This document shows, piece after piece, positions 1-64,000 of a stretch of 64,000 nucleotides of DNA; position 1 is the stretch's first letter, and each line of letters begins with the position of its first letter. The DNA is from Elusimicrobiota bacterium. Its GTDB lineage: Bacteria; Elusimicrobiota; Endomicrobiia; Endomicrobiales; Endomicrobiaceae. The stretch spans positions 1-64,000 of the forward strand of contig JAFXOV010000031.1 in NCBI GenBank assembly GCA_017528425.1, read 5' to 3'. The translations under genes were made by a program, and so were the position numbers. The notes beneath the pieces were generated by a model. That model had not been told where the DNA came from and searched no databases. It saw only the letters and a list, made by a program, of their open reading frames with translations.

Positions 1-50
<50 letters not shown>

Positions 51-141
51 ATTCCTTCAATATCCGTAAATTATAATCATTTTTTTTTAGTTTGTCAATA
101 ACTATTTTTTTTGTTTTGTATTGATTTTGATGTTATATTTT

Positions 142-170
142 TTGTAAAATCAAATAATATTTAATATATA
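142..170 (+). promoter_or_regulatory. Candidate sigma-70 promoter for the Lys-tailed protein gene
   Basis: TTGTAA (142-147), 17 bases, then TATATA (165-170), about 46 bases before the start codon at 217. The surroundings are so AT-rich that chance hexamers are common, so this is tentative. Confidence 0.3.
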
Positions 171-216
171 ACATACTAGCATAGAATAAGTAAATTTATT
201 TAGGAGTGTAGGAAAA

Positions 217-654
217 ATGGCTACAAAAAAAGTAAAAAAAGTTGTAAAGACAGAAAGTAGTTCAGCAGTAAAAACAGTTGCAAAGAAAAAAGTAAGCACA
301 AAGAAAAAAGTTACGGCAACAAAATCGACACCTGTAAAAAAAGCAAGTTGTGCATCAAAAAAAGAACTCGAAGCAAAAAATAATCCTAATTCTTATGTTA
401 TCGTTGATTATCCTGTTGAAAACGAAACAATCGCAAGTGATAACTATGTTTTAAGAATAGGGGCATCAGCAGACGGTTATGTTGAAGTTTCTTTTAATTC
501 CGGTGAGTGGTTACCATGCAGATTCGCATCAGGATATTGGTGGTTTGATTGGAATTATTTTAAATCAGGAAATGTTACTATTGCAGCAAGAATAGTTGGT
601 AGTGACGGAAAAATTGTAAAACTTTCTGATATAAGAAAATGCAAGGTTTCATAA
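217..654 (+). CDS. Lys-rich tail plus conserved GYWWFDW domain protein, unknown function
   Basis: 145 residues. The first 50 or so are Lys/Ala/Thr/Val-rich with KKV and KKK runs, like a histone H1-type basic tail. The rest (about 57-145) is a compact, probably all-beta domain with VEVSFNSGEW, a Cys and GYWWFDW. From memory this second part resembles a conserved hypothetical family in Elusimicrobiota, which I could not verify. An AGGAG at 202-206 supports the ATG at 217. No signal peptide or membrane segment is visible. The tail could bind nucleic acid or another polyanion, and the beta domain could be a ligand-binding or Ig-like fold; both are inference. It stands alone between the tRNA and the smc leader. 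Confidence 0.75.
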   Translation: MATKKVKKVVKTESSSAVKTVAKKKVSTKKKVTATKSTPVKKASCASKKELEAKNNPNSYVIVDYPVENETIASDNYVLRIGASADGYVEVSFNSGEWLPCRFASGYWWFDWNYFKSGNVTIAARIVGSDGKIVKLSDIRKCKVS

Positions 655-700
655 TCTTATAATAGATTGCAAACCTATAACAGTATTTATATTCTTTGTA

Positions 701-784
701 AGATAACAAATCACTTTTTATCTTTTTGTGTTGTTTATTAAAATAATAAAAACAATTATATTAGATGATAGTGGTTTGTTATCT
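701..784 (+). repeat. Long inverted repeat in the smc leader
   Basis: AGATAACAAATCACT (701-715) is the reverse complement of AGTGGTTTGTTATCT (770-784) apart from one position that would be a G:U pair in RNA. The arms are 15 bases, with a 54-base AT-rich loop. The repeat ends 55 bases before the smc start. It could be an RNA structure or a dyad binding site. No T-run follows it, so it is not a classic terminator. Confidence 0.6.
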
Positions 785-839
785 GCGATATAGATATTCA
801 ACCTATATCAATTATAAAAATCTTTAGGAAAAATAAATA

Positions 840-3800
840 ATGTATTTAAAAAAATTGGAACTTTGTGGATTTAAATCTTTTGCAGATAAAACCGTTTTAA
901 CTTTTGAAAAAGGTGTGTCTGCCATTATCGGACCTAACGGATGCGGTAAATCTAATATATCCGATGCTATTCGTTGGTGTCTTGGAGAAAAAAGAACAAA
1001 ATCCATGAGAACCAAAGCTATGCAGGATGTTATTTTTGGCGGAACAAAAAAAAGAGCTGCGGCAGGTATGGCCGAAGTAACATTAACATTTGATAATTCG
1101 CAAAACATGATTCCTATAGATTATTCTGAAGTTGCAATTACAAGAAAATTATTTAGAAGCGGTGAAAGTGAATATTTTATCAATAAAACACAATGCAGAC
1201 TTAAAGATATAATAGATTTGTTTTTGGATACAGGTATCGGTACCGGCGGATATTCTATTATAGAGCAGAATAAAGTTGAAGAACTTGTTATGGCAAATGC
1301 CGAAACAAGAAGAGAATTCTTTGAAGAAGCTGCAGGTGTTGCCAAATATAAAGTAAGAAGAGAAGAAACTTTGCACAGGCTTAAAAATATAGAAGTGGAT
1401 TTATCAAGATTAGATGATTCTTTAAAACTAATCGGAGAACAAATAAAAAAGTTGGATTTACAAGCAAAAAAAGCAAAACAATGTAAAAAATATAAAGAAG
1501 ATCTTGCAAAATATGAAATAGCCGAAGTTGTTAATAATCTTGCAAGAGGATATGAAGAAATAGAAAAATTAAAGATTCAAATTGAACCTAAAGTAAGAGA
1601 ATATGAGACAACAAATGTTACATTACATCAGCTTGAAGCGGAACAGCAGGAATTAAGGCTTACTAAAACGGAAAATGATGAAAAGTATATTTCGTTGAAT
1701 GCTGCAGTATCTGAATTAAAAGCGGAATCTGCGGTTGCGGATGCCAATATTAAAAATTTGCAACAAAAAGATGCCGATTTGGTTCAAGAACAGGACAGAT
1801 TAAGACTGGAAATAGAAGATGCAAAAGAAAAAATATTAGAATATGAAGAAGATTTAAAAAAAGCAAATACTGCAGATGATGGTATAGATGGAGAAGTTGA
1901 AAAATTAAAGCAGGATACCGAACAAAAATTTGAAAAATATAATTTAATAAAACAACAACTTACCGATTTGGAAAAGACGGAAGATGATACAAGATCAAAA
2001 CTTGTTGAACTTGACCAAAATAAAGATACTTTAATTAATTCAAAAACATCAATAATACAGGAACAAGCCGAAGCTTCTGCAACAGTTTCTTCAATAGACA
2101 GAAATATTGAAAGATTAAATAATGATATTGCTCCGGCAAATCAGGAAATAGAATCTTTTGAACAGCAGTTAAAGGAAACACAAAATTCATTAAAAGAATT
2201 AGAATCAAAAGTTGAAGCAAGTAAACAAGTGGTTTTGAATATAGATACGGAAATAGATAACTTAAAAGAAAAAGAAATAGAATATAATAAAAAAATTGCG
2301 GGATTGGAAGCAAAGATAAGTACAATTAAAGAAATGGATGCGGAAAATCCGATAAAAGTTGCAATAAATGCAGTAAAAAGTTTAGGAAATATTAAATATA
2401 CGGTCGGGGAAATAATTTCTCCGGATTTAGACAGAATAGATATTGTTGCAAATGCTTTAGGTGATAAAATAGATTATCTTATTTGTGATACAATGCAGCA
2501 AGCCGAAGATGCGATAAAATATTTGTTGGACAACAAGTTATGTAAATTATCATTTGTGGTATCCGAGAAAATTCCTAACGATATTCAAGTTCAACAAAGC
2601 AGTGACAGCGCGATTGAATTATTTAAGATATTAAATTGTTTACCTGAATATGAAAAAATAGGTAAATATGTATCTTATGGAATATTTATAAATAATGATA
2701 AAATTTATTCAAGTGCTGTTGTTTCCGGTGGAGCAAAAAATGTTTCCGATAAACCTGTTCTTGTTGAAGAACAGATTAAGAAGATGCAGCAGGAAATAGA
2801 AGGGTTAAAAAAAGAACTTGAGAATTTGAATAAGGAAATAGATTCAAAAGAAGAATCAAAATTAAATATAAGTTTTCAAGATAGAGAAGTTGAAAAATCC
2901 AAGTTGACGGTGCAAGCTCAGGCGGAGATTGTTCAAGAAAAAATTACTAACAGAAAAACGGAGATTTCCGATACGGCAAATGAAATTGAACAATTGAAAA
3001 AAGAAAAAGAAGAAAAACAATTGTTACTTAATACGATTAACGAAAAGATTGAAAATATTGATCAGAAACTTTCAGATATAGAAACAGAAGCAGTAACTTT
3101 AAATGAAACATTAAGTAAAGTTGAACAAGAAATTGACACATTAAGAAATCAGGAAGAACAGGCAAATCAAGAGTATATAAATATATCAAATAGTTATGAA
3201 AGAAGAAAAAGTGATTTGGAACACAGAACAACCGGGCAAAAGTATATTACCGACAATATAGACAATTTAAAATCTCAAATAGAACAGAAAACAAACAGAA
3301 CCTCGGAAATTGAAACCGAACTTCAAAATGTTCAAACAAGTAAAGAAAAAGAAGCTGCAAATATTCAAAAATATGAAGAGGAAAAGATACAAAAAGAAAC
3401 AGAACTTCAAATCGTTATGGGTGATAAAGATAGAATACAAGGTGAAATAGATGCAAAAGAAGCTGTTATTTCAGAAACAAGAACAAAAGTTGCACAACTA
3501 AACGATGAGGTAAATAAATTACAATCGGATCAAAGAACATATAATACGCAAAAAGATTTTTTAGAAAAACAAATAATGGAAACTTACGGCAAAACATATG
3601 AAGAAATAAAAGAACAATATATAGGTGTTGAAGTTGATAAAGAAGAAATAGCAAGACTTAAGAAAAAAATAGACAGTTTCGGCGCTATTAATTGGAGTGC
3701 GGAAGAAGAATATGAAAGTTTATCTCAGAGATATAATTTTATTCAAAGCCAACAAAAAGATTTGTTAAAAGCAAAGCAGGATTTGGAAGAAACAATCAAA

Positions 3801-4319
3801 AAAATCAATGAGACGACAATAGTTAATTTCAAAAAAACATTTGATGAAGTAAGAGAACATTTTAGAACTTTATATAAAAAAGTTTTTGGCGGCGGAGATG
3901 CAGATCTTATTTTAACCGACGAAAATAATTTGTTGGAAAGCGGAGTTGATATTAAAGCTCAGCCGCCGGGGAAAAATGTTAAAAATATTATGCAATGTTC
4001 CGGCGGCGAAAAAGCTTTTACCGCGGTTGCATTGTTGTTTTCTTTTTTCATGGTAAAACCTTCGCCTTTTTGTATTCTTGACGAGGTTGATGCTCCTTTT
4101 GATGATGCAAATGTTGGCAGATATAATAATATCATTAGAGAATTTGCTCAAAAAACTCAATTTATGGTTGTTACACATAATAAAAGAACAATGGAAATGG
4201 CAGATTCTCTTTACGGTGTTACAATGGAACAACAAGGTGTTTCAAAGATAATATCCGTAAGAATGAATAAAGACAGTGAGAAAGAAATAGATCAAATATT
4301 ATCAAAAAATAATGGTTAA
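840..4319 (+). CDS. smc: Chromosome segregation protein SMC
   Basis: 1159 residues, the usual length for bacterial SMC, the ATPase core of the condensin that compacts and helps segregate the chromosome. The N-terminal head carries Walker A GPNGCGKS (31-38). Long heptad-type coiled coils (about 170-500 and 670-1000) flank a hinge (about 505-660, with GDKIDYLICD). The C-terminal head has the ABC signature CSGGEKA (Ser at 1054) and Walker B CILDEVDAPFD (Asp1081, Glu1082), then the switch His in VVTHNKRTM. The coiled coil is very rich in Lys, Glu, Gln and Asn, matching the base composition. The start follows a weak AGGA. The next gene begins three bases after its stop. scpA and scpB are not in the window. 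Confidence 0.97.
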   Translation: MYLKKLELCGFKSFADKTVLTFEKGVSAIIGPNGCGKSNISDAIRWCLGEKRTKSMRTKAMQDVIFGGTKKRAAAGMAEVTLTFDNSQNMIPIDYSEVAITRKLFRSGESEYFINKTQCRLKDIIDLFLDTGIGTGGYSIIEQNKVEELVMANAETRREFFEEAAGVAKYKVRREETLHRLKNIEVDLSRLDDSLKLIGEQIKKLDLQAKKAKQCKKYKEDLAKYEIAEVVNNLARGYEEIEKLKIQIEPKVREYETTNVTLHQLEAEQQELRLTKTENDEKYISLNAAVSELKAESAVADANIKNLQQKDADLVQEQDRLRLEIEDAKEKILEYEEDLKKANTADDGIDGEVEKLKQDTEQKFEKYNLIKQQLTDLEKTEDDTRSKLVELDQNKDTLINSKTSIIQEQAEASATVSSIDRNIERLNNDIAPANQEIESFEQQLKETQNSLKELESKVEASKQVVLNIDTEIDNLKEKEIEYNKKIAGLEAKISTIKEMDAENPIKVAINAVKSLGNIKYTVGEIISPDLDRIDIVANALGDKIDYLICDTMQQAEDAIKYLLDNKLCKLSFVVSEKIPNDIQVQQSSDSAIELFKILNCLPEYEKIGKYVSYGIFINNDKIYSSAVVSGGAKNVSDKPVLVEEQIKKMQQEIEGLKKELENLNKEIDSKEESKLNISFQDREVEKSKLTVQAQAEIVQEKITNRKTEISDTANEIEQLKKEKEEKQLLLNTINEKIENIDQKLSDIETEAVTLNETLSKVEQEIDTLRNQEEQANQEYINISNSYERRKSDLEHRTTGQKYITDNIDNLKSQIEQKTNRTSEIETELQNVQTSKEKEAANIQKYEEEKIQKETELQIVMGDKDRIQGEIDAKEAVISETRTKVAQLNDEVNKLQSDQRTYNTQKDFLEKQIMETYGKTYEEIKEQYIGVEVDKEEIARLKKKIDSFGAINWSAEEEYESLSQRYNFIQSQQKDLLKAKQDLEETIKKINETTIVNFKKTFDEVREHFRTLYKKVFGGGDADLILTDENNLLESGVDIKAQPPGKNVKNIMQCSGGEKAFTAVALLFSFFMVKPSPFCILDEVDAPFDDANVGRYNNIIREFAQKTQFMVVTHNKRTMEMADSLYGVTMEQQGVSKIISVRMNKDSEKEIDQILSKNNG

Positions 4320-4322
4320 TTT

Positions 4323-5489
4323 ATGTTAAAAACAATAGTTTCAGCTTATTATTGTGATAATTATGATGAGAATAATGTTTATAATATTGTTGAAAAAGTA
4401 GTTAAATCATTTGGTAATATTGCAGATATTATAAAACCAAATTCAAAAGTATTAATAAAACTTAATTTGTTAAGTGCATATACTCCGGAACAGGCAATAA
4501 CGACACATCCGTCAATAGCAAAAGCAATAATAAAAATAATTAAAAAAGCCGGTGCAATTCCCGTAATGGGGGATAGTCCCGGAAATTTAATGAACGGTAT
4601 TGAAAATATTTGGAAAAAAACGGGTATGTTGCAGGTTGCAAAGGAAGAAAATGTAGAACTTATAAATTTTGAAGCATGCGGTTGTGTTGAAGTATCCATA
4701 AAACATCCTACTGTAAAACAAATTTATGTAACCAAAGCAATAATGGATTGCGATTATATTATAAACTTACCTAAACTGAAAACACATACATTCATGGGGT
4801 TTACTTGCGGAGTTAAAAATTTTTACGGAATTATTCCGGGGGCAAGAAAAGTTGAATATCATAAACTTGCACCTACACCGCGAGAATTTGCTTGTTTATT
4901 ATCTGAAATATATAGAATGGTAAAAGAAAAACTTTTATTCACTATTGTTGATGGTGTTGAAGGTTTGGAAGGTAACGGTCCGAGTTTAAGCGGGCAAAAA
5001 AGAAAATATAACATAATTGCCTGTAGTCAGGATACGGTTATGTTGGATTCTTTTATTCTAAACAAATTAGGAATAAAAACAAAAAATAATCTTTTGTTAA
5101 ATCCTTTAAAAGAAAAAAATTTGGGTGATACGGATTTGCAAAATATGATTTATGTGGGAGATAAGATTTCTTGTTTTAATTTTGATAAGACAAAACTTCC
5201 AATTACAAATTTTTTAAATCTTTTACCGTCGTGGCTTGCAAGATTTGTTGCTAAATATGCGGGTAAACTGTTTTGGGTAAAACCTAATATAATTGAAGAT
5301 AAGTGTGTGGGCTGTTTACAATGTATGAAATCTTGTCCCGCAAAAGCAATAATAAAAGAAAATGAGAAAACGAAACCTGTTATACAAAAGGATAAGTGTA
5401 TAGGCTGCTTTTGTTGTCATGAATTATGTCTTCATAAGGCGATAGAAATAAAAGAAAGTTTTATTGCAAGTTTTTTTATAAAAAAATGA
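4323..5489 (+). CDS. DUF362 protein with C-terminal 2x[4Fe-4S] ferredoxin domain
   Basis: 388 residues. Residues 1 to about 300 match the DUF362 pattern (KPNSKVLIKLNLL, TTHPSIAKAII, GDSPGN, LPKLKTHTFMGFT, GVKNFYGIIPG). The C-terminus carries two ferredoxin cluster motifs, CVGCLQCMKSCPAKA and CIGCFCCHELCLHKA, each able to hold one [4Fe-4S] cluster. Family members are iron-sulfur proteins of uncertain biochemical role, so none is assigned. It starts three bases after smc and its TGA overlaps the ATG of the acyltransferase gene, so the three genes are probably cotranscribed. No signal peptide is seen, so it should be cytoplasmic. Confidence 0.88.
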   Translation: MLKTIVSAYYCDNYDENNVYNIVEKVVKSFGNIADIIKPNSKVLIKLNLLSAYTPEQAITTHPSIAKAIIKIIKKAGAIPVMGDSPGNLMNGIENIWKKTGMLQVAKEENVELINFEACGCVEVSIKHPTVKQIYVTKAIMDCDYIINLPKLKTHTFMGFTCGVKNFYGIIPGARKVEYHKLAPTPREFACLLSEIYRMVKEKLLFTIVDGVEGLEGNGPSLSGQKRKYNIIACSQDTVMLDSFILNKLGIKTKNNLLLNPLKEKNLGDTDLQNMIYVGDKISCFNFDKTKLPITNFLNLLPSWLARFVAKYAGKLFWVKPNIIEDKCVGCLQCMKSCPAKAIIKENEKTKPVIQKDKCIGCFCCHELCLHKAIEIKESFIASFFIKK

Positions 5490-6376
5490 AAAAAAATAAA
5501 AAAATACAACATTACATAGAATATATAGCTTTAAAGTTTTTGATTGGAATCTTACATTTGTTTTCCATCGATACTGCAAAAAAAATAGGCTTTCTTCTTG
5601 CCGATATAGCTTTTGTTTGTGTTCCTGTAAGAAAAAAACATATTATGGATTCTTTAACAAAATCTTTTCCTAAAAAATCTAAACAGGAAATTCTTTCAAT
5701 AACAAAAGATGTTTATAAACAATTTGTTTGTACAATTATTGAAATTGTTTTTGTAAATAAAATGAGTGATGAACAACTGAAATATTCTGTAAATTTTGAA
5801 AATATATATTTAATGGAAAAAGCAAAGAAAATAGGAAAAGGTCTGGTTGTGATGTCTGCACATTTCGGTAATTGGGAAATGCTTGCAATATCTGCAGGGA
5901 AAAGATATCCTTTATCCGTTATAGTTGCAAGACAGGAAAATCCTTATTTCGATAAACTTATAAACGGGATAAGATCGACAAGAGGATATAAAACAATTTA
6001 TAAAGATGTCGCTCCTATAGGAGTCATGAAAGCTTTGAAGAAAAACGGAGTTGTCGCTATTTTAGCTGATCAACATGCCGGCGATCAAGGAGTATATACT
6101 CCGTTTTTTTATAGAGAAGTTTCTACTCCGAAAGGTCCTGCTGTTTTTGCATTAAAAGCAAAATGTCCTTTGTATACTGTTTTTTGTGTAAGGCAGCCTA
6201 ATGGCAGGTATTTATGTACTTTTGAAGAAATCCCTTTACCTAATACCGGAGATAAAGAAAAAGATATAGAGATAATAATGACGGAATATAATAAAATTCT
6301 ACAGAAATATGTAGAAAAATATCCGTCTCATTGGTTTTGGTTTCACAGAAGATGGAAGACTCAAAAACCAAAATAA
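5486..6376 (+). CDS. Lipid A acyltransferase, LpxL/HtrB family
   Basis: 296 residues, the usual size of lysophospholipid-type lipid A late acyltransferases, which move an acyl chain from acyl-ACP onto Kdo-lipid A at the inner membrane. The catalytic HX4E motif is seen as HFGNWE. Other family signatures are AILADQHAGDQGVYTPFF and a C-terminal HWFWFHRRWKT. The N-terminus has a hydrophobic anchor (ALKFLIGILHLFS and GFLLADIAFVCV). The ATG overlaps the upstream stop by four bases (ATGA), indicating translational coupling. It agrees with the heptose and Kdo genes near 39-42 kb and supports an LPS outer membrane. LpxL, LpxM or LpxP cannot be told apart by eye. Confidence 0.9.
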   Translation: MKKNKKIQHYIEYIALKFLIGILHLFSIDTAKKIGFLLADIAFVCVPVRKKHIMDSLTKSFPKKSKQEILSITKDVYKQFVCTIIEIVFVNKMSDEQLKYSVNFENIYLMEKAKKIGKGLVVMSAHFGNWEMLAISAGKRYPLSVIVARQENPYFDKLINGIRSTRGYKTIYKDVAPIGVMKALKKNGVVAILADQHAGDQGVYTPFFYREVSTPKGPAVFALKAKCPLYTVFCVRQPNGRYLCTFEEIPLPNTGDKEKDIEIIMTEYNKILQKYVEKYPSHWFWFHRRWKTQKPK

Positions 6377-6441
6377 ATGTTGTAAATTAAAAATTTTTAA
6401 TTTATAATTTATTTAGGTCGTAGAAAAATTGTTTATATTAA

Positions 6442-6471
6442 TTGCTTTTGTTTGTAAAAATATGATATAAA
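6442..6471 (+). promoter_or_regulatory. Candidate promoter of the hpf-PTS operon
   Basis: TTGCTT (6442-6447), 18 bases, TATAAA (6466-6471), located 27 bases before the hpf start codon in a 121-base gap after the acyltransferase gene. Position and spacing are good. The hexamers are imperfect. Confidence 0.45.
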
Positions 6472-6497
6472 AATAAGATAAACCAAAGGAGAGGCTT

Positions 6498-7046
6498 ATG
6501 CAAATTAATATCACGGCAAGGCATTTAAAGTTGACGGATGCTATTGATTCTTATGTTAGACAGAAGATTTCAAAGGCAGGAAAATTTTTTGACGGAGATA
6601 ATGTATGGGCACATGTTATTTTATCCGTCGAAAAAAACAGACAGATAACGGAAGTCACTTTTTATATTGCCGGAAAAGCTTTTAGAGCAAAAGAAGAATC
6701 TGAAGATTTATATGCATCGATAGATTTAACAATTGATAAACTATCCAAACAACTTAGAAAAGAAAAAGAAATTTCTAAAATTCACAGAAAAGCAAATTTA
6801 AAAGTATCAAAATCAAAGAAAATAAAAGCAGAAGTTTTTTCCTATGATACAATGCAGGATTCAAGGACTAAAATTTCTGAAATAAAAAGATTTGATATTC
6901 GTCCTATTTCAATAGAAGAAGCTATAGATGAAATGGATTCTTTAAACTATAGAGTTTATATGTTTTTAAATTCTTCTACTGAAAAGATAAATGTTTTGTA
7001 TAGAAAAGACAGCGGTTCTTTAGTAATGTTAGAGCCGGAAATGTAA
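6498..7046 (+). CDS. hpf: Long-form ribosome hibernation promoting factor (HPF)
   Basis: 182 residues. The N-terminal 100 or so are the S30AE/RaiA fold (MQINITARHLKLTDAIDSYV, VHVILSV-like strand, LYASIDLTIDKLSKQLRKEKE). After a basic linker the C-terminal domain (RFDIRPISIEEAIDEMD through LYRKDSGSLVMLEP) is the dimerisation module of long HPF, which pairs 70S ribosomes into inactive 100S particles. The start is set by an AGGAG six bases upstream. It heads the PTS gene run. In proteobacteria hpf sits beside rpoN and ptsN, but rpoN is absent here. The likely cue is nutrient limitation, inferred from the family. Confidence 0.95.
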   Translation: MQINITARHLKLTDAIDSYVRQKISKAGKFFDGDNVWAHVILSVEKNRQITEVTFYIAGKAFRAKEESEDLYASIDLTIDKLSKQLRKEKEISKIHRKANLKVSKSKKIKAEVFSYDTMQDSRTKISEIKRFDIRPISIEEAIDEMDSLNYRVYMFLNSSTEKINVLYRKDSGSLVMLEPEM

Positions 7047-7092
7047 TATATAAAAAATATAAATGCCAATAAATTAGGAGGCTTTGGAAAAA

Positions 7093-7551
7093 ATGAATAT
7101 TATGGACTTCTTATGTCAGGATGCCATTACGGTAGATTTGAAAGCACAAAACAAAAAGGATGCTATTATCGAATTAATAGAACTTTTGAAAGATGCTAAA
7201 AAAATCAAGAAAACAGACGAAATTATTGATGTTGTTTTAGAAAGAGAAAAACTCGGTTCAACCGGTATTGGTCAAGGCGTTGCCATACCTCACGGAAAAA
7301 CAGATGTTCTTTCCGAACAAGTTGGTGTTTTGGGTATTTCAAAAAAAGGTATAGAGTTTAATTCTTTGGATGGTGAACCTGTTTATATAATATTTCTTTT
7401 AGTTGGACCTGTTGAAGTTACAGGACAACATTTAAAAGCTTTGTCAAGAATATCCAGATTGTTTAAAGATAAATTCTTAAGACAAGCTATAAAAGATGCT
7501 GAAACAAAAGAAGATGTTATAAAAATTATTCAACAAGAGGATGCCTATTAA
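7093..7551 (+). CDS. PTS IIA component, fructose/nitrogen (PtsN) type
   Basis: 152 residues from ATG 7093. A TTG at 7084 would add three residues but lies only two bases from the AGGAGG at 7076-7081, so 7093 is preferred. The PTS EIIA type-2 fold is shown by GSTGIGQGVAIPHGKTD, with phospho-acceptor His67. Standing next to hpf and hprK rather than beside IIB and IIC genes of its own type, it is more likely a regulatory IIA-Ntr-like protein than a sugar-transport part. HPr and EI in the same operon could phosphorylate it. A dedicated EI-Ntr is not seen in the window. Confidence 0.9.
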   Translation: MNIMDFLCQDAITVDLKAQNKKDAIIELIELLKDAKKIKKTDEIIDVVLEREKLGSTGIGQGVAIPHGKTDVLSEQVGVLGISKKGIEFNSLDGEPVYIIFLLVGPVEVTGQHLKALSRISRLFKDKFLRQAIKDAETKEDVIKIIQQEDAY

Positions 7552-7552
7552 A

Positions 7553-8500
7553 ATGCCGGTGCTAACAGTTGGCACTTTAATTGAAGAAAAAGCAAAAGAT
7601 TTATCACTTACCGTGATTGCCGGTTCCGGAGGAATGGATAAAGTAATTACTGTTCCTGATACCAACAGACCGGGGCTTGCTTTCACGGGATATTTCGAGC
7701 ATTTACCTTATGAAAGAGTTCAGATAATAGGTATTGCCGAACATACTTACCTTACAAATTTATCCTATGAAAAGCAATGTGAATTGTTGACGAAGATTTT
7801 TTCTCCGCCGCAAGTTCCGTGCTGTATTATAACAAGATCGTTTGAACCGTCAAAATCGATGGTTGAAATATTTAATAAACTGAACGTTCCTCTAATAAGC
7901 ACACCTTTGTCTTCCGCACAATTATTGGGAGATTTGTTGTTTTATTTAGACGAGAAATTAGCCCCGATGGAAAGAGTTCACGGTGTGTTATGTAATGTGT
8001 ATGGTTTAGGAGTTTTTATAAGAGGAAAGTCCGGTGTTGGAAAATCCGAATGTGCACTTGAACTTGTTAAAAGAGGACATATGCTTGTTTCCGATGACAC
8101 AGTTGAAATAACAAAAAGATCCGGCAGAATCTTAATGGGAAAAAGTACGGGCATAGTAAAGCATCATATGGAATTAAGAGGTGTCGGTATAATTGATATC
8201 AGAAATATGTTCGGTATAGCAAATATCCTCGATGAATCAAAAATAGAGCTTGTTATAAACCTTGTTGATTGGATGGAAGTAAAAAAATATGAAAGATTGG
8301 GAATAGACGAGTATTATGCTAATATTTTAGGGGTTAGGGTCCCCGAACTTACTATTCCGGTTGCACCGGGAAGAAATTTAGCTATCATTGTTGAAACCGC
8401 CAGTTTAAATCAAAGACTAAAAAATAAAGGATGTTTCACTGCTTTAGAAATGAGTAAAAAATTGATGGAACATATGAATAACACAAAAAATGAAAAATAA
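7553..8500 (+). CDS. hprK: HPr kinase/phosphorylase
   Basis: 315 residues from ATG 7553. An ATG at 7541 directly abuts the AGAGG and is less likely. HprK phosphorylates HPr on Ser46 with ATP or pyrophosphate and reverses it with phosphate, coupling the PTS to energy state. The N-terminal domain (to about 125) precedes the kinase domain with Walker A GKSGVGKS (158-165), the SDDTVEI strand, the HHMELRGVGIIDIR signature and the C-terminal VPVAPGRN-like loop (IPVAPGRNLAIIVE). The target serine is present in the HPr gene of this operon (Ser46). The gene starts one base after the upstream stop and overlaps rapZ by 11 bases. Confidence 0.97.
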   Translation: MPVLTVGTLIEEKAKDLSLTVIAGSGGMDKVITVPDTNRPGLAFTGYFEHLPYERVQIIGIAEHTYLTNLSYEKQCELLTKIFSPPQVPCCIITRSFEPSKSMVEIFNKLNVPLISTPLSSAQLLGDLLFYLDEKLAPMERVHGVLCNVYGLGVFIRGKSGVGKSECALELVKRGHMLVSDDTVEITKRSGRILMGKSTGIVKHHMELRGVGIIDIRNMFGIANILDESKIELVINLVDWMEVKKYERLGIDEYYANILGVRVPELTIPVAPGRNLAIIVETASLNQRLKNKGCFTALEMSKKLMEHMNNTKNEK

Positions 8501-9350
8501 TTTTTTAATTATTTCAGGTATATCCGGAGCAGGTAAAAGCCAAGTCTTAAACATTTTAGAAGACTTCGGCTTTATTTGCGTCGATAATATGCCGTTGGAA
8601 TTTGTTTTTGAGTTCATACAATTGTGTAAAAAAGACAGAAAGCAATATAAAAATATAGCATTGAGTATTGATGTAAGAGCAGGTAAAAATATTAACAAAA
8701 TATCTCAAATACTTTCCGCATTGAAGAAAGAAAAAATAAAAAGTAAAGTTTTTTTCTTGAACGCGGACAATGCGACATTATTGAAAAGATATTCGGAAAC
8801 AAGAAGGAAACACCCGCTGGGAACTATAGTTAAGGAAGGTATTGTTGCCGAAAGAAAAATGATGGAGATTGTCAGAAAAGTTTCCGATCAGGAAATCGAT
8901 ACCACAAACATGACAATTGGGGAATTAAAAAATACTCTCGCACAATTAATAGGTATTTCATCAAATAACAGACAACTGCTTTTATCAATTATGTCTTTCG
9001 GTTTTAAGTATGGTATTGCAACAGAAGCAGATATTGTTTTTGATGTAAGGTTTATTCCGAATCCTAATTATGTTACCGGACTTAAAACAAAAACAGGTAA
9101 AGATTTGGAAGTTGTAAGATATGTCGAGAAACAAAAAGAATATAAAACATTTTTTAACAAAATATCCGCATTGTTAAAATCTTTAATGCCGGGATATATA
9201 AAAGAAGGGAAAAGTCAATTAACTATTGCCGTAGGTTGTACGGGCGGCAGACATCGTTCCGTAGCAATGGCAGAAAAACTGGCTAAGTTTTTTGTAAAGA
9301 ACAAATATAAAGTAAAATTGTATCACAGGGATATTCTTCGTGCAGGATAA
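8490..9350 (+). CDS. rapZ: RapZ/YvcJ family nucleotide-binding protein
   Basis: 286 residues, standard for the family. Walker A GISGAGKS sits at 10-17, the VDNMPLEFV motif follows, and the C-terminal domain carries DVRFIPNPNYV and the GCTGGRHRSVAMAE signature. In Escherichia coli RapZ delivers GlmZ sRNA to RNase E to control glucosamine-6-phosphate synthase; in Bacillus the homologue YvcJ hydrolyses GTP. The role here is unknown. It overlaps hprK by 11 bases and yvcK by 11, so the three should be translated together. rapZ beside ptsN and hpf is the proteobacterial order; rapZ beside yvcK is the Firmicutes order. Here both occur together. Confidence 0.96.
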   Translation: MKNNFLIISGISGAGKSQVLNILEDFGFICVDNMPLEFVFEFIQLCKKDRKQYKNIALSIDVRAGKNINKISQILSALKKEKIKSKVFFLNADNATLLKRYSETRRKHPLGTIVKEGIVAERKMMEIVRKVSDQEIDTTNMTIGELKNTLAQLIGISSNNRQLLLSIMSFGFKYGIATEADIVFDVRFIPNPNYVTGLKTKTGKDLEVVRYVEKQKEYKTFFNKISALLKSLMPGYIKEGKSQLTIAVGCTGGRHRSVAMAEKLAKFFVKNKYKVKLYHRDILRAG

Positions 9351-10305
9351 AAAAAATTTAAGATATAAGATAGTTGCAATAGGCGGAGGTACCGGACTTT
9401 CAACGTTGTTAAGAGGATTAAAAGCTTACGATGTTGATATTACGGCTGTTGTTACCGTTTCCGATGATGGCGGAAGTTCGGGAAAATTAAGAAAAGAGTT
9501 GGGTGTACTTCCTCCCGGAGATATAAGAAATTGTCTTGTCGCTTTAGCCGAAGAAGAAAATCTAATAACAAAATTATTTCAGTACAGATTTCCTAAAAGA
9601 GGAGGATTATCAAATCATTCTTTCGGGAACTTGTTTTTGACGGCACTTACATCTGTCTCCGGCGGATTTGATAAAGCGATACTAAATGCAAGTGATGTTT
9701 TGGCTATAAAAGGTAGAGTACTTCCGGTATCTTTGGATAATGTCAAAATGAAAGCAACTCTCGTAGACGGTGAGAAAGTAACCGGAGAATCTAAAATATC
9801 AAAAAGTAAAAGTGCCATTAAAACGGTCGAAATAGAGCCGAAGAATGCAAAAGTTTCTAAAAGTGTTATTGATGCAATACTTGAAGCAGATTGTGTTATT
9901 TTAGGACCGGGATCGTTATATACTTCAGTAATAGTTAATTTATTGTTTGATGGTGTTATTCCCGCATTAAAGAAATCTAGAGCTGTAAAAATTTATATAT
10001 CCAATATTATGACCCAGGTAGGAGAAACATCCGATTTTAAATTGAGTAACCATATAGATGCAATAATACAACATTCTTATCCGGAAATTTTGGATGCTGT
10101 ATTTGTTAATAACGGTAAAATACATGATGTTATTATGAACAGATATGCGAAATTGAACTCTGTTCCGGTTAAAATAGATAAACTAAAATATAAAAACATA
10201 AAAATAATTAAAAAAAATTTTGTGTCGGAAAGTCAGTATGCTCATCACGATTTTATAAAATTATCAAAGGCAATTTTTAATTTTTTGAGAGGTAAAATAA
10301 GATGA
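9340..10305 (+). CDS. yvcK: YvcK/CofD-like gluconeogenesis factor
   Basis: 321 residues with a GTG start at 9340 placed eight bases after AGGGA, inside the end of rapZ. Family marks are GGGTGLSTLLRGLK at the N-terminus, VTVSDDGGSSGKLR, PPGDIRNCLVAL, NHSFGNLFLTAL and DCVILGPGSLYTSV. In Bacillus YvcK binds UDP-sugars and is needed for growth on gluconeogenic carbon and for normal cell shape. A CofD-type 2-phospholactate transferase role is unlikely, because no F420 genes are near and the gene sits beside rapZ. WhiA, which normally follows in Firmicutes, is missing. Confidence 0.94.
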   Translation: MQDKKNLRYKIVAIGGGTGLSTLLRGLKAYDVDITAVVTVSDDGGSSGKLRKELGVLPPGDIRNCLVALAEEENLITKLFQYRFPKRGGLSNHSFGNLFLTALTSVSGGFDKAILNASDVLAIKGRVLPVSLDNVKMKATLVDGEKVTGESKISKSKSAIKTVEIEPKNAKVSKSVIDAILEADCVILGPGSLYTSVIVNLLFDGVIPALKKSRAVKIYISNIMTQVGETSDFKLSNHIDAIIQHSYPEILDAVFVNNGKIHDVIMNRYAKLNSVPVKIDKLKYKNIKIIKKNFVSESQYAHHDFIKLSKAIFNFLRGKIR

Positions 10306-10715
10306 TAAATATTTTAATACTTTCTCATTGTGAATTAACAAAAGAATTAATAAAAACAGCTGAGGTAATTGCCGGTAAGCAAGAAAATTTGTTTTATATA
10401 GATCAGGATATAAAAAATGAAAATCTTGCAAGTTTACAGATAAAAATAAGTGAAATTCTTCAAAAGATAAACAATGAAAAAGGTACTCTTGTTTTAACCG
10501 ATATGCTTGGCGGAACTCCATGTAATGCATCAGTATTGCTTACAAAAAAATATAACCTTGAAGTGTTAACCGGAGTGAATTTACCTATGATATTATCGTC
10601 GATTTTTGCAAGTAAAACGGCACAAACGGCAAAAGATTTGGCAGACAAAGTGTTGGCGGACGGTAAAAAGAGTATTGTTAATGCAAAACAGTTATTAATG
10701 GAAAGATTAAAATAA
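10302..10715 (+). CDS. PTS mannose-family IIA component
   Basis: 137 residues, a single EIIA-Man domain. The phospho-acceptor is likely His9 in ILILSHCELT. TDMLGGTPCNAS and the GVNLPMI motif are typical of ManX IIA. It receives phosphate from HPr and passes it to the separate IIB encoded next. The ATG overlaps the stop of yvcK by four bases. The usual GHG around the active His is SHC here, a small deviation. The sugar is not fixed by sequence; mannose, glucose, sorbose or an amino sugar are all possible for the family. Confidence 0.92.
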   Translation: MINILILSHCELTKELIKTAEVIAGKQENLFYIDQDIKNENLASLQIKISEILQKINNEKGTLVLTDMLGGTPCNASVLLTKKYNLEVLTGVNLPMILSSIFASKTAQTAKDLADKVLADGKKSIVNAKQLLMERLK

Positions 10716-10728
10716 AAGGAGTTATATT

Positions 10729-11235
10729 GTGACTACCAAGATTGTAAGAATTGATGACAGACTTATTCACGGACAAATAGTTCAAGGTTGGCTTAAAACG
10801 ATAGATATCGATACGATAATGGTTATTTCCGATGAAGTTGCAAATGATGAAATGCAAAAAATTCTGTTATCTATGGCTGTTCCGAGTTCCGTAAAACTTG
10901 TAATAAATACTGTAAAAGATGCAAGTTACGAAATTTCAAATGACGTATATGAACAAGATAAATTAATGATTTTGTTTTCAAATCCGCAAGATGTGGTAAG
11001 AATGATAGACAGCGGAATAAAGTTTCAGTCAATAAATATAGGCGGAATGCATTTTGCCCACGGGAAAAAGCAGTTGTTGGCCAATTTATCCGTGGATAAA
11101 AATGATGTAATTTCTTTTTTAAAACTTATAGATTGCGGAATAGAATTGGAAACCAGAGCTTTGCCTCAAGACGACAGATATAATGCGGTAAGTGATATTC
11201 AAAAAGAGGCGGAAATTTTAGGAATAAAAAGATAA
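10729..11235 (+). CDS. PTS mannose-family IIB component
   Basis: 168 residues, GTG start with an AAAGGAG a few bases upstream. The N-terminal IVRIDDRLIHGQIVQGW is the family signature with phospho-His14. It transfers phosphate from IIA to the incoming sugar at the IIC-IID channel. The active GTG and the strong ribosome site fit the neighbouring operon genes. It is separated from IIC by the GH57 gene, which is unusual because the four parts are normally contiguous. Confidence 0.95.
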   Translation: MTTKIVRIDDRLIHGQIVQGWLKTIDIDTIMVISDEVANDEMQKILLSMAVPSSVKLVINTVKDASYEISNDVYEQDKLMILFSNPQDVVRMIDSGIKFQSINIGGMHFAHGKKQLLANLSVDKNDVISFLKLIDCGIELETRALPQDDRYNAVSDIQKEAEILGIKR

Positions 11236-11248
11236 AGGATTTTTTAAA

Positions 11249-13306
11249 ATGAAAAAGATTAAATTTGTATTGGGAATACATAATCATCAACCGGTAGGAA
11301 ATTTTAAATGGGTTTTTCAGAAAGGTTATGATGTTGCATATAAACCGTTTTTGGATACGATGTTAAAACATAAAAACATAAAATGGAATTTACATTCGAG
11401 CGGGATGTTGTGGGAGTTTATGATAAAAGAACATCCTTCTTACATAAAAAAAATAAAAAGTTTGATTTTAAAAGGTAATTTGGAAATTATTTCCGGGGGC
11501 TATTACGAACCTATATTATCCGTTATTCCCGACTACGACAGAGAAGGTCAAATTAAACAGTTGTCGGACTTTATAAAGAATACATTGGGGTATGATTGTA
11601 AAGGTGCATGGGTTGCAGAGAGAGTTTGGGAACCTTCGTTGGTAAAATCTCTTGCAGATACCGGAATAAAGTATACAATACTTGACGATGTTCATTTTAT
11701 GGCTGCAGGGCTAAAAGAAAACGATTTAAAAGGCTTTTATACTACAGAAGATCAGGGGAAAGTATTAACTGTATTTCCGATAAGTCAAAAATTAAGATAT
11801 TTAATTCCTTTTCAGGATGTCTCGGTATGTATCGATTATTTCAGACAGCTTGCAAACGAAGATAAAGATATCGTCGTAGTTATGGCTGATGACGGGGAAA
11901 AATTCGGTATGTGGCCCGGAACATATAAACATGTTTATGAAAACGGATGGTTGGATAACTTTTTAACGGCAATAGAGGAAAATTCCGATATAGTTGAAAC
12001 TGTAACTTTCTCGGAAGTATTAAATACTATGAAACCGTCAGGCAGAATTTATTTGCCGACAAATTCTTATTTCGAAATGTCGGAATGGACTTTGCCTTCT
12101 GCGGTTCAAAATGATTTTGATTCTTTTGTTAAACAAAACGAGTTTAAACCGGAATTAAAACCTTTCATAAGAGGCGGTTTTTGGAGAAATTTTTTAAGTA
12201 AATACGACGAAGCAAATAATATGCATAAAAAAATGATCAGATTGAGCAAAAAGATTCACGATAAGAATGTTCCGTTAAATTCTCCGATACAAAAAGCTTT
12301 GTATGCCGGTCAATGTAACTGTGCATATTGGCACGGCGTTTTCGGAGGATTGTATTTGCCTCATTTAAGAAATGCAATTTATGATTCTTTATTGGAAGCG
12401 GAAAACCTTTATAATAAAAAGTTTGATGTAAAAAGTGTATGGACAAAACAAGATTTCGACAGTGATGGCCTCGACGAGTTTTTATATGAAAGTCCTAATC
12501 AGGATATTTATGTGGCTGCACAAAACGGCGGAAGTATTTTTGAATTTGATATTTTGAACAAAAAATATAATTTTATAAATGTGTTGATCAGAAGATATGA
12601 AGGTTATCACAAAAAACTAAAAGAAGCTATAGAAAATAATAAAGTAACCGATTCTCAGGAATTTACATCGATTCATACTGATGCCGTAAAGGTAAAAGAG
12701 ATAGGATTGGAAAATCATTTGATATACGATTGGTACAGGAAAGCATCATTACTTGATCACTTCTTTAATAACGATACCAAGTACGAACAATTATATGGCA
12801 TGCATTTTAGAGAAGAAGGTGATTTTATCTTGGGTAAGTATGATGCAAAAATAGTTTCCGGAAACTTGGAATTAACAAGACAAGGACATGTTTGGTATGA
12901 AAACGCACACTTACCGGTTGAAGTTAAAAAAATTATTAAACCTTTGAAGAAAAACGGATATGAAGCAGAATATAAAATAAAAAATCTTTCCGATACGGAA
13001 ATGAAATTTACATTCGGTGTCGAACAAGTTTTTGCTTTTTCGGAAATGACATTGGAAGATAAACAAGAATTTGTAAACAAAAAGGTTTGGGTAAGACAAG
13101 ACGAAAATTTTGGAATAAAAGTTAAAGTTACAAGTTCTAAAAATTGTGATAATTGGATAGTTCCCATAAATACTGTTTCTACCTCGGAAAACGGTTATGA
13201 AAAAACGTATCAGGGGACAACATTGGTTAATGTATATAAATTTGTTTTGAACAAAAATAAAAGTTTTTCTTTTAAAATAAAAACGGAAATTTTAAATAAC
13301 AAATAA
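11249..13306 (+). CDS. Glycoside hydrolase family 57, 4-alpha-glucanotransferase/alpha-amylase type
   Basis: 685 residues. The GH57 barrel begins at once with GIHNHQPVGNF. The nucleophile is Glu124 in WVAERVWEP and the acid/base is Asp215 in MADDGEKFGMWPGT, both very close to their positions in the Thermococcus 4-alpha-glucanotransferase as I recall it. The C-terminal half has the beta-rich DUF1925/DUF1926-type domains found in that subgroup. No signal peptide is present, so it should act on alpha-glucan inside the cell, matching glgB at 34.9 kb. Its place between PTS IIB and IIC links glycogen or maltodextrin turnover to sugar uptake; this coupling is inference from order alone. Confidence 0.93.
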   Translation: MKKIKFVLGIHNHQPVGNFKWVFQKGYDVAYKPFLDTMLKHKNIKWNLHSSGMLWEFMIKEHPSYIKKIKSLILKGNLEIISGGYYEPILSVIPDYDREGQIKQLSDFIKNTLGYDCKGAWVAERVWEPSLVKSLADTGIKYTILDDVHFMAAGLKENDLKGFYTTEDQGKVLTVFPISQKLRYLIPFQDVSVCIDYFRQLANEDKDIVVVMADDGEKFGMWPGTYKHVYENGWLDNFLTAIEENSDIVETVTFSEVLNTMKPSGRIYLPTNSYFEMSEWTLPSAVQNDFDSFVKQNEFKPELKPFIRGGFWRNFLSKYDEANNMHKKMIRLSKKIHDKNVPLNSPIQKALYAGQCNCAYWHGVFGGLYLPHLRNAIYDSLLEAENLYNKKFDVKSVWTKQDFDSDGLDEFLYESPNQDIYVAAQNGGSIFEFDILNKKYNFINVLIRRYEGYHKKLKEAIENNKVTDSQEFTSIHTDAVKVKEIGLENHLIYDWYRKASLLDHFFNNDTKYEQLYGMHFREEGDFILGKYDAKIVSGNLELTRQGHVWYENAHLPVEVKKIIKPLKKNGYEAEYKIKNLSDTEMKFTFGVEQVFAFSEMTLEDKQEFVNKKVWVRQDENFGIKVKVTSSKNCDNWIVPINTVSTSENGYEKTYQGTTLVNVYKFVLNKNKSFSFKIKTEILNNK

Positions 13307-13308
13307 TT

Positions 13309-13953
13309 ATGGAACACATAATAATTTTTTCAATAATAGGAGCAGTTTTAAGTGCCGATATAACAATGTTCGGTCAATTTATGATTTCAAGACCGATTTT
13401 TTGCGGTCCGTTATTCGGATATATTTTAGGCGATATTCATACCGGATTGTGGCTCGGAATGATAGTTGAAATGATGTGGATAAACGCTATTCCGATGGGA
13501 GTATCGGTTCCTGTAGATTTGACGATGATGACAAGTTTAGCTGTTATTTGGTCTTGTTCGTTTTTTCAAGGAAGTCAGGAGGCGGCAATTTTCGCATTGG
13601 CATTATCAGTTCCGTTTGCGTATTTATATAAAGAAGTTGATTTGGCAGGAAGACTTTTTAATACCAAAATAATGCATTGGGTTGAAGATGGTGTTGAAAA
13701 AGGTTATGAAACCAGAATATCAAAAGGAATATATTTAGGATTACTGTTTTTCTTTATAAGAACAGCGGTTATGTATGGAGTATTGATGCTTTTGGGCGGT
13801 TTGTTATATAAAGCTATTTATTCTTATTTGCCTGTTCAGATAATGATTTCGTTTAAAAAAGCATGGTATTATTTACCTGTTTTTGGTTTTGGAGCTGTTT
13901 TGTACAATTTTAAAAATATAAAAATACCGTTTATTAAGAAACAAAATGATTAA
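13309..13953 (+). CDS. PTS mannose-family IIC membrane component
   Basis: 214 residues and strongly hydrophobic, with several membrane spans. The family signature region is clear: DITMFGQFMISRPIFCGPLFGYILGD (split here as DITMFGQFMISRP and GPLFGYILGD), then GLWLGMIVEMMWIN and PVDLTMM. IIC forms the sugar channel with IID in the inner membrane. Length is slightly shorter than the usual 240-260 residues, the loss being at the C-terminus. It starts two bases after the GH57 gene and overlaps IID by eight bases. Confidence 0.92.
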   Translation: MEHIIIFSIIGAVLSADITMFGQFMISRPIFCGPLFGYILGDIHTGLWLGMIVEMMWINAIPMGVSVPVDLTMMTSLAVIWSCSFFQGSQEAAIFALALSVPFAYLYKEVDLAGRLFNTKIMHWVEDGVEKGYETRISKGIYLGLLFFFIRTAVMYGVLMLLGGLLYKAIYSYLPVQIMISFKKAWYYLPVFGFGAVLYNFKNIKIPFIKKQND

Positions 13954-14722
13954 AAATTTTATTTTTTTAAGAACATTTTTTTTACAAGCTTTATGGAACT
14001 TTGAGAGATTACAAAATATCGGTTTTTTGTATATTTTGTATCCCGTCATAAAAAGTTTGTATAAAGATAAAGAAGAAAGAAAAAAAGTATTGCTTAGACA
14101 TATAGGATTTTTTAATACAAATCCGTATATGGCAAACATAATAATTGCCATGGTTATAAATGCCGAAAACAATATTGCGTCAGGACAGGAACAAAATATA
14201 AAAAAACCGGAAATGATTAAATCCGTTTTGGCGGGACCGGTTGCCGCAATAGGAGATTCTTTCTTCTGGGGAACATGGAGACCGTTTGTTTCTTTTATAG
14301 CTATATTGTTGATAATATTATCCATGAATATGTTCAGTGTTAATTTTTTATGGATAGCCCCGATAATATTCATTGTGTTGTACAATGTTGTCCATATAGC
14401 TTTCAGATATTGGTCTTTAATAGTAAGTTTTAGATTGAACGATAAAATGATAAAGATTGTTTCAAAGTTAGAAATAAAGTTTATGGGGGATATTTTTAGA
14501 ATCGTCGGGCTTATAATAATTACCCTTGCCATATTTTTTTATTTTAAAACTTTTGGCTTTGTTCCCGTTGTAGATACGGAATTGCATAGGTTGGTTTATC
14601 CGGATGTTTTGATATACGGAGCAATCTTTTTAATAAGTTTTTTATTTGGCAGAATAAGACCGGTGATAATGTTTTATTTTGCGCTGATTTTTAGTTTTAT
14701 ATTAGGTTATTTGGGGATATAG
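13946..14722 (+). CDS. PTS mannose-family IID membrane component
   Basis: 258 residues. The IID signature is seen as RTFFLQALWNFERLQNIGF at the N-terminus, HIGFFNTNPYMA, and AGPVAAIGDSFFWGTWRP, followed by hydrophobic C-terminal spans. It pairs with IIC to make the permease. Translation is coupled to IIC by overlap, and the HPr gene follows after two bases. With IIA and IIB upstream this completes a mannose-family enzyme II. Confidence 0.95.
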   Translation: MIKNFIFLRTFFLQALWNFERLQNIGFLYILYPVIKSLYKDKEERKKVLLRHIGFFNTNPYMANIIIAMVINAENNIASGQEQNIKKPEMIKSVLAGPVAAIGDSFFWGTWRPFVSFIAILLIILSMNMFSVNFLWIAPIIFIVLYNVVHIAFRYWSLIVSFRLNDKMIKIVSKLEIKFMGDIFRIVGLIIITLAIFFYFKTFGFVPVVDTELHRLVYPDVLIYGAIFLISFLFGRIRPVIMFYFALIFSFILGYLGI

Positions 14723-14724
14723 AA

Positions 14725-14994
14725 ATGAAAGAAAAAAATGTAAAGATCGTCAACAAATTGGGACTTCATGCCAGACCCGCTTCTTTAATTGTTCAAACAG
14801 CTATGGGCTTTTCTTCCAATATATATATAATTAAGGACGAAATAAAAGCAGATGCAAAAAGTATTATGGGGATTTTAATGCTTGCTGCAGCTTGCGGAAC
14901 GGAGCTTAAAATTCAAACGGAAGGTCCCGACGAAGAACAAGCATTGGAAAAGATGGCGGAAGTATTTAATAACGGATTTGGAGAGGAAATATAA
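14725..14994 (+). CDS. ptsH: Phosphocarrier protein HPr
   Basis: 89 residues. His15 in NKLGLHARPAS is the EI-dependent phosphorylation site and Ser46 in KSIMGILMLAA is the HprK site, so both the transport and the regulatory phosphorylation are possible. The gene lies between IID and ptsI, with its last base shared with the ptsI start codon. The dual-site HPr and the nearby hprK together indicate a Firmicutes- or deltaproteobacteria-like control loop. Confidence 0.97.
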   Translation: MKEKNVKIVNKLGLHARPASLIVQTAMGFSSNIYIIKDEIKADAKSIMGILMLAAACGTELKIQTEGPDEEQALEKMAEVFNNGFGEEI

Positions 14995-16742
14995 TGAAAC
15001 AAAATAACATTATTTTAAACGGTATTGCAGCTTCTTCGGGTATTGCTATAGGTAAAGTTTTTATTTTGGAAGAGGACGATTTCCTTGTAGTAAAAAAAGA
15101 AATAAAATCGTCCCAAATAAAACAGGAACTTAACCGTTTAAAAGATGCTATGGCTAAAACAAAAACCGAACTTGAAGAGAATCAAAAGGAATTAAATAAG
15201 GTTTTAGGTGAAAATTATGCAAAGATTGCCGACGCACATTTGCTTATTTTAAATGACCCTTTAATTAAATCCGAAGTTGAAAAAATAATAAATACCGGTA
15301 TTAATGCCGAGTATGCTCTTCATACGGTTGTTGAAAATCTTTCCAAAACTTTTGACTTGATGGACAATGATTACTTTAGGGAAAGGAAACATGATCTTTT
15401 AGACGTGGCAAAAAAAGTCATGAGAAATCTTTTCGGTAAACAGAGAAAAACTTTAATGGATTTAGAAGAAAATTCCGTTGTTATTGCAAAGACTCTTACG
15501 CCGGCAGACACGGTTACAATGAAAGAGGCTATGATAAAAGGTTTTGTAACCGAAATAGGAGGAAAAACTTCTCATACCGCATTTGTTGCACAAAGTCTTG
15601 AAATCCCTGCCGTTGTAGGTTTAAAAGGCATAATACATCAGGTTAAACAAGGTATGCCCATTATAGTTGACGGAAATCTCGGTTTAGTCATTTTGGATCC
15701 CTCAAAAGAAACGATAGAAAATTATAAAAGAGAATATGAAATACAAATTTCAAATAAAAAAGAACTTGAAAAATTTAAAGATTTACCTGCCGTTTCTTTG
15801 GATGGCAGAGAAGTTGTATTGGGTGCAAATATAGAAAACCCCGAAGAAGTAAGATCTGCACTCAGGCATGGTGCCAATGCAATAGGTTTGTATAGAAGCG
15901 AATTTATGTATATGTCGAGAAAAACGATGCCTACGGAAGAGGAACATTATCAGAATTACAGCAGCGTTGCTAAAAAAATGATGCCTTACGAAGTTATAAT
16001 AAGAACCGTGGATTTAGGCGGAGATAAAATTGCAAGATTGGGTTTGATGGATATAGGCAGGGAAGCAAATCCTTTTATGGGGCTTAGAGCAATAAGATTT
16101 TGTTTGAAGTATCCGGAAATATTTAAGATTCAATTAAAGGGTATATTAAGAGCAGCCGTTCACGGGAAAATAAAAATAATGTATCCGATGATTTCAAGAA
16201 TTTCGGAAATAAAAGAAGCCAATAAAATACTTGAACAAGCTAAAGAAGAATTAAGGAGAGAAGGAAAAAAGTTTAAAGAAGATATTGAGGTCGGCGTGAT
16301 GATAGAGGTTCCGTCTGCCGCAATAATAACGGATTTAATAGCAAAAGAAGTTGACTTTTTATCGATAGGAACGAATGATTTAATTCAATATACCATGGCT
16401 GTAGACAGAGTAAATTCGGACGTTGCTCATCTGTATTCACCTATGCACCCGGCAATTTTGAGATTGTTGAAGAATATAATCGATTCTGCTCATTTGGCCG
16501 GAACGGATGTCGGTATGTGTGGAGAAATGGCAGGTGATCCTGCGTATACGATTGTTTTATTGGGATTAGGCCTTGATGAATTTAGTATGTCTGCGGCTCA
16601 AATACCGAAAGTTAAAAAAATTATAAGAAGTGTTTCTAAATCGGATGCCAAAGATTTGGTTGAACAATTGTTAAGATGTTCAAGTATGCAGGAAATTGAT
16701 ATAACAATGAAAAAATTCAAATATAAACAAAATCTTTTTTAG
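14994..16742 (+). CDS. ptsI: PTS enzyme I (phosphoenolpyruvate-protein phosphotransferase)
   Basis: 582 residues, normal for EI. The N-terminal HPr-binding and swivelling domains carry the phospho-acceptor His194 in GGKTSHTAFVAQSLEIPAVVG. The C-terminal PEP-binding barrel has GLYRSEFMYM, RTVDLGGDKIARL, the MIEVPSA strand, SIGTNDLIQYTMAVDR and the catalytic Cys in GMCGEMAGDP. EI takes phosphate from PEP and gives it to HPr. It is the last gene of the operon, followed by a palindromic terminator. The same fold family supplies the phosphohistidine modules of the giant protein near 50 and 57 kb, but that protein shows no PEP barrel. Confidence 0.98.
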   Translation: MKQNNIILNGIAASSGIAIGKVFILEEDDFLVVKKEIKSSQIKQELNRLKDAMAKTKTELEENQKELNKVLGENYAKIADAHLLILNDPLIKSEVEKIINTGINAEYALHTVVENLSKTFDLMDNDYFRERKHDLLDVAKKVMRNLFGKQRKTLMDLEENSVVIAKTLTPADTVTMKEAMIKGFVTEIGGKTSHTAFVAQSLEIPAVVGLKGIIHQVKQGMPIIVDGNLGLVILDPSKETIENYKREYEIQISNKKELEKFKDLPAVSLDGREVVLGANIENPEEVRSALRHGANAIGLYRSEFMYMSRKTMPTEEEHYQNYSSVAKKMMPYEVIIRTVDLGGDKIARLGLMDIGREANPFMGLRAIRFCLKYPEIFKIQLKGILRAAVHGKIKIMYPMISRISEIKEANKILEQAKEELRREGKKFKEDIEVGVMIEVPSAAIITDLIAKEVDFLSIGTNDLIQYTMAVDRVNSDVAHLYSPMHPAILRLLKNIIDSAHLAGTDVGMCGEMAGDPAYTIVLLGLGLDEFSMSAAQIPKVKKIIRSVSKSDAKDLVEQLLRCSSMQEIDITMKKFKYKQNLF

Positions 16743-16773
16743 AACAAAATTGTATTAAAACAAAAGAAAAACG

Positions 16774-16799
16774 GGGGTAAGATTTTAAAATCTTACCCC
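16774..16799. terminator. Bidirectional terminator between ptsI and the diguanylate cyclase genes
   Basis: A perfect 26-base palindrome (arms GGGGTAAGATTTT) lies between two convergent genes. On the minus strand it is followed by a T-rich run (CGTTTTTCTTTTG); on the plus strand the following bases are TTAACTATTTTA. It can end both operons. Confidence 0.85.
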
Positions 16800-16826
16800 T
16801 TAACTATTTTATGAAAGAAGTTTCGA

Positions 16827-18191
16827 TTAGTCGTTACTTTCGTAGACTATTATATTGTCTCTTCCGGAATTTTTTGCTTTGTAAAGAGCTTTATCGGCGT
16901 TTCCTATTAAAGTGTCTATATCTGTGCTCTTGTCGTATTTTGAAATTCCTATGCTTATCGTAACAGAAAAACTTTTTTTGCCGTCTTTAAAATTTATATT
17001 TTTTATGTTTTTTCTTATTTTTTCCGCAATATCGACAACTTTGGCTTGTGTTATTGACGGTAACATTACTATAAATTCTTCTCCGCCGTATCTTCCTACT
17101 ATATCTCCTCGTCTTACGGAAGATGAAATTGTATTAGCTGTCACTTTAAGTACTTCGTCTCCCACCAAATGTCCGTAAGTATCATTTATATTTTTGAAAT
17201 GATCAATATCCAACATCATTAAATAAAATACGGTGTTATATCTTTTTGCTATTTCTATTTCAGAATATAGTTTTCCGAGAAAAAATCTTTTTAAGAATAG
17301 TCCCGTTAATCCGTCGATTCTGGCTTTTTCTTTAAGTTCCGAAAACAACATTATTCTTTTAGTACCCAATTTTAAATGAGGAATGAAAAATTCACCTTCT
17401 TCCAAATATATTTGAGAATATTCAGGCTCTACCACCAAAAATGTACATGAGTTTAATTGCTTATCTATTATCATAGGCCAAGCAATTACGGGTTTGTTTT
17501 CAATATTAAATAAGGATTTTACTATTGCAGGTCCTTTTAATGAAGCTATTTCTTCGTTGTTATTTATTAAAGAAAACCATTGTCCTTTTTTTTGTTCGTT
17601 TAATCTTGATAAAATTTTTAAATTCTTTTTGCCGTTTTTTTCAATCTCGCTGTTATTTTTTGTTGTAATAACCACATAACAGACTCCGACTCGTGTTTCC
17701 AAAATATTGAGTAGTCCGTTTGCTAAATCTTCGGGTACATCCATGTTTTTGGTTAAATCTTTTGAGATTATATAAAAGTGTGTTATTCTTTCAAGTTTCT
17801 TTTCCAAAGATTCTCTTTTATCCGAAAGACTTTTTTCTTCATTAATAAGTTCTTCTTTATAAAAACGAAGTTCGTTGTTTCTTTTTTTTAAGTTGGGGTA
17901 TTGTATTATTTTCCTGTTTGAAAATAAGAGAAGAACAGGTATCATCGGGACAAAAATTAACAAAATTATTAAAGTTTCGTGTGAAAAACCGAAAGTAAAG
18001 AAAGCTGTAAATACGGCTGTAGCGCAGATGGCAATATAATAAGTAATATTTATTTTTCTTGAGAGCATTGATAACGGCAACAGAAAAAGTATTAATATGT
18101 ATTTTATGTAATCAGCATTAACTTTATTGTAAAGTATAAAAAAACATAGCAATATAAGAAATAACTTTAAATAGAATAATATTTTTTTCAT
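16827..18191 (-). CDS. Membrane diguanylate cyclase (GGDEF)
   Basis: 454 residues. The first 90 or so hold three or four membrane spans, then a short coiled coil (about 105-140), a GAF-like region, and a C-terminal GGDEF domain (about 290-450) with DGLTGLFLKRFF, DIDHFKNINDTYGH and active site GGEEF. The product-inhibition site RxxD is present (RRGD ahead of GGEEF). It should make cyclic di-GMP from two GTP. It starts inside the last bases of the next gene upstream on the same strand (overlap of four bases), so the two cyclases form one transcription unit. No PilZ or EAL gene is in the window. Confidence 0.93.
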   Translation of the reverse strand: MKKILFYLKLFLILLCFFILYNKVNADYIKYILILFLLPLSMLSRKINITYYIAICATAVFTAFFTFGFSHETLIILLIFVPMIPVLLLFSNRKIIQYPNLKKRNNELRFYKEELINEEKSLSDKRESLEKKLERITHFYIISKDLTKNMDVPEDLANGLLNILETRVGVCYVVITTKNNSEIEKNGKKNLKILSRLNEQKKGQWFSLINNNEEIASLKGPAIVKSLFNIENKPVIAWPMIIDKQLNSCTFLVVEPEYSQIYLEEGEFFIPHLKLGTKRIMLFSELKEKARIDGLTGLFLKRFFLGKLYSEIEIAKRYNTVFYLMMLDIDHFKNINDTYGHLVGDEVLKVTANTISSSVRRGDIVGRYGGEEFIVMLPSITQAKVVDIAEKIRKNIKNINFKDGKKSFSVTISIGISKYDKSTDIDTLIGNADKALYKAKNSGRDNIIVYESND

Positions 18192-19573
18192 TGTTTTTGT
18201 TCTTCTTTATAAATACAAGTTTGATTTCTTCCTTGTTTTTTTGCCGTATACAAAGCATCATCGGCTTTTTTTATAATTTCATCGGGATTTGTTTCATCTT
18301 TTAATTCTGCGATACCTATACTTATTGTCTTTTTTATCTGTATAGGATGATAACTTTCTATAGGCATAAAAAACTTTTCTTCTTCCACCATTTTACGAAC
18401 TTCTTCGAGAATCTTGTAACTTTCGTTAATTGTTGTATGATACATCAATACCGCAAATTCTTCTCCGCCATACCTAGACAACACATCCACAGCTCTGAAT
18501 CTTCTTCTTAAAATATTCGATAATTGTTTTAGGAACGTATCTCCTGCTAAATGTCCGTAAGTATCGTTAACTTTTTTGAAATAATCAATATCTATCATGG
18601 CAACCGTAATAGGAATACTGTTTGTCTTTGCTCTTTCTATTTCTTCTTGCAATCTTTCTATAAAATAAGACCTTGTATATAGACCTGTAAGTCCGTCGGT
18701 TATTGCCAAAGCTTCAACCTTTTTAAACATTATCGCATTGTTTAAAATAAGTCCTATTAAACTGGCTAAAATGGATAACAACCTTAAATCATAATCGTCG
18801 AAGAATTCTTTTTTATCCGTGCAATAACCTTTTATTGCACCCCAATAGTTATTTTCTATTTCTATCGGAACAACAATTAAAGAGGAAATATTTTTATAAT
18901 CCGTTTCAGTAAATCTTCTGTCTTCTTCCGTATTTGTTATTAGTAAAGGGACTTTGTTAAATTTAGAATAATTTACAAAAATATCTTTGCTGGAATGTCT
19001 TTTTATGTTCCATTTACCTTTAGATATAAACTTTTTCGTTAGAGCTTCCAATAATTTTATAAGGTCCTTTTCATTCATGGTATTTTCTATGGAATTAATC
19101 ATCTGTTCAAAAGATTGGAATATTTGCATTCGTTGATTTATTGCATTGATTTTGTTTTCATTGTTTGTTATTGATGATTGGATTAAAGTTAAATCTCTGT
19201 CCAAAACTTCATGCTCTACTTTTAATTTTATTTTTTCCGATATCCATAATTGTCTGTATTTTTCAATCTCCAAAAATGCAAAGATTATCCATAGAATTTC
19301 AATTATTAACAATATTTTGTTTATGGTTCCGGTTGTAGCAATCGTAAATACTCCGGCAGATACCGCAAAAGCTATCAATACTCCGCCGAAAACATTTCCA
19401 GAAAAAATATACATTACGGTAAAAACAATAAAAATAGAGGGAAATACCAATATCGGATATTGGAATAAAAAGAATAACCAAATAATAAAACATATTCCCG
19501 AAAGAACAGGAATAAGCACTGTTTTAAAAATGTCTAATATAAAAACTCTATTCTTTTTTAAGTTTATCATCAT
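18188..19573 (-). CDS. Membrane diguanylate cyclase with GAF domain
   Basis: 461 residues. The N-terminus has four to five hydrophobic spans (about 15-110), a coiled coil, a GAF-like sensor (about 160-285, including SSLIVVPIEIENNYWGAIKGY) and a GGDEF domain (about 295-455) with DGLTGLYTRSYF, DIDYFKKVNDTYGH and GGEEF. The I-site RxxD is RAVD. The layout matches its downstream neighbour, so the pair looks like an old tandem duplication that kept both active sites. The ligand of the GAF part is unknown. Confidence 0.93.
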   Translation of the reverse strand: MMINLKKNRVFILDIFKTVLIPVLSGICFIIWLFFLFQYPILVFPSIFIVFTVMYIFSGNVFGGVLIAFAVSAGVFTIATTGTINKILLIIEILWIIFAFLEIEKYRQLWISEKIKLKVEHEVLDRDLTLIQSSITNNENKINAINQRMQIFQSFEQMINSIENTMNEKDLIKLLEALTKKFISKGKWNIKRHSSKDIFVNYSKFNKVPLLITNTEEDRRFTETDYKNISSLIVVPIEIENNYWGAIKGYCTDKKEFFDDYDLRLLSILASLIGLILNNAIMFKKVEALAITDGLTGLYTRSYFIERLQEEIERAKTNSIPITVAMIDIDYFKKVNDTYGHLAGDTFLKQLSNILRRRFRAVDVLSRYGGEEFAVLMYHTTINESYKILEEVRKMVEEEKFFMPIESYHPIQIKKTISIGIAELKDETNPDEIIKKADDALYTAKKQGRNQTCIYKEEQKQ

Positions 19574-20120
19574 TTCTTTTTTGTTTGTAGTATTTTAGTA
19601 AATCCGTTTCTATTTTATCTTTTAAACTTTTATCTTTTATATCGAATATTTTTCTCCATTTATCGTTTTCTTTCAGTGATGGCCAAGAAACCCATAGTCT
19701 GTATTTGCCGTTTAATATGTTGCAATTTATTTCAATATTATCGTTGAAAATTACTGACATAAAAGCCAATATTGTTTTGGGCTTTTTTACGATATTACAT
19801 TTATTTATCTTATATTCTGTTTTTTCATTAGTCTTGCTTGAAAAACTGTTTTCTTTTTTGTTTATTTTATCGATAATTTCTTGTTTGTATTTTCTGTCTA
19901 AAAAATAAAAAAAGTAATATTTTATTCCGTTGCTTTCATAAAAAGGAGATATTAAATTACCGTCTCTCAGTACGAAATCCTGTAACTGTAAAATGTTATT
20001 GAACTCTATGTTTATTTTATTGTTTTTATTTGTTATCTTTGTTAAATTTAAGTTCAATGCATAACTTTTAACACAAAATAAAAAAAACAGTAATATAATT
20101 AAAAGTTGTTTTATTTGCAT
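19548..20120 (-). CDS. Small exported protein, unknown function
   Basis: 190 residues from ATG 20120. An upstream TTG at 20159 would extend the frame into the preceding gene and add a poor leader, so the ATG is preferred. From that ATG there is a clear signal peptide (MQIKQLLIILLFFLFCVKSYA). The mature part is Lys/Asn-rich with a predicted mixed fold and no motif I recognise. Its 3' end overlaps the following cyclase gene by 26 bases, so it may feed a periplasmic signal to the membrane cyclases; that is inference from order. No ribosome site is obvious. Confidence 0.7.
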   Translation of the reverse strand: MQIKQLLIILLFFLFCVKSYALNLNLTKITNKNNKINIEFNNILQLQDFVLRDGNLISPFYESNGIKYYFFYFLDRKYKQEIIDKINKKENSFSSKTNEKTEYKINKCNIVKKPKTILAFMSVIFNDNIEINCNILNGKYRLWVSWPSLKENDKWRKIFDIKDKSLKDKIETDLLKYYKQKRNDDKLKKE

Positions 20121-20146
20121 AATAATAAAAATTTTAATACAAGTCT

Positions 20147-20476
20147 TTAAAACAAGCAACCTTCATTCTTTTTATATCTTATTCTTTTAGGGTATCTTTG
20201 CCTGTCGAGATTTATTCCTTCTTTATCTTGAAAAGGATCAAATAAATTTTTCAGTTTGTCCGTTAATCCCAAAACAAATATCACTAAAGCATAAGCTCCT
20301 ATGGATACATTCGGATTGCCTTTTTCTATTTTTCCTATTGTAATTCTTGTAATACCCGTTTTTTGAGCCATAAGAACAGTGGAAATTCGTCTTTTAAGTC
20401 GGGCTTCTTTTATATTTTGTCCGATTGTAGCCAAAGCTTCTTGAGATTGAATAGGTAATAATTTTTTTCTTTTCAT
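20147..20476 (-). CDS. XRE-family HTH regulator, HipB-like, without a HipA partner
   Basis: 109 residues. An N-terminal helix-turn-helix (about 14-75: IGQNIKEARLKRRISTVLMA, GITRITIGKIEKGNPNVSIG) is followed by a tail (LFDPFQDKEGINLDRQRYPKR) that is typical of the HipB-like subgroup usually encoded beside a HipA kinase toxin. No hipA follows: the next genes are the exported protein and the cyclases. It probably represses its own operon through the dyad at 20512-20536. It may have been kept as a regulator of the cyclase operon after loss of the toxin, or never had one; the sequence cannot say which. Confidence 0.88.
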   Translation of the reverse strand: MKRKKLLPIQSQEALATIGQNIKEARLKRRISTVLMAQKTGITRITIGKIEKGNPNVSIGAYALVIFVLGLTDKLKNLFDPFQDKEGINLDRQRYPKRIRYKKNEGCLF

Positions 20477-20511
20477 AATGTAATATAAACCTCTAAAACA
20501 TATGAATCATA

Positions 20512-20547
20512 ATAATTTAATGTATAATAAAATTATCACTATGTCAA
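20512..20547 (-). promoter_or_regulatory. Promoter and candidate operator of the HipB-like/cyclase operon
   Basis: On the minus strand a consensus -35 TTGACA (20547-20542) is followed after 17 bases by TACATT (20524-20519). An inverted repeat with arms ATAATTT and AAATTAT (20512-20518 and 20530-20536, 11-base gap) covers the -10. A dyad over the -10 next to an HTH gene suggests autorepression. Confidence 0.45.
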
Positions 20548-20559
20548 CAATTAAAAAAG

Positions 20560-20588
20560 TTTATAAATAATTATTTTTTTTATATAAT
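20560..20588 (+). promoter_or_regulatory. Candidate promoter of the pyr operon
   Basis: TTTATA (20560-20565), 17 bases, TATAAT (20583-20588), 35 bases before the pyrR start. The -10 is consensus and the -35 is weak in an AT-rich setting. I see no PyrR-binding loop or terminator/antiterminator pair between it and pyrR. Confidence 0.4.
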
Positions 20589-20622
20589 ATATGACAATAT
20601 ATATTAAGAAGGAAAGAGTGTC

Positions 20623-21147
20623 ATGGAAATTTTAAATTCAAAACAGATAGCCTCTGCCATAGAAAAATTGGCTAATGAAATTATAAAACAAAATATTGAC
20701 GATATTGTTGTTGTCGGTATTCAAACAAAAGGTGTTGCCGTTGCCAAGAGATTATCAAGAAAAATAGAAAGTATAAAAAAGATGGAAGAACAAATTCCTT
20801 TCGGAATATTGGATATAACTCTTTACAGAGATGATTTACAGGAAGCGGGAGCAGATATTCCTACGATAAAAGATACAAATATTCCATGCGATATAAACAA
20901 TAAAAATATAATTTTGGTTGATGATGTTTTATATACGGGCAGAACGATTCGTTCAGCTTTAGATGTTTTAAAAGATTTCGGAAGGCCGAAATCCATAAAA
21001 TTGGTTGTTTTGGTAGACAGAGGATACAGAGAACTACCGATACAACCGGATTTTGTTGGTCTTGTTCATCACACGAAAGACAGAGTTTGTGTTGATATTA
21101 ATGATGATACATGTGATAGTGATAAAGTTGTGATAGAGAATAAATAA
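20623..21147 (+). CDS. pyrR: PyrR uracil phosphoribosyltransferase / pyr regulator
   Basis: 174 residues. The PRPP-binding motif ILVDDVLYTGRTIRSAL and the LVVLVDRGYRELPIQPDFVG stretch are diagnostic of PyrR. In Bacillus it binds the pyr leader RNA with UMP to cause attenuation, and it also makes UMP from uracil and PRPP. Here it heads a run with pyrB, pyrC and pyrK. No leader hairpin with the known PyrR loop was found upstream of pyrR or pyrB, so regulation may be at translation or absent; the phosphoribosyltransferase role could be the main one. The start has an AAGGAAAGAG upstream. Confidence 0.95.
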   Translation: MEILNSKQIASAIEKLANEIIKQNIDDIVVVGIQTKGVAVAKRLSRKIESIKKMEEQIPFGILDITLYRDDLQEAGADIPTIKDTNIPCDINNKNIILVDDVLYTGRTIRSALDVLKDFGRPKSIKLVVLVDRGYRELPIQPDFVGLVHHTKDRVCVDINDDTCDSDKVVIENK

Positions 21148-21181
21148 AAAAATGTAGCGGAAAAGAAAAGGGAGAAAACAA

Positions 21182-22132
21182 ATGAAAAGACTTATGTTAA
21201 GTTTATTGTTGTTTGTCTTTTTCTTATTGTCTTTTACTCAAGTATATGCAGCAATAGATGTAGGTGGTATTCGTATAGATCCTTCCGAAAAAGAATATGC
21301 TAAAATCAAGCAGTTGGTGTTTGAGACAAGAGAATATCCGAATAATGAAAAAAATCTTGAATATTTAGAACAAGCATTAAGTTTATGTAAGGAAAATGTA
21401 AGTAAGGCGGAAGTATATTTTTTGATATCTGAAATAAAACTATATAAACCGTTTAAAGGAGAGTTTAAATCTTATCAAGATAGTCTGGATTTACAAACTC
21501 CAATGGATTGTATAGATAAGGCTATATCTTTGAATGAAAACGAAGCAAAATATTATGGAATGAAAGCCCGTATTTATCGTAAAGAAAACGACTTTGAAAA
21601 TGCCATAGTATTTTATGATAAAGCGATAAAATTAATTACTGAAGAGGCAACCGATGTTAACATAAATTTCTATCATAATAGGGCAAGATATATTTATAAT
21701 AAAGCACAGTTTTATTGTGACAAAGCAGAATGCGAAATTTTCATTAAAAAGAAAAAAGAGGCTTTGGAAGATATCGAAAATGCAATTAAATGTGCCGGAG
21801 AATTTGATTTTAATTACAATTATTACTTAATTAAAGCAGTAGAATTAAAGGAAGAATTAGGTGTTGGTGTAAAGAATATATTGAAAGATTTAGACGCTAT
21901 AATAAAGGACGGTAATGGAATTAAAAAATATTGGGCATATTTACGAAAAGGTGTAATTTTAGAAGAACAGAAAAAATATGGTCAAGCAATAGAGGCATAT
22001 AAAGCAGCATTGGATTTAGATGAAAATGACTCTTCTATAAAAGAATATAAAGTAAAACTTGGTATACATGGACAAGAAAATTCTTTGCAAAATAGAATAA
22101 ATTCATTAGAAAATAAACTTAATAAAAAATAA
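21182..22132 (+). CDS. Exported TPR-repeat protein inside the pyr operon
   Basis: 316 residues. A signal peptide (LMLSLLLFVFFLLSFTQVYA) leads to a mature protein with TPR-like helical pairs, clearest at NDFENAIVFYDKAIKLI and KKYGQAIEAYKAALDLDENDS. It ends in a Lys/Asn-rich helix. TPR arrays bind other proteins; the partner is unknown. It stands between pyrR and pyrB with short gaps (34 and 11 bases) and has its own ribosome site, so it is probably cotranscribed with pyrimidine genes although no functional link is evident. The same style of repeat occurs in the 1475-residue protein at 29.1 kb. Confidence 0.88.
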   Translation: MKRLMLSLLLFVFFLLSFTQVYAAIDVGGIRIDPSEKEYAKIKQLVFETREYPNNEKNLEYLEQALSLCKENVSKAEVYFLISEIKLYKPFKGEFKSYQDSLDLQTPMDCIDKAISLNENEAKYYGMKARIYRKENDFENAIVFYDKAIKLITEEATDVNINFYHNRARYIYNKAQFYCDKAECEIFIKKKKEALEDIENAIKCAGEFDFNYNYYLIKAVELKEELGVGVKNILKDLDAIIKDGNGIKKYWAYLRKGVILEEQKKYGQAIEAYKAALDLDENDSSIKEYKVKLGIHGQENSLQNRINSLENKLNKK

Positions 22133-22143
22133 AAGAGGACAAA

Positions 22144-23091
22144 ATGTCTTTTAACAGAAAAGATCTTCTCGGTTTGGAACATTTGGACAAAAAAGAAATT
22201 CAAACAATTATTGATGCGGCAAAACCTTTCAAAAATATGTTTACCAGATCAATCAAAAAGGCTCCTGCTCTTATCGGAAAAACGGTGGTAACTTTGTTTT
22301 GCGAACCGTCAACAAGAACTAGAACATCGTTTGAAATTGCGGCAAAAAGATTGTCGGCCGATGTTGTAAGTATTGCGCCTAAAACATCAAGTTTTGTTAA
22401 GGGTGAAAGTTTGGTAGATACGGCTAAAACACTTGAAGCGATGAAAGCGGATATCATAATAATAAGACACACTTGCGCCGGTGCACCGGAACTTCTTGCC
22501 AAGAATTTAAATGCTTCGATTGTAAATGCCGGTGACGGATTTCACGAACATCCCACGCAAGGACTTTTAGATCTCTATACGATGTACGATAAAAAGAAAA
22601 AAATCGAAGGACTAAAAGTTTTGTTAGTGGGAGATATTTTGCACAGCAGAGTCGCAAGATCAAATATTTGGGCATTAACAAAGTTTGGCGCGAAAGTCAG
22701 AGTTGTTGGCCCGCCGACATTGATACCGAAAAGAATATCGGAGTTAGGTGTTGAAGTTTATTATGATTTGGATGAAGCAATAAAAGACGTGGATGTTGTA
22801 AATATTTTAAGAATACAAATGGAAAGACAGCAGGGAGGCTTTTTTCCGTCTATTCATGAATATAATGAATTATATCAGGTTACGGAAAAAAGGCTTGCAA
22901 AAGCCAAACCTGACGTTTTAATTATGCATCCGGGACCGATGAACAGAGGAATAGAAATAGATTCGGAAGTTGCGGATAGCCCTGCTTCGGTTATTAACGA
23001 GCAGGTAACAAACGGTATTGCCGTCAGAATGGCAGTGTTGCATTTGTTGGCACTGGCAAGAAATAAACAAGGGAGAAAACATACATGTTAA
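22144..23091 (+). CDS. pyrB: Aspartate carbamoyltransferase catalytic subunit
   Basis: 315 residues. Carbamoyl-phosphate and aspartate binding motifs are complete: CEPSTRTRTSFEIAAKRL, KGESLVDTAKTLEAM, the RH in IIRHTCAGAPELLAKN, HEHPTQGLLDLYT, GDILHSRVARSN, and HPGPMNRGIEID. It makes carbamoyl-aspartate, the first committed step of UMP synthesis. No pyrI regulatory chain is present, so it is probably the unregulated class B/C type. Its 3' end overlaps pyrC by seven bases. Confidence 0.98.
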   Translation: MSFNRKDLLGLEHLDKKEIQTIIDAAKPFKNMFTRSIKKAPALIGKTVVTLFCEPSTRTRTSFEIAAKRLSADVVSIAPKTSSFVKGESLVDTAKTLEAMKADIIIIRHTCAGAPELLAKNLNASIVNAGDGFHEHPTQGLLDLYTMYDKKKKIEGLKVLLVGDILHSRVARSNIWALTKFGAKVRVVGPPTLIPKRISELGVEVYYDLDEAIKDVDVVNILRIQMERQQGGFFPSIHEYNELYQVTEKRLAKAKPDVLIMHPGPMNRGIEIDSEVADSPASVINEQVTNGIAVRMAVLHLLALARNKQGRKHTC

Positions 23092-24371
23092 TTCAAATTA
23101 AAAACATAAGAATAGTTGATCCTACTTGTAAAATTGATAAAGTCGGTGATATATTTATTGAAAACGGTAAGATAGTCGATAAACTTTCCGACAAACCGGA
23201 AAAAATAATCGACGGTAAAAATAAAGTTGCCGTTCCCGGATTAATAGATGTTCATTCTCATTTAAGAGAACCGGGACAAGAAGAAAAAGAAACAATTAAA
23301 ACGGGAACAATGGCTGCCGCAAAAGGCGGTATAACGACTGTTTTTTGTATGCCTAACACAAAACCTGTTACCGATAATGCTCCTTCCGTAGAATATATTC
23401 TTATGAAAGCTCAAAAAGAAGGAAAAGTAAATGTATTTCCTATAGGTTGTATTACAAAAGGCTCTCAAGGTGAAGAGTTAGCCGAAATAGGAATATTGAA
23501 AAAAGCCGGAATTGTTGCTGTAAGTGATGACGGAGTACCTGTTGCAAATTCTCAAGTTATGAGAAGAGCGTTGGATTATACAAAAATGTTTGATTTAGCC
23601 GTAATATCTCATTGCGAAGATAAACAGTTATCTAAAAACGGTGTTATGAATGCAGGTAAAAATTCCATGATATTCGGACTTAGAGGCATTCCCAATCAAA
23701 GTGAAGAAATAATGGTTTCAAGAGATATTATGCTTTGTGAACTTACGGGTGGAAAATTGCATATAGCACATGTTTCAACGGCAGGTTCCGTAGAACTTGT
23801 AAGACAAGCAAAGAAAAAAGGTTTGAATGTTACTTGCGAAACTTGTCCTCATTATTTTTCGTTAACCGATGATTATGTTCAAAATTATGATACGAATTTT
23901 AAAATGAATCCTCCGTTAAGAACACATAAAGATGTTGAAGCAATTAAAGAAGGATTAAAAGACGGAACAATTGATTGTATTGCAACAGATCATGCTCCGC
24001 ATACACAGGAAGAAAAAAGTAAAGAATTCGATAATGCACCGTTCGGTATTATCGGTTTTGAGACGGCATTATGCTTGGTATTAAGTGAACTTGTAGATAA
24101 AAAAGTTTTAACATTTGAACAAGCTATCGCAAAAATGACAACAAATCCGGCAAAAATATTTTCTTTGGATGGAAGGGGAACTTTGAAACCGGGCTCTATT
24201 GCAGATATAACAATTATAGATTTAGACCAGAAATACGAATTCAAAAAGGAAGATATTTTATCTAAGAGCAAAAACTCTCCTTTTATCGGAAGAAAATTTA
24301 AAGGTTGTGCGGTAATGACTATCGTAGGGGGAAAAATAGTTTGGACATTAAAAGATGGGATTATCAATTAG
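23085..24371 (+). CDS. pyrC: Dihydroorotase
   Basis: 428 residues, type I dihydroorotase length. Metal-binding HxH is in DVHSHLREPGQEEKE, the carboxylated-Lys region follows, and later ligands lie in VISHCEDK, LHIAHVSTAG and ATDHAPHTQEEK, with the C-terminal NPAKIFSLDGRGTLKPGSIAD typical of amidohydrolases. It cyclises carbamoyl-aspartate to dihydroorotate. It overlaps pyrB upstream and pyrK downstream, as in many compact pyr operons. Confidence 0.98.
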   Translation: MLIQIKNIRIVDPTCKIDKVGDIFIENGKIVDKLSDKPEKIIDGKNKVAVPGLIDVHSHLREPGQEEKETIKTGTMAAAKGGITTVFCMPNTKPVTDNAPSVEYILMKAQKEGKVNVFPIGCITKGSQGEELAEIGILKKAGIVAVSDDGVPVANSQVMRRALDYTKMFDLAVISHCEDKQLSKNGVMNAGKNSMIFGLRGIPNQSEEIMVSRDIMLCELTGGKLHIAHVSTAGSVELVRQAKKKGLNVTCETCPHYFSLTDDYVQNYDTNFKMNPPLRTHKDVEAIKEGLKDGTIDCIATDHAPHTQEEKSKEFDNAPFGIIGFETALCLVLSELVDKKVLTFEQAIAKMTTNPAKIFSLDGRGTLKPGSIADITIIDLDQKYEFKKEDILSKSKNSPFIGRKFKGCAVMTIVGGKIVWTLKDGIIN

Positions 24372-25105
24372 AAATAACGGAAAATAAAAATATTTGTTTA
24401 AATTTTTATAAATTTTCCGTCGTATCAAAAGAAATTGCTAATGCGGCAACGGCAGGACAGTTTTGTATGATAGGTTTGGAAAAAGTTTTTTTAAGAAGAC
24501 CGTTAAGTATATACTCCGTTGATAAAAAAAACGGAACGGTTTCTTTCTTGTATAAAGTTGTAGGTAAAGGGACCGATATTTTGGCAAACTTGTCTGCCGG
24601 AAGTAAGATAAATATTTTGGGACCGTTAGGACAAGGTTACAATTTACAAGTTAAAGATAATGTAGAGTCTGTGCTTGTTGCAGGCGGAACAGGTATTGCA
24701 TCAATTCATTTTTTGGCAAGCAGTTTAAGTAAACCGGGTAGTTTATATTACGGTGTAAGAAAAAAAGAAGAATTGATGTGTTTGAATGAATTTGAGAAAT
24801 TAGGTTGGAAAATAAATATTTCCACGGAAGACGGTTCTTTCGGATATAAAGGTTTTGTTACGGATTTATTGGCAAAACAAATTAAACAAGACAGCATTGT
24901 TTTTGTTTGCGGACCTACTCCGATGATGAAAAAAGTTGCGGAAATCGTAAAAGATAAAAAAGTATCAGGATATGCTTCTTTGGAGCAAAAAATGGCTTGC
25001 GGTGTAGGTAATTGTCAAGGTTGTGCCGTAAAAATAAATAATGCTTATAAAATGGCTTGTAAGGATGGGCCGGTATTTCCTTTATCGGATATAACGTTCG
25101 AATAA
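24341..25105 (+). CDS. pyrK: Dihydroorotate dehydrogenase electron-transfer subunit
   Basis: 254 residues from TTG 24341, chosen because an AGGGGG ends nine bases before it; an ATG at 24305 would add twelve unrelated residues. The FAD domain has FLRRPLSIYSVD, the NAD domain GGTGIASIHFLAS and VFVCGPTPMMKKVAEIV, and the C-terminal [2Fe-2S] motif is CGVGNCQGCAVK with a later Cys in MACKDGPVF. PyrK passes electrons from dihydroorotate to NAD through PyrD. The catalytic partner pyrD does not follow here, so it must lie elsewhere if the complex is made. The stop overlaps the next start by one base. Confidence 0.93.
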   Translation: MDIKRWDYQLEITENKNICLNFYKFSVVSKEIANAATAGQFCMIGLEKVFLRRPLSIYSVDKKNGTVSFLYKVVGKGTDILANLSAGSKINILGPLGQGYNLQVKDNVESVLVAGGTGIASIHFLASSLSKPGSLYYGVRKKEELMCLNEFEKLGWKINISTEDGSFGYKGFVTDLLAKQIKQDSIVFVCGPTPMMKKVAEIVKDKKVSGYASLEQKMACGVGNCQGCAVKINNAYKMACKDGPVFPLSDITFE

Positions 25106-26730
25106 TGTTTGTTAAATTGTTGTTTTCAATACTAATTTTTTTTGTGCCTTTGAGTTTTGCGGCAACAGAACCTTGGGCATTTTTTATTTTTCAACTTATA
25201 GCATCTTTTCTTTTTGTATATTTGTTATTTACCGAAAAAAAATTCAAATTTACTTTACCCGCAATATTAATAAATATAATTTTTATACTTTTTATTGTTG
25301 TAGCTGTTGTACAAATAATCAATCATCATACGATAATACAAAAAGGGAATATATTACCTTTTACAGTTTCTCCGTTTAATACACTTAAAGAACTAAATTG
25401 TATGTTTGTATATTTTATGTTCTTTATTGTTGCAAACCAATTGTTTTATAAGTCGGATAAAATAAAAAATATTTTATATCTTATTACAGTAAGTTCCGCA
25501 ATTGTAATGTTTATAGGGCTTTGTTTCCCGGCAGGCGAATATATTAAATTCTTTTTGGGTATCGAAAATTTTGGAAATTTTGGCCCGTTTATAAACAGAA
25601 ATAATGCCGGAATTTTTTTATCGATGTCTTTTTTTATAATGATATCTTTTGTGTTTTATAATTTTTTAATATATCCGAAATATTTGTCGGAAAACAAAAA
25701 AAGTAAATTTATATCCGTTCAAATAGCAAATATAACAATATCATTGTTGTTGTTAGTAAGTGTTATTTTAACTCGTTCACGCGGGGCAATGTTATCGACA
25801 GCAATATCTTTGTTTGTTTTTTTGATTTTATATATTTATCACTTTTCAAAAACATTTAGGCAAAAACTTTTTAGAATGTTAGTTGTTTTTCTTATAATGT
25901 TGCCAATTGGCTTTTTCTTATATAAAAACATTGATGCTATAAATGTTTTCAGTCAAAGGACTACCGGAACATCCGAACAAATAAGATTAAAACTCTATGA
26001 TATGTCTTTAAAAATTTTAAAGGATTATCCTTTGACAGGAATAGGGTTTGCTTCTTTCCCGGTAGTGACAGATAAGTATTTCGAAGAAGATTTAAATGCA
26101 TATCCTGAATATTTACATAATGATTGGCTTGAATTACTGTTGGACGTGGGTTATCCTATATACACGATTTTTTTGATTGTTGTTTGTATAATTATGTTTG
26201 TGTTTCTTAAAAGAATTAAGTTGTTATCAAATAAAAAAAAGATTTCATTTATAGGTCTGTTTGCGGCATGTTGTTCTGTTTGTATCGGAAGTCTTGTTGA
26301 TTTTCATTTTCATATTCCCGCGGTTGCGATGTTGTTTGTTATTTGTTTGGCATTGTTAAGTTCTCTTTCTTTTTATAAGGATAGAAAATTTTTCGGATTT
26401 AATAATAATTTATTTCTTAATTTAATTTTTTGTTCAGCAATAATATTTTTATTATGTTTTTCGTTTAAAAACGTTATGGCTTGGAAATATTATACTTTTT
26501 CTAAGAATATGACAAAGCAACAAGAAATAGAGTATTTGGATAAAGCTATTAAGTTATCAAATAATCCGAAATATATTGAAAATTATATAATAACGATTTA
26601 TAATCATTCTTTAGAAAAACAAGAAATACCCGGGGAAAACGAATATTTATGCTCTATAGTTTATGACTATATAAAAAAATATCCTTATAATAAAAAAATA
26701 TCGAAAATTTTTATAAAAATAAGTGATTAA
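25105..26730 (+). CDS. O-antigen ligase / Wzy-like polymerase membrane protein
   Basis: 541 residues with about ten to twelve membrane spans. The conserved part of the Wzy_C family is seen in the RTTGTSEQIRLKLYDMSLKIL region, GIGFASFP, and the periplasmic LHNDWLELLLDVGYP, where the His is the important residue in WaaL-type ligases. RGAMLS in the middle is another family mark. It should join O-antigen or another glycan to a lipid acceptor at the periplasmic face; ligase and polymerase cannot be told apart. It starts in the last base of pyrK, so it is cotranscribed with pyrimidine genes. The 3' end has a short Lys-rich soluble region that may be a worn TPR. Confidence 0.85.
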   Translation: MFVKLLFSILIFFVPLSFAATEPWAFFIFQLIASFLFVYLLFTEKKFKFTLPAILINIIFILFIVVAVVQIINHHTIIQKGNILPFTVSPFNTLKELNCMFVYFMFFIVANQLFYKSDKIKNILYLITVSSAIVMFIGLCFPAGEYIKFFLGIENFGNFGPFINRNNAGIFLSMSFFIMISFVFYNFLIYPKYLSENKKSKFISVQIANITISLLLLVSVILTRSRGAMLSTAISLFVFLILYIYHFSKTFRQKLFRMLVVFLIMLPIGFFLYKNIDAINVFSQRTTGTSEQIRLKLYDMSLKILKDYPLTGIGFASFPVVTDKYFEEDLNAYPEYLHNDWLELLLDVGYPIYTIFLIVVCIIMFVFLKRIKLLSNKKKISFIGLFAACCSVCIGSLVDFHFHIPAVAMLFVICLALLSSLSFYKDRKFFGFNNNLFLNLIFCSAIIFLLCFSFKNVMAWKYYTFSKNMTKQQEIEYLDKAIKLSNNPKYIENYIITIYNHSLEKQEIPGENEYLCSIVYDYIKKYPYNKKISKIFIKISD

Positions 26731-26747
26731 ATTTACAAATTAAGATA

Positions 26748-26776
26748 TTGAAAAAAATAGCTGTTTGTATTATAAT
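26748..26776 (+). promoter_or_regulatory. Sigma-70 promoter of the prepilin gene
   Basis: TTGAAA (26748-26753), exactly 17 bases, TATAAT (26771-26776), 42 bases before the prepilin start codon, in an 88-base gap. One of the two best promoter matches in the window. Confidence 0.65.
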
Positions 26777-26818
26777 ATACCATAATGTTAATGTATGTCT
26801 TTAATATAGAGGTATTGT

Positions 26819-27226
26819 ATGTTGAAAAAGAAAGGATTCACTTTACCGGAAGTAGTAATAACAATAGCTATAGTTGGTATCTTATCTATGGTTGCGGTTC
26901 CTGTTTATAGAGGATATGTTAACAAAAGTATTTCTAGTGAAGGTAATGCTTTACTTGCGGAAATCAGTGCTGCCGAGCAAATATATTATGCAAGGCAAGG
27001 TTGTTTTTATGCTACTAATAATACTGAAAGGGAATCCAGAGCTCTTGGTGTGAATGCACAGAGAAATAAATATTTTTCTTCATATACGATTACAACATCA
27101 GGGAACAACAGTAATCCCAGATATACGGTTATAACGAAATATAATAATGATAATAGTAAAGCTTTAACATTAGTCGGTTCTCTTTCGGAAGAACCGCAAA
27201 TAACGGATAATTTTTCCGGAAAATAA
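26819..27226 (+). CDS. Type IV prepilin-like protein
   Basis: 135 residues. The N-terminus KKKGFTLPEVVITIAIVGIL is a type IV prepilin leader: a short basic leader, cleavage after Gly by a PilD-type peptidase, N-methyl-Phe at mature position 1, Glu at +5, then the hydrophobic spine. The C-terminal half is a small head domain with a single Cys near the N-terminal part (QGCFYAT), so the usual disulfide pair is absent. It could be a major pilin, a minor pilin or a type II secretion pseudopilin. It is monocistronic, with its own promoter, and no assembly genes are nearby. Confidence 0.92.
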   Translation: MLKKKGFTLPEVVITIAIVGILSMVAVPVYRGYVNKSISSEGNALLAEISAAEQIYYARQGCFYATNNTERESRALGVNAQRNKYFSSYTITTSGNNSNPRYTVITKYNNDNSKALTLVGSLSEEPQITDNFSGK

Positions 27227-27258
27227 AAAGGTATTTGAAATTTTATTGTATCTCTTAT

Positions 27259-27345
27259 GGAGAGATGGCCGAGTGGTTGAAGGCGGTAGTCTCGAAAACT
27301 GCTATAGGGGGAACTCTATCGAGGGTTCGAATCCCTCTCTCTCCG
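27259..27345 (+). tRNA. tRNA-Ser (CGA)
   Basis: Acceptor GGAGAGA pairs with TCTCTCC, followed by G discriminator at 27345. The D-arm begins GCCGAGTGGTTGAAGGC. The anticodon loop is CTCGAAA (anticodon CGA). A long class II variable arm follows, and the T-arm is GAGGG-TTCGAAT-CCCTC. The 3' CCA is not encoded (GTATCC follows), which fits the CCA-adding enzyme gene just downstream. Confidence 0.97.
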
Positions 27346-27433
27346 TATCCTTTCAGATTTTTTAAATCGAAGAAATTTAAAATGTTGTATTGTTTTGAAA
27401 AAGGTTTTTTATTTTAAAATTAAAATATAAAAA

Positions 27434-28786
27434 ATGAAATCTTTGAAAATACCTCAAACTTATCAATCTGTAGTTGAAAAACTTATCAAAATAGCAAAAG
27501 ATAACAATTTTATTATTTATGCTGTCGGCGGTTTTGTCAGAGATATTATTCTAAAAAGAGAACCGAACGATTTGGATATTATGGTTGAAGGAGAAAATGC
27601 AGGTATAGAATTTTCCAAAATAGTTGCCGCCGAATTAAATATACACCCGCCTATAACATTCGAAAAATTTGCGACATCAAAACTTATCATTGAAGATAAA
27701 GAAATAGAGTTCATAATGCCCAGAAAAGAGTATTATGATAAAAATTCCAGAAATCCTCAAACGGAAATCGGGACATTGGAACAAGACGCATTAAGAAGGG
27801 ATTTTACCGTCAATGCATTGTTTTTGAAATTGAATGATTTTGAATTGCTGGATTTAACAAAAAACGGTTTACAGGATATCGAGGCCAAAATAATCAGAGT
27901 TACCGATGAATCTGCTTCGGATATAATTTTCGAACAGGATCCGTTAAGAATCTTAAGAGCAGTCAGACAAGCTTTTCAACTAAATTTTAAGATAGAACCT
28001 AAAACATATCAAAGTATGAAAAATAAAGTCGGCCGAATAACAATTGTTTCAGGTGAAAGAATAGCCGAAGAAATAAACAAAATATTATTACTGGAAAAGC
28101 CTTCGAAAGCATTTGATATGCTTGACGATATAGGTTTGCTTGGTATTTTATTTCCGGAATTAAAACAAACACAAAATGTTCTGCAACCAAAACCGTATCA
28201 TGATAAAGATGTTTACAATCATACTATGGATGTTGTAGATAAAATAAAACCGGATTTGTTGCTAAGGATGGCGGCTCTGTTTCATGATGTAGGGAAACCT
28301 GAAACGCGAGCGGTAAACGGTGATAAAATTTCTTTTATAAATCATGAAACCGTAAGCTCGGAATTAACTAAACAAATTTTGGTAAGATTAAAGTATCCGA
28401 TGGATTTTATAAAAAAAGTTTGTTTCTTGATACAAAATCACATGTATCCGAAAATGTATAATTCTGATTGGAAAGATTCGGCGGTAAGAAGATTTGCGAA
28501 TAAGATGGGGGATAATACTGAAAATATAAGATTATTGAATATTGCCGATGATAAAACTTTTAAAAACGAACTTTTTGATAGAGTTGAACTTTTGAAGCAG
28601 AAAAAGATGCTTATGCCTGAAGAAGAATTGTTTAATGGTAACGAGTTAATCGAAATTTTTAATAAGCCTGCGGGAAAGTGGATAAACGATGTAAAAGAAC
28701 ATATAAGAAATTTACAATTTGAAAATCCTAAAATAACAAAAGAAGAAGTTTTGAAAAAATTAAAAAACTTGTTGAAAATACAATAG
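27434..28786 (+). CDS. CCA tRNA nucleotidyltransferase / poly(A) polymerase family with HD domain
   Basis: 450 residues. The nucleotidyltransferase head has AVGGFVRDIILKREPNDLDIMVEG with the two catalytic Asp of the DLD motif, then RRDFTVNALF and the RILRAVRQAFQLNFKIEP neck. The C-terminal half carries an HD metal-dependent phosphohydrolase motif (LFHDVGKPETR, with NH further on). It is expected to add or repair the CCA end of tRNAs, needed here because the adjacent tRNA-Ser gene lacks an encoded CCA. Separate A-adding and CC-adding enzymes exist in some lineages and cannot be excluded. No clear ribosome site precedes the ATG. Confidence 0.93.
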   Translation: MKSLKIPQTYQSVVEKLIKIAKDNNFIIYAVGGFVRDIILKREPNDLDIMVEGENAGIEFSKIVAAELNIHPPITFEKFATSKLIIEDKEIEFIMPRKEYYDKNSRNPQTEIGTLEQDALRRDFTVNALFLKLNDFELLDLTKNGLQDIEAKIIRVTDESASDIIFEQDPLRILRAVRQAFQLNFKIEPKTYQSMKNKVGRITIVSGERIAEEINKILLLEKPSKAFDMLDDIGLLGILFPELKQTQNVLQPKPYHDKDVYNHTMDVVDKIKPDLLLRMAALFHDVGKPETRAVNGDKISFINHETVSSELTKQILVRLKYPMDFIKKVCFLIQNHMYPKMYNSDWKDSAVRRFANKMGDNTENIRLLNIADDKTFKNELFDRVELLKQKKMLMPEEELFNGNELIEIFNKPAGKWINDVKEHIRNLQFENPKITKEEVLKKLKNLLKIQ

Positions 28787-28801
28787 ATATAATGGTATAA
28801 T
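28772..28801 (+). promoter_or_regulatory. Candidate promoter of the small-membrane/TPR operon
   Basis: TTGAAA (28772-28777), 18 bases, TATAAT (28796-28801), overlapping the stop of the CCA-adding enzyme gene and 27 bases before the next start codon. Confidence 0.5.
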
Positions 28802-28828
28802 TATAAGAAAAGTTTAAGAGTGTAAAAT

Positions 28829-29050
28829 ATGGAAAATAACGAAGAAATAAAGCAAGAAGAAACACAAGTAGAAAATACGCAGGAAGAAGCAGTATCTGTG
28901 AAGCCAAAGACTTATGATGTTTTCGGGTTGCTTGCCGGGGCGGTATTTGGCCTTTTTCTTGCTGTTGTAGGTGTAACAGACGTTTTAATGGGTATTATTG
29001 TAGGTATGTTTCTCGGCTTGGTTATAGGTACATTTATTAAAAAGAAATAA
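28829..29050 (+). CDS. Small glycine-rich two-span membrane protein
   Basis: 73 residues. An acidic Glu/Gln-rich N-terminal tail of about 30 residues is followed by two closely spaced membrane helices (FGLLAGAVFGLFLAVVGV and MGIIVGMFLGLVIGTFI) with GxxxG packing motifs and a KKK end. I do not recognise a family. A candidate promoter lies just upstream and the gene is 19 bases ahead of the large TPR protein, so it may anchor or accompany it; that is inference. Confidence 0.75.
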   Translation: MENNEEIKQEETQVENTQEEAVSVKPKTYDVFGLLAGAVFGLFLAVVGVTDVLMGIIVGMFLGLVIGTFIKKK

Positions 29051-29069
29051 TTTTTGGGAGAAAACATAT

Positions 29070-32000
29070 ATGACCGTCGATTACAAGAAAAATATAGATT
29101 CTTTTATCAAAAAAACAGTGGAAGAAATTGAGTTCTATCCGGAAAAATATAAAATTAAAATCAACAAAATTTTAACCACGCAACAAAAAAAAGATTTGGA
29201 CAAGTTAATAGATTTATACACGGCAAGTATAGCTTATAATCCTACAGATGCATCTGCATATTATAGCAGAGGTATGGTTTATAACAAGAAGACTGACTAT
29301 AAAAACGCTCTCGCAGATTTCTCAAAAGCAATAGAGTTGGATAAAAATTTTACTTTTGCTTATATTGCAAGAGGTAAAACTTATGTGTTTTTAAAAGACT
29401 TTGCTTCATCGGAGCAAGACTTTAATAAGGCAATAGAACTTAATCCTCAAAATCCGAGTGTATATACAACTTTAGGAAACATAAGAATAATTCAAAACTT
29501 ATTTAATGAAGCCATAGAGTACTTTAATAAAGCAATAGAGTTAAATTCGGGAATAGAATCTGCCTTTTACGGACGAGCTATGGCACATAGAGGACTATTG
29601 CAATATCAACAAGCAATAAAAGATTTCACAAAAGCCATAGAATTAAACAAAAAAGACAGTTATGCATTTTGTAACAGAGGAATAACTTTTGCCAATATTG
29701 AATGTTTGGACGATGCAATAAAAGATTTTGATGAAGCATTAAAACTAAGGCCGGAAGACGTATATATTCTTAACAACAAAGGTCTTGCTCACAGAAAAAA
29801 ATTGGAAGAAGATGCTGCCGAAGAATGTTTTAAAGCTGCCATGGAAATGATGCCTGAGGACAGTTATGCTTATTACAATTTGGGTAATTTACACAGAGAA
29901 CAAGGATTAGATGATAAAGCTTTCAAACTTTATTCCGAAGCAATAGATTTAGATTATTCTTTTGGTCCGGCATACATTGCAAAAGCGAGTATTCTTATTT
30001 CTAAAAATGAAATTCAAAAAGCGGTTGAAGAACTTCTTCAAGCTATAGAATTTATGGATAAAAGCTTTATCTGTTTTGCATTTTTAGGATACATAAACAT
30101 ATTAAACGAAGATTATAAGAACGCTATTATAAATCTAAAAAAATCGATAGAAATGGATGAATATAAAAATCCTGAATTGTTTTATTGTTGCGGTTTAAGT
30201 TATTTCTTTACGGACGATATTACTGCGGCAGAAAGCTATTTTGTAAAGGCTATAGACCTTTCTTATGAAACTCCCGAAATATTGTTTGCGTATGCAACAT
30301 GTTTAATTAAGTTAAACAAATATGGCGATGCAATAAAATACCTTACGGAAATAATAGAAAAAGATCCTTCGATTATCGAAGCATACTATTGGAGAGGAGT
30401 TTCTTATACGAATATAAGAAATTATAATCTTGCATTAGATGATTTCAGAAAAACCATAAGTTCGGACTATCTGTTAAAGGAAAGTAACTTTTACTTGGGA
30501 CTTTGCTATTTAAATATATCCGAAAACAACAATGCTTTGGAATATTTTGATAAAGCGGTTTCTTTAGGATATGATGATGTGTCGGTATACAAAAAAAGAG
30601 CATTGGTATTGGCAAAGTTAGGCTATAATGATAAGGCTTTGGATGATTTAAATAAAGTTTTGGAACAGAAGGGAGATGATGCCGAATCTTACCTTTGCAG
30701 AGCAAAGATACTTGTTATTATGAAACTTTATGATGAAGCCGAAAATGATGTCGTTAAAGTTTTGGAAATCGACGGAAGTAATCAAGAAGCTGTATTGTTG
30801 AATATAAAAATTAAATTCTTAAGAGAAGATTATGAGTCTTGTATCAGTTTTGCATCTGTTTTCTTAGAAGAAAATTTACAAAATGTAGAATGTTTAAAGT
30901 TAAGAGCAGATTCTTATGTTAAAGTTGAAGAATTACAAAAAGCTCTCATGGATTATACAAAAATAATAACATTGGATCCCGAAAAAGAGGAGTATTATTT
31001 AAGAAGAATAAATATATATATTAAGATGAAAGCATATTCCGAAGCTTTGGCGGATATAGATTTCTTGTTAAATATCGATGATAATAATGCATGCATATAT
31101 TTTTACAAAGGGATAATAAACAGAAACAGAGGGGAAGTTATCGATGCATTAAAGAATTATGATATTGCATTGAAAATTCTAAGCACAAACAAAGTTTTAG
31201 ATTTGGATAGTGAAATATTGGAAACGAAAAGATATTTTTATTCCGAAAAGAAAAAAGTAAAAGAGAAAGCAAAAACAAAAGAGAAAAAAAGTTCTTCCAG
31301 AAGTATATTCGGTATTAAGAAGAATACAAAAAGTGTAGCAAAACAAGACGTTGTTGTTGAAGAAAAGCAAGAAATTAAACAAGAAATTAAAGAAAATATT
31401 ATCGATACCGAAAATGAACGTATAGAAGACAATAATAACGTAAATACAAATGTAAATATAAATACACCGGAACCAATTTTGTCCGAAGAAAAAGAGTTTA
31501 CGGTAAGTAATGAGCAAAATAGTTTGGTTGCAGAATCAAAAGAAATAACAAACGATATAGTTCCCGGTGAACAACAAAGTCCAAATATTGAAGAAATTGT
31601 TGAACCTCCAATTCAAGAAAAAGTTGAAACACTTGATGAAAACAAAGAGGTTGTGACCGAGAATGCAGTTCCTGTCGTTCCGGAAGAAAACAACATTACT
31701 CCTGTTGTTGATAAACAGACGGAACCTAAAAAAGAAGAGGTTTTTTATGATATTAAACAGTTGGACAAATTGATAAAAGAAAATAAAACAAATTCTTTAT
31801 ACTATCAAAAAAGAGCAGACTTATATTTTGAACAGTCAAAATTTAAAGATGCAATAAAAGATTATGACATGGCAATTAAATATTCCGAAGAAAAAAGTCC
31901 GGAATTATATAAAAAGAAATGTAAGGCTTTTACGGCATTAAAGAAATATAAAGATGCAATAGAAAGTCTTAACAAAATTATAGATATGGGTGAGGGTGAT

Positions 32001-33497
32001 GCCGATTTATATTATGAAAAAGCGTTGTTATACCAATCACTTAAGGATTCATCAAATTATCTCAAGAATATAAATTTGGCTTTGGATTTTGACCCGACGT
32101 ATGACGATGCCTATTTGTCGAGAATAAATTATTATGTTAGTAAAGCGGAATATCTTGATGCTTACAGTGATGCGAAACAAGTAAGCGGTTTTGAGTTGAA
32201 GGTTGACAATAAATTTTTGTTGGCCAAAATCTGTTTTCAATTAAAAAAGTATTCGGAAGTTATTTCTTTGTTAACTTCCATATACGAAGCAAAAAAACAG
32301 GAAAAAGAAACGGATTTTTATTTGGGTGTCAGTTTTGCTGAAATGGGGGATTATGAAAATTCCGTTAAATATTTAACCAAAGCAATGGATAGCGGGTATA
32401 AAGATAAGAGATTGTTCTATTTCTTGGCAAAAGCCAATTTTAATAAACAAAACTTCAAAGTTGCTTTGGATTTCTTAAATAATGCCATAAAAATGGATTC
32501 TTCAAATTATGAATACTATTGGACAAGAGCTAAAGTATATTATGAATTGAATAATATAAAGTTATCATTGCAAGATTATACTAAAGCCGTAAAACTCAAT
32601 TCCAAGGATAAAGACTTGTTGTTGGAAAAGATAGATATTTTGGAAAAGAACAACAAAAAAGAGGATGCTGTATCTGATTATTCCAAGTTGATACAACTTG
32701 ACGGGAAAGACGGACTTTTATTTTATAAAAGAGGTTTGATGTATCAACAGCTGGGTAAAAAGAAAGAAGCCGAAAAGGATTTTTCTCAAGCAAAAGCTTT
32801 GGGAATAAAACCTGAACAAGATGAGATTACCGTTGATATTAAAAAAGAAGAAATTATTACCAAAGAAGAAATAATTGAAACTAAACAAGAAGCAAAACAA
32901 ATTTATCAAAATACTCAAACACAAAATATTCAAACCGAACAAGCTGCATATCAACAGCAAACTATTGATAACAATAGAATTCAAGAACTTAAACAAATGA
33001 ACGAGAACGAAATGAAGGCAAATACCGGAAAAATAAACGCATCTGCAAGTATGATACATTTGAACAGAGGTAATATAAATTTCAGAAAACAAAAATATGA
33101 AGAAGCTGTTTCGGAATTAGATAAAGCGGTTTCATTTAACTATAAAGATCCGCAATGCTATCTTTTAAGAGCAGAAGTTTATATTGAAATGAAAAATTTT
33201 GATTATGCAATAAAAGATTTGCTTATGGTTATAGAATTATCTCCTAAAGCCACTTTTGCGTATTCGAAGATAGCAGATATTTATAAAATGAATAATAATT
33301 TTGAACAGGCAAAATCTTTTTATACAAAAGCAATAGATATAAATCCGAAGTTTGCTTCCGCATATTTTGGTTTGGCTGAAATTTATGAAAAGAACAAACA
33401 AATAGATTTAGCTATTGAAAAATATAAAGAAGCTGCAAATCTTGACGTAAAATTGGCGAAAGAATGCCACATGAAAATAGCTGAATTAAATTCTTAA
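29070..33497 (+). CDS. 1475-residue cytoplasmic TPR-repeat protein
   Basis: No signal peptide or membrane span. Roughly residues 40-715 hold about twenty consecutive TPR-like units (for example YKNALADFSKAIELDKNFT, LFNEAIEYFNKAIELNSGI). A charged, disordered-looking linker follows (about 720-890), with a Lys-rich basic patch (EKAKTKEKKSSSRSIFG) and then Glu/Val/Asn-rich sequence. A second TPR block runs about 890-1240, a Gln/Thr-rich spacer about 1245-1320, and a short third block to the end. Such proteins are scaffolds; the client is unknown. Repeat units share DNA similarity, which risks assembly error and copy-number change. It is followed after one base by the ankyrin gene. Confidence 0.92.
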   Translation: MTVDYKKNIDSFIKKTVEEIEFYPEKYKIKINKILTTQQKKDLDKLIDLYTASIAYNPTDASAYYSRGMVYNKKTDYKNALADFSKAIELDKNFTFAYIARGKTYVFLKDFASSEQDFNKAIELNPQNPSVYTTLGNIRIIQNLFNEAIEYFNKAIELNSGIESAFYGRAMAHRGLLQYQQAIKDFTKAIELNKKDSYAFCNRGITFANIECLDDAIKDFDEALKLRPEDVYILNNKGLAHRKKLEEDAAEECFKAAMEMMPEDSYAYYNLGNLHREQGLDDKAFKLYSEAIDLDYSFGPAYIAKASILISKNEIQKAVEELLQAIEFMDKSFICFAFLGYINILNEDYKNAIINLKKSIEMDEYKNPELFYCCGLSYFFTDDITAAESYFVKAIDLSYETPEILFAYATCLIKLNKYGDAIKYLTEIIEKDPSIIEAYYWRGVSYTNIRNYNLALDDFRKTISSDYLLKESNFYLGLCYLNISENNNALEYFDKAVSLGYDDVSVYKKRALVLAKLGYNDKALDDLNKVLEQKGDDAESYLCRAKILVIMKLYDEAENDVVKVLEIDGSNQEAVLLNIKIKFLREDYESCISFASVFLEENLQNVECLKLRADSYVKVEELQKALMDYTKIITLDPEKEEYYLRRINIYIKMKAYSEALADIDFLLNIDDNNACIYFYKGIINRNRGEVIDALKNYDIALKILSTNKVLDLDSEILETKRYFYSEKKKVKEKAKTKEKKSSSRSIFGIKKNTKSVAKQDVVVEEKQEIKQEIKENIIDTENERIEDNNNVNTNVNINTPEPILSEEKEFTVSNEQNSLVAESKEITNDIVPGEQQSPNIEEIVEPPIQEKVETLDENKEVVTENAVPVVPEENNITPVVDKQTEPKKEEVFYDIKQLDKLIKENKTNSLYYQKRADLYFEQSKFKDAIKDYDMAIKYSEEKSPELYKKKCKAFTALKKYKDAIESLNKIIDMGEGDADLYYEKALLYQSLKDSSNYLKNINLALDFDPTYDDAYLSRINYYVSKAEYLDAYSDAKQVSGFELKVDNKFLLAKICFQLKKYSEVISLLTSIYEAKKQEKETDFYLGVSFAEMGDYENSVKYLTKAMDSGYKDKRLFYFLAKANFNKQNFKVALDFLNNAIKMDSSNYEYYWTRAKVYYELNNIKLSLQDYTKAVKLNSKDKDLLLEKIDILEKNNKKEDAVSDYSKLIQLDGKDGLLFYKRGLMYQQLGKKKEAEKDFSQAKALGIKPEQDEITVDIKKEEIITKEEIIETKQEAKQIYQNTQTQNIQTEQAAYQQQTIDNNRIQELKQMNENEMKANTGKINASASMIHLNRGNINFRKQKYEEAVSELDKAVSFNYKDPQCYLLRAEVYIEMKNFDYAIKDLLMVIELSPKATFAYSKIADIYKMNNNFEQAKSFYTKAIDINPKFASAYFGLAEIYEKNKQIDLAIEKYKEAANLDVKLAKECHMKIAELNS

Positions 33498-33498
33498 A

Positions 33499-34812
33499 AT
33501 GTTAAATAATAAAAAAATTCTTGTATTATTTTTTATTTTGTTTTCAACTTTTTCTTATTCGGCAACATTTAAATCCGAAACAATTGTGAATGCCGTAAAG
33601 CAAAACAATTTTGATATGGTTCGACAAAGCTTAAGAAAAGGTATTAGCCCGAATTCTCAAGATTCGATGGGTAATCCTATTTTGTTGACTGCAATAGGTA
33701 TGGGCTATTCGGATATATCGTCTTTGCTTATAAAAAACAGAGCAAATGTTAATGTTGCATATAACATGGGAATGAATTCTTTGATGTTGGCAATAAATAA
33801 AGGGATGGAAGATGTTGCAAAACAGTTAATAGACTACGGTGTTGATTTAAATACAAAATTACCTGATGGAACGACGGCTTTAATGATGGCTGCGGAAAGA
33901 GGGATGTTTAGTTTAGTGAAATATATGGTAAAGCATAATGTTGATATCAATGCAAAGACAAAAGGGGGTTTTACGGCTTCCGTTTTTGCAATGAAAAACG
34001 GACATAATGATATAGTGAGATATTTTAATAAAGTCGGAACCGTTCCGGGAACATTGGGGGAATCTATTCTTACTTCAAATATTCGTTTGGCGGAAAGATT
34101 TATTGCTTACGGCTCTGATATAGATGAAAAAGGAATACAAGGAAAAACTCCTTTAATAATAGCTTTTGACAGTAATGATTATGATATGGCTGCTTTTTTA
34201 ATATCAAAAGGAGCGGATATTAATGCTGCCGATGACAGCGGTGTAACACCGATTATATCTGCCTGTGCTGCAAATAATATAGATTTGGTAAAGCTTGCAT
34301 TTACAACCGGAGCAGATATCAATGTTGCGGATGTAAATGGCATTACCCCGTTAATGTATGCGGTATACAAGTCGAACTATGATATAGCAAAAATGTTGGT
34401 GAAATATAATGCCGATGTTAATGTTTCCGATAATAACGGGACAACGCCGTTGGGTATTGCCGTAAGGATGGGAAATTTACAAATTGCACATTTGCTTGTT
34501 AAAAACGGAGCTTTAATTAATTACAAAGATGAGAATAATACAAGATTGTTAAATATTGCCGTGGATACAAATAATTTAGACATGGTTTCTTTTTTATTGG
34601 ATAGCGGAGCAAGGGTTAACGGTAAAGATGCAAGCGGAAAAACACCTTTGATATTGGCGGCATCAAAAGGTTATTTCGATGTGGCAAAAATTTTGTTGGA
34701 TAATGGTGCCAGAATGCATTCCAGTGATGATGAAGGTTTGACCGCTATGGATTATGTGAACAAAAATAAAGATTATAGTATGATAGAGCTTTTAAGAAGC
34801 AGAAGAAGATAA
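33499..34812 (+). CDS. Exported ankyrin-repeat protein
   Basis: 437 residues. A signal peptide (KKILVLFFILFSTFSYSA) is followed by about a dozen ankyrin repeats covering nearly the whole protein, with the GxTPLxxA core seen as GTTALMMAAERG, GKTPLIIAFDSN, GVTPIISACAAN, GITPLMYAVYKS and GKTPLILAASKG. Ankyrin arrays bind proteins. Because it is exported it could act in the periplasm, on the surface or, if the cell is host-associated, on host proteins; no secretion signal beyond Sec is seen. It starts one base after the TPR gene, so the two are one transcription unit. Confidence 0.92.
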   Translation: MLNNKKILVLFFILFSTFSYSATFKSETIVNAVKQNNFDMVRQSLRKGISPNSQDSMGNPILLTAIGMGYSDISSLLIKNRANVNVAYNMGMNSLMLAINKGMEDVAKQLIDYGVDLNTKLPDGTTALMMAAERGMFSLVKYMVKHNVDINAKTKGGFTASVFAMKNGHNDIVRYFNKVGTVPGTLGESILTSNIRLAERFIAYGSDIDEKGIQGKTPLIIAFDSNDYDMAAFLISKGADINAADDSGVTPIISACAANNIDLVKLAFTTGADINVADVNGITPLMYAVYKSNYDIAKMLVKYNADVNVSDNNGTTPLGIAVRMGNLQIAHLLVKNGALINYKDENNTRLLNIAVDTNNLDMVSFLLDSGARVNGKDASGKTPLILAASKGYFDVAKILLDNGARMHSSDDEGLTAMDYVNKNKDYSMIELLRSRRR

Positions 34813-34824
34813 GCTTTTTTTACA

Positions 34825-34854
34825 TTGATAAACATAGAAAAATAAATTTATTAT
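34825..34854 (+). promoter_or_regulatory. Candidate promoter of glgB
   Basis: TTGATA (34825-34830), 18 bases, TATTAT (34849-34854), 13 bases before the glgB start codon. The short leader makes this tentative. Confidence 0.35.
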
Positions 34855-34867
34855 AAAGGATAAAATT

Positions 34868-36784
34868 ATGGAAAATTATGTAAGACCTTTTTCATTGTTT
34901 TCGGAACAGGATATTTATCTTTTTAAAGAGGGAAGCCATTTCCAACTTTATAACTTGTTAGGTTCTCATCCGGTAAATTATGAAGGAAAAGACGGAGTTT
35001 ATTTTGCCGTGTGGGCACCTAATGCAAAGCATGTTTCCGTAATAGGTGATTTTAACTATTGGGATAAATATTCACATCCTTTAAATCCTCGAGGAGATTC
35101 TTCCGGTATTTGGGAAGGTTTTATTCCGTATTTAAAACAAGGTGACACTTACAAATATTTCATAGTTTCAAACTTCAATAATTATTCCGTTGAAAAGGCA
35201 GATCCGTATGCTTTTCATTGCGAAACACCTCAAAAAACCGGATCTAAAGTTTGGGACATTTCTTATACATGGAACGATAAAGAGTGGATGGATACAAGAT
35301 ATAAAAAGAACAGTATGAAATCTCCTATGTCCATCTATGAAGTACATTTGGGTTCCTGGAGAAGAAAACCGGAAGAAAATAACAGAATGTTGTCTTACAG
35401 AGAAATTGCTCCGTTACTTAGAGATTACTGCGTTGAAATGAATTTTACACATGTTGAGTTTTTGCCCGTGATGGAACATCCTTTTTATGCATCGTGGGGA
35501 TACCAAACCACGGGATATTTTGCTCCTACCAGCAGGTACGGAACCCCGCAGGATTTGATGTACTTGGTAGATTTGTTACATCAGGCCGGTATAGGTGTAA
35601 TATTGGATTGGGTTCCGTCGCATTTTCCTACCGATCAGCACGGACTTTCTTTTTTTGACGGAACATATTTGTACGAACATTCCGACAGGAGATTAGGTTT
35701 CCATCCCGATTGGAAAAGTGCAATATTTAATTACGGAAGGAATGAAGTAAAAGATTTCTTAATATCTTCCGCATTGTTCTGGTTAGACAAATATCATGTC
35801 GACGGAATAAGGGTAGATGCCGTTGCATCAATGTTGTATCTTGATTATTCGAGAAAAGACGGAGAATGGGTGGCAAACAAGTACGGCGGAAAAGAAAATA
35901 TCGATGCAATAGAATTTTTGAAAAGATTAAATCATGTCGTATACGAAAATCATAATGATGTTCAAATGATAGCAGAAGAATCGACCGCGTGGCCGATGGT
36001 TTCAAAACCTACATATTTGGGCGGTTTAGGTTTCGGTTTTAAATGGAATATGGGCTGGATGAACGATACGTTAAGATATTTTAAAACAGATCCTATATTC
36101 AGAAAATACAGACATACAAACTTAACTTTCAGTTTGTTATATGCATTTACGGAGCAATTCGTCTTACCTTTTTCACACGATGAGGTTACACAGGGTAAAG
36201 GATCTCTTATCGGAAAAATGCCGGGAGATGAATGGCAACAGTTTGCAAATTTAAGATTATTAATCGGTTATATGTATGGCCATCCCGGTAAAAAACTTTT
36301 GTTTATGGGTGCGGAATTCGGGCAAAAAAGAGAATGGTCTCATGATATGAGTTTGGAATGGCATGTTTTATGCTTTTGGCAACATTCCGGAATGCAAAGA
36401 TGGGTAAAAGATGTAAATGCAATATATAAGAACGAATCGGCTTTGTTTGAAGATGATAACAGTTGGAACGGATTTGAATGGATAGATTGTAACGATTCCG
36501 AAAATACTGTTTTAAGTTTTTTAAGAAAGTCACCGTCAACGGGAGATATGATAGTTTGTGTATGTAATTTCAATCCTGTTCCTAAATACAATTACAAAGT
36601 AGGTGTTCCAAAAGCAGGATATTGGAAAGAAATATTGAATAGTGATTCCGAAGCATATTTCGGAAGCAATATAGGTAATTTAGGTGGAGTAAATACAAAA
36701 GATTATTCTACTCATGCAAGACCATATACGATAGAAATTGCTTTGCCGCCGTTGGCAGCAGTATTTTTTAAGCACGAAGGATAG
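34868..36784 (+). CDS. glgB: 1,4-alpha-glucan branching enzyme
   Basis: 638 residues, the short form with one N-terminal CBM48 domain (VYFAVWAPNAKHVSVIGDFN). The GH13 barrel has WGYQTTGYFAPTSRYG, the nucleophile Asp317 in GIRVDAVASMLY, the acid/base Glu near 370 in MIAEESTAWP, and the transition-state Asp in PFSHDEVTQGKGSL, with a C-terminal beta domain. It moves alpha-1,4 chain ends to 1,6 positions in glycogen. With the GH57 enzyme it shows glycogen metabolism; glgA and glgC are not in the window. No signal peptide. Confidence 0.97.
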   Translation: MENYVRPFSLFSEQDIYLFKEGSHFQLYNLLGSHPVNYEGKDGVYFAVWAPNAKHVSVIGDFNYWDKYSHPLNPRGDSSGIWEGFIPYLKQGDTYKYFIVSNFNNYSVEKADPYAFHCETPQKTGSKVWDISYTWNDKEWMDTRYKKNSMKSPMSIYEVHLGSWRRKPEENNRMLSYREIAPLLRDYCVEMNFTHVEFLPVMEHPFYASWGYQTTGYFAPTSRYGTPQDLMYLVDLLHQAGIGVILDWVPSHFPTDQHGLSFFDGTYLYEHSDRRLGFHPDWKSAIFNYGRNEVKDFLISSALFWLDKYHVDGIRVDAVASMLYLDYSRKDGEWVANKYGGKENIDAIEFLKRLNHVVYENHNDVQMIAEESTAWPMVSKPTYLGGLGFGFKWNMGWMNDTLRYFKTDPIFRKYRHTNLTFSLLYAFTEQFVLPFSHDEVTQGKGSLIGKMPGDEWQQFANLRLLIGYMYGHPGKKLLFMGAEFGQKREWSHDMSLEWHVLCFWQHSGMQRWVKDVNAIYKNESALFEDDNSWNGFEWIDCNDSENTVLSFLRKSPSTGDMIVCVCNFNPVPKYNYKVGVPKAGYWKEILNSDSEAYFGSNIGNLGGVNTKDYSTHARPYTIEIALPPLAAVFFKHEG

Positions 36785-36788
36785 GGAA

Positions 36789-36857
36789 GTTTTTAGTTTT
36801 GTTTGTTTTCGCTTGACCACGAGTTTTAGAGGCAACCTAAAATAAAAAACTAAAAAC
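36789..36857 (+). repeat. Inverted repeat in the glgB-M48 gap
   Basis: GTTTTTAGTTTT (36789-36800) and AAAACTAAAAAC (36846-36857) are perfect 12-base inverted arms around 45 bases. The repeat lies just after the glgB stop and just before the ribosome site of the peptidase gene, so it could be a weak terminator or a leader structure. Confidence 0.55.
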
Positions 36858-36874
36858 TGTTTGGAGAAAATAAG

Positions 36875-38122
36875 GTGTATTTAATTATAATAATTGCTTT
36901 TTTGTTGTTGTCTTTTTGTGTAAGTTCAATCTCGGATTATCTTAACGCAAAAAATTTAAAAGAAAATTTACCTGATGAATTTGTCGGGTATTACGATGAA
37001 GAGAAATATAAAAAATCACAAAATTATTTGAAAGACAGAACAAAATTTTCTTTTGTTTCATCAACAACATCTTTAATAATATCAATAATATTTATTTTAG
37101 TCGGTGGTTTTAATTATGTCGATTTATTTGCAAGAAAATTCGGTTACGGGGAAATCGTTACCGGATTAATTTTTGTTACCGTACTAATGTTGTTACTTCA
37201 AATAATACAAATACCTTTTTCTGCATACAGCACATTTGTTATTGAAGAAAAATATGGTTTTAATAAAACTACCATAAAAACCTTTGTAACGGATATAATA
37301 AAAAATTTAATTTTAACGGCAGTTATAGGGTTACCTATATTTGCCGTTATAATAATGTTTTTTATCAAGTATGGCTCTTTAGCTTGGATATATGCTTCGA
37401 TAACGGTTATTTTGTTTGAGCTTTTAATTACATTTATAGCTCCGGTGTTTATAATGCCGTTATTTAATAAATATGTTCCGTTGGAAGACGGAGAATTAAA
37501 AACAGAACTTGAAAAATATGCCAAAGAACAAAACTTTAAAATGAAAGGCCTTTATAAAATGGATGGTTCTAAAAGATCTACAAAAACAAATGCCTTTTTC
37601 ACAGGTTTCGGAAAATTCAGAAGAATAGTCTTGTTTGATACTTTAATAGCAAAGCACACTACACAAGAATTAGTTTCTGTTTTAGCACATGAAATGGGGC
37701 ATTATAAAAAAGGACATATTCGTAAGTTTATGGTTATGTCGTTTATAAATACTGTAATAATATTTTTCTTGCTATCTTTGTTCATAGGAAACGAAGGTCT
37801 TTTTGCGGCATTTAAAATGCAACATATTTCTGTTTACGGAGCACTGATATTTTTCGGTTTTTTATATACACCTATCTCAATGTTTTTGTCGGTGGTTCAA
37901 AATGTTATATCCAGGAAATACGAATATGAAGCAGACAGATATTCCGTAGCGACTTATAAAAATCCGCAAGCTATGGTGGAAGCATTGAAAAAACTTTCCG
38001 TAGATAATCTTTCAAATCTTACACCGCATAAAATGAAAGTTTTTATGGAATATAGTCATCCGCCTGTTATAGATAGAATAAAAGCAATAAGAAATATAAA
38101 AATAGAGGGGAAAAATGGATAA
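36875..38122 (+). CDS. M48 family zinc metallopeptidase, Ste24/CAAX type
   Basis: 415 residues, GTG start with TTGGAG eight bases upstream. Seven or so membrane spans surround the zinc motif HEMGH (VLAHEMGHYKKGH), the third ligand lies in YEYEADRYSV, and the N-terminal DYLNAKNLKENLPDEF and EEKYGFNKTT match Ste24-type peptidases. Bacterial homologues take part in membrane protein quality control; CAAX prenyl processing is not expected in bacteria. Its end overlaps the M42 peptidase gene by eight bases. It is unrelated in sequence to the CPBP modules of the giant protein, although both families were first named from CAAX processing. Confidence 0.93.
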   Translation: MYLIIIIAFLLLSFCVSSISDYLNAKNLKENLPDEFVGYYDEEKYKKSQNYLKDRTKFSFVSSTTSLIISIIFILVGGFNYVDLFARKFGYGEIVTGLIFVTVLMLLLQIIQIPFSAYSTFVIEEKYGFNKTTIKTFVTDIIKNLILTAVIGLPIFAVIIMFFIKYGSLAWIYASITVILFELLITFIAPVFIMPLFNKYVPLEDGELKTELEKYAKEQNFKMKGLYKMDGSKRSTKTNAFFTGFGKFRRIVLFDTLIAKHTTQELVSVLAHEMGHYKKGHIRKFMVMSFINTVIIFFLLSLFIGNEGLFAAFKMQHISVYGALIFFGFLYTPISMFLSVVQNVISRKYEYEADRYSVATYKNPQAMVEALKKLSVDNLSNLTPHKMKVFMEYSHPPVIDRIKAIRNIKIEGKNG

Positions 38123-39158
38123 AGTACTAAAAGAACTTTTGGAAGCTCCGGGAATCTCGGGCTGCGAAGAGGCTGTTGCCGAGATAATGAAGAGAGAATT
38201 GTCAAAATCTTGCGACGAAGTCAAAATTGATAATTTCGGTAATGTTATAGCAAAAAAAGGAAAAGGCGGTAAAAAAATAATGATTGCCGCTCATATGGAT
38301 GAAATAGGATTTGCGGTAAAACATGTAACGAAGGAAGGTTTTATATATTTTATAAAAGTGGGCGGAATTGCCGATATGGTTATTCCTGCACAAAGAGTTG
38401 TAATAAAAGCTAAAAAAGGTGATGTTGCCGGAATAATAGGTACAAAGCCTCCGCATTTAATGACACCCGAAGAAAGCAAAAAGTTGCTTCCCTATACAAA
38501 TATGTTTATCGATATAGGTTGTAAAACCAGAGAAGAAGTTTTGGAAAAAGTAGAAATCGGTGACCAAATAATATTCGAACCGAATTCAGGAGAACTGAAT
38601 AAAGATGTATATTACGGTAAAGCCGTAGATAACAGAGCATGCTGTTATGAAATGTTAAAAGTTATGGAATCTCTTGCTCCTGTAGATGCTGAAATTTATG
38701 CTGTTGCAACAGCACAAGAAGAAGTTGGTTTAAAAGGTGCAAGAACATCTTCTTTTGCTATAAATCCGGATTTTGCGATAATTCTGGATACGACTATTGC
38801 CGGTGACGTCCCCGGAATAGATGATAAACTTTCCGCTTTAAAAATCGGTGAAGGTATTGCGATAACGATGATAGAGGCAAGCGGGAGAGGAACAATCGTT
38901 AATAATAAGGTTAGAAGACTTATGATAGATACCGCAAAAGAAAATAATATAAAACATCAGGTGGATATTGTAAGCGGTGGTATGACCGATGGTGCTATGA
39001 TTTATATGAACAGATCCGGAATACTTACTGCAATATTAAGTGTTCCCACAAGATATATTCATTCTTCAACATCAGTGTTCAATATAAATGATTTAAACGA
39101 AGGTGTAAACCTTACACAAAAAATTATAGAAAAAGTTGCTCAAGGAAAAACATTGTAA
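38115..39158 (+). CDS. M42 family aminopeptidase
   Basis: 347 residues. Dinuclear zinc ligands and catalytic residues are recognisable: MIAAHMDEIGFAV (His and Asp), KAVDNRACC (Asp), ATAQEEVGLKGART (Glu-Glu), IILDTTIAGD (Asp) and the final IHSSTSVFNINDL (His). The family includes deblocking and glutamyl aminopeptidases that form large cytoplasmic assemblies; some were misnamed endoglucanase. The likely job is the last steps of peptide breakdown. The start overlaps the M48 gene, with GAGGGG upstream. Confidence 0.94.
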   Translation: MDKVLKELLEAPGISGCEEAVAEIMKRELSKSCDEVKIDNFGNVIAKKGKGGKKIMIAAHMDEIGFAVKHVTKEGFIYFIKVGGIADMVIPAQRVVIKAKKGDVAGIIGTKPPHLMTPEESKKLLPYTNMFIDIGCKTREEVLEKVEIGDQIIFEPNSGELNKDVYYGKAVDNRACCYEMLKVMESLAPVDAEIYAVATAQEEVGLKGARTSSFAINPDFAIILDTTIAGDVPGIDDKLSALKIGEGIAITMIEASGRGTIVNNKVRRLMIDTAKENNIKHQVDIVSGGMTDGAMIYMNRSGILTAILSVPTRYIHSSTSVFNINDLNEGVNLTQKIIEKVAQGKTL

Positions 39159-39214
39159 ATTTTTTAAGTTTTTTATATAAATATTCTTTATAAAATAACA
39201 AATGAGGTTTTAGT

Positions 39215-40174
39215 ATGATAATTCTTACCGGTGGTGCAGGTTTTATAGGAAGTTGTTTTTTGTGGAAGCTTAATCAGGAAAAGATAGACGACATCTTGGT
39301 TGTTGATCATCTTGATAACGGTGAAAAATGGAAAAATTTGGTTGGTAAAAAATTTTATGATTACATGCAGAAAGAAGATTTTATACAAGCCGTAAAAGAT
39401 AAAAAAATTCAAAAACCGCAAGCTATTGTTCATCTCGGAGCATGCAGTTCAACTACACAAACGGATGCAAATTATTATATTCACAATAATTTCGAATATT
39501 CAAAAACTCTTGCATTGTGGGCAATGGAATTAGGAATACCTTTTATTTATGCATCATCTGCGGCAACATACGGTAACGGAGAAAACGGATACGACGATCA
39601 ATGTGATATAGATAAACTTGCTCCGCTAAATATGTACGGATATTCAAAACAACTTTTTGATTTATGGCTGTTAAGAAACAAATATGACGATAAAGTTACC
39701 GGAATAAAATTTTTTAATGTGTTCGGACCTAATGAATACCATAAAGGTACAATGAAAAGTGTTATATGTAAAACATACGACGATGTTGCTCAAAAAGGAA
39801 TAATAAGATTATTTAAATCTTATAACAGTAAATACGGCGACGGAGATTCTTTAAGAGATTTCGTTTATATAAAAGATGTTGTTGAAGTTATGATGTTTCT
39901 GTTGAATAATCCTAAAAATACCGGATTATTTAATATAGGAACCGGTAAAGCAAGAAGTTGGAACGATATTGCAAGATCAATGTTTGCTGCGGTAGGTAAA
40001 CAAACCAATATAGAATATTTTGATATGCCTGAAATTTTAAGAGGGAAATATCAGTATTTTACCGAAGCGAAAATGGATAAAATAAGAAAAGCAGGGTGCA
40101 ATCATAAATTTATGGAGCTCGAGGATTCCATAAAAGATTACTGCAGTTATTTGAAAAATAAAAGTTACCTGTAA
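39215..40174 (+). CDS. hldD: ADP-L-glycero-D-manno-heptose 6-epimerase
   Basis: 319 residues of the extended short-chain dehydrogenase type. NADP-binding GGAGFIGS is at the N-terminus, the catalytic Tyr-Lys pair lies in MYGYSKQLFD, and family marks are NNFEYSKTL, FFNVFGPNEYHKG, KYGDGDSLRDFVYIKDVV and GTGKARSWNDIA. It inverts the 6'' carbon of ADP-heptose for LPS inner core. It precedes the heptose kinase by 19 bases. The upstream gap has AT-rich sequence with no clear promoter. Confidence 0.96.
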   Translation: MIILTGGAGFIGSCFLWKLNQEKIDDILVVDHLDNGEKWKNLVGKKFYDYMQKEDFIQAVKDKKIQKPQAIVHLGACSSTTQTDANYYIHNNFEYSKTLALWAMELGIPFIYASSAATYGNGENGYDDQCDIDKLAPLNMYGYSKQLFDLWLLRNKYDDKVTGIKFFNVFGPNEYHKGTMKSVICKTYDDVAQKGIIRLFKSYNSKYGDGDSLRDFVYIKDVVEVMMFLLNNPKNTGLFNIGTGKARSWNDIARSMFAAVGKQTNIEYFDMPEILRGKYQYFTEAKMDKIRKAGCNHKFMELEDSIKDYCSYLKNKSYL

Positions 40175-40193
40175 ATTATAAATTGGAGTAAAA

Positions 40194-41180
40194 ATGAATT
40201 TATTAAAAAAAGTGTTAAGTCTAAAAAACAAGTCGATTTTAGTTGTCGGTGATACTATGGTTGACAGATTTATTTGGGGAAAAGTTTCAAGAATTTCTCC
40301 GGAAGCACCTGTTCCCGTTGTAGAAGTAAAAAGTGAAACCGAAACCTTGGGCGGTGCGGGAAACGTTGCAAGTAATATAACATCTTTGGGTGCAAAAGCA
40401 TATATTATTACCGTTGTGGGAGATGATTTAAACGGTTTACATATGAAAGAAATGTTGGAAGACAAAAAGATTAACACAAATTATATTGTTGTTGATAAGC
40501 AAAGACCTACCACGCTAAAAACAAGAATAATTGCATCCAATCAACAGGTAGTCAGAGTAGATAAAGAAATAAAAGGTGCTTTTTCCGGTAAAACCGAAGA
40601 AAATATTTTGAAAAGCATAGATTATGTTATGAAACAGATAGATGGAGTAATTATTTCCGATTATGCAAAAGGCATAGTTACTGATAAAGTTTTGAAAAAA
40701 ATTATAACCATAGCAAAAAAGAAAAGAATTCCGGTAACGGTTGATCCTAAAGTAGAAAATTTCAAAAAATATAAACATATAACTTGTATGACTCCCAATA
40801 CAAAAGAGGCCATAGAAGGTATGAATGCTCAACATCAGGGAATAAAAACTGATGCCGACATCGCAAATCTCGGTAAGAAAATATTGAAATTGTTGCAATC
40901 GGATTCAGTTCTTATTACCAGAGGTGAAAAGGGTATGACGGTAATAGAAAAGAGTAAAATTACCCATATTCCTACAAGAGCAAAAGAAGTTTATGATGTT
41001 ACCGGTGCAGGTGATACCGTTATTGCAACAATGACACTTGCTTTGGCAGCAAAATGGAAACTTGTTGAAGCTGCGGAAATTGCAAACTTTGCTGCAGGCG
41101 TTGTTGTAGGTAAGGTAGGTACGGCAACGGTTACGATAGAAGAAATTATAAAGACGATAAAAAATTTTAACAGAAAATAA
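40194..41180 (+). CDS. Heptose 7-phosphate kinase (HldE N-terminal domain type, RfaE1)
   Basis: 328 residues, only the PfkB-type kinase half of HldE; the cytidylyltransferase-like half is missing and must be a separate gene elsewhere. Motifs: VVGDTMVDRFIWGKVSRISPEAPVPVV split as GDTMVDRFIWG and RISPEAPVPVV, LGGAGNVASNI, TRIIASNQQVVRVDKE, and the anion hole VTGAGDTVIATMTLALAA. It phosphorylates D-glycero-D-manno-heptose 7-phosphate at C1. Its stop codon shares its last base with the first hairpin of the array that follows. Confidence 0.94.
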   Translation: MNLLKKVLSLKNKSILVVGDTMVDRFIWGKVSRISPEAPVPVVEVKSETETLGGAGNVASNITSLGAKAYIITVVGDDLNGLHMKEMLEDKKINTNYIVVDKQRPTTLKTRIIASNQQVVRVDKEIKGAFSGKTEENILKSIDYVMKQIDGVIISDYAKGIVTDKVLKKIITIAKKKRIPVTVDPKVENFKKYKHITCMTPNTKEAIEGMNAQHQGIKTDADIANLGKKILKLLQSDSVLITRGEKGMTVIEKSKITHIPTRAKEVYDVTGAGDTVIATMTLALAAKWKLVEAAEIANFAAGVVVGKVGTATVTIEEIIKTIKNFNRK

Positions 41181-41347
41181 AAATTGCCTGAGGCAATTTT
41201 GAAGTATAGAAGATTTGATGATTGGATGATTGGAAGTAATATCGTAAAAATCACAAAGTGATTTTTCTAAATAAACAGATTTTTTGCAAAGCAAAAAATA
41301 CAAGTATGCTTCTAATCTTCTATTCTTCCAATCTTCCAAGCTTCCAA
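41180..41347. repeat. Array of three identical-format hairpins with flanking inverted GAAG/CTTC tracts
   Basis: Three perfect hairpins, each a 9-base stem with a 3-base loop: 41180-41200 (AAAATTGCC, loop TGA), 41246-41266 (AAAAATCAC, loop AAA), and 41279-41299 (ATTTTTTGC, loop AAA). Outside the last two are a GAAG/GATG-rich tract (41201-41236, ending ATTGGAAG) and its approximate complement rich in CTTC (41311-41347, including CTTCCAAT). The first hairpin may end hldD-hldE transcription. The rest looks like a small palindromic element. Confidence 0.6.
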
Positions 41348-41364
41348 AAACGGAGTATTTTTAT

Positions 41365-42102
41365 ATGAAGACGGCAGTTGTAATTCCTGCGAGATATGCA
41401 TCAAGCAGATTTCCGGGCAAACCTTTGTTTTTAATAAACAATAAACCTCTTATACTTCATGTTGTAAGTAAAGTGTCAAAATGTAAGGGCGTAGATTGTG
41501 TTGCGGTTGCTACCGACGATAAAAGAATTTTTGATACGGTAAAATCCGCAGGCTATAATGTTTTTATGACACCGGTAAATTTAAAAAGCGGGACAGACAG
41601 AGTTGCTTATGTCGCAAATAAATATTTGAAAAACTACAATGTTTTTATCAATGTTCAAGGTGACGAACCGTTGATAGATAAAAAACTCGTGGAAAAAATG
41701 GTTGAAGAATTTAAAAAGGATAAAAAACTTGAATATTTAACGGTAGCTTACAAAATGAAACCTACGGATGATATCGCAAATCCGAACACCGTAAAAGTAA
41801 TTTTCGATAAGAATCACTATGCACTGTATTTTTCAAGATATCCTATTCCTTTTTTAAGAGATGAGAAGAATAAAAGCAAAGCGGATTATTATAAACATAT
41901 AGGTGTTTACGGTTATACAAAGAAATTTGTTTGTGAGTTTACAAAATCAAAGCAGACAAAACTTGAAATTGTTGAAAGTTTGGAACAATTAAGAGCATTG
42001 GAACAGGGCAAAAGAATAAAAGTTATTATATCGAGTAAAGATCTTCAGGATGTAAATGTGCTTGAAGATGTCGCAAAAGTAAAAAAAGCATTAAAAAAAT
42101 AA
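41365..42102 (+). CDS. kdsB: 3-deoxy-manno-octulosonate cytidylyltransferase
   Basis: 245 residues from ATG 41365, placed by a GGAG nine bases upstream and by the family start MKTAVVIPARYASSRFPGKPL. An earlier in-frame ATG at 41284 would run through the hairpin array. Other marks are VATDDKRI, GTDRVAYVA, NVQGDEPLI, and YKHIGVYGYTKKF. It makes CMP-Kdo for LPS, using CTP, and the CTP synthase gene follows after 30 bases, a frequent kdsB-pyrG pairing. Confidence 0.97.
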   Translation: MKTAVVIPARYASSRFPGKPLFLINNKPLILHVVSKVSKCKGVDCVAVATDDKRIFDTVKSAGYNVFMTPVNLKSGTDRVAYVANKYLKNYNVFINVQGDEPLIDKKLVEKMVEEFKKDKKLEYLTVAYKMKPTDDIANPNTVKVIFDKNHYALYFSRYPIPFLRDEKNKSKADYYKHIGVYGYTKKFVCEFTKSKQTKLEIVESLEQLRALEQGKRIKVIISSKDLQDVNVLEDVAKVKKALKK

Positions 42103-42132
42103 ATTGCAGTATGAAATAAAGGAGTTTGTCAA

Positions 42133-43719
42133 ATGAAAACGAAGTATATTTTTGTTACCGGAGGAGTAATTTCTTCAGTCGGAAAAGGTATCACGGCGGC
42201 ATCAATTGCATGCTTGTTAAAAGCAAGAGGATTAAAAGTAAATATTTTAAAATGTGATCCTTATTTGAATATTAATCCCGGACTTTTGTCACCTATGCAA
42301 CACGGAGAAGTTTTTGTTACTATAGACGGTATGGAAGCGGATTTGGATTTAGGACACTATGAAAGATTTATAGATCAGGAAACAACAAAAGTAAATACGG
42401 TTACATCCGGAAGAATATACCAAAAAGTTTTAAACGACGAAATTGAGGGAAAATTTGCGGGAAAAACAGTTCAGGTTGTTCCTCATATAACAAACGAAAT
42501 AAAAGAAAGATTAAAAGCTGTTGCCGGTGACAGTGATGTTGTTATGGTTGAAATAGGCGGAACCGTGGGAGATATAGAAGGTTTACCTTTCTTGGAAGCA
42601 ATAAGACAATTCAGAAACGATATCGGAAGAGAAAATGTATTGTATGTACATGTAACATTAATTCCTTACATAAAGGCATCGGAAGAGCTTAAAACAAAAC
42701 CTACACAACACAGTGTTCAAAAATTGAGAGAAATAGGAATAGAACCGTCGATAATCCTTTGCAGAATGGATCAACATTTAACCGATGAAATAAGAGACAA
42801 AATATCGTTGTTCTGCAACGTTGAAAGAGATGCCGTAATTGAAGAAAGAGATGTTCAAACATCAATTTATGAAGTTCCGGTTCAATTACACGAGAACAAA
42901 ATAGATGATTTGATAGTAAAATATTTGAAACTTGATGCAAAACCGATTGATTTGAAACAATGGAACGAGATGATACATAACTGCAGATGTCCGGAACATC
43001 AGGTTACCGTTGCTATTGCAGGTAAATTTATAGAATTGAAAGATTCTTATAAGAGTGTTTTTGAAGCGTTAAAACACGGCGGAGCAATAAATGTTACCGA
43101 AGTTAAAATAAAATATGTGGATACTGATTCTCAGCATTTGGAACACGATTTGAAAGATGTAAATGCAATTATTTCTCCGGACGGAGATAGCGGCGGAACA
43201 TTGGAAGGGAAACTTAATGTAATAAAATATGCAAGAGAGAACAAAATTCCTTTCTTCGGTATATCTTTAGGTATGCAAAGCGTTATTGTCGAATATGCAA
43301 GAAATGTTTGCGGACTAAAAGATGCAAATTCTTTAAATATCGATAAAAATGCAAAAACCCCTGTTATAATACAAACAAATGCAAAAAATAAAGACGGTCA
43401 TTTTATGAGACTCGGTTCTTGGAAGTGCGATATAGCAAAAGATACCAAAGCTTATGAAATATATAAAAAAGATGTTATCAGCGAAAGACACAGACACAGT
43501 TATGAAGTAAATAAAGATTATGTTAAAGTATTGGAAGAAAAAGGACTTAAAGTATCAGGTTATTCAGACGATGAAAACAAATATGTTGAAATTGTTGAAA
43601 TAAAAGATCATCCTTGGTTTATTGCCGTTCAGTTTAATCCGGAATTCCAATCAAGACCAACAAGACCGCATCCGTTGTTTGCAAACTTCATAAAAGCGGC
43701 TCTTATTAACAAAAAATAA
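42133..43719 (+). CDS. pyrG: CTP synthase with a degenerate glutaminase domain
   Basis: 528 residues. The synthetase half (1 to about 270) is complete: [64 protein letters not shown] and [13 protein letters not shown]. The glutamine amidotransferase half keeps its fold signatures ([30 protein letters not shown]) but has lost catalysis: Ser378 replaces the nucleophile Cys in GISLGMQ, Asn502 replaces the His in QFNPEF, and the oxyanion loop PGGFG is PDGDSGG (from 349). Only the triad Glu504 remains. Predicted activity is ammonia-dependent CTP formation from UTP. The reading frame is intact, so this is substitution, not decay. It ends the LPS-core gene run before a terminator. Confidence 0.96.
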
Positions 43720-43738
43720 GGTTTTTTTATAAAAAACG

Positions 43739-43775
43739 AAAAGGCGCTCTTTTTTACAAAAAAAGGGCGCTTTTT
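43739..43775 (+). terminator. Intrinsic terminator after pyrG
   Basis: The stem pairs AAAAGGCGCTC with GGGCGCTTTTT and extends inward through a T6/A6 section to a short loop. The right arm ends in TTTTT. It lies 19 bases after the pyrG stop. Confidence 0.85.
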
Positions 43776-43813
43776 CATTTTGAAAAAAATATGTGAAAAA
43801 TCAATAAAAAATA

Positions 43814-43842
43814 TTGATAAAAAGGCTTTCAAGTGCTATACT
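43814..43842 (+). promoter_or_regulatory. Sigma-70 promoter ahead of the small membrane protein and giant gene
   Basis: TTGATA (43814-43819), exactly 17 bases, TATACT (43837-43842), downstream of the pyrG terminator. The expected start of transcription, near 43849, lies two bases before ATG 43851, implying a nearly leaderless message. Confidence 0.6.
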
Positions 43843-43850
43843 TAAAATGT

Positions 43851-44324
43851 ATGAAAAGTATTTTAAAATGTGCTTTATCGTTTTTTATCCTTTTCTCGAC
43901 GATAGATTTATCTGTTATAAATTTGTTTGATAAATTTTATTCGGATATGGGAAATAAGACATCTATTTCTGAAATTATAGAAATAGAGTGTGATTTATTC
44001 TATCATGCGAAAAATGTAGTAAAAACAGTATGCAACAATATTGCAAAAGATGTAGAGATTTTGTTGGCGCCGACACAAAACAATAAAATGTTTTTTGATA
44101 TTGATAAGACGGATAGAAGAATATATACGGACAATTTTTTCAGTTGGTTTAAACTTGTATTGGCGGTGTCGGTATTAAAATCAATTTCCGTCGATACTAA
44201 CGGTAAACTGAAATTGTTTTTCTTTGGGTTTATATTTATTTTTATATTAAAATATTTGGGATTGCTGTTTACCTTCGGTAAAATAGCTGTCTATGAACAA
44301 TATAAAAAGGCATACATCATGTAA
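43851..44324 (+). CDS. Small membrane protein upstream of the giant gene, unknown function
   Basis: 157 residues from ATG 43851. An in-frame ATG at 43833 overlaps the -10 of the promoter and has no ribosome site, so the later ATG is chosen; neither has a good Shine-Dalgarno. The N-terminus (MKSILKCALSFFILFSTIDLSV) is a signal-anchor. The middle has MGNKTSISEIIEIECDLFYH and two Cys. The C-terminal half holds two hydrophobic helices (FFSWFKLVLAVSVLKSI and LFFFGFIFIFILKYLGLLFTF). No family recognised. Its stop lies within the loop of the hairpin at 44304-44343, and the giant gene begins 40 bases after it, so the two may be functionally and transcriptionally tied. Confidence 0.7.
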   Translation: MKSILKCALSFFILFSTIDLSVINLFDKFYSDMGNKTSISEIIEIECDLFYHAKNVVKTVCNNIAKDVEILLAPTQNNKMFFDIDKTDRRIYTDNFFSWFKLVLAVSVLKSISVDTNGKLKLFFFGFIFIFILKYLGLLFTFGKIAVYEQYKKAYIM

Positions 44325-44343
44325 AAATGATGTATGTCTTTTT
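44304..44343 (+). terminator. Terminator-like hairpin between the small gene and the giant gene
   Basis: Seventeen paired bases (core GGCATACATCAT with ATGATGTATGTC, one G:U), a six-base loop holding the small gene's stop, then TTTTTT. It ends only 21 bases before the giant gene start, leaving no room for a separate promoter after it. Transcription of the giant gene must read through it, begin inside the small gene, or be controlled here as an attenuator. Confidence 0.75.
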
Positions 44344-44364
44344 TATTTGTTACGGAGAAAAAAT

Positions 44365-44469
44365 ATGATGATAAAATTTTTTAAGGAAAGGTTTAATTCA
44401 ATAAAAATCTGTGCGGTTTTTACTGCCGTTTGTTTTATGGTATCGACATTGGGTGCAAATTTGTATGCT
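44365..44469 (+). other. Signal peptide of the giant protein
   Basis: Residues 1-35: a basic start (MMIKFFKERFNSIK), a hydrophobic core (ICAVFTAVCFMVSTLG) and ANLYA before a probable type I cleavage site. It predicts Sec export, which sits oddly with the ATP-dependent modules further on. Confidence 0.8.
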
Positions 44470-47400
44470 CTTCCTATGGCAGAAAACACAAACAAAAAAT
44501 ATGAAGATGTCTTTAATAAAACAGATTGTATAAGCAACGAATACGGGAAAATAACATCGAGTAAAGATAGTAACAGTAATATAACCGTAATAAATATACA
44601 AGATTTACATTGCCATCCTCAAACACAAAGAAATATATCAAAAATAATTGCTCAGATTGCCGATAAATATAATTTAAAGAAAGTCTATGTCGAAGGCGGA
44701 TACGGTGATATAGATGTAAGTTGGTTAAATTCAATAAAAGATGAAAATATAAGAAAGCAGGTAATAGAAAAATTATTGAATGAAGGAATGCTTACCGGAA
44801 GTGAATATTATAAATTAACAAGTAATAACGATAAAGTTGAGTTAAAAGGTATAGATGAAGAAAGTATCCATAAAGACAATGTAAAAAGGTTGTCCTGGAT
44901 AATATCCCAACAAAACAAATACAGAAAAATCACGGAAAGAGTGAATAAAGAAATAGAAATATTGGAAAACATACATATAAACGACAGAAACAAAAGATTC
45001 AGTAAAAGTATAGAGGAATATTCTTTAAATAAAATAGACAGCAAAAAATTTTACAAACAACTTATAAAGTATGTTAGAGATATAAATACAAATCCCGAAA
45101 AGTATAACAATATAACAGCAATAAGGTTGGAAGATTATCCTAATATCACTAAATTTATGACATTAAGAAAAGTGTCAAAGGATATAAATATAAAACAAGT
45201 AACTCAACAGTTACAAATAATAGTAAACGAATTTAAAAACAGATTGCCGTATGAAATATATACAAGATTTTTAAAAGAAACCGAGAATTTAAGTAACAGT
45301 CAGAAAGTTTTGGAATTAATAACATTATTGTGTGATAAAGAAAATATTAACTTGGAGAAATATAAAGCATTAAATGATTTTTTACAAACCAACTCCATAA
45401 CAAAAAAATTAAATCCTATAGAATTGGTTCAGGAAGAAAGACAATTAGTAACAGAAATAAGAAAAGCTCTTTCATACAATGACGAAGAGTATGAAATAAC
45501 ATTCCTGTCTGATTTCAATAAATATTTTCAAGATTATTTGGAATATAAATTGACGGATGCAAGTTGGAAATATTTTGAAAAACATTATTCGGAATTCAGA
45601 CAAACATACGGGAAATATGCAACCATAGACAGAATAAAAGAAATAGAAGATGATTTTGTCGAAATAAATAAATATTACGATATAAACGATCAAAGAAATA
45701 ATATCTTCGTAAAAAATTTGCTGAAAGGCGAAAAAATACATTTGACGTCAACCGATAAACTAAGACAAGAAGATGAGATGTTAAAAGCTTCGAAAGATGT
45801 AATAATTGCCGTAACCGGAGGTTTCCACAGCAGCGAATTGGAACAATTGTTGGCAAAAAACGACGTAAATACCATAGTAATAACTCCCAAGATATATGAA
45901 GATATAAAACAGGCAAACGATAAATATATCGAACTTATAGGCTTGCAGAGCAGAGTAAAAAGTCAGGCTTTATCATATACTATTTTATCGTCGGTAACTG
46001 ATGTTGATAAACAGAAAATACTGGTGTCTGTAGTAAAAGATATTTTTGGCGGAAACGAAGAAAAAATAAAAGAAGTTTTGGGAAAAGATGTAGATTTAAG
46101 TCTGTCATATGAAGAACAAAATATAAACGCAAAAGAAAAAAATGAAATAAGAAATATAATAGAAACCGCAATAGATCGGGTTTTAGCTGTCATTCCTCAA
46201 CAGGGTATGAAAGATGTTTTTGTTCCGAATATAGACGATATAATGTTGAATATGGCGGAACAATTGGTTAGACATGGCTTTTATTTTAGCGAAGGAATGA
46301 TATTTGACATAGAAAACTCAAATTTAAAAGGACAAAATTTAAGAGGAATACCTGCGGAAATTTATTCAAGAATGTTGCCGAGTTTACAGAAAGCTTTATT
46401 TAAAGTTTCCGTACAAGAAAATTTTGAGCCGAATGAAGAAAATCAAGGACTAAAACAATCCGATGATGCACTGAAAAAACAATTCTCGATTTTTGCTCCT
46501 TTATCCGACAGTAATAAAGTGTTTAATACATTGTCTAAAATACCTCATATTTGGGAAGAAATAGCGTTTAGAGTAATTCCCGTAAGTCTTGCTGTTCTTT
46601 CCATGTCTTTTCCTGCAATATCTTTTTTAAGTATTCCGATGGGCTTAATATTTTTCACGATATGTCAAAACCAATTTATAAAAGCACACAATATAAGTAC
46701 ATGGATAAAGGAAAATAATTTAGATTGGAAAACTTCGGATATTCTGCTGGCAACTTTATTTAATATTTTCCCTGATAAAGATTCAAAAGAGAAATTTAAT
46801 ACTGATGCAAAAAAAGCAGAAATTAGATCCCAAACAAGATCAAGGTTTTTGCCGACGATTTTATTGTCCGTTCCGTATTTATATTCCATGCTTTTCGCAC
46901 CGAGTATTGCTGTGGTCGGATTAGCTGCTGTTACAGGTGCTTTTGTTCATAAGTATTTGAATTTAATATTAAAAAATAAATTGAATATATTTGACGAGAT
47001 AGGTATAGTTACTATGTCGCCCGATGATGATTTTAAAATAGATTCAAATTATACCGTTTCGTTGAAAAACAGTGATGATGCACAAAAATTGTTTTTGGTA
47101 TTAAACGGCAGAAAACTCTCTAAAGAAGAAGCCGAAATTTTGACAGACATTATTTTAAGTAATGTTGAGCAATATGGATATTTTATAGGCCTTTTACAGC
47201 AAATAAGAAACAGGTTTATAGGAAATGCTGAATTGTTAGTTGAAACTCTTGCCGAGAGAATTGATATAACAAACACTAATCAACTTAATCTTTTTAAAGC
47301 AATCTCCGAAAATTTGATTTTGAAATGGAAAACTGTTTTGCCTGCACTTTTTAGAAGGTTGGATTTAAACAATGATGCAAATGTCTCATTGATAAAATAT

Positions 47401-50400
47401 TTTATATCCAAAAACCCGTACAATTCCGAGTTAAGTACCATAATAGTGGAAAAAGCCGATTTTAAGAACAAAAATCATTTGGTTATATTAAATGATTTAA
47501 AAAGTATTAATGACGATGTCTTGTCCGCATTGATGAATAAAGCAGATATTAAAAATATAGAACATGTAAACTTGATATTAAATTCATTATTGAAAGCAAG
47601 TTACTTGTTTTCTTTTCAAAAAGTTTTGTCCGATATAATGAAAGAAATTAATTTGTCCGATAAGCAAACATTAGAAGTCTTTTCTGCCTTTATGAGAAAC
47701 AACGGACATATTTTGGACGACAATAATATTAAATTACTCATACAAAAAATAAGTTTTGAAGCAGATGAACAGATTGAATTATTAGAGTCTGTTTTAAAGA
47801 AAAATACTGCTAATATTGACCTTGTTTTTGATATTTTGCTCACTAACAATATTAATCTCAATGATACAAGATACAGCAAAATATTTAAAATAATAATTGA
47901 TAAAATGTTATCTAAATACAGTTCTTATAAAGATGCAAGGAAATATTTTGACAAAAATATTTTCTTGCTTCCGGCAAATTCCGTTCAGGGAAAATATGCA
48001 TTCAGCTCATTAATAGATTTATTACACAACGAGTTAATTGCTCATCAAAACAGACACTTAAAAATAGTTAACGGTCGTATGGTTGTTAGAGTAAAAGAAG
48101 ATGGAACAGATCCTGTTCTTGATAGTATTTTCAGATTTGCACAGGATATTGAAACACGAAAAGAAATGTTTGATTCCGAGTTGAAAGCAAGATTTGATGG
48201 CTTTATGAGAGATTTGAATTTCTTAAAAGAAATGGAAAGCAGAACCTCTAAAAGATCATATACAAGAAATCGTAAAGTTACAGATTCCATAGCAGACAAT
48301 TTAACAATAGAAGAATTTTGTAAAGAAAAAGGTTTTTCTTTAATGAAACAAACACCGAATGTGTTTTTTGACAGCAGAAGATATTCTTTTACCGGAGTAT
48401 TAAATTTTATTTCCAAAAAACTTTTTGGCTTTAGACCGAGTCATCATAATCCTACATATATTATGACAACAAATACCGTAGATGCCGAAAAATTAGACGG
48501 AGTTATTTCTCAGTTTGATGCATACATGAATTTGTTGGATGAAAACTTGTATATATTGAATAAAATTGACGGCTTAACCGCTTTTGATTCTCAATTTGAT
48601 GATGTGGTAAATCATATAATTTTAATGATAGATTACTTGGAACAAATTAGTTATCATGGAATTTCTTCATTTAGAATGTCTTTGAAAAATATATTGGAAG
48701 AAATTAAAAATAATAATACTACAATTGCGGAACAAAAAAAGATTATAGAATCTCAATCAGGTAATTTAATTAAAAATATACTGACAATAAATACTCTTGT
48801 TAACAGAATCCATCAACAGGCAAATATGTCATTTGTAATGACAGTAATGAGTTCTTTGAGTGATTATGAAAATGCCGGTTACAATACGTTGGTTTCAAAA
48901 AACGATAACTTAATATCCGTATATAATTTGTCATCGAATGATATATCGCCGCAAGTGGAAAAGTTTTTATCCGATTTGGCGGAAAACCCCGATTTTTCAA
49001 CGGATGTAAAAACTCCGATTTTTGTAAAAGATAATATTGTGTTGTGGGTGGCAAGTTTAGGTGTACATTCCGTAAGAATCCTTATAGATTTTAATGAAGA
49101 AACGAAATCGATTCTTGTAGATTTTCACGAAGGAGCAATAGGCGATGGAAACACTACCAGAATAAAAATGCTTGATGACATTTTAACAAGTATGGGCTTT
49201 AAAGTTGAAAAATCTATTCAGGAGTTTGAATCAAGACGATTACCGGACGGAATTGTTGCCAAATTAAATAAAGATGTCGGATTAACAAACAATATGGACT
49301 TTAGTAATGCGGCAAAACAGGCTTTAATTCTTTTTAACAATTCTGCTTCTTTGAATAATCTTATAAGTAACAAATTTCAAATGAAACATAATATTGATGT
49401 TGCAAAACTTGCGATAATGGATATATATTCAAGATACTATGCATTGAGTTATATAAGAAGCAATTTCGTTAGAACAAGACTTAATACCAGAAGGAATCTT
49501 AATAAAATTTTAAAATCTTTAGAGTTACCTTTAATTCCGAGAAAAGAGCAGGGTTTTTGGACGTTTTTGAAAATAGGAAGAATAACAGTAGGCTTTATAA
49601 AAACATACGGTCAAAATACGATAGATAAATATGTAAATAAACCTATAGAACAAGCATTTGCCACGGGATATTTGAAGATAAACGATAAAGGTGAATTGGA
49701 AAGAAATAAGGATTATAATCCTATAGCGAGTATGAGTGATAAAATGAAAGATATTCTTGAAAGTGAAGTCGGACAAGCGGAAGAGATTGATATGTTGGAT
49801 CAGGGTGCACTGGTATCGCAAATGCCCGAGGGGGAAATGAATTTTAAAACAGTCGGTCAAATAGGCGGATATGTTTTAAAAACGGGATATATAAAGTTGA
49901 ACAATGGAAGATTGGATGAAAACACTAAAGGGGAATTTTTAGCGGTAACAACTTTAACCGATAAGAACGGAATAATAAGGTATACTTCAAGTGAAATTGC
50001 AGGATATCCCGAAAATATGAACACAGAATCCGGAAGAATGAAATTGAATTCACAACAATTGGAACAAATACTTAAAACAGAAAGATATGACATAAGTTCT
50101 GCAGAAAAGTTAACAAACTCAGAACTTTTAAATTACAGGTCAAAAATACAAGAAACAATAATCAAAGGTGATGCTCCGGTTGCTTACGGAACAATGATTT
50201 CGTCACCGAAAGAACAAAAAAATACTGTATTTGCAAGATTAGGCGAAAATACTAGAGAAACAAGTTTATATATTGATAAATATGCAAGTCCCGAAAATGT
50301 GACGGAAGCATCTCAATACGATGTGTCATTATTTGCCGGTGGTTCGTATTCAAGCCATGCCGGAATAGTTTTAAGAGAATACGGAAAAACAGCCATGATA

Positions 50401-53400
50401 GTAAACGATTCTCAAATGGTTGATAAAAAGATGAGAATAAAGTTTTATCAACCTAAAGGAGCTGTCGTTCATACCGGAAACTTGGAAACTTTAGAGACGG
50501 AAGAACATGAAATAGAATTAGAACCCAACGATATCGTATTAATAGATATACGCAATAATAAAATGATATTGTTTGAAAGTAAAATGTTTAAGAAGAGAAA
50601 AGTCGGGAATATTTTATTTGAATTACAGAGATATATAGATAAACAAAATGTTGAGAAAGTAAAAGATTTTATTAATAAATATAAAAACAGTACCATAGCA
50701 GACAAGATTATAGAATACATATATTATCAATCTGCGGATAATCCGTGGCTTGAGCCTTTGTTGGATGTTGATACCGAAGCATACAGAACACAGCCTTCCG
50801 TAATAACACCCAGAACCATTGTAAAAAAAGTTTTACAAATAACGGACTTTGTTAAACATACAAGCAGAAATGCCGTATACAAATTCGGAGAAAAACAATC
50901 TCTCGATGCTTCAAAAGTCGGAACAAAATCGGCAAATCAATCAAAATTATATTTAGCTTTAGAACAATTGAAAAAAGAAACGGGAATAAAAAATGTTGCT
51001 GTTCCCGAAGGCTTGGTAATCGGTTATGACATTTTAGAAAAGTTGTTAGGTGAAAGATATTCTGAATTATATGCCGAATTGGAAGCGGTTGTCACAAACG
51101 ATTTCTATAACGAAGAGGAAAGAAATGTAAATATTCAAGATATAACGGCGGAAATAAAAATTTTAATACAAAATTTATCCGAAGAAGATATTATAAATTA
51201 TATAGGAACAGAGAATTTAGCGTTGTTTAAAAATAAACTTGCAATAGTAAGATCTTCCGGTGTGGGGGAAGATTCTCAAGAATATTCTGCAGCGGGAATT
51301 GCCGAAAGTTTCGGTTCCGTACAATATGATAATATTTCCAAAGCCGTAAAAGATACTTTGTTATCTTTCTTCTCTTCAAGAGCCATGGATTATATGGTTA
51401 AATCTTCAAATATTATAAAGCCGGCAATACTTATAGAGGAATGGTTGGAGGCTGATAAGGCCGGAATAATGATGAGCGAAGATACAAACGGTATGAGAAT
51501 AATACAAGCCGTAAACGGACAATGTGACGATGTTGTTTCCGGAAGGAAAACTCCATATACTTTTACGATAGATATAAAAAGCGGGACAAAAATTGACGGG
51601 AATTATACAAATGCAAAAACATTAACGAACAAACAACTTGAACAACTTACAAGAATAATGGAATGGTTGGAACAAGCAGAAGGAACTCCGGTGGATATAG
51701 AGTTTTTAATAAATAACGATGTTATTTATATCGTTCAGGTAAGACCTATAACCACATTAAAAAAACAGAGTTTAAAAGTATTGCCGAGAAGTTTGTTTAC
51801 AAGCGTTGAATCTGCTTATGAAGCTTTAAATTTAAAACAAAAAAACAGATTATCCAAAGATATAGAAACAATAAAACAAAATTTTAAACAATATAAGTAT
51901 AATGAATCCGAAATTGAAGGTTTGTTAAGGGATTTTGTTAAAGCGGAAAAGAAATTTTTGGATGCAGATAATAAAAATTATAATGTTGATTTAACTTCTC
52001 TTATAAAAAGCAGAGAAGATTTGGTCAGAATAACAACCTTAATAAAAGAATTATTGAGATTGAAAATAACTAAATTGGAAACAGAAAACGAAATGTTGGG
52101 ATTAAAAATATTTTTGAATCCCTCTTTCAATCGTATTATAAACAGAGAATTAGAAGATTTCTTCGATAAAGGAATATCATTTGTTCAAAAGTATTATATA
52201 GCATTGTCGATATCAAGGTTTTTAGGCGGTATTGTTGATATAAGTAAATCGGATTATGATGCTGATCAATTTAATGATATCGTTAAAGTTGCTACGGGAA
52301 TGTATATAGCAGCTTTGGAAGATCAAAAGGATAGAGTTGTGGCCGATAAAAATACAAGGTTTATTTCTCTTGCTGCGGTCTCAAGTTATGATCAACCTTT
52401 TGAAGATTCCGGACTTAAAAAATTATTGGAAGTGATGGGTATACCTTACGATTCGGATAAGGTTTCACTTATTAATGCGGATTTTGTTCCCGCAACAGAT
52501 GCAAAGAGTGAATTTTTAAGACAAATAGCCGCACTACAATCCGAAGAATCTGTTTTCATTTCTTTTGACGGACACGGATTTCCGGATTCCCTTGAAGTAG
52601 GATTTAATGCCGATATATCGAGTGAAGAATTTGCAAAAGCTTTAATTCAAGCATATAACAACGGAATGGACTTAAGTAAAATAACAATTAATTTAAGTTC
52701 ATGTTTTTCGTGGTATTTTGCAGACAACATTTATGATGCTTTAAATAAAGAATTCGACAGGTTGGAACAAAAAGGTAATGTGGTTAGCAGACAATTCCCT
52801 GTAATTTGGGCTTCTGCGGGACATGAAACAGTATATGGTTATTCTACATACTATAGGGATAACGATAAGTTAACTCCGATGAGTAACGAGTGGAACGGCT
52901 TGTTGACTTCGATATCACAATCCAACCCTGAAAATATAACCATCAAAAATCTTTTACAGGCAATGACTGTTGTGGGATATTCTAATCCCACATTGTTTGT
53001 ACACAGTGATTTTGTTCAAAAGGTTATTGAAAGCGGAACGGAACAAATACTCGAAATAGACAGCAGAAATAAAACATTTGAACAATCTTTAACGATAGGA
53101 GAAAGATTTAAACAACTTTTTAAAGCAAAAAAATTACATAATAATCATATTAACTTTTTTGAATTATCAATCTTTGCTCCGTTAAAAGATGAAAACAAAC
53201 TTTTTAATATATTGGATAAGACAGCACATATATGGGAAGAAATATTTTTTAGAACACTTCCTATAGCTTTAACCCTTTTACCTGTAACATCGTTCATATC
53301 TGTTCCGTTGACTTTGATTTTGTTTTCACTTTTACAAATACAGTTTGTAAGAGCACATAATATAACTTTATGGATAAAACACAATCAACTCGATTGGTCA

Positions 53401-56400
53401 ACAGGTGAAATTTTAAAAGCGGTATTGTTTAATGTTTTTCCTTCGGAAGAATCTAAACATTTGTTCAATTTCGATCAAAAAATGTCTCTTGAAGAACAAA
53501 CTAAGGGAAGAATTTTATCTGCGATAGGATTATCTGTTCCGTATTTAGCTTCGTTATGGCTTAATGCAAATATTCCTGTTATAATTTTAGCTTCTGTTAT
53601 AGGTATTGTCGTTCATAAGGTTTTAAATTATTTTTCAAAAGACAAAAAAGAGTCGAAAGAATACGAAGATTTCTTTGCAAAATTTTTGGATGATACCGAT
53701 ACTCCTTTACCGTCTTTGCAACAATTTTTAGCAGACAAAGAATTCATTGATTTGAGAGATGAACAACAAAGACAAGAATTAGTTGAAATTTTGGACAGAC
53801 TTGAATTATCCGAAGAAGAAACTTCGGAACTGGCAAAAAAAATAGATTTAAATGATATAAATCAATATACATATTTATTGAAGACTTTTTCGGAACAGAA
53901 AGGTTCTTTAGCAAATAACAGAATGCAGATAATTACCAATTTAGTTCAAAATGCCGATATCAACAATAAAACTCACTTTGAATTTATTCGTAAACTTTTG
54001 TCGGAAAATCAATATTATCGTGTTGATTTAGATACATTATACATACTATTGGAGAAATTAGATTTTAGCAATATTGATCATGTTATGTTGTTAACCGATT
54101 TCTTAAAGTCACAAACATATGACAATAGTTTACAAAATATTGCTTTTAACAGTGCTGTTGCGGAAAAACTTGATGTTAATGATCTTAACCAATTAAAGAT
54201 GTTGGAGCTGTTTTCCGATATAAATGACAGTGCTTTATCTTATTTGGTGTCAAATTTTGATTTTACCGTAAAGAAGAACCTGCAACCTTTCTTTACAAAA
54301 ATTGCGAAATACAATGTTTTACATAAAGGGAAAATACTGGATTTAATACTTGCCAAGTTGAATTTGAAAAATCCTTACGAGTTTAAAATGTTGTTTGGCC
54401 TTGTGAAAAAGGAAGAATCTCTTAATCCTTTTGTTGTAGAGAAAATTTTCAAAGCATTGGATTTTACCGATAGAGACCATTTGGAATTGGTGAAAAATAT
54501 AGTAAATAAAGAAAATGTGGAAGTGTCCGTCCTTGATTTGTTTGCGCAGTATTTTAATATGGGAAATACTAATCATGTGAATATATTAAGAGAATTGTGT
54601 AAAAATATATTTGAAAAAAATCAAAGAGACTCGCATATTGTTTTATACAGAAAAGTAAAAGAAAAATTTGATGAGTTGAATATTGCCGATATGAGCGATA
54701 AAGATAAATATATCTTTCAATTCTTTGCAAACGAGTTGATGATAAGCATGCAGGAATTATTGACGGATATACAGAACGATTATATCGAAGCTAAAGATGA
54801 TAAAATGATAATAGCTTTGATCGGACCTCAACAATTTGATGCAATAATCTATATGATAATTATTTTGACGAGCTTTGAAAGTATATTGTCAAAAGAAACA
54901 CTTGACAGATTTACAGGTTTAAAAGAACAAATAGCTTATTTTGAAAGAATGAGAGCGGAAGATGTAACAATAGAAGAATTTGCCGAAAAATACGGATTTA
55001 AAGTTTTGCAGGAAACACCGAATGTATATTTGAGTAGTGACAGATATCCGTTTACGAAAGTATTGAGTTTATTACCAACCGGAATTTTAAAACACAGAGT
55101 AAAAAAACTTGCACCGACATATTTTATAGAAAAAGAGGAATTGGAAAAACAAAGTTTAAAAAACATATTGAACAAATTTGATTCTTATATGAAACTTCTC
55201 GATGAAAATATGAATGTGTTATATAAATTTATGGGCTTAACCGCTTTTGATTCCCAGTTTGATGATGTTATAAAACACATAAATTTAATGATAGATTATT
55301 TAGCTGCTTTTAATACTTCGGATGCAAATTATTTTAGAAAAGTATTAAGAGATATTTTGAATGAAATAAAAGCCGGTAAAACGACAGTTGCCGAACAGAA
55401 AGCTTTCTCAACGGGCAGAGGTAAAACCGTTAGTGATATTACAACGATACATCGGCTTATTAACCGTATTCATCAACAGGCAAATATTGATTTTGTTATG
55501 GCTATAAGACACAGCGCTCGTTCATCTGCGAATAAAGTTCAAAATGTGTTTGTCACAAAGGGTGACAGAACAATAAAAGCTTATAACCTGTCGGAAAACA
55601 AAATACATCCGAATATTGAAAGATTGTTATCTTTATTGGCGGAAAACCCCGATTTCTTGATCAGAAGAGATTCTCAAATATTTATTAAAGACAATATATT
55701 TTTATGGAACGGATTGTTAGGTGATCATTCGGCAAGAGTTTTAATTGATTTTAACAGAGAAAATGAAAATATATTTATAGATTTTACGGAAGCTGACAAC
55801 AATTCTGCAAAAAGTCAATCAAGAATTTCAACTTTAGAAAGAATGTTAAACAATTTTGGGTTTATCGCAAAATCATATAACAACAAAGCTAATTTGACTG
55901 CAACCGTAAGTAAAGACTCCGGTATAACAAACGATACGGATATTTGCGAAATGGCACAAAAAGCTATGGCTCTTTTAAGCAAAGCTACTTCTTTATACGG
56001 GAAAAATACCCCTATAGAGATAATGGAACCTGCAGTTAATGATATCAATTTCTTCAATAATATTTTGGACTATTTACAATTGCCTTTAATTCCAAATGAA
56101 GAAGCAAGTTTAAGAGTTAAAAAGATATTTTTGCTTAAAAGAAAAAAATATACACTCAGTCAACAAACAATAGATAAATATGTAAATAAACCGATAGAAC
56201 AAGCATTTGCCACAGGATATTTGAAAATAAACGATAGAGGTGAATTGGAAAGAAATAAGGCATATAATCCGATATTAACGATAAAAAATAAATTAAAAGA
56301 TATGCTCGATACAGATTTGGGACAAACGCAAGAAACGGATATGTTAAATCAAGGAGCAATAATATCTCAAATACCCGAACAAGAGATGAATTTTACCAGT

Positions 56401-59400
56401 GTCGGTCAAATAGGCGGATATGTTATAAAGACCGGATATATGAAGTTAAGAGACGGAAGACTTAATAAAAACAGAGGAGAATTTTTAGCGGTAACTACAT
56501 TGACCGATAAGAACGGAATAATAAGATACAGTTCAAGCGAACTTGTCGGATTTGCGGATAATATGAATAATGAAACCAGCAGAGTAAATTTAAATGCCCG
56601 ACAATTAAAATTAATATTGGAACAGGAAAACTATCCGATAAATCTTGCGGAAAAATTTACAAACGGAGAACTTTTAACATACAGAAACAGATTAAAGGAA
56701 AATATAGTAAGTACAACAACACCGACAGCATACGGAACAATGATATCAACATCCGAAGGCTTAAGAAGTGTTTTGGGAATTGTAAACGGTGAATCTGACA
56801 GTAAAGGTTTATATGTTGATAAATATGCAAGTCCGGATAATGTTACGGAAGCAGCTCAATATGATGCGTCATTATTTACGGGCGGTTCATATTCAAGTCA
56901 TGCAGGAATCATCTTGAGAGAATACGGAAAAACAGCCATGATAGTAAATGATTCTCAAATGGTTGGCGGTGCGTTTAGAATAAAGGTTTATCAACCTAAA
57001 GGAAATGTAGATAATGACGGAATATTTGAAACACAAGAATTGCAGGAAAGTGAAATAGAGTTAGGCCCCAATGATATAGTGTTAATAGACAGTAAAGACA
57101 ATAAGATGATGTTGTTCGAACAAAAAGTATTTAAGAAGGGTAAAACAGGAAATATTTTGTTTGAATTACAGGAATATATAGATGGTCAAGATGCGGATAA
57201 AGTAAAAGAATTTATTAATAAATACAAAGATAGTACCATAGTAGACAAAATTATAGAGTATATATACTATCAGTCTGCAGATAACGTATGGCTTAATGAT
57301 ATATTGTCCGATTACGATAAAAAAGGTATAAGTGCTGTTGATTCTGCCGGTAAAGCAGAAAGAATTATCAATAAAATTCAATTAAACTTCAATTGGTTTT
57401 TACCTCATTCCGATAGTGCCAATGTATACAGGTTCGGAGAAAAAGAATCTCTTGATGCTTCAAAAGTCGGAACAAAATCCGCAAACCAATCCAAATTATA
57501 TTTAGCAGTAGAACAATTAAAAAAAGAAACCGGTATAGATGATGTAAGAGTTCCAAACGGTTTTGCGATAGATTATACAATCTTGGAAGATTTATTGGGG
57601 CAGGAATATGTAAATCTGTATTCTCAGTTTAGCTCTATTGTAAGAAAGAAAAACAAAACCGAACAGGATTTACAAAACCTTGATGAAATAAAAGCCCGAA
57701 TAGTTACACTTATAAACGGTATCAGTAATAACAAAATAAAAGATTATATCGGTAAAAGAAATTTAAAAACTCTAAAAGATAAAGTATCCATAGTAAGATC
57801 ATCCGGAGTGGGAGAAGACGGAAAATCGTATTCCGCTGCCGGTATAGCCGAAAGTTACGGAGAAGTTGAAGCCGATAATATTCCTCGTGCTATAAGAGAT
57901 GTTTTATCGTCTTTCTTCTCGGATAGAGCAACCGAATATATGGCAAAATCCGGACATATTATAAAACCTGCCGTTCTTATAGAAGAATGGGTTGATTCCG
58001 ATAAAGCAGGAATTATAATGAGCGAAAATTCCGAAGGAAAAGGAATTATTCAGGTTGTAAACGGAATCGGAGAAGATATCGTTTCGGGGAGAAAGACTCC
58101 GTATACTTTTGTAACAGATATTGAAACCGGAGAAAAAATCGACGGTAATTATACCGGTGAAGAATCTTTATCTTCAGCTATGGTTTCAAAACTAACCAAA
58201 GTAACAAAATGGTTGGAACAAGTAGAAGGTGTACCGGTAGATATAGAATTTTTAATAAAAGGCAATATTATTTATATTGTTCAAGTAAGACCTATAACGA
58301 CACTTGATGATTATACCGAAGAAACAGAAGTTGAAACCGAACAACAAGAGGAACAGGAAGAACAGCCCGGACCGGCAGATGAAATTGCCGATGATGCAGC
58401 TTTTGATGTTTCCGATGAAGATTTTTTCCTTGGAGATTTTACTCCGTTTAGAACCGGTAAAACAGCGGATGCAAAAAAATCAAAATCCGCAGCCAAAAAG
58501 ATAAAAGGGAAAAAAGGTAAGAAGAAAAGAAATATAAAATCCGCCAAAACAATAACTGGGGTTCATACCGGTGATCATTTAATTAATGACGATATTCGTC
58601 AACCGGTAGGACGTTCACAGAGAGATGTTATAGAAAGTAACAAAAAATTGGCACACTCGAAAGATCCTTCAGACAGTTCTTTAAATTTGAATACAGATCA
58701 AATAAAAACTGTACTTATGAGTTTTGGCTTATCAAAAGAAGAAGTGGAAAATATTGATTTCAGTGAAGGTTTGCCTGATGATGTTGTTTCATTATTAAAA
58801 AATACAAATTCGCAGGTTACGGGAACAACTATAGACCCAACGAAGAAATTAATGGATAATTTAAGAGAACATCCGATATTGTTCTCCTTGGCTATAGAAA
58901 CTTTTCTGAGAGTTTATGAAAAGGCTCTCGGCGGTTCCAATGCAACATTCGGAGATCTTTTGTCATTTATAGAACAGAGATATTCAAAAAGACTTTATGA
59001 AGCAACGTGTACGGATTTAAGAGGCTTTTTTGGAGAATACTATGTTGCCAACACCTTGATTGCAGGTATTATCCCCGATAAAAGAGCCGGCCCTATAATA
59101 ATAAGACCTATGTTACCTACCGACGGAAGCATAATGGGATATGATGTTTATAGTCCTGTAAACGGTGATAAATATCAAGTCAAAACGGGCGGAAGCGAAA
59201 TTGTTCATAAACATTTCGGTAAATATTGGTTTAATCTGTTGGATGTTGTAAAAGGAATTTGTGCTATTCCGGTAATAACCACAAAAAATGTGAAAGAAAA
59301 CAGTTTCAGAAACGATGACAGAGTTCAAGCTATGGATGTTACTACGGAAACAGTAACAAAATTTGCTCACGAATTTGTAGCTGCTTTACACGGAATTGCT

Positions 59401-62400
59401 TTTAAGACGAAATATTCTTCGGTAAGAGATTTAAAACTTACCGATTTAATAGATAATTTTAAAGGTTTTGATACGGAAAAGAAGATGTCCGTAGACGAAC
59501 TTATGAACTTGTTAAACAAAAATTATACGGGTGCCGTAAAAAAAGAAAAGAAGACTATGAGAGTTATTCCCGTAAATGAAACAATAGAAGTTGCTCCCAT
59601 AAGGTTAAAAACAGACTTTATTATAAATCAAGATATAGTTGTTAACGTAAACGCCGAACAATCACATGTCCTTTATATTGACGGTGAAAGTATTTTTGTT
59701 AATGAAGAAGGAAAAGAAGAAATAACGGAAGAAAATTGTTCTTTATACGGTATACAAAAAGTAGAATATGATGATGACGGATATATTTCATATATAACAT
59801 TTAATGAAGGTGTTACAATAAGTACTTTAAATTTTGACAAAAAACCGAAAGGTTCGGCTGCAAATAACGTTGAATTCTCCGAACAGGAAATAAAAGAAAT
59901 GAATTCCGATACGGGAACCGACGGAGTGATTAAAATTTATTTGGATGACGATGTAGATACAATTTGTCATTTAATTAAGGAAGCGGCAAAAAGTAAAAAA
60001 TTGATAGAATTCCATTTCTTTAGAGAAAGTTTTAAAACATCAGATTTAACCCAGAGTCAACTTTTGGATGTATATAAAAATATAGCAACGTTAATTTCCA
60101 ACAGATTCCAAATGTCCGATATTTTTAAGAGTTCCACTGATTATTCTAGATATACGGATTACGGCTTGGACTTTTTCTTAACCGAAATATTGAAAAATTC
60201 GTTGCTTCAAGGAAATTTGGGAAAGGTGGAAGAACCTATAGCAATGTATATTGATTTGGATGGAAAAGAAGAAGTTAAAGGTTTTTCTATATATAACAAA
60301 GCAAAAGAGAATAAAGAAGCCAAACTTGATAAAGGAAGAGAAACTTTGGCAATATCGGCACATTTGATGCTTAACGGTGACAGTAAGAGTACGGAAATAA
60401 TGACTCTCAACCCTGTAAGAGAGTATGATTTTGATGAAGAATATGAAATAGGTAACAATGAATACAGAAAAGCTACGGTATCTCTGAGAGATGAAATAGA
60501 TATGCAATTATATCATTTGGAACGAGATTATAAAAAATCCGAAAAGAATGTTTCGATTACGGATGTCGCATTACAAACGGATTCTACTGTTGCGGAATTG
60601 TACAGATTGGGTATTGAAAAATATAAAAAAGAATATTTGGAAGAAACAGGAAAAACAGAAGATGAATTAACTTCCGAAGAGTTGATTGCCATAGACCAAA
60701 AAGCAGAAAACTACAGATTTACTTTTGAAGGTGTATTAAAGGGTGTAAAGATTGAAAAATATTCCTTCTTCTCGGAAAAATTCTTGCCGTCTCACAGCAA
60801 ATTGACACCGTTAATGAAAACCGGTGTTGTGATAACAAAATTATTGGCTGTAAGTATAGGCGTTATGGTAACGGGACTCTCTTTTACCCTATTGTCAATG
60901 CTTGTTTATTCATTAATAACCAAATCCGTTGTTATTGTACCTTTAGTCCTTTCTGCTATATCAGCATTTTTCGGAACGATGGCTGCTGTTTATTCGGGTG
61001 AGTTATTTCATCTCTTGTGGAATGTTGTTGCTGTTATAACCAATAATGAAAAATATCTTCTTCAAACAGATATGAGTATAGCCGATGATTCCCAAAAAGG
61101 AAAAGGTTTCAATCATCCCTTATCTAAAATCTTAAGACCTATAAATTTAAGAAAGGAAATACGAGACAGTGAAATACCGTTAACATTTGTGGAACAGGCA
61201 AAACTTAACGGTGCGGAATTTATTTCAATTTACGATCTTGTTAAATATCTCGGAAAATTAAAAAGAAAAGATTTTAGAAATAATGAAGGTATTGAAAAGT
61301 ATAGATCAAGAACAAGCGGATATACGTTCTTTATGCACAAAGATTATTATGAAAGAGAAAACAAATATGTTGAAGACAGTTTCGGCTTTGCATTGGGATT
61401 GAGTTATGTTCCTGTTTTTGACGGATCAAAAAGAAAAGTAAATTTGGTCCGCGGTATTTGTGAAAGAAATAATTTGGTTTCCTGGGAAAGAGGTTACGAA
61501 TATTTTTACGGGAAAGAATATTCTGCAAAGACGACCGAAGAGTATATGGATAAAGTAAGAGATTTGACTTTGGAGTATAATAAGAAAATAGTATTCTTCT
61601 TACCGAAAAACTTATTTTCACATGATTTTTCGTTTAAAACAAGAGAAGAACTTGAATATATACAGCAACATCCCGAACTTTGGGACAAAATTGTATTAGT
61701 TTTCGGAACATACGATTGCTTGAATATACAAAATCAAGAGACTTTTAATCGGTATTTCAATGATAACGGTTCTCTTGAAGATGAAATGAGATTCTTTTCT
61801 ACAATGAAAAGATTGCTTTCAAATCCTAACCGTTTTATGATGGTAAAAGATAATTTAATTACAAAATTGGAAAGTAAAGGACTTGTAAAGTTTTTCAGAA
61901 ATACATTCTCATTGTCTTTAGACGGAATGGTTAAAACAGCGGAAGTTTTAACACGTTTGGAATATTCTAAGAAACAGGATCGTACCGAAAACACTGATGC
62001 CGTATCGCGGTTAAGAACGGATATTGAAGAAAATAATCGAAGACAAGTATGCTTTATATGTACGGCAAATATAAACAGAAGTGCTGTTTCTCATTTGTTG
62101 TTTGAAGACAGATTGGCGAAATTAGGTGTAGATAATATTTCGGTAGTTTCTGCAGGATTGTTACCTTTATCCGAAAAGAACACCGATGCCTCTCTTGCTT
62201 TAGGACAGGATTATGAAAAAATCCTTGAAGATTTTGATGTTGAACCTGAACTTATAGAAAGATTCCGTTCGGAAGAATTTTCTAAAAAACATGCCGGTTC
62301 CGATTATTTTATAGTTGTAAGTCAAAAGCATAAAAATGTTTTAATGGAACAATATAATGTCGATCCCGATAAAATTATTTTATATTCGGATCTTGATCCT

Positions 62401-64000
62401 GAATTTACGGATGACGCGTTGCCGGATCCTCAAAAATTAAAAATATCCAAGTCTGCTATGGTTAGGTTGGTCAGAGGTATATTTGACAGTTCTTTATTTA
62501 ACTTTGTATCTCTCTTGAAGATGGATAAGATAGTAAGTGTTCTTATCAGGACAAAATCGGCGATTGCACAACATGTAGCCGTAAATTATAAAAATGTTAA
62601 ATCAACCGAAATGGAACAATTGGCAGATATTTTGGAAACGGCAGAGCAACAATCGGAAGAATCAAACTTAATAAATATTTATATTTCGGAAGATATAGAA
62701 CAATTACAAGATAAGTATGAATTGATAAATACCGGTATAAAAGCGGAAGATGCAAGTATATACAAAATAAAGGTCGGCAGAACTTTAGTATACGGAGCAA
62801 AAGGTATTTCAAGACTAAAAGTAGTTAATGCAATACACGAAAGTGAACAATTAAAAGAAGAAATAAAATCAATACTTTCCTTATCCGGAGAAATAGAAAC
62901 CGACGGAATAATAGTAAGAAACGGACAAGGAATAGGCATGAATGAAGGTGTATTGGAAATAGGTGCCATGGAATTGTACGGAAAAACCGAACGAGAAGAA
63001 AAAGATTTTATGTTATCGTGTTTAGAAATAAACAGAGCAATGGGAATAATGTTCGGACAAAAAACGATAATCGGTTTGGAAAGCATGGGTGAAACGGATT
63101 TGGATAAATTGAAAACAGCGATAGAAAAAGGAAGAATGAGAAAAGTTATAACGGAAGCACAATTCAGGAAATTGGATTTAAGTGGAGAATACATATCCGA
63201 TTTAAGACAAAACGGTATAGAAATCTATTTGGATAAAATAGATAAATCAAATGAGGATATGCCCGATTATGAAGCAATGGGAATATCCGGAGAAATAATA
63301 AGAGACAAAGACGGTATAAAAATAAAAGATTACGGTGTGGGCGATGAAGTGGAAATAAAAGAAATTTTAACGGAACCCGACAGTATAGAAAAAGAGATAA
63401 TAACTTCCGATAAGCCTATAATGATTGGTGTAGATATTTTAATAGAGCATTTTGTTAAACAAAGAAATATAAAAACCGTTCAAAGAGAATTTGCGGCATT
63501 ATTCTTAGGTAAAATTAAAATGAATTTGAGATGGGGAGAGCTTACTACAACGGATATGGAAAGAATAATATATAACATAGATTACAATAAAATACCCACA
63601 TTGGAATTATCGAAACCGTTGCAGGAATATTTCAAAGGAGATATACAGGCGAGTTTGAATAATCTTCTTTTAAATATAAATGAAAACAGTGAAATAGGAA
63701 TAATATTGGATACTATTCGCAGAAGCGAAAAATTGAAAGAGGGATATCTTACGGAAATAATAAAAGAAAGAATATTAGCGAAGACAGCATTATCTCAACA
63801 AAATAAAGAGTTTGGATTAACAGATAAAAACTTAGAAAAATTATTGGGCCATATGTTGATGTTACAACTTGATAATAACGATAAAAAAGAAGTAAATCTT
63901 ATGTATAAATCCAAAGAGGATACACAAGAAAGAGAAATGAACGGAAAAGATATTATAGGTAAGATAATGTCGGAAAGAAAAATTGTTGATTCCGAATCCG
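44365..64000 (+). CDS. Giant exported multidomain protein, at least 6,545 residues, 3' end beyond window
   Basis: One frame without a stop from ATG 44365 (GGAG seven bases upstream) to the window end. I read every line of this frame from 44341 to about 50,400, and most of the rest, and found no stop. Order: signal peptide (1-35, ANLYA then LPM); TraB/ChaN-like domain (70-520); CPBP module 1 (715-870); helical region (890-1290); conserved middle (1310-1790); phosphohistidine domain 1 (His1998); ATP-grasp 1 (2170-2465); clan CD-like module (2665-2880); CPBP 2 (2937-3090); second helical and middle parts; phosphohistidine 2 (His4179); ATP-grasp 2 (4357-4645); acidic then Lys-rich linker (4647-4730); unrecognised regions; membrane block (5480-5560); LMW-PTP module (5893-6040); unrecognised tail. 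Codon use matches the neighbours. From memory, architectures of this type occur in Elusimicrobiota/Omnitrophota. Function unknown: candidates are a membrane-bound phosphotransfer or self-processing surface protein. Confidence 0.93.
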   Translation, partial: MMIKFFKERFNSIKICAVFTAVCFMVSTLGANLYALPMAENTNKKYEDVFNKTDCISNEYGKITSSKDSNSNITVINIQDLHCHPQTQRNISKIIAQIADKYNLKKVYVEGGYGDIDVSWLNSIKDENIRKQVIEKLLNEGMLTGSEYYKLTSNNDKVELKGIDEESIHKDNVKRLSWIISQQNKYRKITERVNKEIEILENIHINDRNKRFSKSIEEYSLNKIDSKKFYKQLIKYVRDINTNPEKYNNITAIRLEDYPNITKFMTLRKVSKDINIKQVTQQLQIIVNEFKNRLPYEIYTRFLKETENLSNSQKVLELITLLCDKENINLEKYKALNDFLQTNSITKKLNPIELVQEERQLVTEIRKALSYNDEEYEITFLSDFNKYFQDYLEYKLTDASWKYFEKHYSEFRQTYGKYATIDRIKEIEDDFVEINKYYDINDQRNNIFVKNLLKGEKIHLTSTDKLRQEDEMLKASKDVIIAVTGGFHSSELEQLLAKNDVNTIVITPKIYEDIKQANDKYIELIGLQSRVKSQALSYTILSSVTDVDKQKILVSVVKDIFGGNEEKIKEVLGKDVDLSLSYEEQNINAKEKNEIRNIIETAIDRVLAVIPQQGMKDVFVPNIDDIMLNMAEQLVRHGFYFSEGMIFDIENSNLKGQNLRGIPAEIYSRMLPSLQKALFKVSVQENFEPNEENQGLKQSDDALKKQFSIFAPLSDSNKVFNTLSKIPHIWEEIAFRVIPVSLAVLSMSFPAISFLSIPMGLIFFTICQNQFIKAHNISTWIKENNLDWKTSDILLATLFNIFPDKDSKEKFNTDAKKAEIRSQTRSRFLPTILLSVPYLYSMLFAPSIAVVGLAAVTGAFVHKYLNLILKNKLNIFDEIGIVTMSPDDDFKIDSNYTVSLKNSDDAQKLFLVLNGRKLSKEEAEILTDIILSNVEQYGYFIGLLQQIRNRFIGNAELLVETLAERIDITNTNQLNLFKAISENLILKWKTVLPALFRRLDLNNDANVSLIKYFISKNPYNSELSTIIVEKADFKNKNHLVILNDLKSINDDVLSALMNKADIKNIEHVNLILNSLLKASYLFSFQKVLSDIMKEINLSDKQTLEVFSAFMRNNGHILDDNNIKLLIQKISFEADEQIELLESVLKKNTANIDLVFDILLTNNINLNDTRYSKIFKIIIDKMLSKYSSYKDARKYFDKNIFLLPANSVQGKYAFSSLIDLLHNELIAHQNRHLKIVNGRMVVRVKEDGTDPVLDSIFRFAQDIETRKEMFDSELKARFDGFMRDLNFLKEMESRTSKRSYTRNRKVTDSIADNLTIEEFCKEKGFSLMKQTPNVFFDSRRYSFTGVLNFISKKLFGFRPSHHNPTYIMTTNTVDAEKLDGVISQFDAYMNLLDENLYILNKIDGLTAFDSQFDDVVNHIILMIDYLEQISYHGISSFRMSLKNILEEIKNNNTTIAEQKKIIESQSGNLIKNILTINTLVNRIHQQANMSFVMTVMSSLSDYENAGYNTLVSKNDNLISVYNLSSNDISPQVEKFLSDLAENPDFSTDVKTPIFVKDNIVLWVASLGVHSVRILIDFNEETKSILVDFHEGAIGDGNTTRIKMLDDILTSMGFKVEKSIQEFESRRLPDGIVAKLNKDVGLTNNMDFSNAAKQALILFNNSASLNNLISNKFQMKHNIDVAKLAIMDIYSRYYALSYIRSNFVRTRLNTRRNLNKILKSLELPLIPRKEQGFWTFLKIGRITVGFIKTYGQNTIDKYVNKPIEQAFATGYLKINDKGELERNKDYNPIASMSDKMKDILESEVGQAEEIDMLDQGALVSQMPEGEMNFKTVGQIGGYVLKTGYIKLNNGRLDENTKGEFLAVTTLTDKNGIIRYTSSEIAGYPENMNTESGRMKLNSQQLEQILKTERYDISSAEKLTNSELLNYRSKIQETIIKGDAPVAYGTMISSPKEQKNTVFARLGENTRETSLYIDKYASPENVTEASQYDVSLFAGGSYSSHAGIVLREYGKTAMIVNDSQMVDKKMRIKFYQPKGAVVHTGNLETLETEEHEIELEPNDIVLIDIRNNKMILFESKMFKKRKVGNILFELQRYIDKQNVEKVKDFINKYKNSTIADKIIEYIYYQSADNPWLEPLLDVDTEAYRTQPSVITPRTIVKKVLQITDFVKHTSRNAVYKFGEKQSLDASKVGTKSANQSKLYLALEQLKKETGIKNVAVPEGLVIGYDILEKLLGERYSELYAELEAVVTNDFYNEEERNVNIQDITAEIKILIQNLSEEDIINYIGTENLALFKNKLAIVRSSGVGEDSQEYSAAGIAESFGSVQYDNISKAVKDTLLSFFSSRAMDYMVKSSNIIKPAILIEEWLEADKAGIMMSEDTNGMRIIQAVNGQCDDVVSGRKTPYTFTIDIKSGTKIDGNYTNAKTLTNKQLEQLTRIMEWLEQAEGTPVDIEFLINNDVIYIVQVRPITTLKKQSLKVLPRSLFTSVESAYEALNLKQKNRLSKDIETIKQNFKQYKYNESEIEGLLRDFVKAEKKFLDADNKNYNVDLTSLIKSREDLVRITTLIKELLRLKITKLETENEMLGLKIFLNPSFNRIINRELEDFFDKGISFVQKYYIALSISRFLGGIVDISKSDYDADQFNDIVKVATGMYIAALEDQKDRVVADKNTRFISLAAVSSYDQPFEDSGLKKLLEVMGIPYDSDKVSLINADFVPATDAKSEFLRQIAALQSEESVFISFDGHGFPDSLEVGFNADISSEEFAKALIQAYNNGMDLSKITINLSSCFSWYFADNIYDALNKEFDRLEQKGNVVSRQFPVIWASAGHETVYGYSTYYRDNDKLTPMSNEWNGLLTSISQSNPENITIKNLLQAMTVVGYSNPTLFVHSDFVQKVIESGTEQILEIDSRNKTFEQSLTIGERFKQLFKAKKLHNNHINFFELSIFAPLKDENKLFNILDKTAHIWEEIFFRTLPIALTLLPVTSFISVPLTLILFSLLQIQFVRAHNITLWIKHNQLDWSTGEILKAVLFNVFPSEESKHLFNFDQKMSLEEQTKGRILSAIGLSVPYLASLWLNANIPVIILASVIGIVVHKVLNYFSKDKKESKEYEDFFAKFLDDTDTPLPSLQQFLADKEFIDLRDEQQRQELVEILDRLELSEEETSELAKKIDLNDINQYTYLLKTFSEQKGSLANNRMQIITNLVQNADINNKTHFEFIRKLLSENQYYRVDLDTLYILLEKLDFSNIDHVMLLTDFLKSQTYDNSLQNIAFNSAVAEKLDVNDLNQLKMLELFSDINDSALSYLVSNFDFTVKKNLQPFFTKIAKYNVLHKGKILDLILAKLNLKNPYEFKMLFGLVKKEESLNPFVVEKIFKALDFTDRDHLELVKNIVNKENVEVSVLDLFAQYFNMGNTNHVNILRELCKNIFEKNQRDSHIVLYRKVKEKFDELNIADMSDKDKYIFQFFANELMISMQELLTDIQNDYIEAKDDKMIIALIGPQQFDAIIYMIIILTSFESILSKETLDRFTGLKEQIAYFERMRAEDVTIEEFAEKYGFKVLQETPNVYLSSDRYPFTKVLSLLPTGILKHRVKKLAPTYFIEKEELEKQSLKNILNKFDSYMKLLDENMNVLYKFMGLTAFDSQFDDVIKHINLMIDYLAAFNTSDANYFRKVLRDILNEIKAGKTTVAEQKAFSTGRGKTVSDITTIHRLINRIHQQANIDFVMAIRHSARSSANKVQNVFVTKGDRTIKAYNLSENKIHPNIERLLSLLAENPDFLIRRDSQIFIKDNIFLWNGLLGDHSARVLIDFNRENENIFIDFTEADNNSAKSQSRISTLERMLNNFGFIAKSYNNKANLTATVSKDSGITNDTDICEMAQKAMALLSKATSLYGKNTPIEIMEPAVNDINFFNNILDYLQLPLIPNEEASLRVKKIFLLKRKKYTLSQQTIDKYVNKPIEQAFATGYLKINDRGELERNKAYNPILTIKNKLKDMLDTDLGQTQETDMLNQGAIISQIPEQEMNFTSVGQIGGYVIKTGYMKLRDGRLNKNRGEFLAVTTLTDKNGIIRYSSSELVGFADNMNNETSRVNLNARQLKLILEQENYPINLAEKFTNGELLTYRNRLKENIVSTTTPTAYGTMISTSEGLRSVLGIVNGESDSKGLYVDKYASPDNVTEAAQYDASLFTGGSYSSHAGIILREYGKTAMIVNDSQMVGGAFRIKVYQPKGNVDNDGIFETQELQESEIELGPNDIVLIDSKDNKMMLFEQKVFKKGKTGNILFELQEYIDGQDADKVKEFINKYKDSTIVDKIIEYIYYQSADNVWLNDILSDYDKKGISAVDSAGKAERIINKIQLNFNWFLPHSDSANVYRFGEKESLDASKVGTKSANQSKLYLAVEQLKKETGIDDVRVPNGFAIDYTILEDLLGQEYVNLYSQFSSIVRKKNKTEQDLQNLDEIKARIVTLINGISNNKIKDYIGKRNLKTLKDKVSIVRSSGVGEDGKSYSAAGIAESYGEVEADNIPRAIRDVLSSFFSDRATEYMAKSGHIIKPAVLIEEWVDSDKAGIIMSENSEGKGIIQVVNGIGEDIVSGRKTPYTFVTDIETGEKIDGNYTGEESLSSAMVSKLTKVTKWLEQVEGVPVDIEFLIKGNIIYIVQVRPITTLDDYTEETEVETEQQEEQEEQPGPADEIADDAAFDVSDEDFFLGDFTPFRTGKTADAKKSKSAAKKIKGKKGKKKRNIKSAKTITGVHTGDHLINDDIRQPVGRSQRDVIESNKKLAHSKDPSDSSLNLNTDQIKTVLMSFGLSKEEVENIDFSEGLPDDVVSLLKNTNSQVTGTTIDPTKKLMDNLREHPILFSLAIETFLRVYEKALGGSNATFGDLLSFIEQRYSKRLYEATCTDLRGFFGEYYVANTLIAGIIPDKRAGPIIIRPMLPTDGSIMGYDVYSPVNGDKYQVKTGGSEIVHKHFGKYWFNLLDVVKGICAIPVITTKNVKENSFRNDDRVQAMDVTTETVTKFAHEFVAALHGIAFKTKYSSVRDLKLTDLIDNFKGFDTEKKMSVDELMNLLNKNYTGAVKKEKKTMRVIPVNETIEVAPIRLKTDFIINQDIVVNVNAEQSHVLYIDGESIFVNEEGKEEITEENCSLYGIQKVEYDDDGYISYITFNEGVTISTLNFDKKPKGSAANNVEFSEQEIKEMNSDTGTDGVIKIYLDDDVDTICHLIKEAAKSKKLIEFHFFRESFKTSDLTQSQLLDVYKNIATLISNRFQMSDIFKSSTDYSRYTDYGLDFFLTEILKNSLLQGNLGKVEEPIAMYIDLDGKEEVKGFSIYNKAKENKEAKLDKGRETLAISAHLMLNGDSKSTEIMTLNPVREYDFDEEYEIGNNEYRKATVSLRDEIDMQLYHLERDYKKSEKNVSITDVALQTDSTVAELYRLGIEKYKKEYLEETGKTEDELTSEELIAIDQKAENYRFTFEGVLKGVKIEKYSFFSEKFLPSHSKLTPLMKTGVVITKLLAVSIGVMVTGLSFTLLSMLVYSLITKSVVIVPLVLSAISAFFGTMAAVYSGELFHLLWNVVAVITNNEKYLLQTDMSIADDSQKGKGFNHPLSKILRPINLRKEIRDSEIPLTFVEQAKLNGAEFISIYDLVKYLGKLKRKDFRNNEGIEKYRSRTSGYTFFMHKDYYERENKYVEDSFGFALGLSYVPVFDGSKRKVNLVRGICERNNLVSWERGYEYFYGKEYSAKTTEEYMDKVRDLTLEYNKKIVFFLPKNLFSHDFSFKTREELEYIQQHPELWDKIVLVFGTYDCLNIQNQETFNRYFNDNGSLEDEMRFFSTMKRLLSNPNRFMMVKDNLITKLESKGLVKFFRNTFSLSLDGMVKTAEVLTRLEYSKKQDRTENTDAVSRLRTDIEENNRRQVCFICTANINRSAVSHLLFEDRLAKLGVDNISVVSAGLLPLSEKNTDASLALGQDYEKILEDFDVEPELIERFRSEEFSKKHAGSDYFIVVSQKHKNVLMEQYNVDPDKIILYSDLDPEFTDDALPDPQKLKISKSAMVRLVRGIFDSSLFNFVSLLKMDKIVSVLIRTKSAIAQHVAVNYKNVKSTEMEQLADILETAEQQSEESNLINIYISEDIEQLQDKYELINTGIKAEDASIYKIKVGRTLVYGAKGISRLKVVNAIHESEQLKEEIKSILSLSGEIETDGIIVRNGQGIGMNEGVLEIGAMELYGKTEREEKDFMLSCLEINRAMGIMFGQKTIIGLESMGETDLDKLKTAIEKGRMRKVITEAQFRKLDLSGEYISDLRQNGIEIYLDKIDKSNEDMPDYEAMGISGEIIRDKDGIKIKDYGVGDEVEIKEILTEPDSIEKEIITSDKPIMIGVDILIEHFVKQRNIKTVQREFAALFLGKIKMNLRWGELTTTDMERIIYNIDYNKIPTLELSKPLQEYFKGDIQASLNNLLLNINENSEIGIILDTIRRSEKLKEGYLTEIIKERILAKTALSQQNKEFGLTDKNLEKLLGHMLMLQLDNNDKKEVNLMYKSKEDTQEREMNGKDIIGKIMSERKIVDSES
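44572..45924 (+). other. TraB/ChaN/Tiki-like domain of the giant protein
   Basis: About residues 70-520. It begins with a strand and metal-binding-type motif NIQDLHCHPQTQRNI (His82, His84), then KVYVEGG (109-112), a long helical insert, and ends with TGGFHSSELEQLL (Gly485-Gly486-Phe-His). The opening HxxE-type and closing GFH motifs are those of the TraB/ChaN/EreA superfamily, which includes proteases, haem-binding proteins and erythromycin esterases. Which activity applies here is open. Confidence 0.5.
46507..46974 (+). other. CPBP-type intramembrane protease module 1
   Basis: All three diagnostic motifs of the CPBP (Abi/CAAX-protease 2) family are in order: EEIAFR (Glu731, Glu732, Arg736; EExxxR), FIKAH (Phe771, His775; FxxxH) and HKYLN (His862, Asn866; HxxxN), with hydrophobic helices between. 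The active-site set appears complete, so proteolysis within the membrane is possible. Confidence 0.65.
50060..50580 (+). other. Phosphohistidine swivelling domain 1
   Basis: GGSYSSHAGIVLREYGKTAMIV is the PEP-utiliser mobile-domain signature (GGxxSHxAIVARE), here split as GGSYSSHAGIVLRE and YGKTAMIV, with acceptor His1998. In PEP synthase and rifampin phosphotransferase this His carries phosphate between two active sites. Here it lies before, not after, its ATP-grasp partner. Confidence 0.85.
50872..51759 (+). other. PPDK/PEP-synthase-type ATP-grasp domain 1
   Basis: Residues about 2170-2465. FGEKQSLDASKVGTKSANQS and VAVPEGLVIGY match the N-terminal VGGKxANL and VPPGF region, AIVRSSGVGED (Arg2296) is the RSSAxxED loop, EEWLEADKAGIMMSED and DDVVSGRKTPY follow, and VDIEFLINNDVIYIVQVRP closes the site. 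All expected motifs are present, so ATP binding is likely. No PEP/pyruvate barrel is attached. Confidence 0.85.
52357..53004 (+). other. Clan CD (caspase/CHAT-like) peptidase module
   Basis: Residues about 2665-2880. A strand followed by FISFDGHGFPDS (His2737) and, 43 residues on, a strand with NLSSCFSWYFADNI (Cys2780) reproduce the His-Gly / Ser-Cys arrangement of caspase-, gingipain- and CHAT-type proteases. It sits in the junction between the two tandem blocks. Fold assignment is from the motifs only. Confidence 0.5.
53160..58311 (+). repeat. Tandem block B of the giant gene
   Basis: Second copy of the CPBP-to-ATP-grasp unit (see block A). CPBP motifs are EEIFFR (Glu2958, Glu2959, Arg2963), FVRAH (Phe2994, His2998) and HKVLN (His3084, Asn3088). 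The phosphohistidine is His4179 in SYSSHAGIILRE. ATP-grasp motifs run from FGEKESLDASKVGTKSANQS (about 4357) through IVRSSGVGED (Arg4478) to IYIVQVRPITT (about 4637-4647). Every catalytic motif of block A is kept. Confidence 0.9.
53173..53634 (+). other. CPBP-type intramembrane protease module 2
   Basis: Same three motifs as module 1 in the same spacing (EExxxR 2958-2963, FxxxH 2994-2998, HxxxN 3084-3088). Preceding sequence IFAPLKDENKLFNIL parallels IFAPLSDSNKVFNTL of module 1. Confidence 0.65.
58303..58552 (+). other. Acidic-then-basic low-complexity linker
   Basis: Residues about 4647-4730: a Glu/Gln-rich run (EETEVETEQQEEQEEQ), an Asp/Phe patch (DVSDEDFFLGDF), then a strongly basic run (KKSKSAAKKIKGKKGKKKR). 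It separates the duplicated blocks from the unduplicated C-terminal part. The basic run resembles the tail of the protein at 217-654. Confidence 0.8.
58860..59420 (+). other. Possible PD-(D/E)XK nuclease-like region
   Basis: Residues about 4833-5019. GYDVYSPVNGDKYQVKTGG has Asp4927, then Gln4938-x-Lys4940, the D...(D/E/Q)xK spacing of restriction-endonuclease-like folds, followed by a strand (IPVITTKNV). Only motif-level support; could be coincidence. Confidence 0.2.
60770..61070 (+). other. Membrane block, possibly a degenerate third CPBP module
   Basis: Residues about 5470-5565. FLPSHSKLTPLM resembles the lead-in of modules 1 and 2, hydrophobic helices follow, and FHLLWN (His5549, Asn5553) fits the HxxxN motif. 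The EExxxR and FxxxH motifs are missing. It may simply be a membrane anchor. Confidence 0.35.
62035..62480 (+). other. Low-molecular-weight phosphotyrosine phosphatase-like module
   Basis: Residues about 5891-6039. VCFICTANINRSAVSHLLFE has the CX5RS phosphate loop (Cys5899, Arg5905), followed by VVSAGLLPL, and the general acid is likely Asp6021 in ALPDPQ. These are the LMW-PTP/arsenate reductase marks. A phosphatase on the same chain as two histidine phosphotransfer units is notable. Confidence 0.7.

What the first reader, a model, noticed from the sequence alone, without database searches (positions are those of the whole stretch)
43133..43719. CTP synthase whose glutaminase triad is destroyed by substitution
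Ser378 stands for Cys, Asn502 for His, and the oxyanion loop is PDGDSGG instead of PGGFG, while the synthetase half and the length are normal. The cell would then need free ammonia to make CTP, which suits an ammonia-rich niche such as a gut or rumen, or a symbiont fed nitrogen by its host.
Basis: partly seen in the sequence, partly recalled or inferred. Interest (0 to 1): 0.75.

Follow-up and report, generated by a model that had tools for sequence, protein, structure and literature searches.

The report
CTP synthase stripped of its glutaminase
A rumen bacterium carries two CTP-making enzymes: a normal one gained from a relative, and its own old copy, which has lost the part that draws nitrogen from glutamine but is otherwise strictly preserved, so it probably runs on free ammonia.

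Summary
The 528-aa PyrG at 42133-43719 has Ser378 for Cys, Asn502 for His and a PDGDSGG oxyanion loop; Glu504 is kept. It is no sequencing error: 7 of 7 copies from Ruminimicrobiellum and a sister genus share it.

Trees and gene order give a history. The window copy (PyrG2) is the native pyrG of the Kdo operon (hldE-kdsB-pyrG-kdsA). The intact copy (PyrG1) nests inside gut Elusimicrobiaceae and was probably acquired by transfer. In five genomes checked, PyrG2 is cleanly absent between kdsB and kdsA. In two lineages it survives without glutaminase; one of these still has the Cys.

The losses fall almost only on glutamine and GTP residues (12 of 60 near-invariant glutaminase columns, 4 of 87 synthase columns). 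dN/dS is 0.007 for the synthase and 0.046 for the glutaminase domain. Best reading: an ammonia-only, GTP-independent CTP synthase beside the CTP-using kdsB, comparable to animal CPS1. Activity is inferred, not shown.

The parts
42133..43719 (+). pyrG2: CTP synthase homologue with broken glutaminase, 528 aa
   Evidence: PF06418 400.9 bits, PF00117 111.2 bits; TIGR00337 722.7 bits
42133..42933 (+). synthase (amidoligase) domain, residues 1-267; ATP, UTP, CTP, Mg and ammonia-gate residues kept
   Evidence: 83 of 87 near-invariant columns kept; dN/dS 0.007
42442..42465 (+). L4 loop (E. coli 104-111), lost R104, R105, D107, L109
   Evidence: role of L4 in trans on GTP from PMC9138612
42991..43716 (+). 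class I glutaminase (GAT) domain, residues about 287-528, fold retained
   Evidence: PF00117 hit; AlphaFold2 mean pLDDT 87.6; VIA-align Z 47.2 to E. coli CTP synthase 8fva over 503 residues
43177..43197 (+). oxyanion loop and start of lid L11: PDGDSGG instead of PGGFGxR
   Evidence: lowest-confidence spot 352-354 of the model
43264..43266 (+). Ser378 codon (E. coli C379)
43636..43638 (+). Asn502 codon (E. coli H515)
43642..43644 (+). Glu504 codon (E. coli E517), third triad member kept
41365..42102 (+). kdsB, CMP-Kdo synthetase (consumes CTP), directly upstream of pyrG2
   Evidence: TIGR00466 216.7 bits, NF003952 297.2 bits
40194..41180 (+). hldE domain I (rfaE1), heptose-7-phosphate kinase, same gene run
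   Evidence: TIGR02198 395 bits
39215..40174 (+). hldD/rfaD, ADP-heptose epimerase, same gene run
   Evidence: TIGR02197 404 bits

Best explanation
PyrG2 is the vertically inherited CTP synthase of Endomicrobiales, encoded in the Kdo/heptose operon next to kdsB. After an intact CTP synthase (PyrG1) was acquired from gut Elusimicrobiaceae, PyrG2 became free to drop glutamine hydrolysis. It lost first the oxyanion loop, the His and the GTP-activation residues, and later, in the rumen lineage, Cys (to Ser) and the glutamine-binding Glu403. It still binds ATP and UTP, phosphorylates UTP, and aminates it with free ammonia. By analogy with E. coli CTP synthase, ammonia would enter at the vestibule at the base of the former GTP cleft and pass the kept gate (His57, Val60). 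The glutaminase domain stays as a structural shell. Since GTP can no longer plug the entry or activate the site, the enzyme should be GTP-independent. Its probable role is extra CTP made from free ammonia, co-expressed with the CTP-consuming KdsB, while PyrG1 supplies CTP from glutamine. Shown here: residue losses, second copy, phylogeny, gene order, selection pattern. Inferred: catalytic activity, ammonia use, GTP independence, homo-oligomers, coupling to KdsB, and that the gain of PyrG1 came before the loss of glutaminase.
For: Two copies in one genome and in 5 of 11 genus genomes, 4 of the 4 that are at least 97% complete. Residue map: 4 of 87 synthase and 12 of 60 glutaminase near-invariant columns changed; all ATP/UTP/CTP/Mg/gate positions listed are kept apart from L16V in the phosphate loop. 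Selection: PyrG2 synthase dN/dS 0.007 and GAT 0.046, against 0.018 and 0.025 in PyrG1; between genera G000-G013, GAT versus synthase N:S counts differ in PyrG2 (46:70 vs 18:102, p 2e-5) but not in PyrG1 (14:78 vs 18:93, p 1). Phylogeny: PyrG2 is one clade (9 rows, 100) inside Endomicrobiales; PyrG1 nests within Elusimicrobiaceae (98/92, 96/96). Gene order hldE-kdsB-pyrG-kdsA is shared with order-level relatives, with clean absence of pyrG in five PyrG2-less genomes. The domain still folds in the model. Published: E. coli or L. lactis CTP synthase variants at G352, R356, L4 and R429 lose part or all of glutamine use but keep ammonia-dependent activity (PMC9138612, Table 1). Animal CPS1 replaced the same Cys by Ser and uses ammonia (PMC4655335).
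Against: No activity measured. PyrG2 is dispensable in the lineage: absent at kdsB in G010 (same genus) with no remnant found, and in sister genera. No Amt found in G013 or G086. The anaerobic-digester genera that the paper names as nearest relatives (PMC11257099) probably correspond to g7/g11 and lost PyrG2, though digesters should be rich in ammonia. Four near-invariant synthase positions changed (L16V in the phosphate loop, D48N, T51L, R104I), which could affect catalysis.
Confidence: 0.7

Rival explanations
1. PyrG2 is a regulatory or structural partner: it forms mixed tetramers or filaments with PyrG1 and modulates it, and its own catalysis is unimportant.
For: In the complete genomes it occurs with PyrG1; the GAT fold and most of the protein are kept; CTP synthases form filaments (PMC9138612, outline and figure legends).
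Against: The synthase domain is under stronger purifying selection than that of PyrG1, which a mere regulator would not need. The L4 loop, which reaches the GTP site of the neighbouring protomer (PMC9138612), is destroyed in PyrG2 but R104 is kept in 59 of 59 PyrG1 copies, so mixed tetramers would harm PyrG1.
Confidence: 0.13
2. PyrG2 is a decaying, redundant copy on its way to loss, made dispensable by PyrG1.
For: A clean absence of the native copy is seen in several sister genera and in G010; the GAT domain is relaxed relative to the synthase.
Against: dN/dS 0.007 over the synthase at dS of about 0.6; the open frame is intact in all 9 copies; the changes are confined and shared between genera.
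Confidence: 0.07
3. PyrG2 has a new substrate or nitrogen donor (another amine, ammonia from a separate glutaminase in trans, or an acceptor other than UTP).
For: The donor side is rebuilt and not just broken: PDGDSGG is invariant in 7 rumen-lineage copies.
Against: The UTP and CTP residues checked are all kept; no free glutaminase subunit was seen beside it in the window or in the related operons.
Confidence: 0.06
4. One reading: the organism depends on free ammonia for all its CTP because its only CTP synthase lacks glutaminase.
For: True in principle for a genome whose only copy is of this type; G001 and G086 show only PyrG2, but are 88% and 96% complete.
Against: The window's own genome has an intact pyrG on C24, and so do G002, G003, G006, G008, G013 and G085.
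Confidence: 0.03

Closest known systems
Glutamine-dependent CTP synthase PyrG (E. coli PyrG, TIGR00337, PF06418 + PF00117)
   Same: Length, both domains, order of domains, fold (Z 47.2, rmsd 1.8 over 503 residues to 8fva), ATP/UTP/CTP residues.
   Different: No Cys, no His, no oxyanion loop, no Glu403, GTP-activation residues lost; it should not hydrolyse glutamine, although TIGR00337 'glutamine hydrolyzing CTP synthase' still scores it above cut-off.
Ammonia-dependent carbamoyl phosphate synthetase I (CPS1) of land vertebrates
   Same: Class I amidotransferase domain kept as an inactive shell, catalytic Cys replaced by Ser (human Ser294), ammonia taken from solution (PMC4655335, passages; PMC7657897, passages).
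   Different: Another enzyme and pathway; CPS1 is allosterically switched on by N-acetylglutamate; here the change is in a bacterial CTP synthase kept beside an intact one.
E. coli / L. lactis CTP synthase point mutants (G352P, R429A, L109A, D107A; L. lactis R359P, T431V)
   Same: Near-normal ammonia-dependent CTP formation with weakened or absent glutamine use (PMC9138612, Table 1).
   Different: Laboratory single mutants; PyrG2 combines such losses naturally.
Ammonia-using NAD synthetases (NadE)
   Same: A synthetase family with both glutamine- and ammonia-using members (titles and abstract openings only of PMC3376133 and PMC7196632).
   Different: Unrelated, nitrilase-like glutaminase domain; not a broken class I domain.

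Membership tests
CTP synthase (PyrG) | Amidoligase (synthase) domain with ATP, UTP and Mg residues | tested here: met
   PF06418 400.9 bits; K18, K40, D72, E140, K187, K189, K223 kept in all 9 PyrG2 copies (roles of single residues recalled)
CTP synthase (PyrG) | Ammonia gate and tunnel residues (His57, Val60, Pro54) | tested here: met
   identical in all 9 PyrG2 copies; the role of these very residues is recalled, the existence of gate and tunnel is in PMC9138612
CTP synthase (PyrG) | CTP formation from UTP | not testable with these tools
   needs an assay
Glutamine-hydrolysing CTP synthase | Cys-His-Glu catalytic triad | tested here: not met
   C379S and H515N, E517 kept
Glutamine-hydrolysing CTP synthase | Oxyanion loop PGGFG and lid L11 with R356 and G357 | tested here: not met
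   PDGDSGGT, 7 of 7 rumen-lineage copies
Glutamine-hydrolysing CTP synthase | GTP-activation residues (L4 R104/R105/D107/L109, T438, R470) | tested here: not met
   all six changed; R440 and R468 are kept; role of these regions from PMC9138612
Ammonia-only amidotransferase of the CPS1 kind (works like) | Inactive glutaminase domain kept in frame with a preserved synthetase part | tested here: met
   by sequence and model only:
Ammonia-only amidotransferase of the CPS1 kind (works like) | Activity with free ammonia and none with glutamine | not testable with these tools
   needs an assay

The most novel reading that the evidence does not exclude
A natural CTP synthase uncoupled from both glutamine and GTP: an ammonia-only enzyme that arose when a transferred intact copy freed the native one. 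It is kept in the Kdo operon as a dedicated source of CTP for KdsB. The same loss recurs independently: G018 in the PyrG1 clade has C to G, H to Q and a broken loop in the only copy found, and a Tepidanaerobacteraceae MAG (L035) has C to G in the only copy found.
Probability: 0.45. Interest if true: 0.72.

Novelty: new variant of a known kind. Interest (0 to 1): 0.6.

Why it matters
CTP synthase is regarded as a glutamine-dependent, GTP-activated enzyme in cells; ammonia use is mostly treated as a test-tube property. A lineage that has dismantled the glutamine and GTP machinery, while holding the synthase under extreme constraint, is a natural separation-of-function experiment. It would show which residues serve only glutamine and GTP, whether free ammonia can feed CTP synthesis in vivo, and how the glutaminase domain supports the fold when idle. 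It is a bacterial counterpart to the evolution of CPS1, with an intermediate (Cys kept, His and loop lost) still alive. It also shows that automatic annotation ('glutamine hydrolyzing') is misleading for such copies.

Tried and rejected
Rejected: sequencing error (7 of 7 rumen-lineage copies agree). Rejected: sole CTP synthase. Rejected: genome-wide switch to ammonia. Of 7 PF00117 places in the genome, 6 carry the nucleophile motif; 5 of those 6 keep Cys and HPE (four other amidotransferases and PyrG1), PyrG2 does not, and the weak seventh (L288, 22.9 bits) has no motif. Rejected as weak: correlation with Amt (49 of 76 family genomes have it; G013 and G086 with PyrG2 do not).

Searches that led nowhere: two nucleophile patterns over 340 Elusimicrobiota genomes found Cys-less PyrG only in the 7 genomes already known; of the other hits, those with a locus were not PyrG, and five further places without a locus of their own were not looked at (G267:C287, G085:C31, G008:C83:95040, G001:C247, G028:C7; none coincides with a PF06418 place; G267 was not in those two calls). 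The patterns cannot see contexts such as G018's (Ala in place of Gly before the nucleophile), so they give a lower bound. Paper searches for natural CTP synthases without glutaminase listed none; that is only open-licence PMC text. A search for the kdsB-pyrG-kdsA arrangement gave no useful paper. The rumen ammonia search was read only as a listing and not used. In the VIA-align list the top rows are all CTP synthases, the lower ones other class I amidotransferases and hydrolases.

Rows dropped or wrong: G024 (partial PyrG) was left out of trees and conservation counts. G297 was a wrong reading frame (branch length 10) and was removed, with the same nesting of PyrG1. The 98 'intact' rows include one with H515N (L091) and two with PYGFG/PYGYG loops (L078, L090); 11 rows (9 PyrG2, G018, L035) were set apart. 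dN/dS is Nei-Gojobori counting over non-independent pairs, not a likelihood model; dS near or above 1 for G013 pairs is close to saturation. Counts were rounded. Empty-site search: one weak tblastn piece in L262 (E 0.17), not at kdsB.

Full report
1. What is there. The ORF 42133-43719 (+) encodes 528 aa with CTP_synth_N and GATase class I domains. Aligned to E. coli PyrG it has Ser378 for C379, Asn502 for H515, PDGDSGG for PGGFGxR, and keeps Glu504 for E517.

2. The organism. Taxonomy places Ruminimicrobiellum in Elusimicrobiota, Endomicrobiia, Endomicrobiales, Endomicrobiaceae. PMC11257099 (passages only) names Ruminimicrobium and Ruminimicrobiellum as rumen genera, perhaps ciliate-associated, with digester genera as their nearest relatives. 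It does not mention CTP, pyrG, cytidine or pyrimidine in its main text. The genus names of other G handles are my inference.

3. A second, intact pyrG. The genome (2.08 Mb, 64 contigs, completeness 100, contamination 4.69) has two PF06418 places: the window's and C24:175576-176364. The second, PyrG1, has PGGFG, GICLGM and FHPEF. It is not a contaminant on present evidence: PyrG1 is 97-99% identical in G002, G003, G006 and G008 of the same genus. Of 11 genus genomes, PyrG2 was found in 6, PyrG1 in 7, both in 5, neither in 3. All four genomes that are at least 97% complete (G000, G003, G006, G008) have both. In the family, 63 of 76 genomes gave a hit and 9 carry a PyrG2-type copy.

4. Where the two copies come from. 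In a tree of 108 PyrG rows, the 9 PyrG2 rows form one clade (SH-aLRT 100) inside a clade with single intact copies of other Endomicrobiales families (98), while PyrG1 rows of Endomicrobiaceae sit far away. With 18 further Elusimicrobiota added, PyrG1 nests inside Elusimicrobiaceae (f15): next to genus g42 (bootstrap/SH-aLRT 98/92), then within further f15 genera (96/96, 100/98). One of the 18 rows (G297) was a wrong reading frame; without it the nesting stays (92, 96, 98 by SH-aLRT). The direct reading is transfer of pyrG1 from gut Elusimicrobiaceae into an ancestor of Endomicrobiaceae. That f15 is Elusimicrobiaceae is inferred: G174, a single contig of 1,643,562 bases, fits my recollection of Elusimicrobium minutum.

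5. Gene order agrees. In the other families of the order, 5 of 7 rows have hldE-kdsB-pyrG (G025, G027, G028, G029, G031), and so does the class row G034; G026 and G030 do not. In G027, G028 and G031 pyrG is followed by a kdsA-like gene, and then kdsC; the G027 genes were named by NCBIfam. PyrG2 follows kdsB in 9 of 9 copies, including G001, where the contig ends soon after, and G013, where a cytidine deaminase lies upstream (for the window). In G085 and G086 it still lies between kdsB and kdsA. In G016, G020, G022, G019 and G017 kdsB is followed directly by the kdsA-like gene (named by NCBIfam in G016 and G022, by similar sequence in the rest), so pyrG is cleanly missing. In G010 (same genus as the window) and G012, kdsB is present without pyrG next to it. 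No PyrG remnant was found at these loci. No PyrG1 row listed lies beside kdsB.

6. The order of losses. G085 and G086 (genus g13) have a PyrG2 that lost the loop (APDGAVE) and the His (Asn) but keeps Cys. Shared with the rumen copies are G351D, H515N, T51L, D48N, D107K and L109A; C379S, E403N and Y298F are only in the rumen copies. So loop, His and GTP-side residues went first, and Cys and Glu403 later.

7. What was lost and what was kept. Of 148 columns at least 96% conserved in 98 reference rows, the window copy changes 4 of 87 in the synthase, 0 of 1 in the linker and 12 of 60 in the glutaminase domain. The synthase changes are L16V, D48N, T51L and R104I; T51 and the L4 loop belong to the GTP cleft or its rim (PMC9138612, section 3). 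The glutaminase changes are Y298F, G351D, F353D, G354S, R356G, G357T, C379S, E403N, T438F, R470S, L497Y and H515N. Several of these positions or their loops are named in PMC9138612 as GTP, lid or triad residues; that E403 binds glutamine is recalled. ATP, UTP, CTP, Mg and gate positions checked are kept apart from L16V (their roles partly recalled).

8. Selection. Pairwise Nei-Gojobori means: PyrG2 (6 genomes, 15 pairs) synthase 0.007 and glutaminase 0.046; PyrG1 (5 genomes, 10 pairs) 0.018 and 0.025. Between the genera (G000-G013) nonsynonymous:synonymous counts in PyrG2 are 46:70 (glutaminase) and 18:102 (synthase), p 2e-5; in PyrG1 14:78 and 18:93, p 1; glutaminase of PyrG2 versus PyrG1 p 1e-4. 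In the g13 pair G085-G086 both domains give about 0.047. So the synthase half is under very strong constraint and the glutaminase half is relaxed but far from neutral.

9. Structure. AlphaFold2 on 43 sequences gives mean pLDDT 87.6 and pTM 0.89; the weakest spots are residues 47-51, 93-95 and 352-354. Against PDB chains the best match is E. coli CTP synthase 8fva (Z 47.2, rmsd 1.8, 503 residues). The idle domain is predicted to keep its fold.

10. Mechanism. PMC9138612 (abstract, section 2 part 1, sections 3 and 6, tables, passages) reports that CTP synthase uses exogenous ammonia; that variants such as E. coli G352P, R429A and L109A or L. lactis R359P keep near-normal ammonia-dependent activity while glutamine use falls or vanishes; [quoted passage not shown] and that GTP can inhibit ammonia use by blocking it. 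PyrG2 has lost the glutamine site and most of the GTP-activation residues, which fits an ammonia-only, GTP-independent enzyme. The L4 loop acts on the neighbouring protomer's GTP site; its loss in PyrG2 argues against mixed tetramers with PyrG1. Human CPS1 offers the precedent: an inactive amidotransferase-like domain, Cys replaced by Ser294, ammonia from solution (PMC4655335, passages); a fish CPS III shows a parallel shift with the triad kept (PMC7657897, passages).

11. Limits and contrary points. No activity has been measured. The niche explanation is unproven: PyrG2 is missing in G010 and in several genera, and Amt is missing in G013 and G086. The other class I amidotransferases of the genome keep Cys and HPE (4 of 4 with a motif, plus PyrG1), so there is no general move to ammonia. 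Independent losses exist: G018 (C to G, H to Q, loop broken, PyrG1 clade, only copy found, 78% complete) and L035/G092 (C to G, only copy found), with 16 and 7 of 60 glutaminase and 2 and 0 of 87 synthase columns changed. These suggest recurrence but are single MAGs.

12. Verdict. Real, well supported as a conserved, glutaminase-less native CTP synthase kept beside a transferred intact one; ammonia use likely, dependence of the cell on it not. New variant of a known kind. Five paper searches listed no report of a natural CTP synthase of this type.

Noticed in passing
window 44293-64000: A giant open frame follows pyrG2 and a 163-aa ORF; it ends at about C43:64139 (about 6616 aa) and has a low-molecular-weight phosphatase-like Pfam match late in the frame.
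   Followed up: partly
genomes G082, G083, G084 (genus g10, 99% complete): No CTP synthase match at all in three searches, although CTP synthase is normally essential; no ammonium transporter either. G019 of the same genus has both.
   Followed up: partly
L127 (G018:C123) 175-1725: PyrG1-type CTP synthase that independently lost Cys (Gly), His (Gln) and oxyanion loop; only copy found in a 78% complete genome.
   Followed up: partly
L035 1869-3470: Tepidanaerobacteraceae MAG whose only CTP synthase found has Gly for the catalytic Cys while His and PGGFG are kept.
   Followed up: partly
L091 6001-7581: Syntrophorhabdaceae CTP synthase with Asn for the triad His but Cys kept, like the G085/G086 intermediate.
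   Followed up: no
L078, L085, L090: Actinomycetota MAG CTP synthases with PYGFG or PYGYG oxyanion loops and intact Cys and His.
   Followed up: no
L001 665-1312 (-): An ORF that looks like chloramphenicol acetyltransferase (by eye) lies beside the intact pyrG1.
   Followed up: no
window 42133-43719: NCBIfam TIGR00337 'glutamine hydrolyzing CTP synthase' scores PyrG2 at 722.7 bits (cut-off 462.75), so automatic annotation assigns a function that its residues do not support.
   Followed up: yes

Follow-up and report, generated by a model that had tools for sequence, protein, structure and literature searches.

Peptidases that release parts of a large bacterial protein from within have precedents, namely the cysteine protease domain of MARTX (PMC3153235) and the caspase-like and PrsW releasing peptidases of polymorphic toxins (PMC3482391), as described in the available portions of the two papers. 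For huge proteins in general, the accessible text of a survey states that some of them could be cleaved, and that the proteases and motifs concerned are hard to predict (PMC11573180). Among described giant frames, those of Omnitrophota resemble the frame studied here in being very large, with few annotated domains and with membrane helices, whereas they belong to another phylum and the accessible part of that report mentions no protease cassette (PMC10066038).

The window analysed here, i.e. the whole stretch of 64,000 nucleotides, contains a giant frame of an uncultured gut bacterium of Endomicrobiaceae (Elusimicrobiota), near Ca. Ruminimicrobiellum; Omnitrophota had been considered as the host and was rejected, all hits being to Elusimicrobia. 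The frame is read on the forward strand, as are all features given below, from 44365 to 64000 and on past the window edge to a stop at 64138-64140 of the 78,479-bp contig; with the alternative start, ATG 44293, the complete open frame (44293-64140) comprises 6,615 codons from ATG to stop. ATG 44365 is the likely start, because a GGAG box is found ahead of it, and residue numbers such as E731 and C2780 are counted from there, as they were in the first-pass annotation. Behind a signal-peptide-like hydrophobic stretch comes a leader domain (44563-45951, INIQDLHCH ... VTGGFHS), for which the Pfam and PDB searches gave no identification; these searches also lent no support to a TraB/TIKI/EreA-type domain, a likeness that had been considered. 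Next are a CPBP-like membrane module (46438-47133; EEIAFR, FIKAH, HKYLN), a swivelling His motif (SSHAGIVLREYG at 50350-50427) and a PPDK_N ATP-grasp domain by Pfam match (50914-51774, limits approximate), then a clan CD, C13-like peptidase module (52162-53214) and, directly after it, a second CPBP-like module (53107-53841; EEIFFR, FVRAH, HKVLN). Further on, the swivelling His motif has its counterpart at 56893-56970, and Pfam again matches a PPDK_N domain at 57463-58143 (limits approximate); both His motifs we take to be of the PEP-synthase type. The order reflects two tandem blocks flanking the CD module, which align with 44% identity over about 1,800 columns (residues 730-2489 versus 2957-4671, here numbered from ATG 44293). 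A low-molecular-weight phosphatase-like module with CTANINRS (62047-62451) precedes a C-terminal region that runs from 62527 to 64000 and continues beyond the window edge as far as the tag CRAMLAAA (64114-64137). This region is retained in the orthologue of genome G008, which is shortened by an in-frame fusion of residues 1-3122 to 6081-6617, and therefore the loss begins directly behind the second CPBP-like module. Comparison with orthologues gives dN/dS of 0.07-0.31 in every part tested, i.e. purifying selection. The reading that we favour, at slightly below an even chance, is that the giant chain would be an exported, modular protein with a two-part protease cassette and an extra CPBP-like copy upstream, and that it cuts itself.

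The His-Gly and Ser-Cys pair that the first-pass annotation had noticed at the junction of the blocks is indeed placed between them, as H2737 (52573-52575) and C2780 (52702-52704). In the alignment of 45 homologues, divergent paralogues among them, the His and the Cys are each unchanged in 43 of the 43 rows with a letter and the Gly of His-Gly in 42 of 43, and of the 352 model columns none but those of the predicted His and Cys is invariant in all rows with a letter; therefore the conservation of the dyad goes beyond chance. The AlphaFold2 model of the module (pLDDT 85.1, pTM 0.85) has the predicted fold of clan CD (caspase/haemoglobinase), with 72 Foldseek matches at E ≤ 0.001, of which the 50 listed are caspases, legumain, GPI transamidase, MALT1 and one Geobacter protein. 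Thus the earlier assignment to clan CD stands, while its refinement to the caspase/CHAT type does not, since C13 ranks above these both in sequence and in the VIA list of structural comparisons. In the latter, legumain (7fqi_C) reaches Z 16.9 with an rmsd of 3.5 Å over 192 residues, and GPI transamidase (7w72_K) Z 16.2 with 2.8 Å over 185 residues; unlike VIA, the E-value order of Foldseek puts caspases first among the matches listed. By sequence, the best match of the PDB profile search is GPI transamidase (9ub7_C, E 5.9e-5), and the catalytic residues, His as well as Cys, line up between the two. Pfam C13 scores the window module at 23.0 bits against a cut-off of 22.8, and at 18.7 bits, under this cut-off, when the module is queried within a 2,000-aa piece; 13 of 31 members of the module match C13 at E ≤ 0.1. 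On sequence profile and structure together, the module is closer to C13 (legumain, GPI transamidase) than to caspases, sharing with these enzymes the fold, the order of His-Gly then Cys and the profile match. It differs from them in being embedded in giant bacterial chains and paired with a membrane module, and also two residues before the Cys, where it has Ser, the aligned legumain Glu and the aligned GPI transamidase Asp.

Across 294 genomes of the phylum the CD module gives 45 matches, all within frames 1,034 aa long or longer. Downstream sequence of 250 aa or more is available in 28 distinct cases, and a WEE-type CPBP-like module comes after the CD module in 15 of these, a count from which one false regex match (L064, EEALLR) has been removed. 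The CD and CPBP-like pair is thus a recurrent protease cassette confined to long frames. A second membrane module behind the CD module in C4, C31 and C18 was considered as a further CPBP relative and set aside, the hhalign match being weak (66.5%, E 5.4e-5, 29 columns). The C-terminal tag, ending ILSAA or MLAAA, occurs in 11 of 15 leader-bearing frames and in 2 of 110 other frames. That leader and tag are common to the giants suggests, at the level of sequence, one dedicated class of export or processing. In the genome of the window itself, the CD module is present in only 4 of 16 leader-bearing frames, and therefore it is not the general route by which these giants are processed in cis.

The CD and CPBP-like modules could also act in trans or be cargo, and the strongest competing reading, for which the same count speaks, is that an active CD peptidase works on the host ciliate, neighbour cells or other giants, with the CPBP-like part as a membrane anchor and the giant staying whole. 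What the other giants of the genome contain, namely M48 peptidases, ABC1 kinases, an HD domain and a weak match to a nuclease, resembles assorted enzyme cargo, and rumen members of Endomicrobiaceae are believed to be associated with ciliates, as far as the accessible text on them goes (PMC11257099). However, the CPBP-like module often lies downstream of the CD module, as counted above, and the CD module of the window is internal and not terminal, in the way of releasing peptidases. We regard action in trans as possible but rather unlikely.

Two CPBP modules with EExxxR, FxxxH and HxxxN had been claimed for the chain, and the residues are located in both copies: E731/E732/R736 (46555-46572), F771/H775 and H862/N866 (46948-46962) in the first, and E2958/E2959/R2963 (53236-53253), F2994/H2998 and H3084/N3088 (53614-53628) in the second. 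Counted over the rows with a letter in an alignment of 49, the two Glu are kept in 44/44 and 44/45, Arg in 41/44, Phe in 41/42, the first His in 38/40, the second in 41/41 and Asn in 36/41. Together with the CD dyad, motifs and conservation thus bear out that a single chain holds three protease-type sites. Homologues that lack the catalytic residues had been named as evidence against self-cutting; the outcome was in favour of the first-pass reading, none appearing in these alignments (His and Cys of the CD module, first Glu and second His of the CPBP-like modules complete), as obtained by similarity searches that could have overlooked such homologues.

It may be argued that the CPBP-like modules serve as membrane anchors with a retained metal site, having lost peptidase activity or never had it, and that only the CD module cuts. 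They are distant from PF02517 (Rce1-like): searched directly, 3 of 26 members match, with a best E of 0.18 and under Pfam's cut-off, and hhalign against five stand-alone CPBP proteins gives a probability of 0.5%. The structure model (pLDDT 76, pTM 0.62), made from an alignment excluding the helix-less copy L076, shows no Rce1-like fold, with a best VIA Z of 4.7 and no Foldseek match to any structure at E ≤ 0.001; moreover, some copies lack the hydrophobic helices yet retain the motif. Against an anchor, E, E, F, H, H, R and N rank among the most conserved columns, and hhalign matches the modules to six embedded modules at 98.8% (E 6.3e-17), five of which score above the cut-off of PF02517, although two of the five do so only together with neighbours in their frame. 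We hold the anchor reading to be improbable, while the CPBP assignment is a distant one, apparently linked via intermediate sequences. With PF02517 enzymes the window modules share the three motifs and hydrophobic helices, and they differ in not being stand-alone, in their score under Pfam's cut-off, in the missing fold match and in an additional segment between the two His motifs.

With its catalytic residues conserved in many related giants, the giant protein may cut itself or other proteins. Under the favoured self-cutting reading, the CD and CPBP-like modules would both be active; the CD module would cut the chain near module borders after export, the CPBP-like modules would either cleave it or keep it membrane-bound, and enzyme pieces, PEP-synthase-like and phosphatase-like, would thereby be released. 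In the alignments of CD and CPBP-like homologues no conserved cleavage motif or site stood out. The SIF motif also lies ahead of CPBP-like copies without a preceding CD module, and therefore seems part of the CPBP module. The CD module ends in SNxTxF, whose near-invariant Asn/Asp (36 N, 4 D and 1 T of 41) was considered as an autocleavage site; it adjoins the last strand of the CD model, and therefore may be structural. A wider proposal, which we would call speculative and rather unlikely, is that Endomicrobiales run a dedicated giant-protein system with an N-terminal leader, an (I/M)L(S/A)AA tag and swappable enzyme cargo, in which the C13-like and CPBP-like pair would mature some chains in place, making them true bacterial polyproteins, and the CPBP-like module or another protease may read the tag. 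That the cassette is a device for sorting or transpeptidation, the C13-like part acting like a GPI transamidase and joining the giant, together with the CPBP-like part, to a surface anchor in a myxosortase-like way, is very improbable, for although the best PDB sequence match is a GPI transamidase, the giants have a common C-terminal tag and a Myxococcus CPBP enzyme sorts C-terminally tagged proteins by the available account (PMC11980579), the giants' tag has neither the invariant Cys nor the Arg-rich end of MYXO-CTERM, and the majority of tagged frames are without the cassette.

In the literature on this group, as far as its accessible text extends, we found neither such a cassette nor such a C-terminal tag described. 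The conserved internal protease pair bears on the fate of huge proteins in Elusimicrobiota and related phyla, for which it supplies named residues, and the common leader with the tag is a handle on the export of giants. Compared with known systems, myxosortase is likewise a CPBP enzyme tied to C-terminal tags, but it is a separate enzyme, and its tag combines a Cys motif with a helix and an Arg-rich end, according to the portion available (PMC11980579). Polymorphic toxins, in the part of their description at hand (PMC3482391), have as here a common N-terminal part, varied enzyme cargo and internal clan CD or intramembrane peptidases, whereas here both kinds of peptidase stand in one cassette and the C-terminal end is common, not variable. 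MARTX is similar in its working, in that a clan CD peptidase inside a giant chain releases effector parts, although this peptidase is C80 and the window module is nearest to C13. By analogy, the nearest working model for the giant chain would be MARTX and polymorphic toxins with their releasing peptidases.

The giant frame runs on the forward strand from ATG 44293 to a stop at 64140 (6,615 codons as counted from 44293), the likelier start being ATG 44365, which has GGAG ahead of it. Its two tandem blocks share 44% identity in an alignment of about 1,800 columns, each having a CPBP-like module first (46438..47133 and 53107..53841, forward strand) and a swivelling-His motif with a PPDK_N domain last. 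The CD module, a clan CD, C13-like peptidase module (52162..53214, forward strand), is placed between the blocks, immediately ahead of the second CPBP-like module, and a low-molecular-weight phosphatase-like module is detected near the C-terminal end of the protein (E 5.8e-8). The swivelling-His motif precedes a PEP-synthase-type ATP-grasp domain twice in the chain (window 50350-51774 and 56893-58143), an order opposite to that in the aligned PEP synthase. A motif resembling a PD-(D/E)XK nuclease site (GYDVYSPVNGDKYQVKTGG, window 59137-59193) was noted by eye only. Two orthologues, L068 and L069, carry an extra stretch of more than 100 aa (with EILENSFMHGN) near window residue 702-732, whose resemblance by eye to a later part of the window protein may reflect module shuffling.

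Judging by its fold and an invariant predicted dyad, H2737/C2780, the CD module very probably works as a cysteine peptidase. Scanned alone, it narrowly passes the Pfam C13 cut-off (23.0 bits against 22.8), it scores 18.7 bits, under the cut-off, inside a 2,000-aa piece, and 13 of 31 members have a C13 match at E<=0.1. The 31-member profile matches GPI transamidase (E 5.9e-5) and legumain (E about 0.01). The AlphaFold2 model (mean pLDDT 85.1) is aligned by VIA-align with legumain 7fqi_C (Z 16.9, rmsd 3.5 A, 192 residues), GPI transamidase 7w72_K (Z 16.2, 2.8 A, 185), metacaspase 6w8s_A (Z 14.9, 3.4 A, 190) and caspase-7 4hq0_B (Z 13.5, 3.1 A, 179). In the alignment of 31 modules, with a mean column identity of 25%, invariance is limited to the predicted His and Cys and a single Pro. 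In the larger HMM alignment (45 distinct rows), each of these two catalytic residues is kept in all 43 rows with a letter; the rows are not independent, because many are close orthologues and 31 of the aligned sequences built the model.

The CPBP-like modules are also well conserved at their motifs: W, E, E, P, Q, F, H, Y and H are invariant in 26 rows, with R and N at 90%, and among 49 distinct rows those with a letter keep the first E in 44/44, the second E in 44/45, the first His in 38/40 and the second His in 41/41. The Pfam Rce1-like model matched three of the 26 members, with E 0.18 at best. A search of 31 genomes with PF02517 gave 11 matches, several within giant frames; against six such embedded modules, hhalign gave 98.8% (E 6.3e-17) and placed EExxxR, FxxxH and HxxxN in register. 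Set directly against five stand-alone CPBP proteins, our modules gave no match (0.5%), the embedded set reached 2.6% against the same five, and structure comparison of the predicted CPBP-like structure (pLDDT 76) found no match. The name CPBP-like is therefore used. In L052 (682-1401, reverse strand) and L054 (442-1185, reverse strand) the three motifs are kept and the hydrophobic helices are lost, with core mean hydropathy of -0.26 and -0.34 respectively; these modules are perhaps soluble forms.

On the whole, the pairing recurs. At least 250 aa of sequence follow 28 of the 39 distinct CD modules, and in 15 of these 28 a CPBP-like module of the WEE type comes next. A different type of membrane module, which carries E, FxxxH and HxxxN-like motifs and is only weakly linked to CPBP, follows in part of the remaining 13. 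This second type, a membrane or helical module bearing IETF together with FxxxH and HxxxN-like motifs, comes after the CD module in giants on contigs C4, C31 and C18 of the own genome (L079, L080, L082, L085). Across 294 Elusimicrobiota genomes, CD matches occur in 16 and CPBP-like matches in 17 at E<=1e-5, and each of the 45 CD matches falls in a frame of 1,034 aa or more. The contig scan gave 12 loci, labelled only Elusimicrobia, Endomicrobiaceae, Elusimicrobium, Ca. Ruminimicrobiellum and Ca. Proruminimicrobium; Ruminimicrobiellum MAGs are reported from ruminants, with a proposed ciliate association (PMC11257099). As to neighbours, a gene for a Ste24-like M48 CAAX protease (window 36875-38122) lies upstream of the giant gene, an autotransporter with Chlamydia PMP repeats (L006 6957-11087) lies downstream, and window 29070-33497 encodes a TPR repeat-rich protein of 1,475 aa.

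The giants also share their ends. The leader domain (window 44563-45951, about 460 aa, INIQDLHCH...GGFHS) has no Pfam or PDB match; among the matches listed, it is found in 37 of 61 related genomes, heading giant frames as long as 12,027 aa. In the own genome, 16 frames hold 17 leader matches; four of these frames have a CD module (on C25, C31, C4 and the window's contig C43) and three a CPBP-like match (C43, C25 and C23); the C4 giant has ABC1 kinase and M48 matches, and the C25 giant an HD match and a weak PBECR3 match. The C-terminal tag, (I/M)L(S/A)AA, ends the window's giant protein at contig positions 64114-64137, just beyond the window, and also other giants, e.g. L070, L072, L078 and L082. 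In the own genome its loose form, [ILM][LM]x[AC]A, ends 11 of 15 leader frames with known ends, whereas only 2 of the 110 other frames that reach 200 aa have it (Fisher p 5e-11, optimistic because the tag was first spotted on these sequences and the test set overlaps); for the strict form the two counts are 9 of 15 and 1 of 110. A DNA pattern written for a narrower tag form hits 22 places in 37 genomes, its reversed version 4; of the 22, 14 close frames that stay open over 506 aa or more, and 8 fall in short frames. The LAA end is, as we take it, reminiscent of C-terminal degradation tags.

Among three orthologues with 68-77% identity, dN/dS is 0.07-0.31 in each part tested, synonymous sites being well towards saturation. 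The orthologue in genome G008 (L153/L154, 3,658 aa) has residues 1-3122 fused in frame to 6081-6617; residues 3123-6080, which span everything from where CPBP-like module 2 stops to the C-terminal region, are missing and both ends are kept. Cargo is thus swapped or lost at the border of the cassette. The CD module would cut its own giant chain, which we regard as its most likely single use, because it is internal, has a membrane-peptidase-like partner and a cargo border at the cassette, and has precedents. Most leader giants have no CD module, which argues against its being generally required in cis.

The cassette parts are of known kinds; our searches of open-licence PubMed Central papers turned up no report of the CD and CPBP-like pairing as a recurrent giant-chain cassette, nor of the shared leader and tag. 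Polymorphic toxins (PMC3482391) and MARTX (PMC3153235) offer precedents for own-chain cutting, and legumain itself is reported to undergo processing in trans, between legumain molecules (PMC4357240).

Follow-up and report, generated by a model that had tools for sequence, protein, structure and literature searches.

PEP synthase and PPDK combine an ATP-grasp domain and a swivelling phosphohistidine (His) domain with a PEP/pyruvate-binding barrel, in the order ATP-grasp, His, barrel. A giant protein of approximately 6,600 residues from a rumen bacterium of the phylum Elusimicrobiota (giant protein A) carries the first two domains twice, in reversed order and barrel-free, which raises the question of where such units would deliver their phosphate. 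Few bacterial phyla are as rich in huge proteins as the Elusimicrobiota, whose huge proteins were all left without a functional category in a published survey (PMC11573180). One recurring part of these giants can now be linked to a candidate activity, the conversion of ATP to AMP and Pi via a phosphohistidine.

Layout of the giant gene

The analysed window consisted of 64,000 bp (C43:1–64000) of a genome of 2.08 Mb. A genome scan revealed its closest relatives among rumen Elusimicrobiota of the Endomicrobiaceae, in the genus Ca. Ruminimicrobiellum and its neighbours. The giant ORF extended in a single frame on the forward strand from 44293 to C43:64140, and the gene thereby runs 140 bases past the window, adding 46 further residues. 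M25 (ATG 44365) is the likelier start of the gene than the ATG at 44293, since a GGAG lies just upstream of it, a hairpin and T-run (44310–44345) separate it from the preceding ORF, and orthologues begin there. Residues are numbered here from the first ATG (44293). The preliminary description counted from M25, and its numbers are 24 lower; its His1998 and His4179 are the H2022 and H4203 of this numbering, while its count used the likelier start. The following features could be assigned:

44365–64000, continuing to C43:64140, forward strand: giant gene A, 6,591 amino acids (aa) counted from M25
44365–44475, forward strand: predicted Sec signal peptide with a hydrophobic core and an LYA end, kept in orthologues
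44359–45933, forward strand: NT domain with an INIQDLHCH motif, common to Elusimicrobiota giants (bounds of the profile match, which overlap the signal peptide)
48388–50124, forward strand: X (UP) block of unit 1, a helical bundle plus an alpha/beta domain, with invariant N1504, H1507, Q1508, H1592 and R1623 (profile, alignment, AlphaFold2)
50155–50577, forward strand: phosphohistidine swivel domain of unit 1, catalytic H2022 at 50356–50358 (match to 2fm4)
50863–51765, forward strand: ATP-grasp (PPDK_N) domain of unit 1, with K2212, R2320, E2470, Q2482 and R2484 (Pfam; match to 5hv1)
55045–56661, forward strand: X (UP) block of unit 2, with NRIHQQ at aa 3724 (profile match)
56698–57120, forward strand: phosphohistidine swivel domain of unit 2, catalytic H4203 at 56899–56901 (bounds by register with unit 1)
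57418–58329, forward strand: ATP-grasp (PPDK_N) domain of unit 2, with K4395, R4502, E4652, Q4664 and R4666 (Pfam and profile matches)
G000:C23:18286–32766, reverse strand: second giant gene, 4,826 aa, with the same NT domain as giant A and two X-His-ATP units (L006, L008; profile matches)

The NT domain of giant A had no Pfam match. Two CPBP/CAAX-protease-like membrane segments with a WEExxFR motif (46540–46962 and 53215–53637) lie upstream of each X block, and the pair is probably part of an internal duplication of approximately 2,200 aa. Between units 1 and 2, a clan CD-like cysteine peptidase segment could be seen (52360–52842; DGHG at aa 2759, SSC further on), for which the Peptidase_C13 match was weak (E 0.0014). 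A low-molecular-weight phosphotyrosine phosphatase domain is present near the C-terminus (62047–62451, E 3.6e-7), and genome G077 encodes a 12,027-aa giant that has a fragmentary LMWPc match as well.

Reversed domain order and the X block

Pfam analysis of giant A revealed PPDK_N at aa 2208–2494 (E 1.6e-29) and at about aa 4391–4686 (E 1.1e-31), each preceded by a GGSYSSHAGI motif that holds H2022 or H4203. The PF00391 matches of its swivel domains were weak (E 0.12 and 0.036), whereas those of the second giant were clear (E 1.8e-9 and 4.9e-16); the swivel loop of giant A reads GGSYSSH, compared with GGxxSH. An AlphaFold2 model was built on 33 aligned units (mean pLDDT 81.6, pTM 0.80). In structural alignment, its residues 588–728 corresponded to the PPDK phosphoryl-carrier domain 2fm4 (Z 10.8, rmsd 3.4, 114 aligned) and its residues 824–1124 to the RPH ATP-grasp 5hv1 (Z 19.1, rmsd 2.9, 278 aligned). 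Since the 2fm4 match stands before the 5hv1 match, a PPDK-type swivel His domain truly precedes an RPH-type ATP-grasp in the predicted structure. The permuted pairing, which the preliminary description had proposed for both pairs and had wished to see checked by structure prediction, was thus recovered. Its reading of two intact active sites was likewise upheld, as the catalytic His and the ATP-site Lys, Arg, Glu, Gln and Arg are present in both units.

The barrel family PF02896 could not be found in giant A by Pfam analysis, which included the 3' part beyond the window. A barrel in that part had been a candidate; the ORF stops 46 codons past the window without one, so the absence first noted for the two copies holds to the 3' end. 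Genome-wide, PF02896 gave only two matches, PTS enzyme I (window 15756–16634) and a PPDK on contig C34. The reversed order, the missing barrel and the intact active sites together make it most likely that the phosphate goes to an acceptor other than pyruvate, as had been suggested earlier. A barrel is also missing in RPH and HpeHI, where the acceptor is another molecule (PMC4844700, PMC12167813).

The unit had been described as a His/ATP-grasp pair. The pair stands, but a block of approximately 550 residues ahead of each His domain, conserved along with it, had been overlooked; the module is therefore X-His-ATP. Residues N1504, H1507, Q1508, H1592 and R1623 were invariant in 33 aligned X blocks, most of which share only some 25% identity with the first row, that of the window. 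Comparison of the X alignment with Pfam and PDB sequences gave no credible relative, and the fold searches gave no convincing match (Foldseek best E 0.04; VIA best Z 5.8, which is noise level). A fold similar to YbjN or type III chaperones recurred at Z 3.7–4.9, also noise level, and was rejected as fold evidence.

Aligned by profile with the C-terminal domain of 51 Desulfobacterota/Myxococcota proteins of the order ATP-His-X, the X block scored 54.3 (E 7.6e-6); the 60 column-shuffles reached 19.6 at most, and the reversed profile reached 20.4. When the alignment was extended, the five invariants of X fell on R, H, E, H and R, each found in 51/51 of these proteins, with the correspondence of N1504, H1507 and Q1508 appearing only on low-stringency extension. 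The aligned invariants point to a second polar site common to two families which use the same three parts in opposite orders. The helical start of X also matched the N-termini of the Desulfobacterota proteins weakly (score 37.7), but one shuffle reached 131, and this match was discarded. The X block is the best candidate for holding the phosphate acceptor site in place of the PEP barrel, and it may represent a new acceptor-type domain that also occurs in an uncharacterised dikinase family of sulfate reducers.

Spread, conservation and known relatives

The preliminary description dealt with the two pairs of giant A. The module is not confined to them, as two more units of the same X-His-ATP order are present in the second giant ORF (4,826 aa) of the source genome and others occur across the Elusimicrobiota. 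In a search of the phylum, the module profile was found in 39/198 genomes and 17/64 genera, where some of the genome matches are the ATP-grasp part alone, including in ordinary PEP-synthase-sized proteins. The giants that were mapped range from about 3,000 to 12,000 aa, and the X-His-ATP order was seen in every unit in which all three domains were detected. Among 47 Elusimicrobiota units, the catalytic His and Lys2212 were kept in 47/47 and Arg2320 in 46/46, while Glu2470, Gln2482 and Arg2484 were each kept in 44/44 of the units covering them. The catalytic His, K2212, R2320 and E2470 correspond by position to His825, Lys22, Arg117 and Glu297 of RPH (PMC4844700). Comparison of unit 1 with locus L017 gave a dN/dS of 0.19 over 1,137 codons, indicating purifying selection. 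Judged from sequence, X-His-ATP is a conserved candidate enzyme family rather than a peculiarity of a single genome.

In a tree of ATP-grasp sequences, rooted at the midpoint only, the giants were separate from the canonical families. The search beyond Elusimicrobiota consisted of one pattern-seeded genome scan and one viral scan, and the latter gave no relatives of the module on viral contigs. No description of the module was found in the openly readable papers that were searched. In the source genome, an 856-aa protein (G000:C45:21046–22188) has a PPDK_N domain with no swivel or barrel match. Beyond the 3' end of the second giant gene lie a YchF-type GTPase gene and, further on, clpP, clpX and lon. 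The giants of G077 (12,027 aa) and G124 (10,270 aa; L110–L115) combine a dikinase unit with lipase, glycosyltransferase, APH kinase, M20 peptidase, AAA and RecJ-type DHH domains.

The reversed order without a barrel is real, but it has a precedent in the plant glucan, water dikinases: in GWD and PWD the C-terminal domain is PPDK_N (PMC11986951), and the essential catalytic phosphohistidine lies ahead of it (PMC12892837). These barrel-free enzymes differ from the giants in being eukaryotic plastid enzymes that act on starch. Membership in the GWD group through its own phosphohistidine family (GWD1_pHisD, PF22973) was ruled out, as this family had no match in the genome even at E 10, and starch-binding modules CBM20/CBM45 were absent from giant A at E 0.01 in Pfam. 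What appears to be new is the predicted X-His-ATP module inside giant proteins that bear signal peptides.

The ATP-grasp of the unit was nearest to RPH and PEP synthase in both sequence and structure. RPH (5hv1, 5fbs; PMC4844700) shares the ATP-grasp fold, the Lys/Arg/Glu set, the swivel His, the lack of a barrel and, most likely, a non-pyruvate acceptor, but it is a free enzyme of approximately 870 aa in the order ATP-acceptor-His, with a RIF-binding domain as acceptor domain instead of X. The full-length RPH model NF041857 reached 60 bits against a cut-off of 999 bits, with only the ATP-grasp part matched. The two-component aryl kinases HpeHI/CreHI/PpsAB (PMC12167813) likewise combine ATP-grasp and swivel domains with a non-barrel substrate domain, and the HpeI structure 9goj matched the unit at Z 14.8; they are made of two polypeptides with an RPH-type substrate domain, whereas the unit of giant A lies in one ORF. 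The Desulfobacterota/Myxococcota proteins also have an ATP-grasp, a swivel His domain and an X homologue in which H, H and R are invariant, but their order is canonical and they are free-standing, about 870 aa long and often present as three per locus (L045–L075). A conserved cluster (L047:634–12217, with similar ones in L045–L075) consists of TauE, Alph_Pro_TM, an ATP-His-X dikinase, a response regulator, a sensor kinase and two more dikinases. At L063:2599–6472 a dikinase is split over two genes, of which the first encodes a 570-aa protein with a swivel His domain at its end and the second a 274-aa ATP-grasp protein, and an MFS transporter gene is adjacent; the ORFs of locus L066 resemble these in size and order.

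Proposed reaction and alternatives

Each X-His-ATP unit probably forms a swivelling dikinase that is complete in itself and belongs to the PEP-synthase/RPH superfamily, with reversed modules and with X instead of the barrel as acceptor domain. The domain order, folds, key-residue conservation, purifying selection, missing barrel and homology of X to a canonical-order family were computed; catalysis, the products AMP and Pi and the acceptor role of X are inferred from the superfamily. ATP bound in the ATP-grasp domain would phosphorylate His2022 (or His4203) with its beta-phosphate, releasing AMP + Pi. The swivel domain would then shuttle between ATP-grasp and X, bringing the phosphate to an X-bound acceptor, and the invariant His/Arg/Asn/Gln set of X may take part in this second transfer. 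The overall reaction would be ATP + acceptor + water to AMP + Pi + phospho-acceptor via a phosphohistidine. A new dikinase substrate is possible.

The acceptor could also be a protein: His2022 would hand its phosphate to one of the invariant X histidines, H1507 or H1592, or to a different domain within the giant, which would act as a phosphorelay or self-modifying machine. The two invariant histidines, the YbjN/type III chaperone-like folds that came up repeatedly, if weakly, for the X core, the phosphatase domain in the same chain and the sensor kinase and response regulator adjoining the Desulfobacterota relatives are in line with this; the structural resemblance, however, is noise (Z under 6), the conserved Arg and His would equally fit small-molecule phosphate binding, and we regard a protein acceptor as unlikely. 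A bacterial counterpart of glucan, water dikinase, phosphorylating an X-bound polysaccharide (glycogen, starch or another glycan), would share the domain order (PMC11986951, PMC12892837), a large multidomain protein would go well with a substrate on the scale of a polymer, and a glycogen-branching-enzyme-like gene lies within the window. The lack of GWD1_pHisD in the genome and of CBM20/CBM45 in giant A, the nearness of the ATP-grasp to RPH/PEP synthase and the match of the swivel to the PPDK carrier domain leave it distinctly unlikely.

That the domains are degenerate or structural leftovers, kept in a giant mosaic with no catalysis, is very improbable given the retention of all key residues in 44–47 units and the low dN/dS, even though Elusimicrobiota giants are patchworks of unrelated enzymes and giant A has an altered swivel loop. 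Hardly credible is a PEP-forming enzyme that would borrow its barrel in trans from the PTS enzyme I or the PPDK of its cell: two separate barrels do exist in the genome, and in a published study the PEP source was unclear for some Endomicrobiaceae lineages (PMC11257099), but the giant already has a conserved partner domain in cis, it has a signal peptide, and no gene linkage was seen.

The dikinase reading also has to accommodate the predicted Sec signal peptide, which was present at the start of all giants with an intact N-terminus. It is odd for an ATP user, as the giant would end up outside the cytoplasm, away from ATP, if no internal membrane segments led the chain back in. CPBP-like hydrophobic segments are located at aa 757–792 and 856–886, between the signal peptide and unit 1; an odd number of membrane crossings by these would leave the dikinase facing the cytoplasm. 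As giants of relatives carry other cytoplasm-type enzymes (RecJ DHH, glycosyltransferase, AAA), the question of the membrane side is a general one. A bolder extension, which we consider doubtful, is that X-His-ATP forms a separate dikinase branch with its own class of acceptors (cell-envelope, host or protein) on Sec-exported giants, with His phosphotransfer taking place on or outside the membrane, twice per chain.

Two large repeat proteins are also encoded on the same contig. A 1,475-aa protein consisting almost wholly of tetratricopeptide repeats is located at 29070–33494 of the window, and a 1,376-aa autotransporter-like protein with many GGAI-type repeats is located downstream of giant A (L005:10956–15086, equal to C43:70956–75086).
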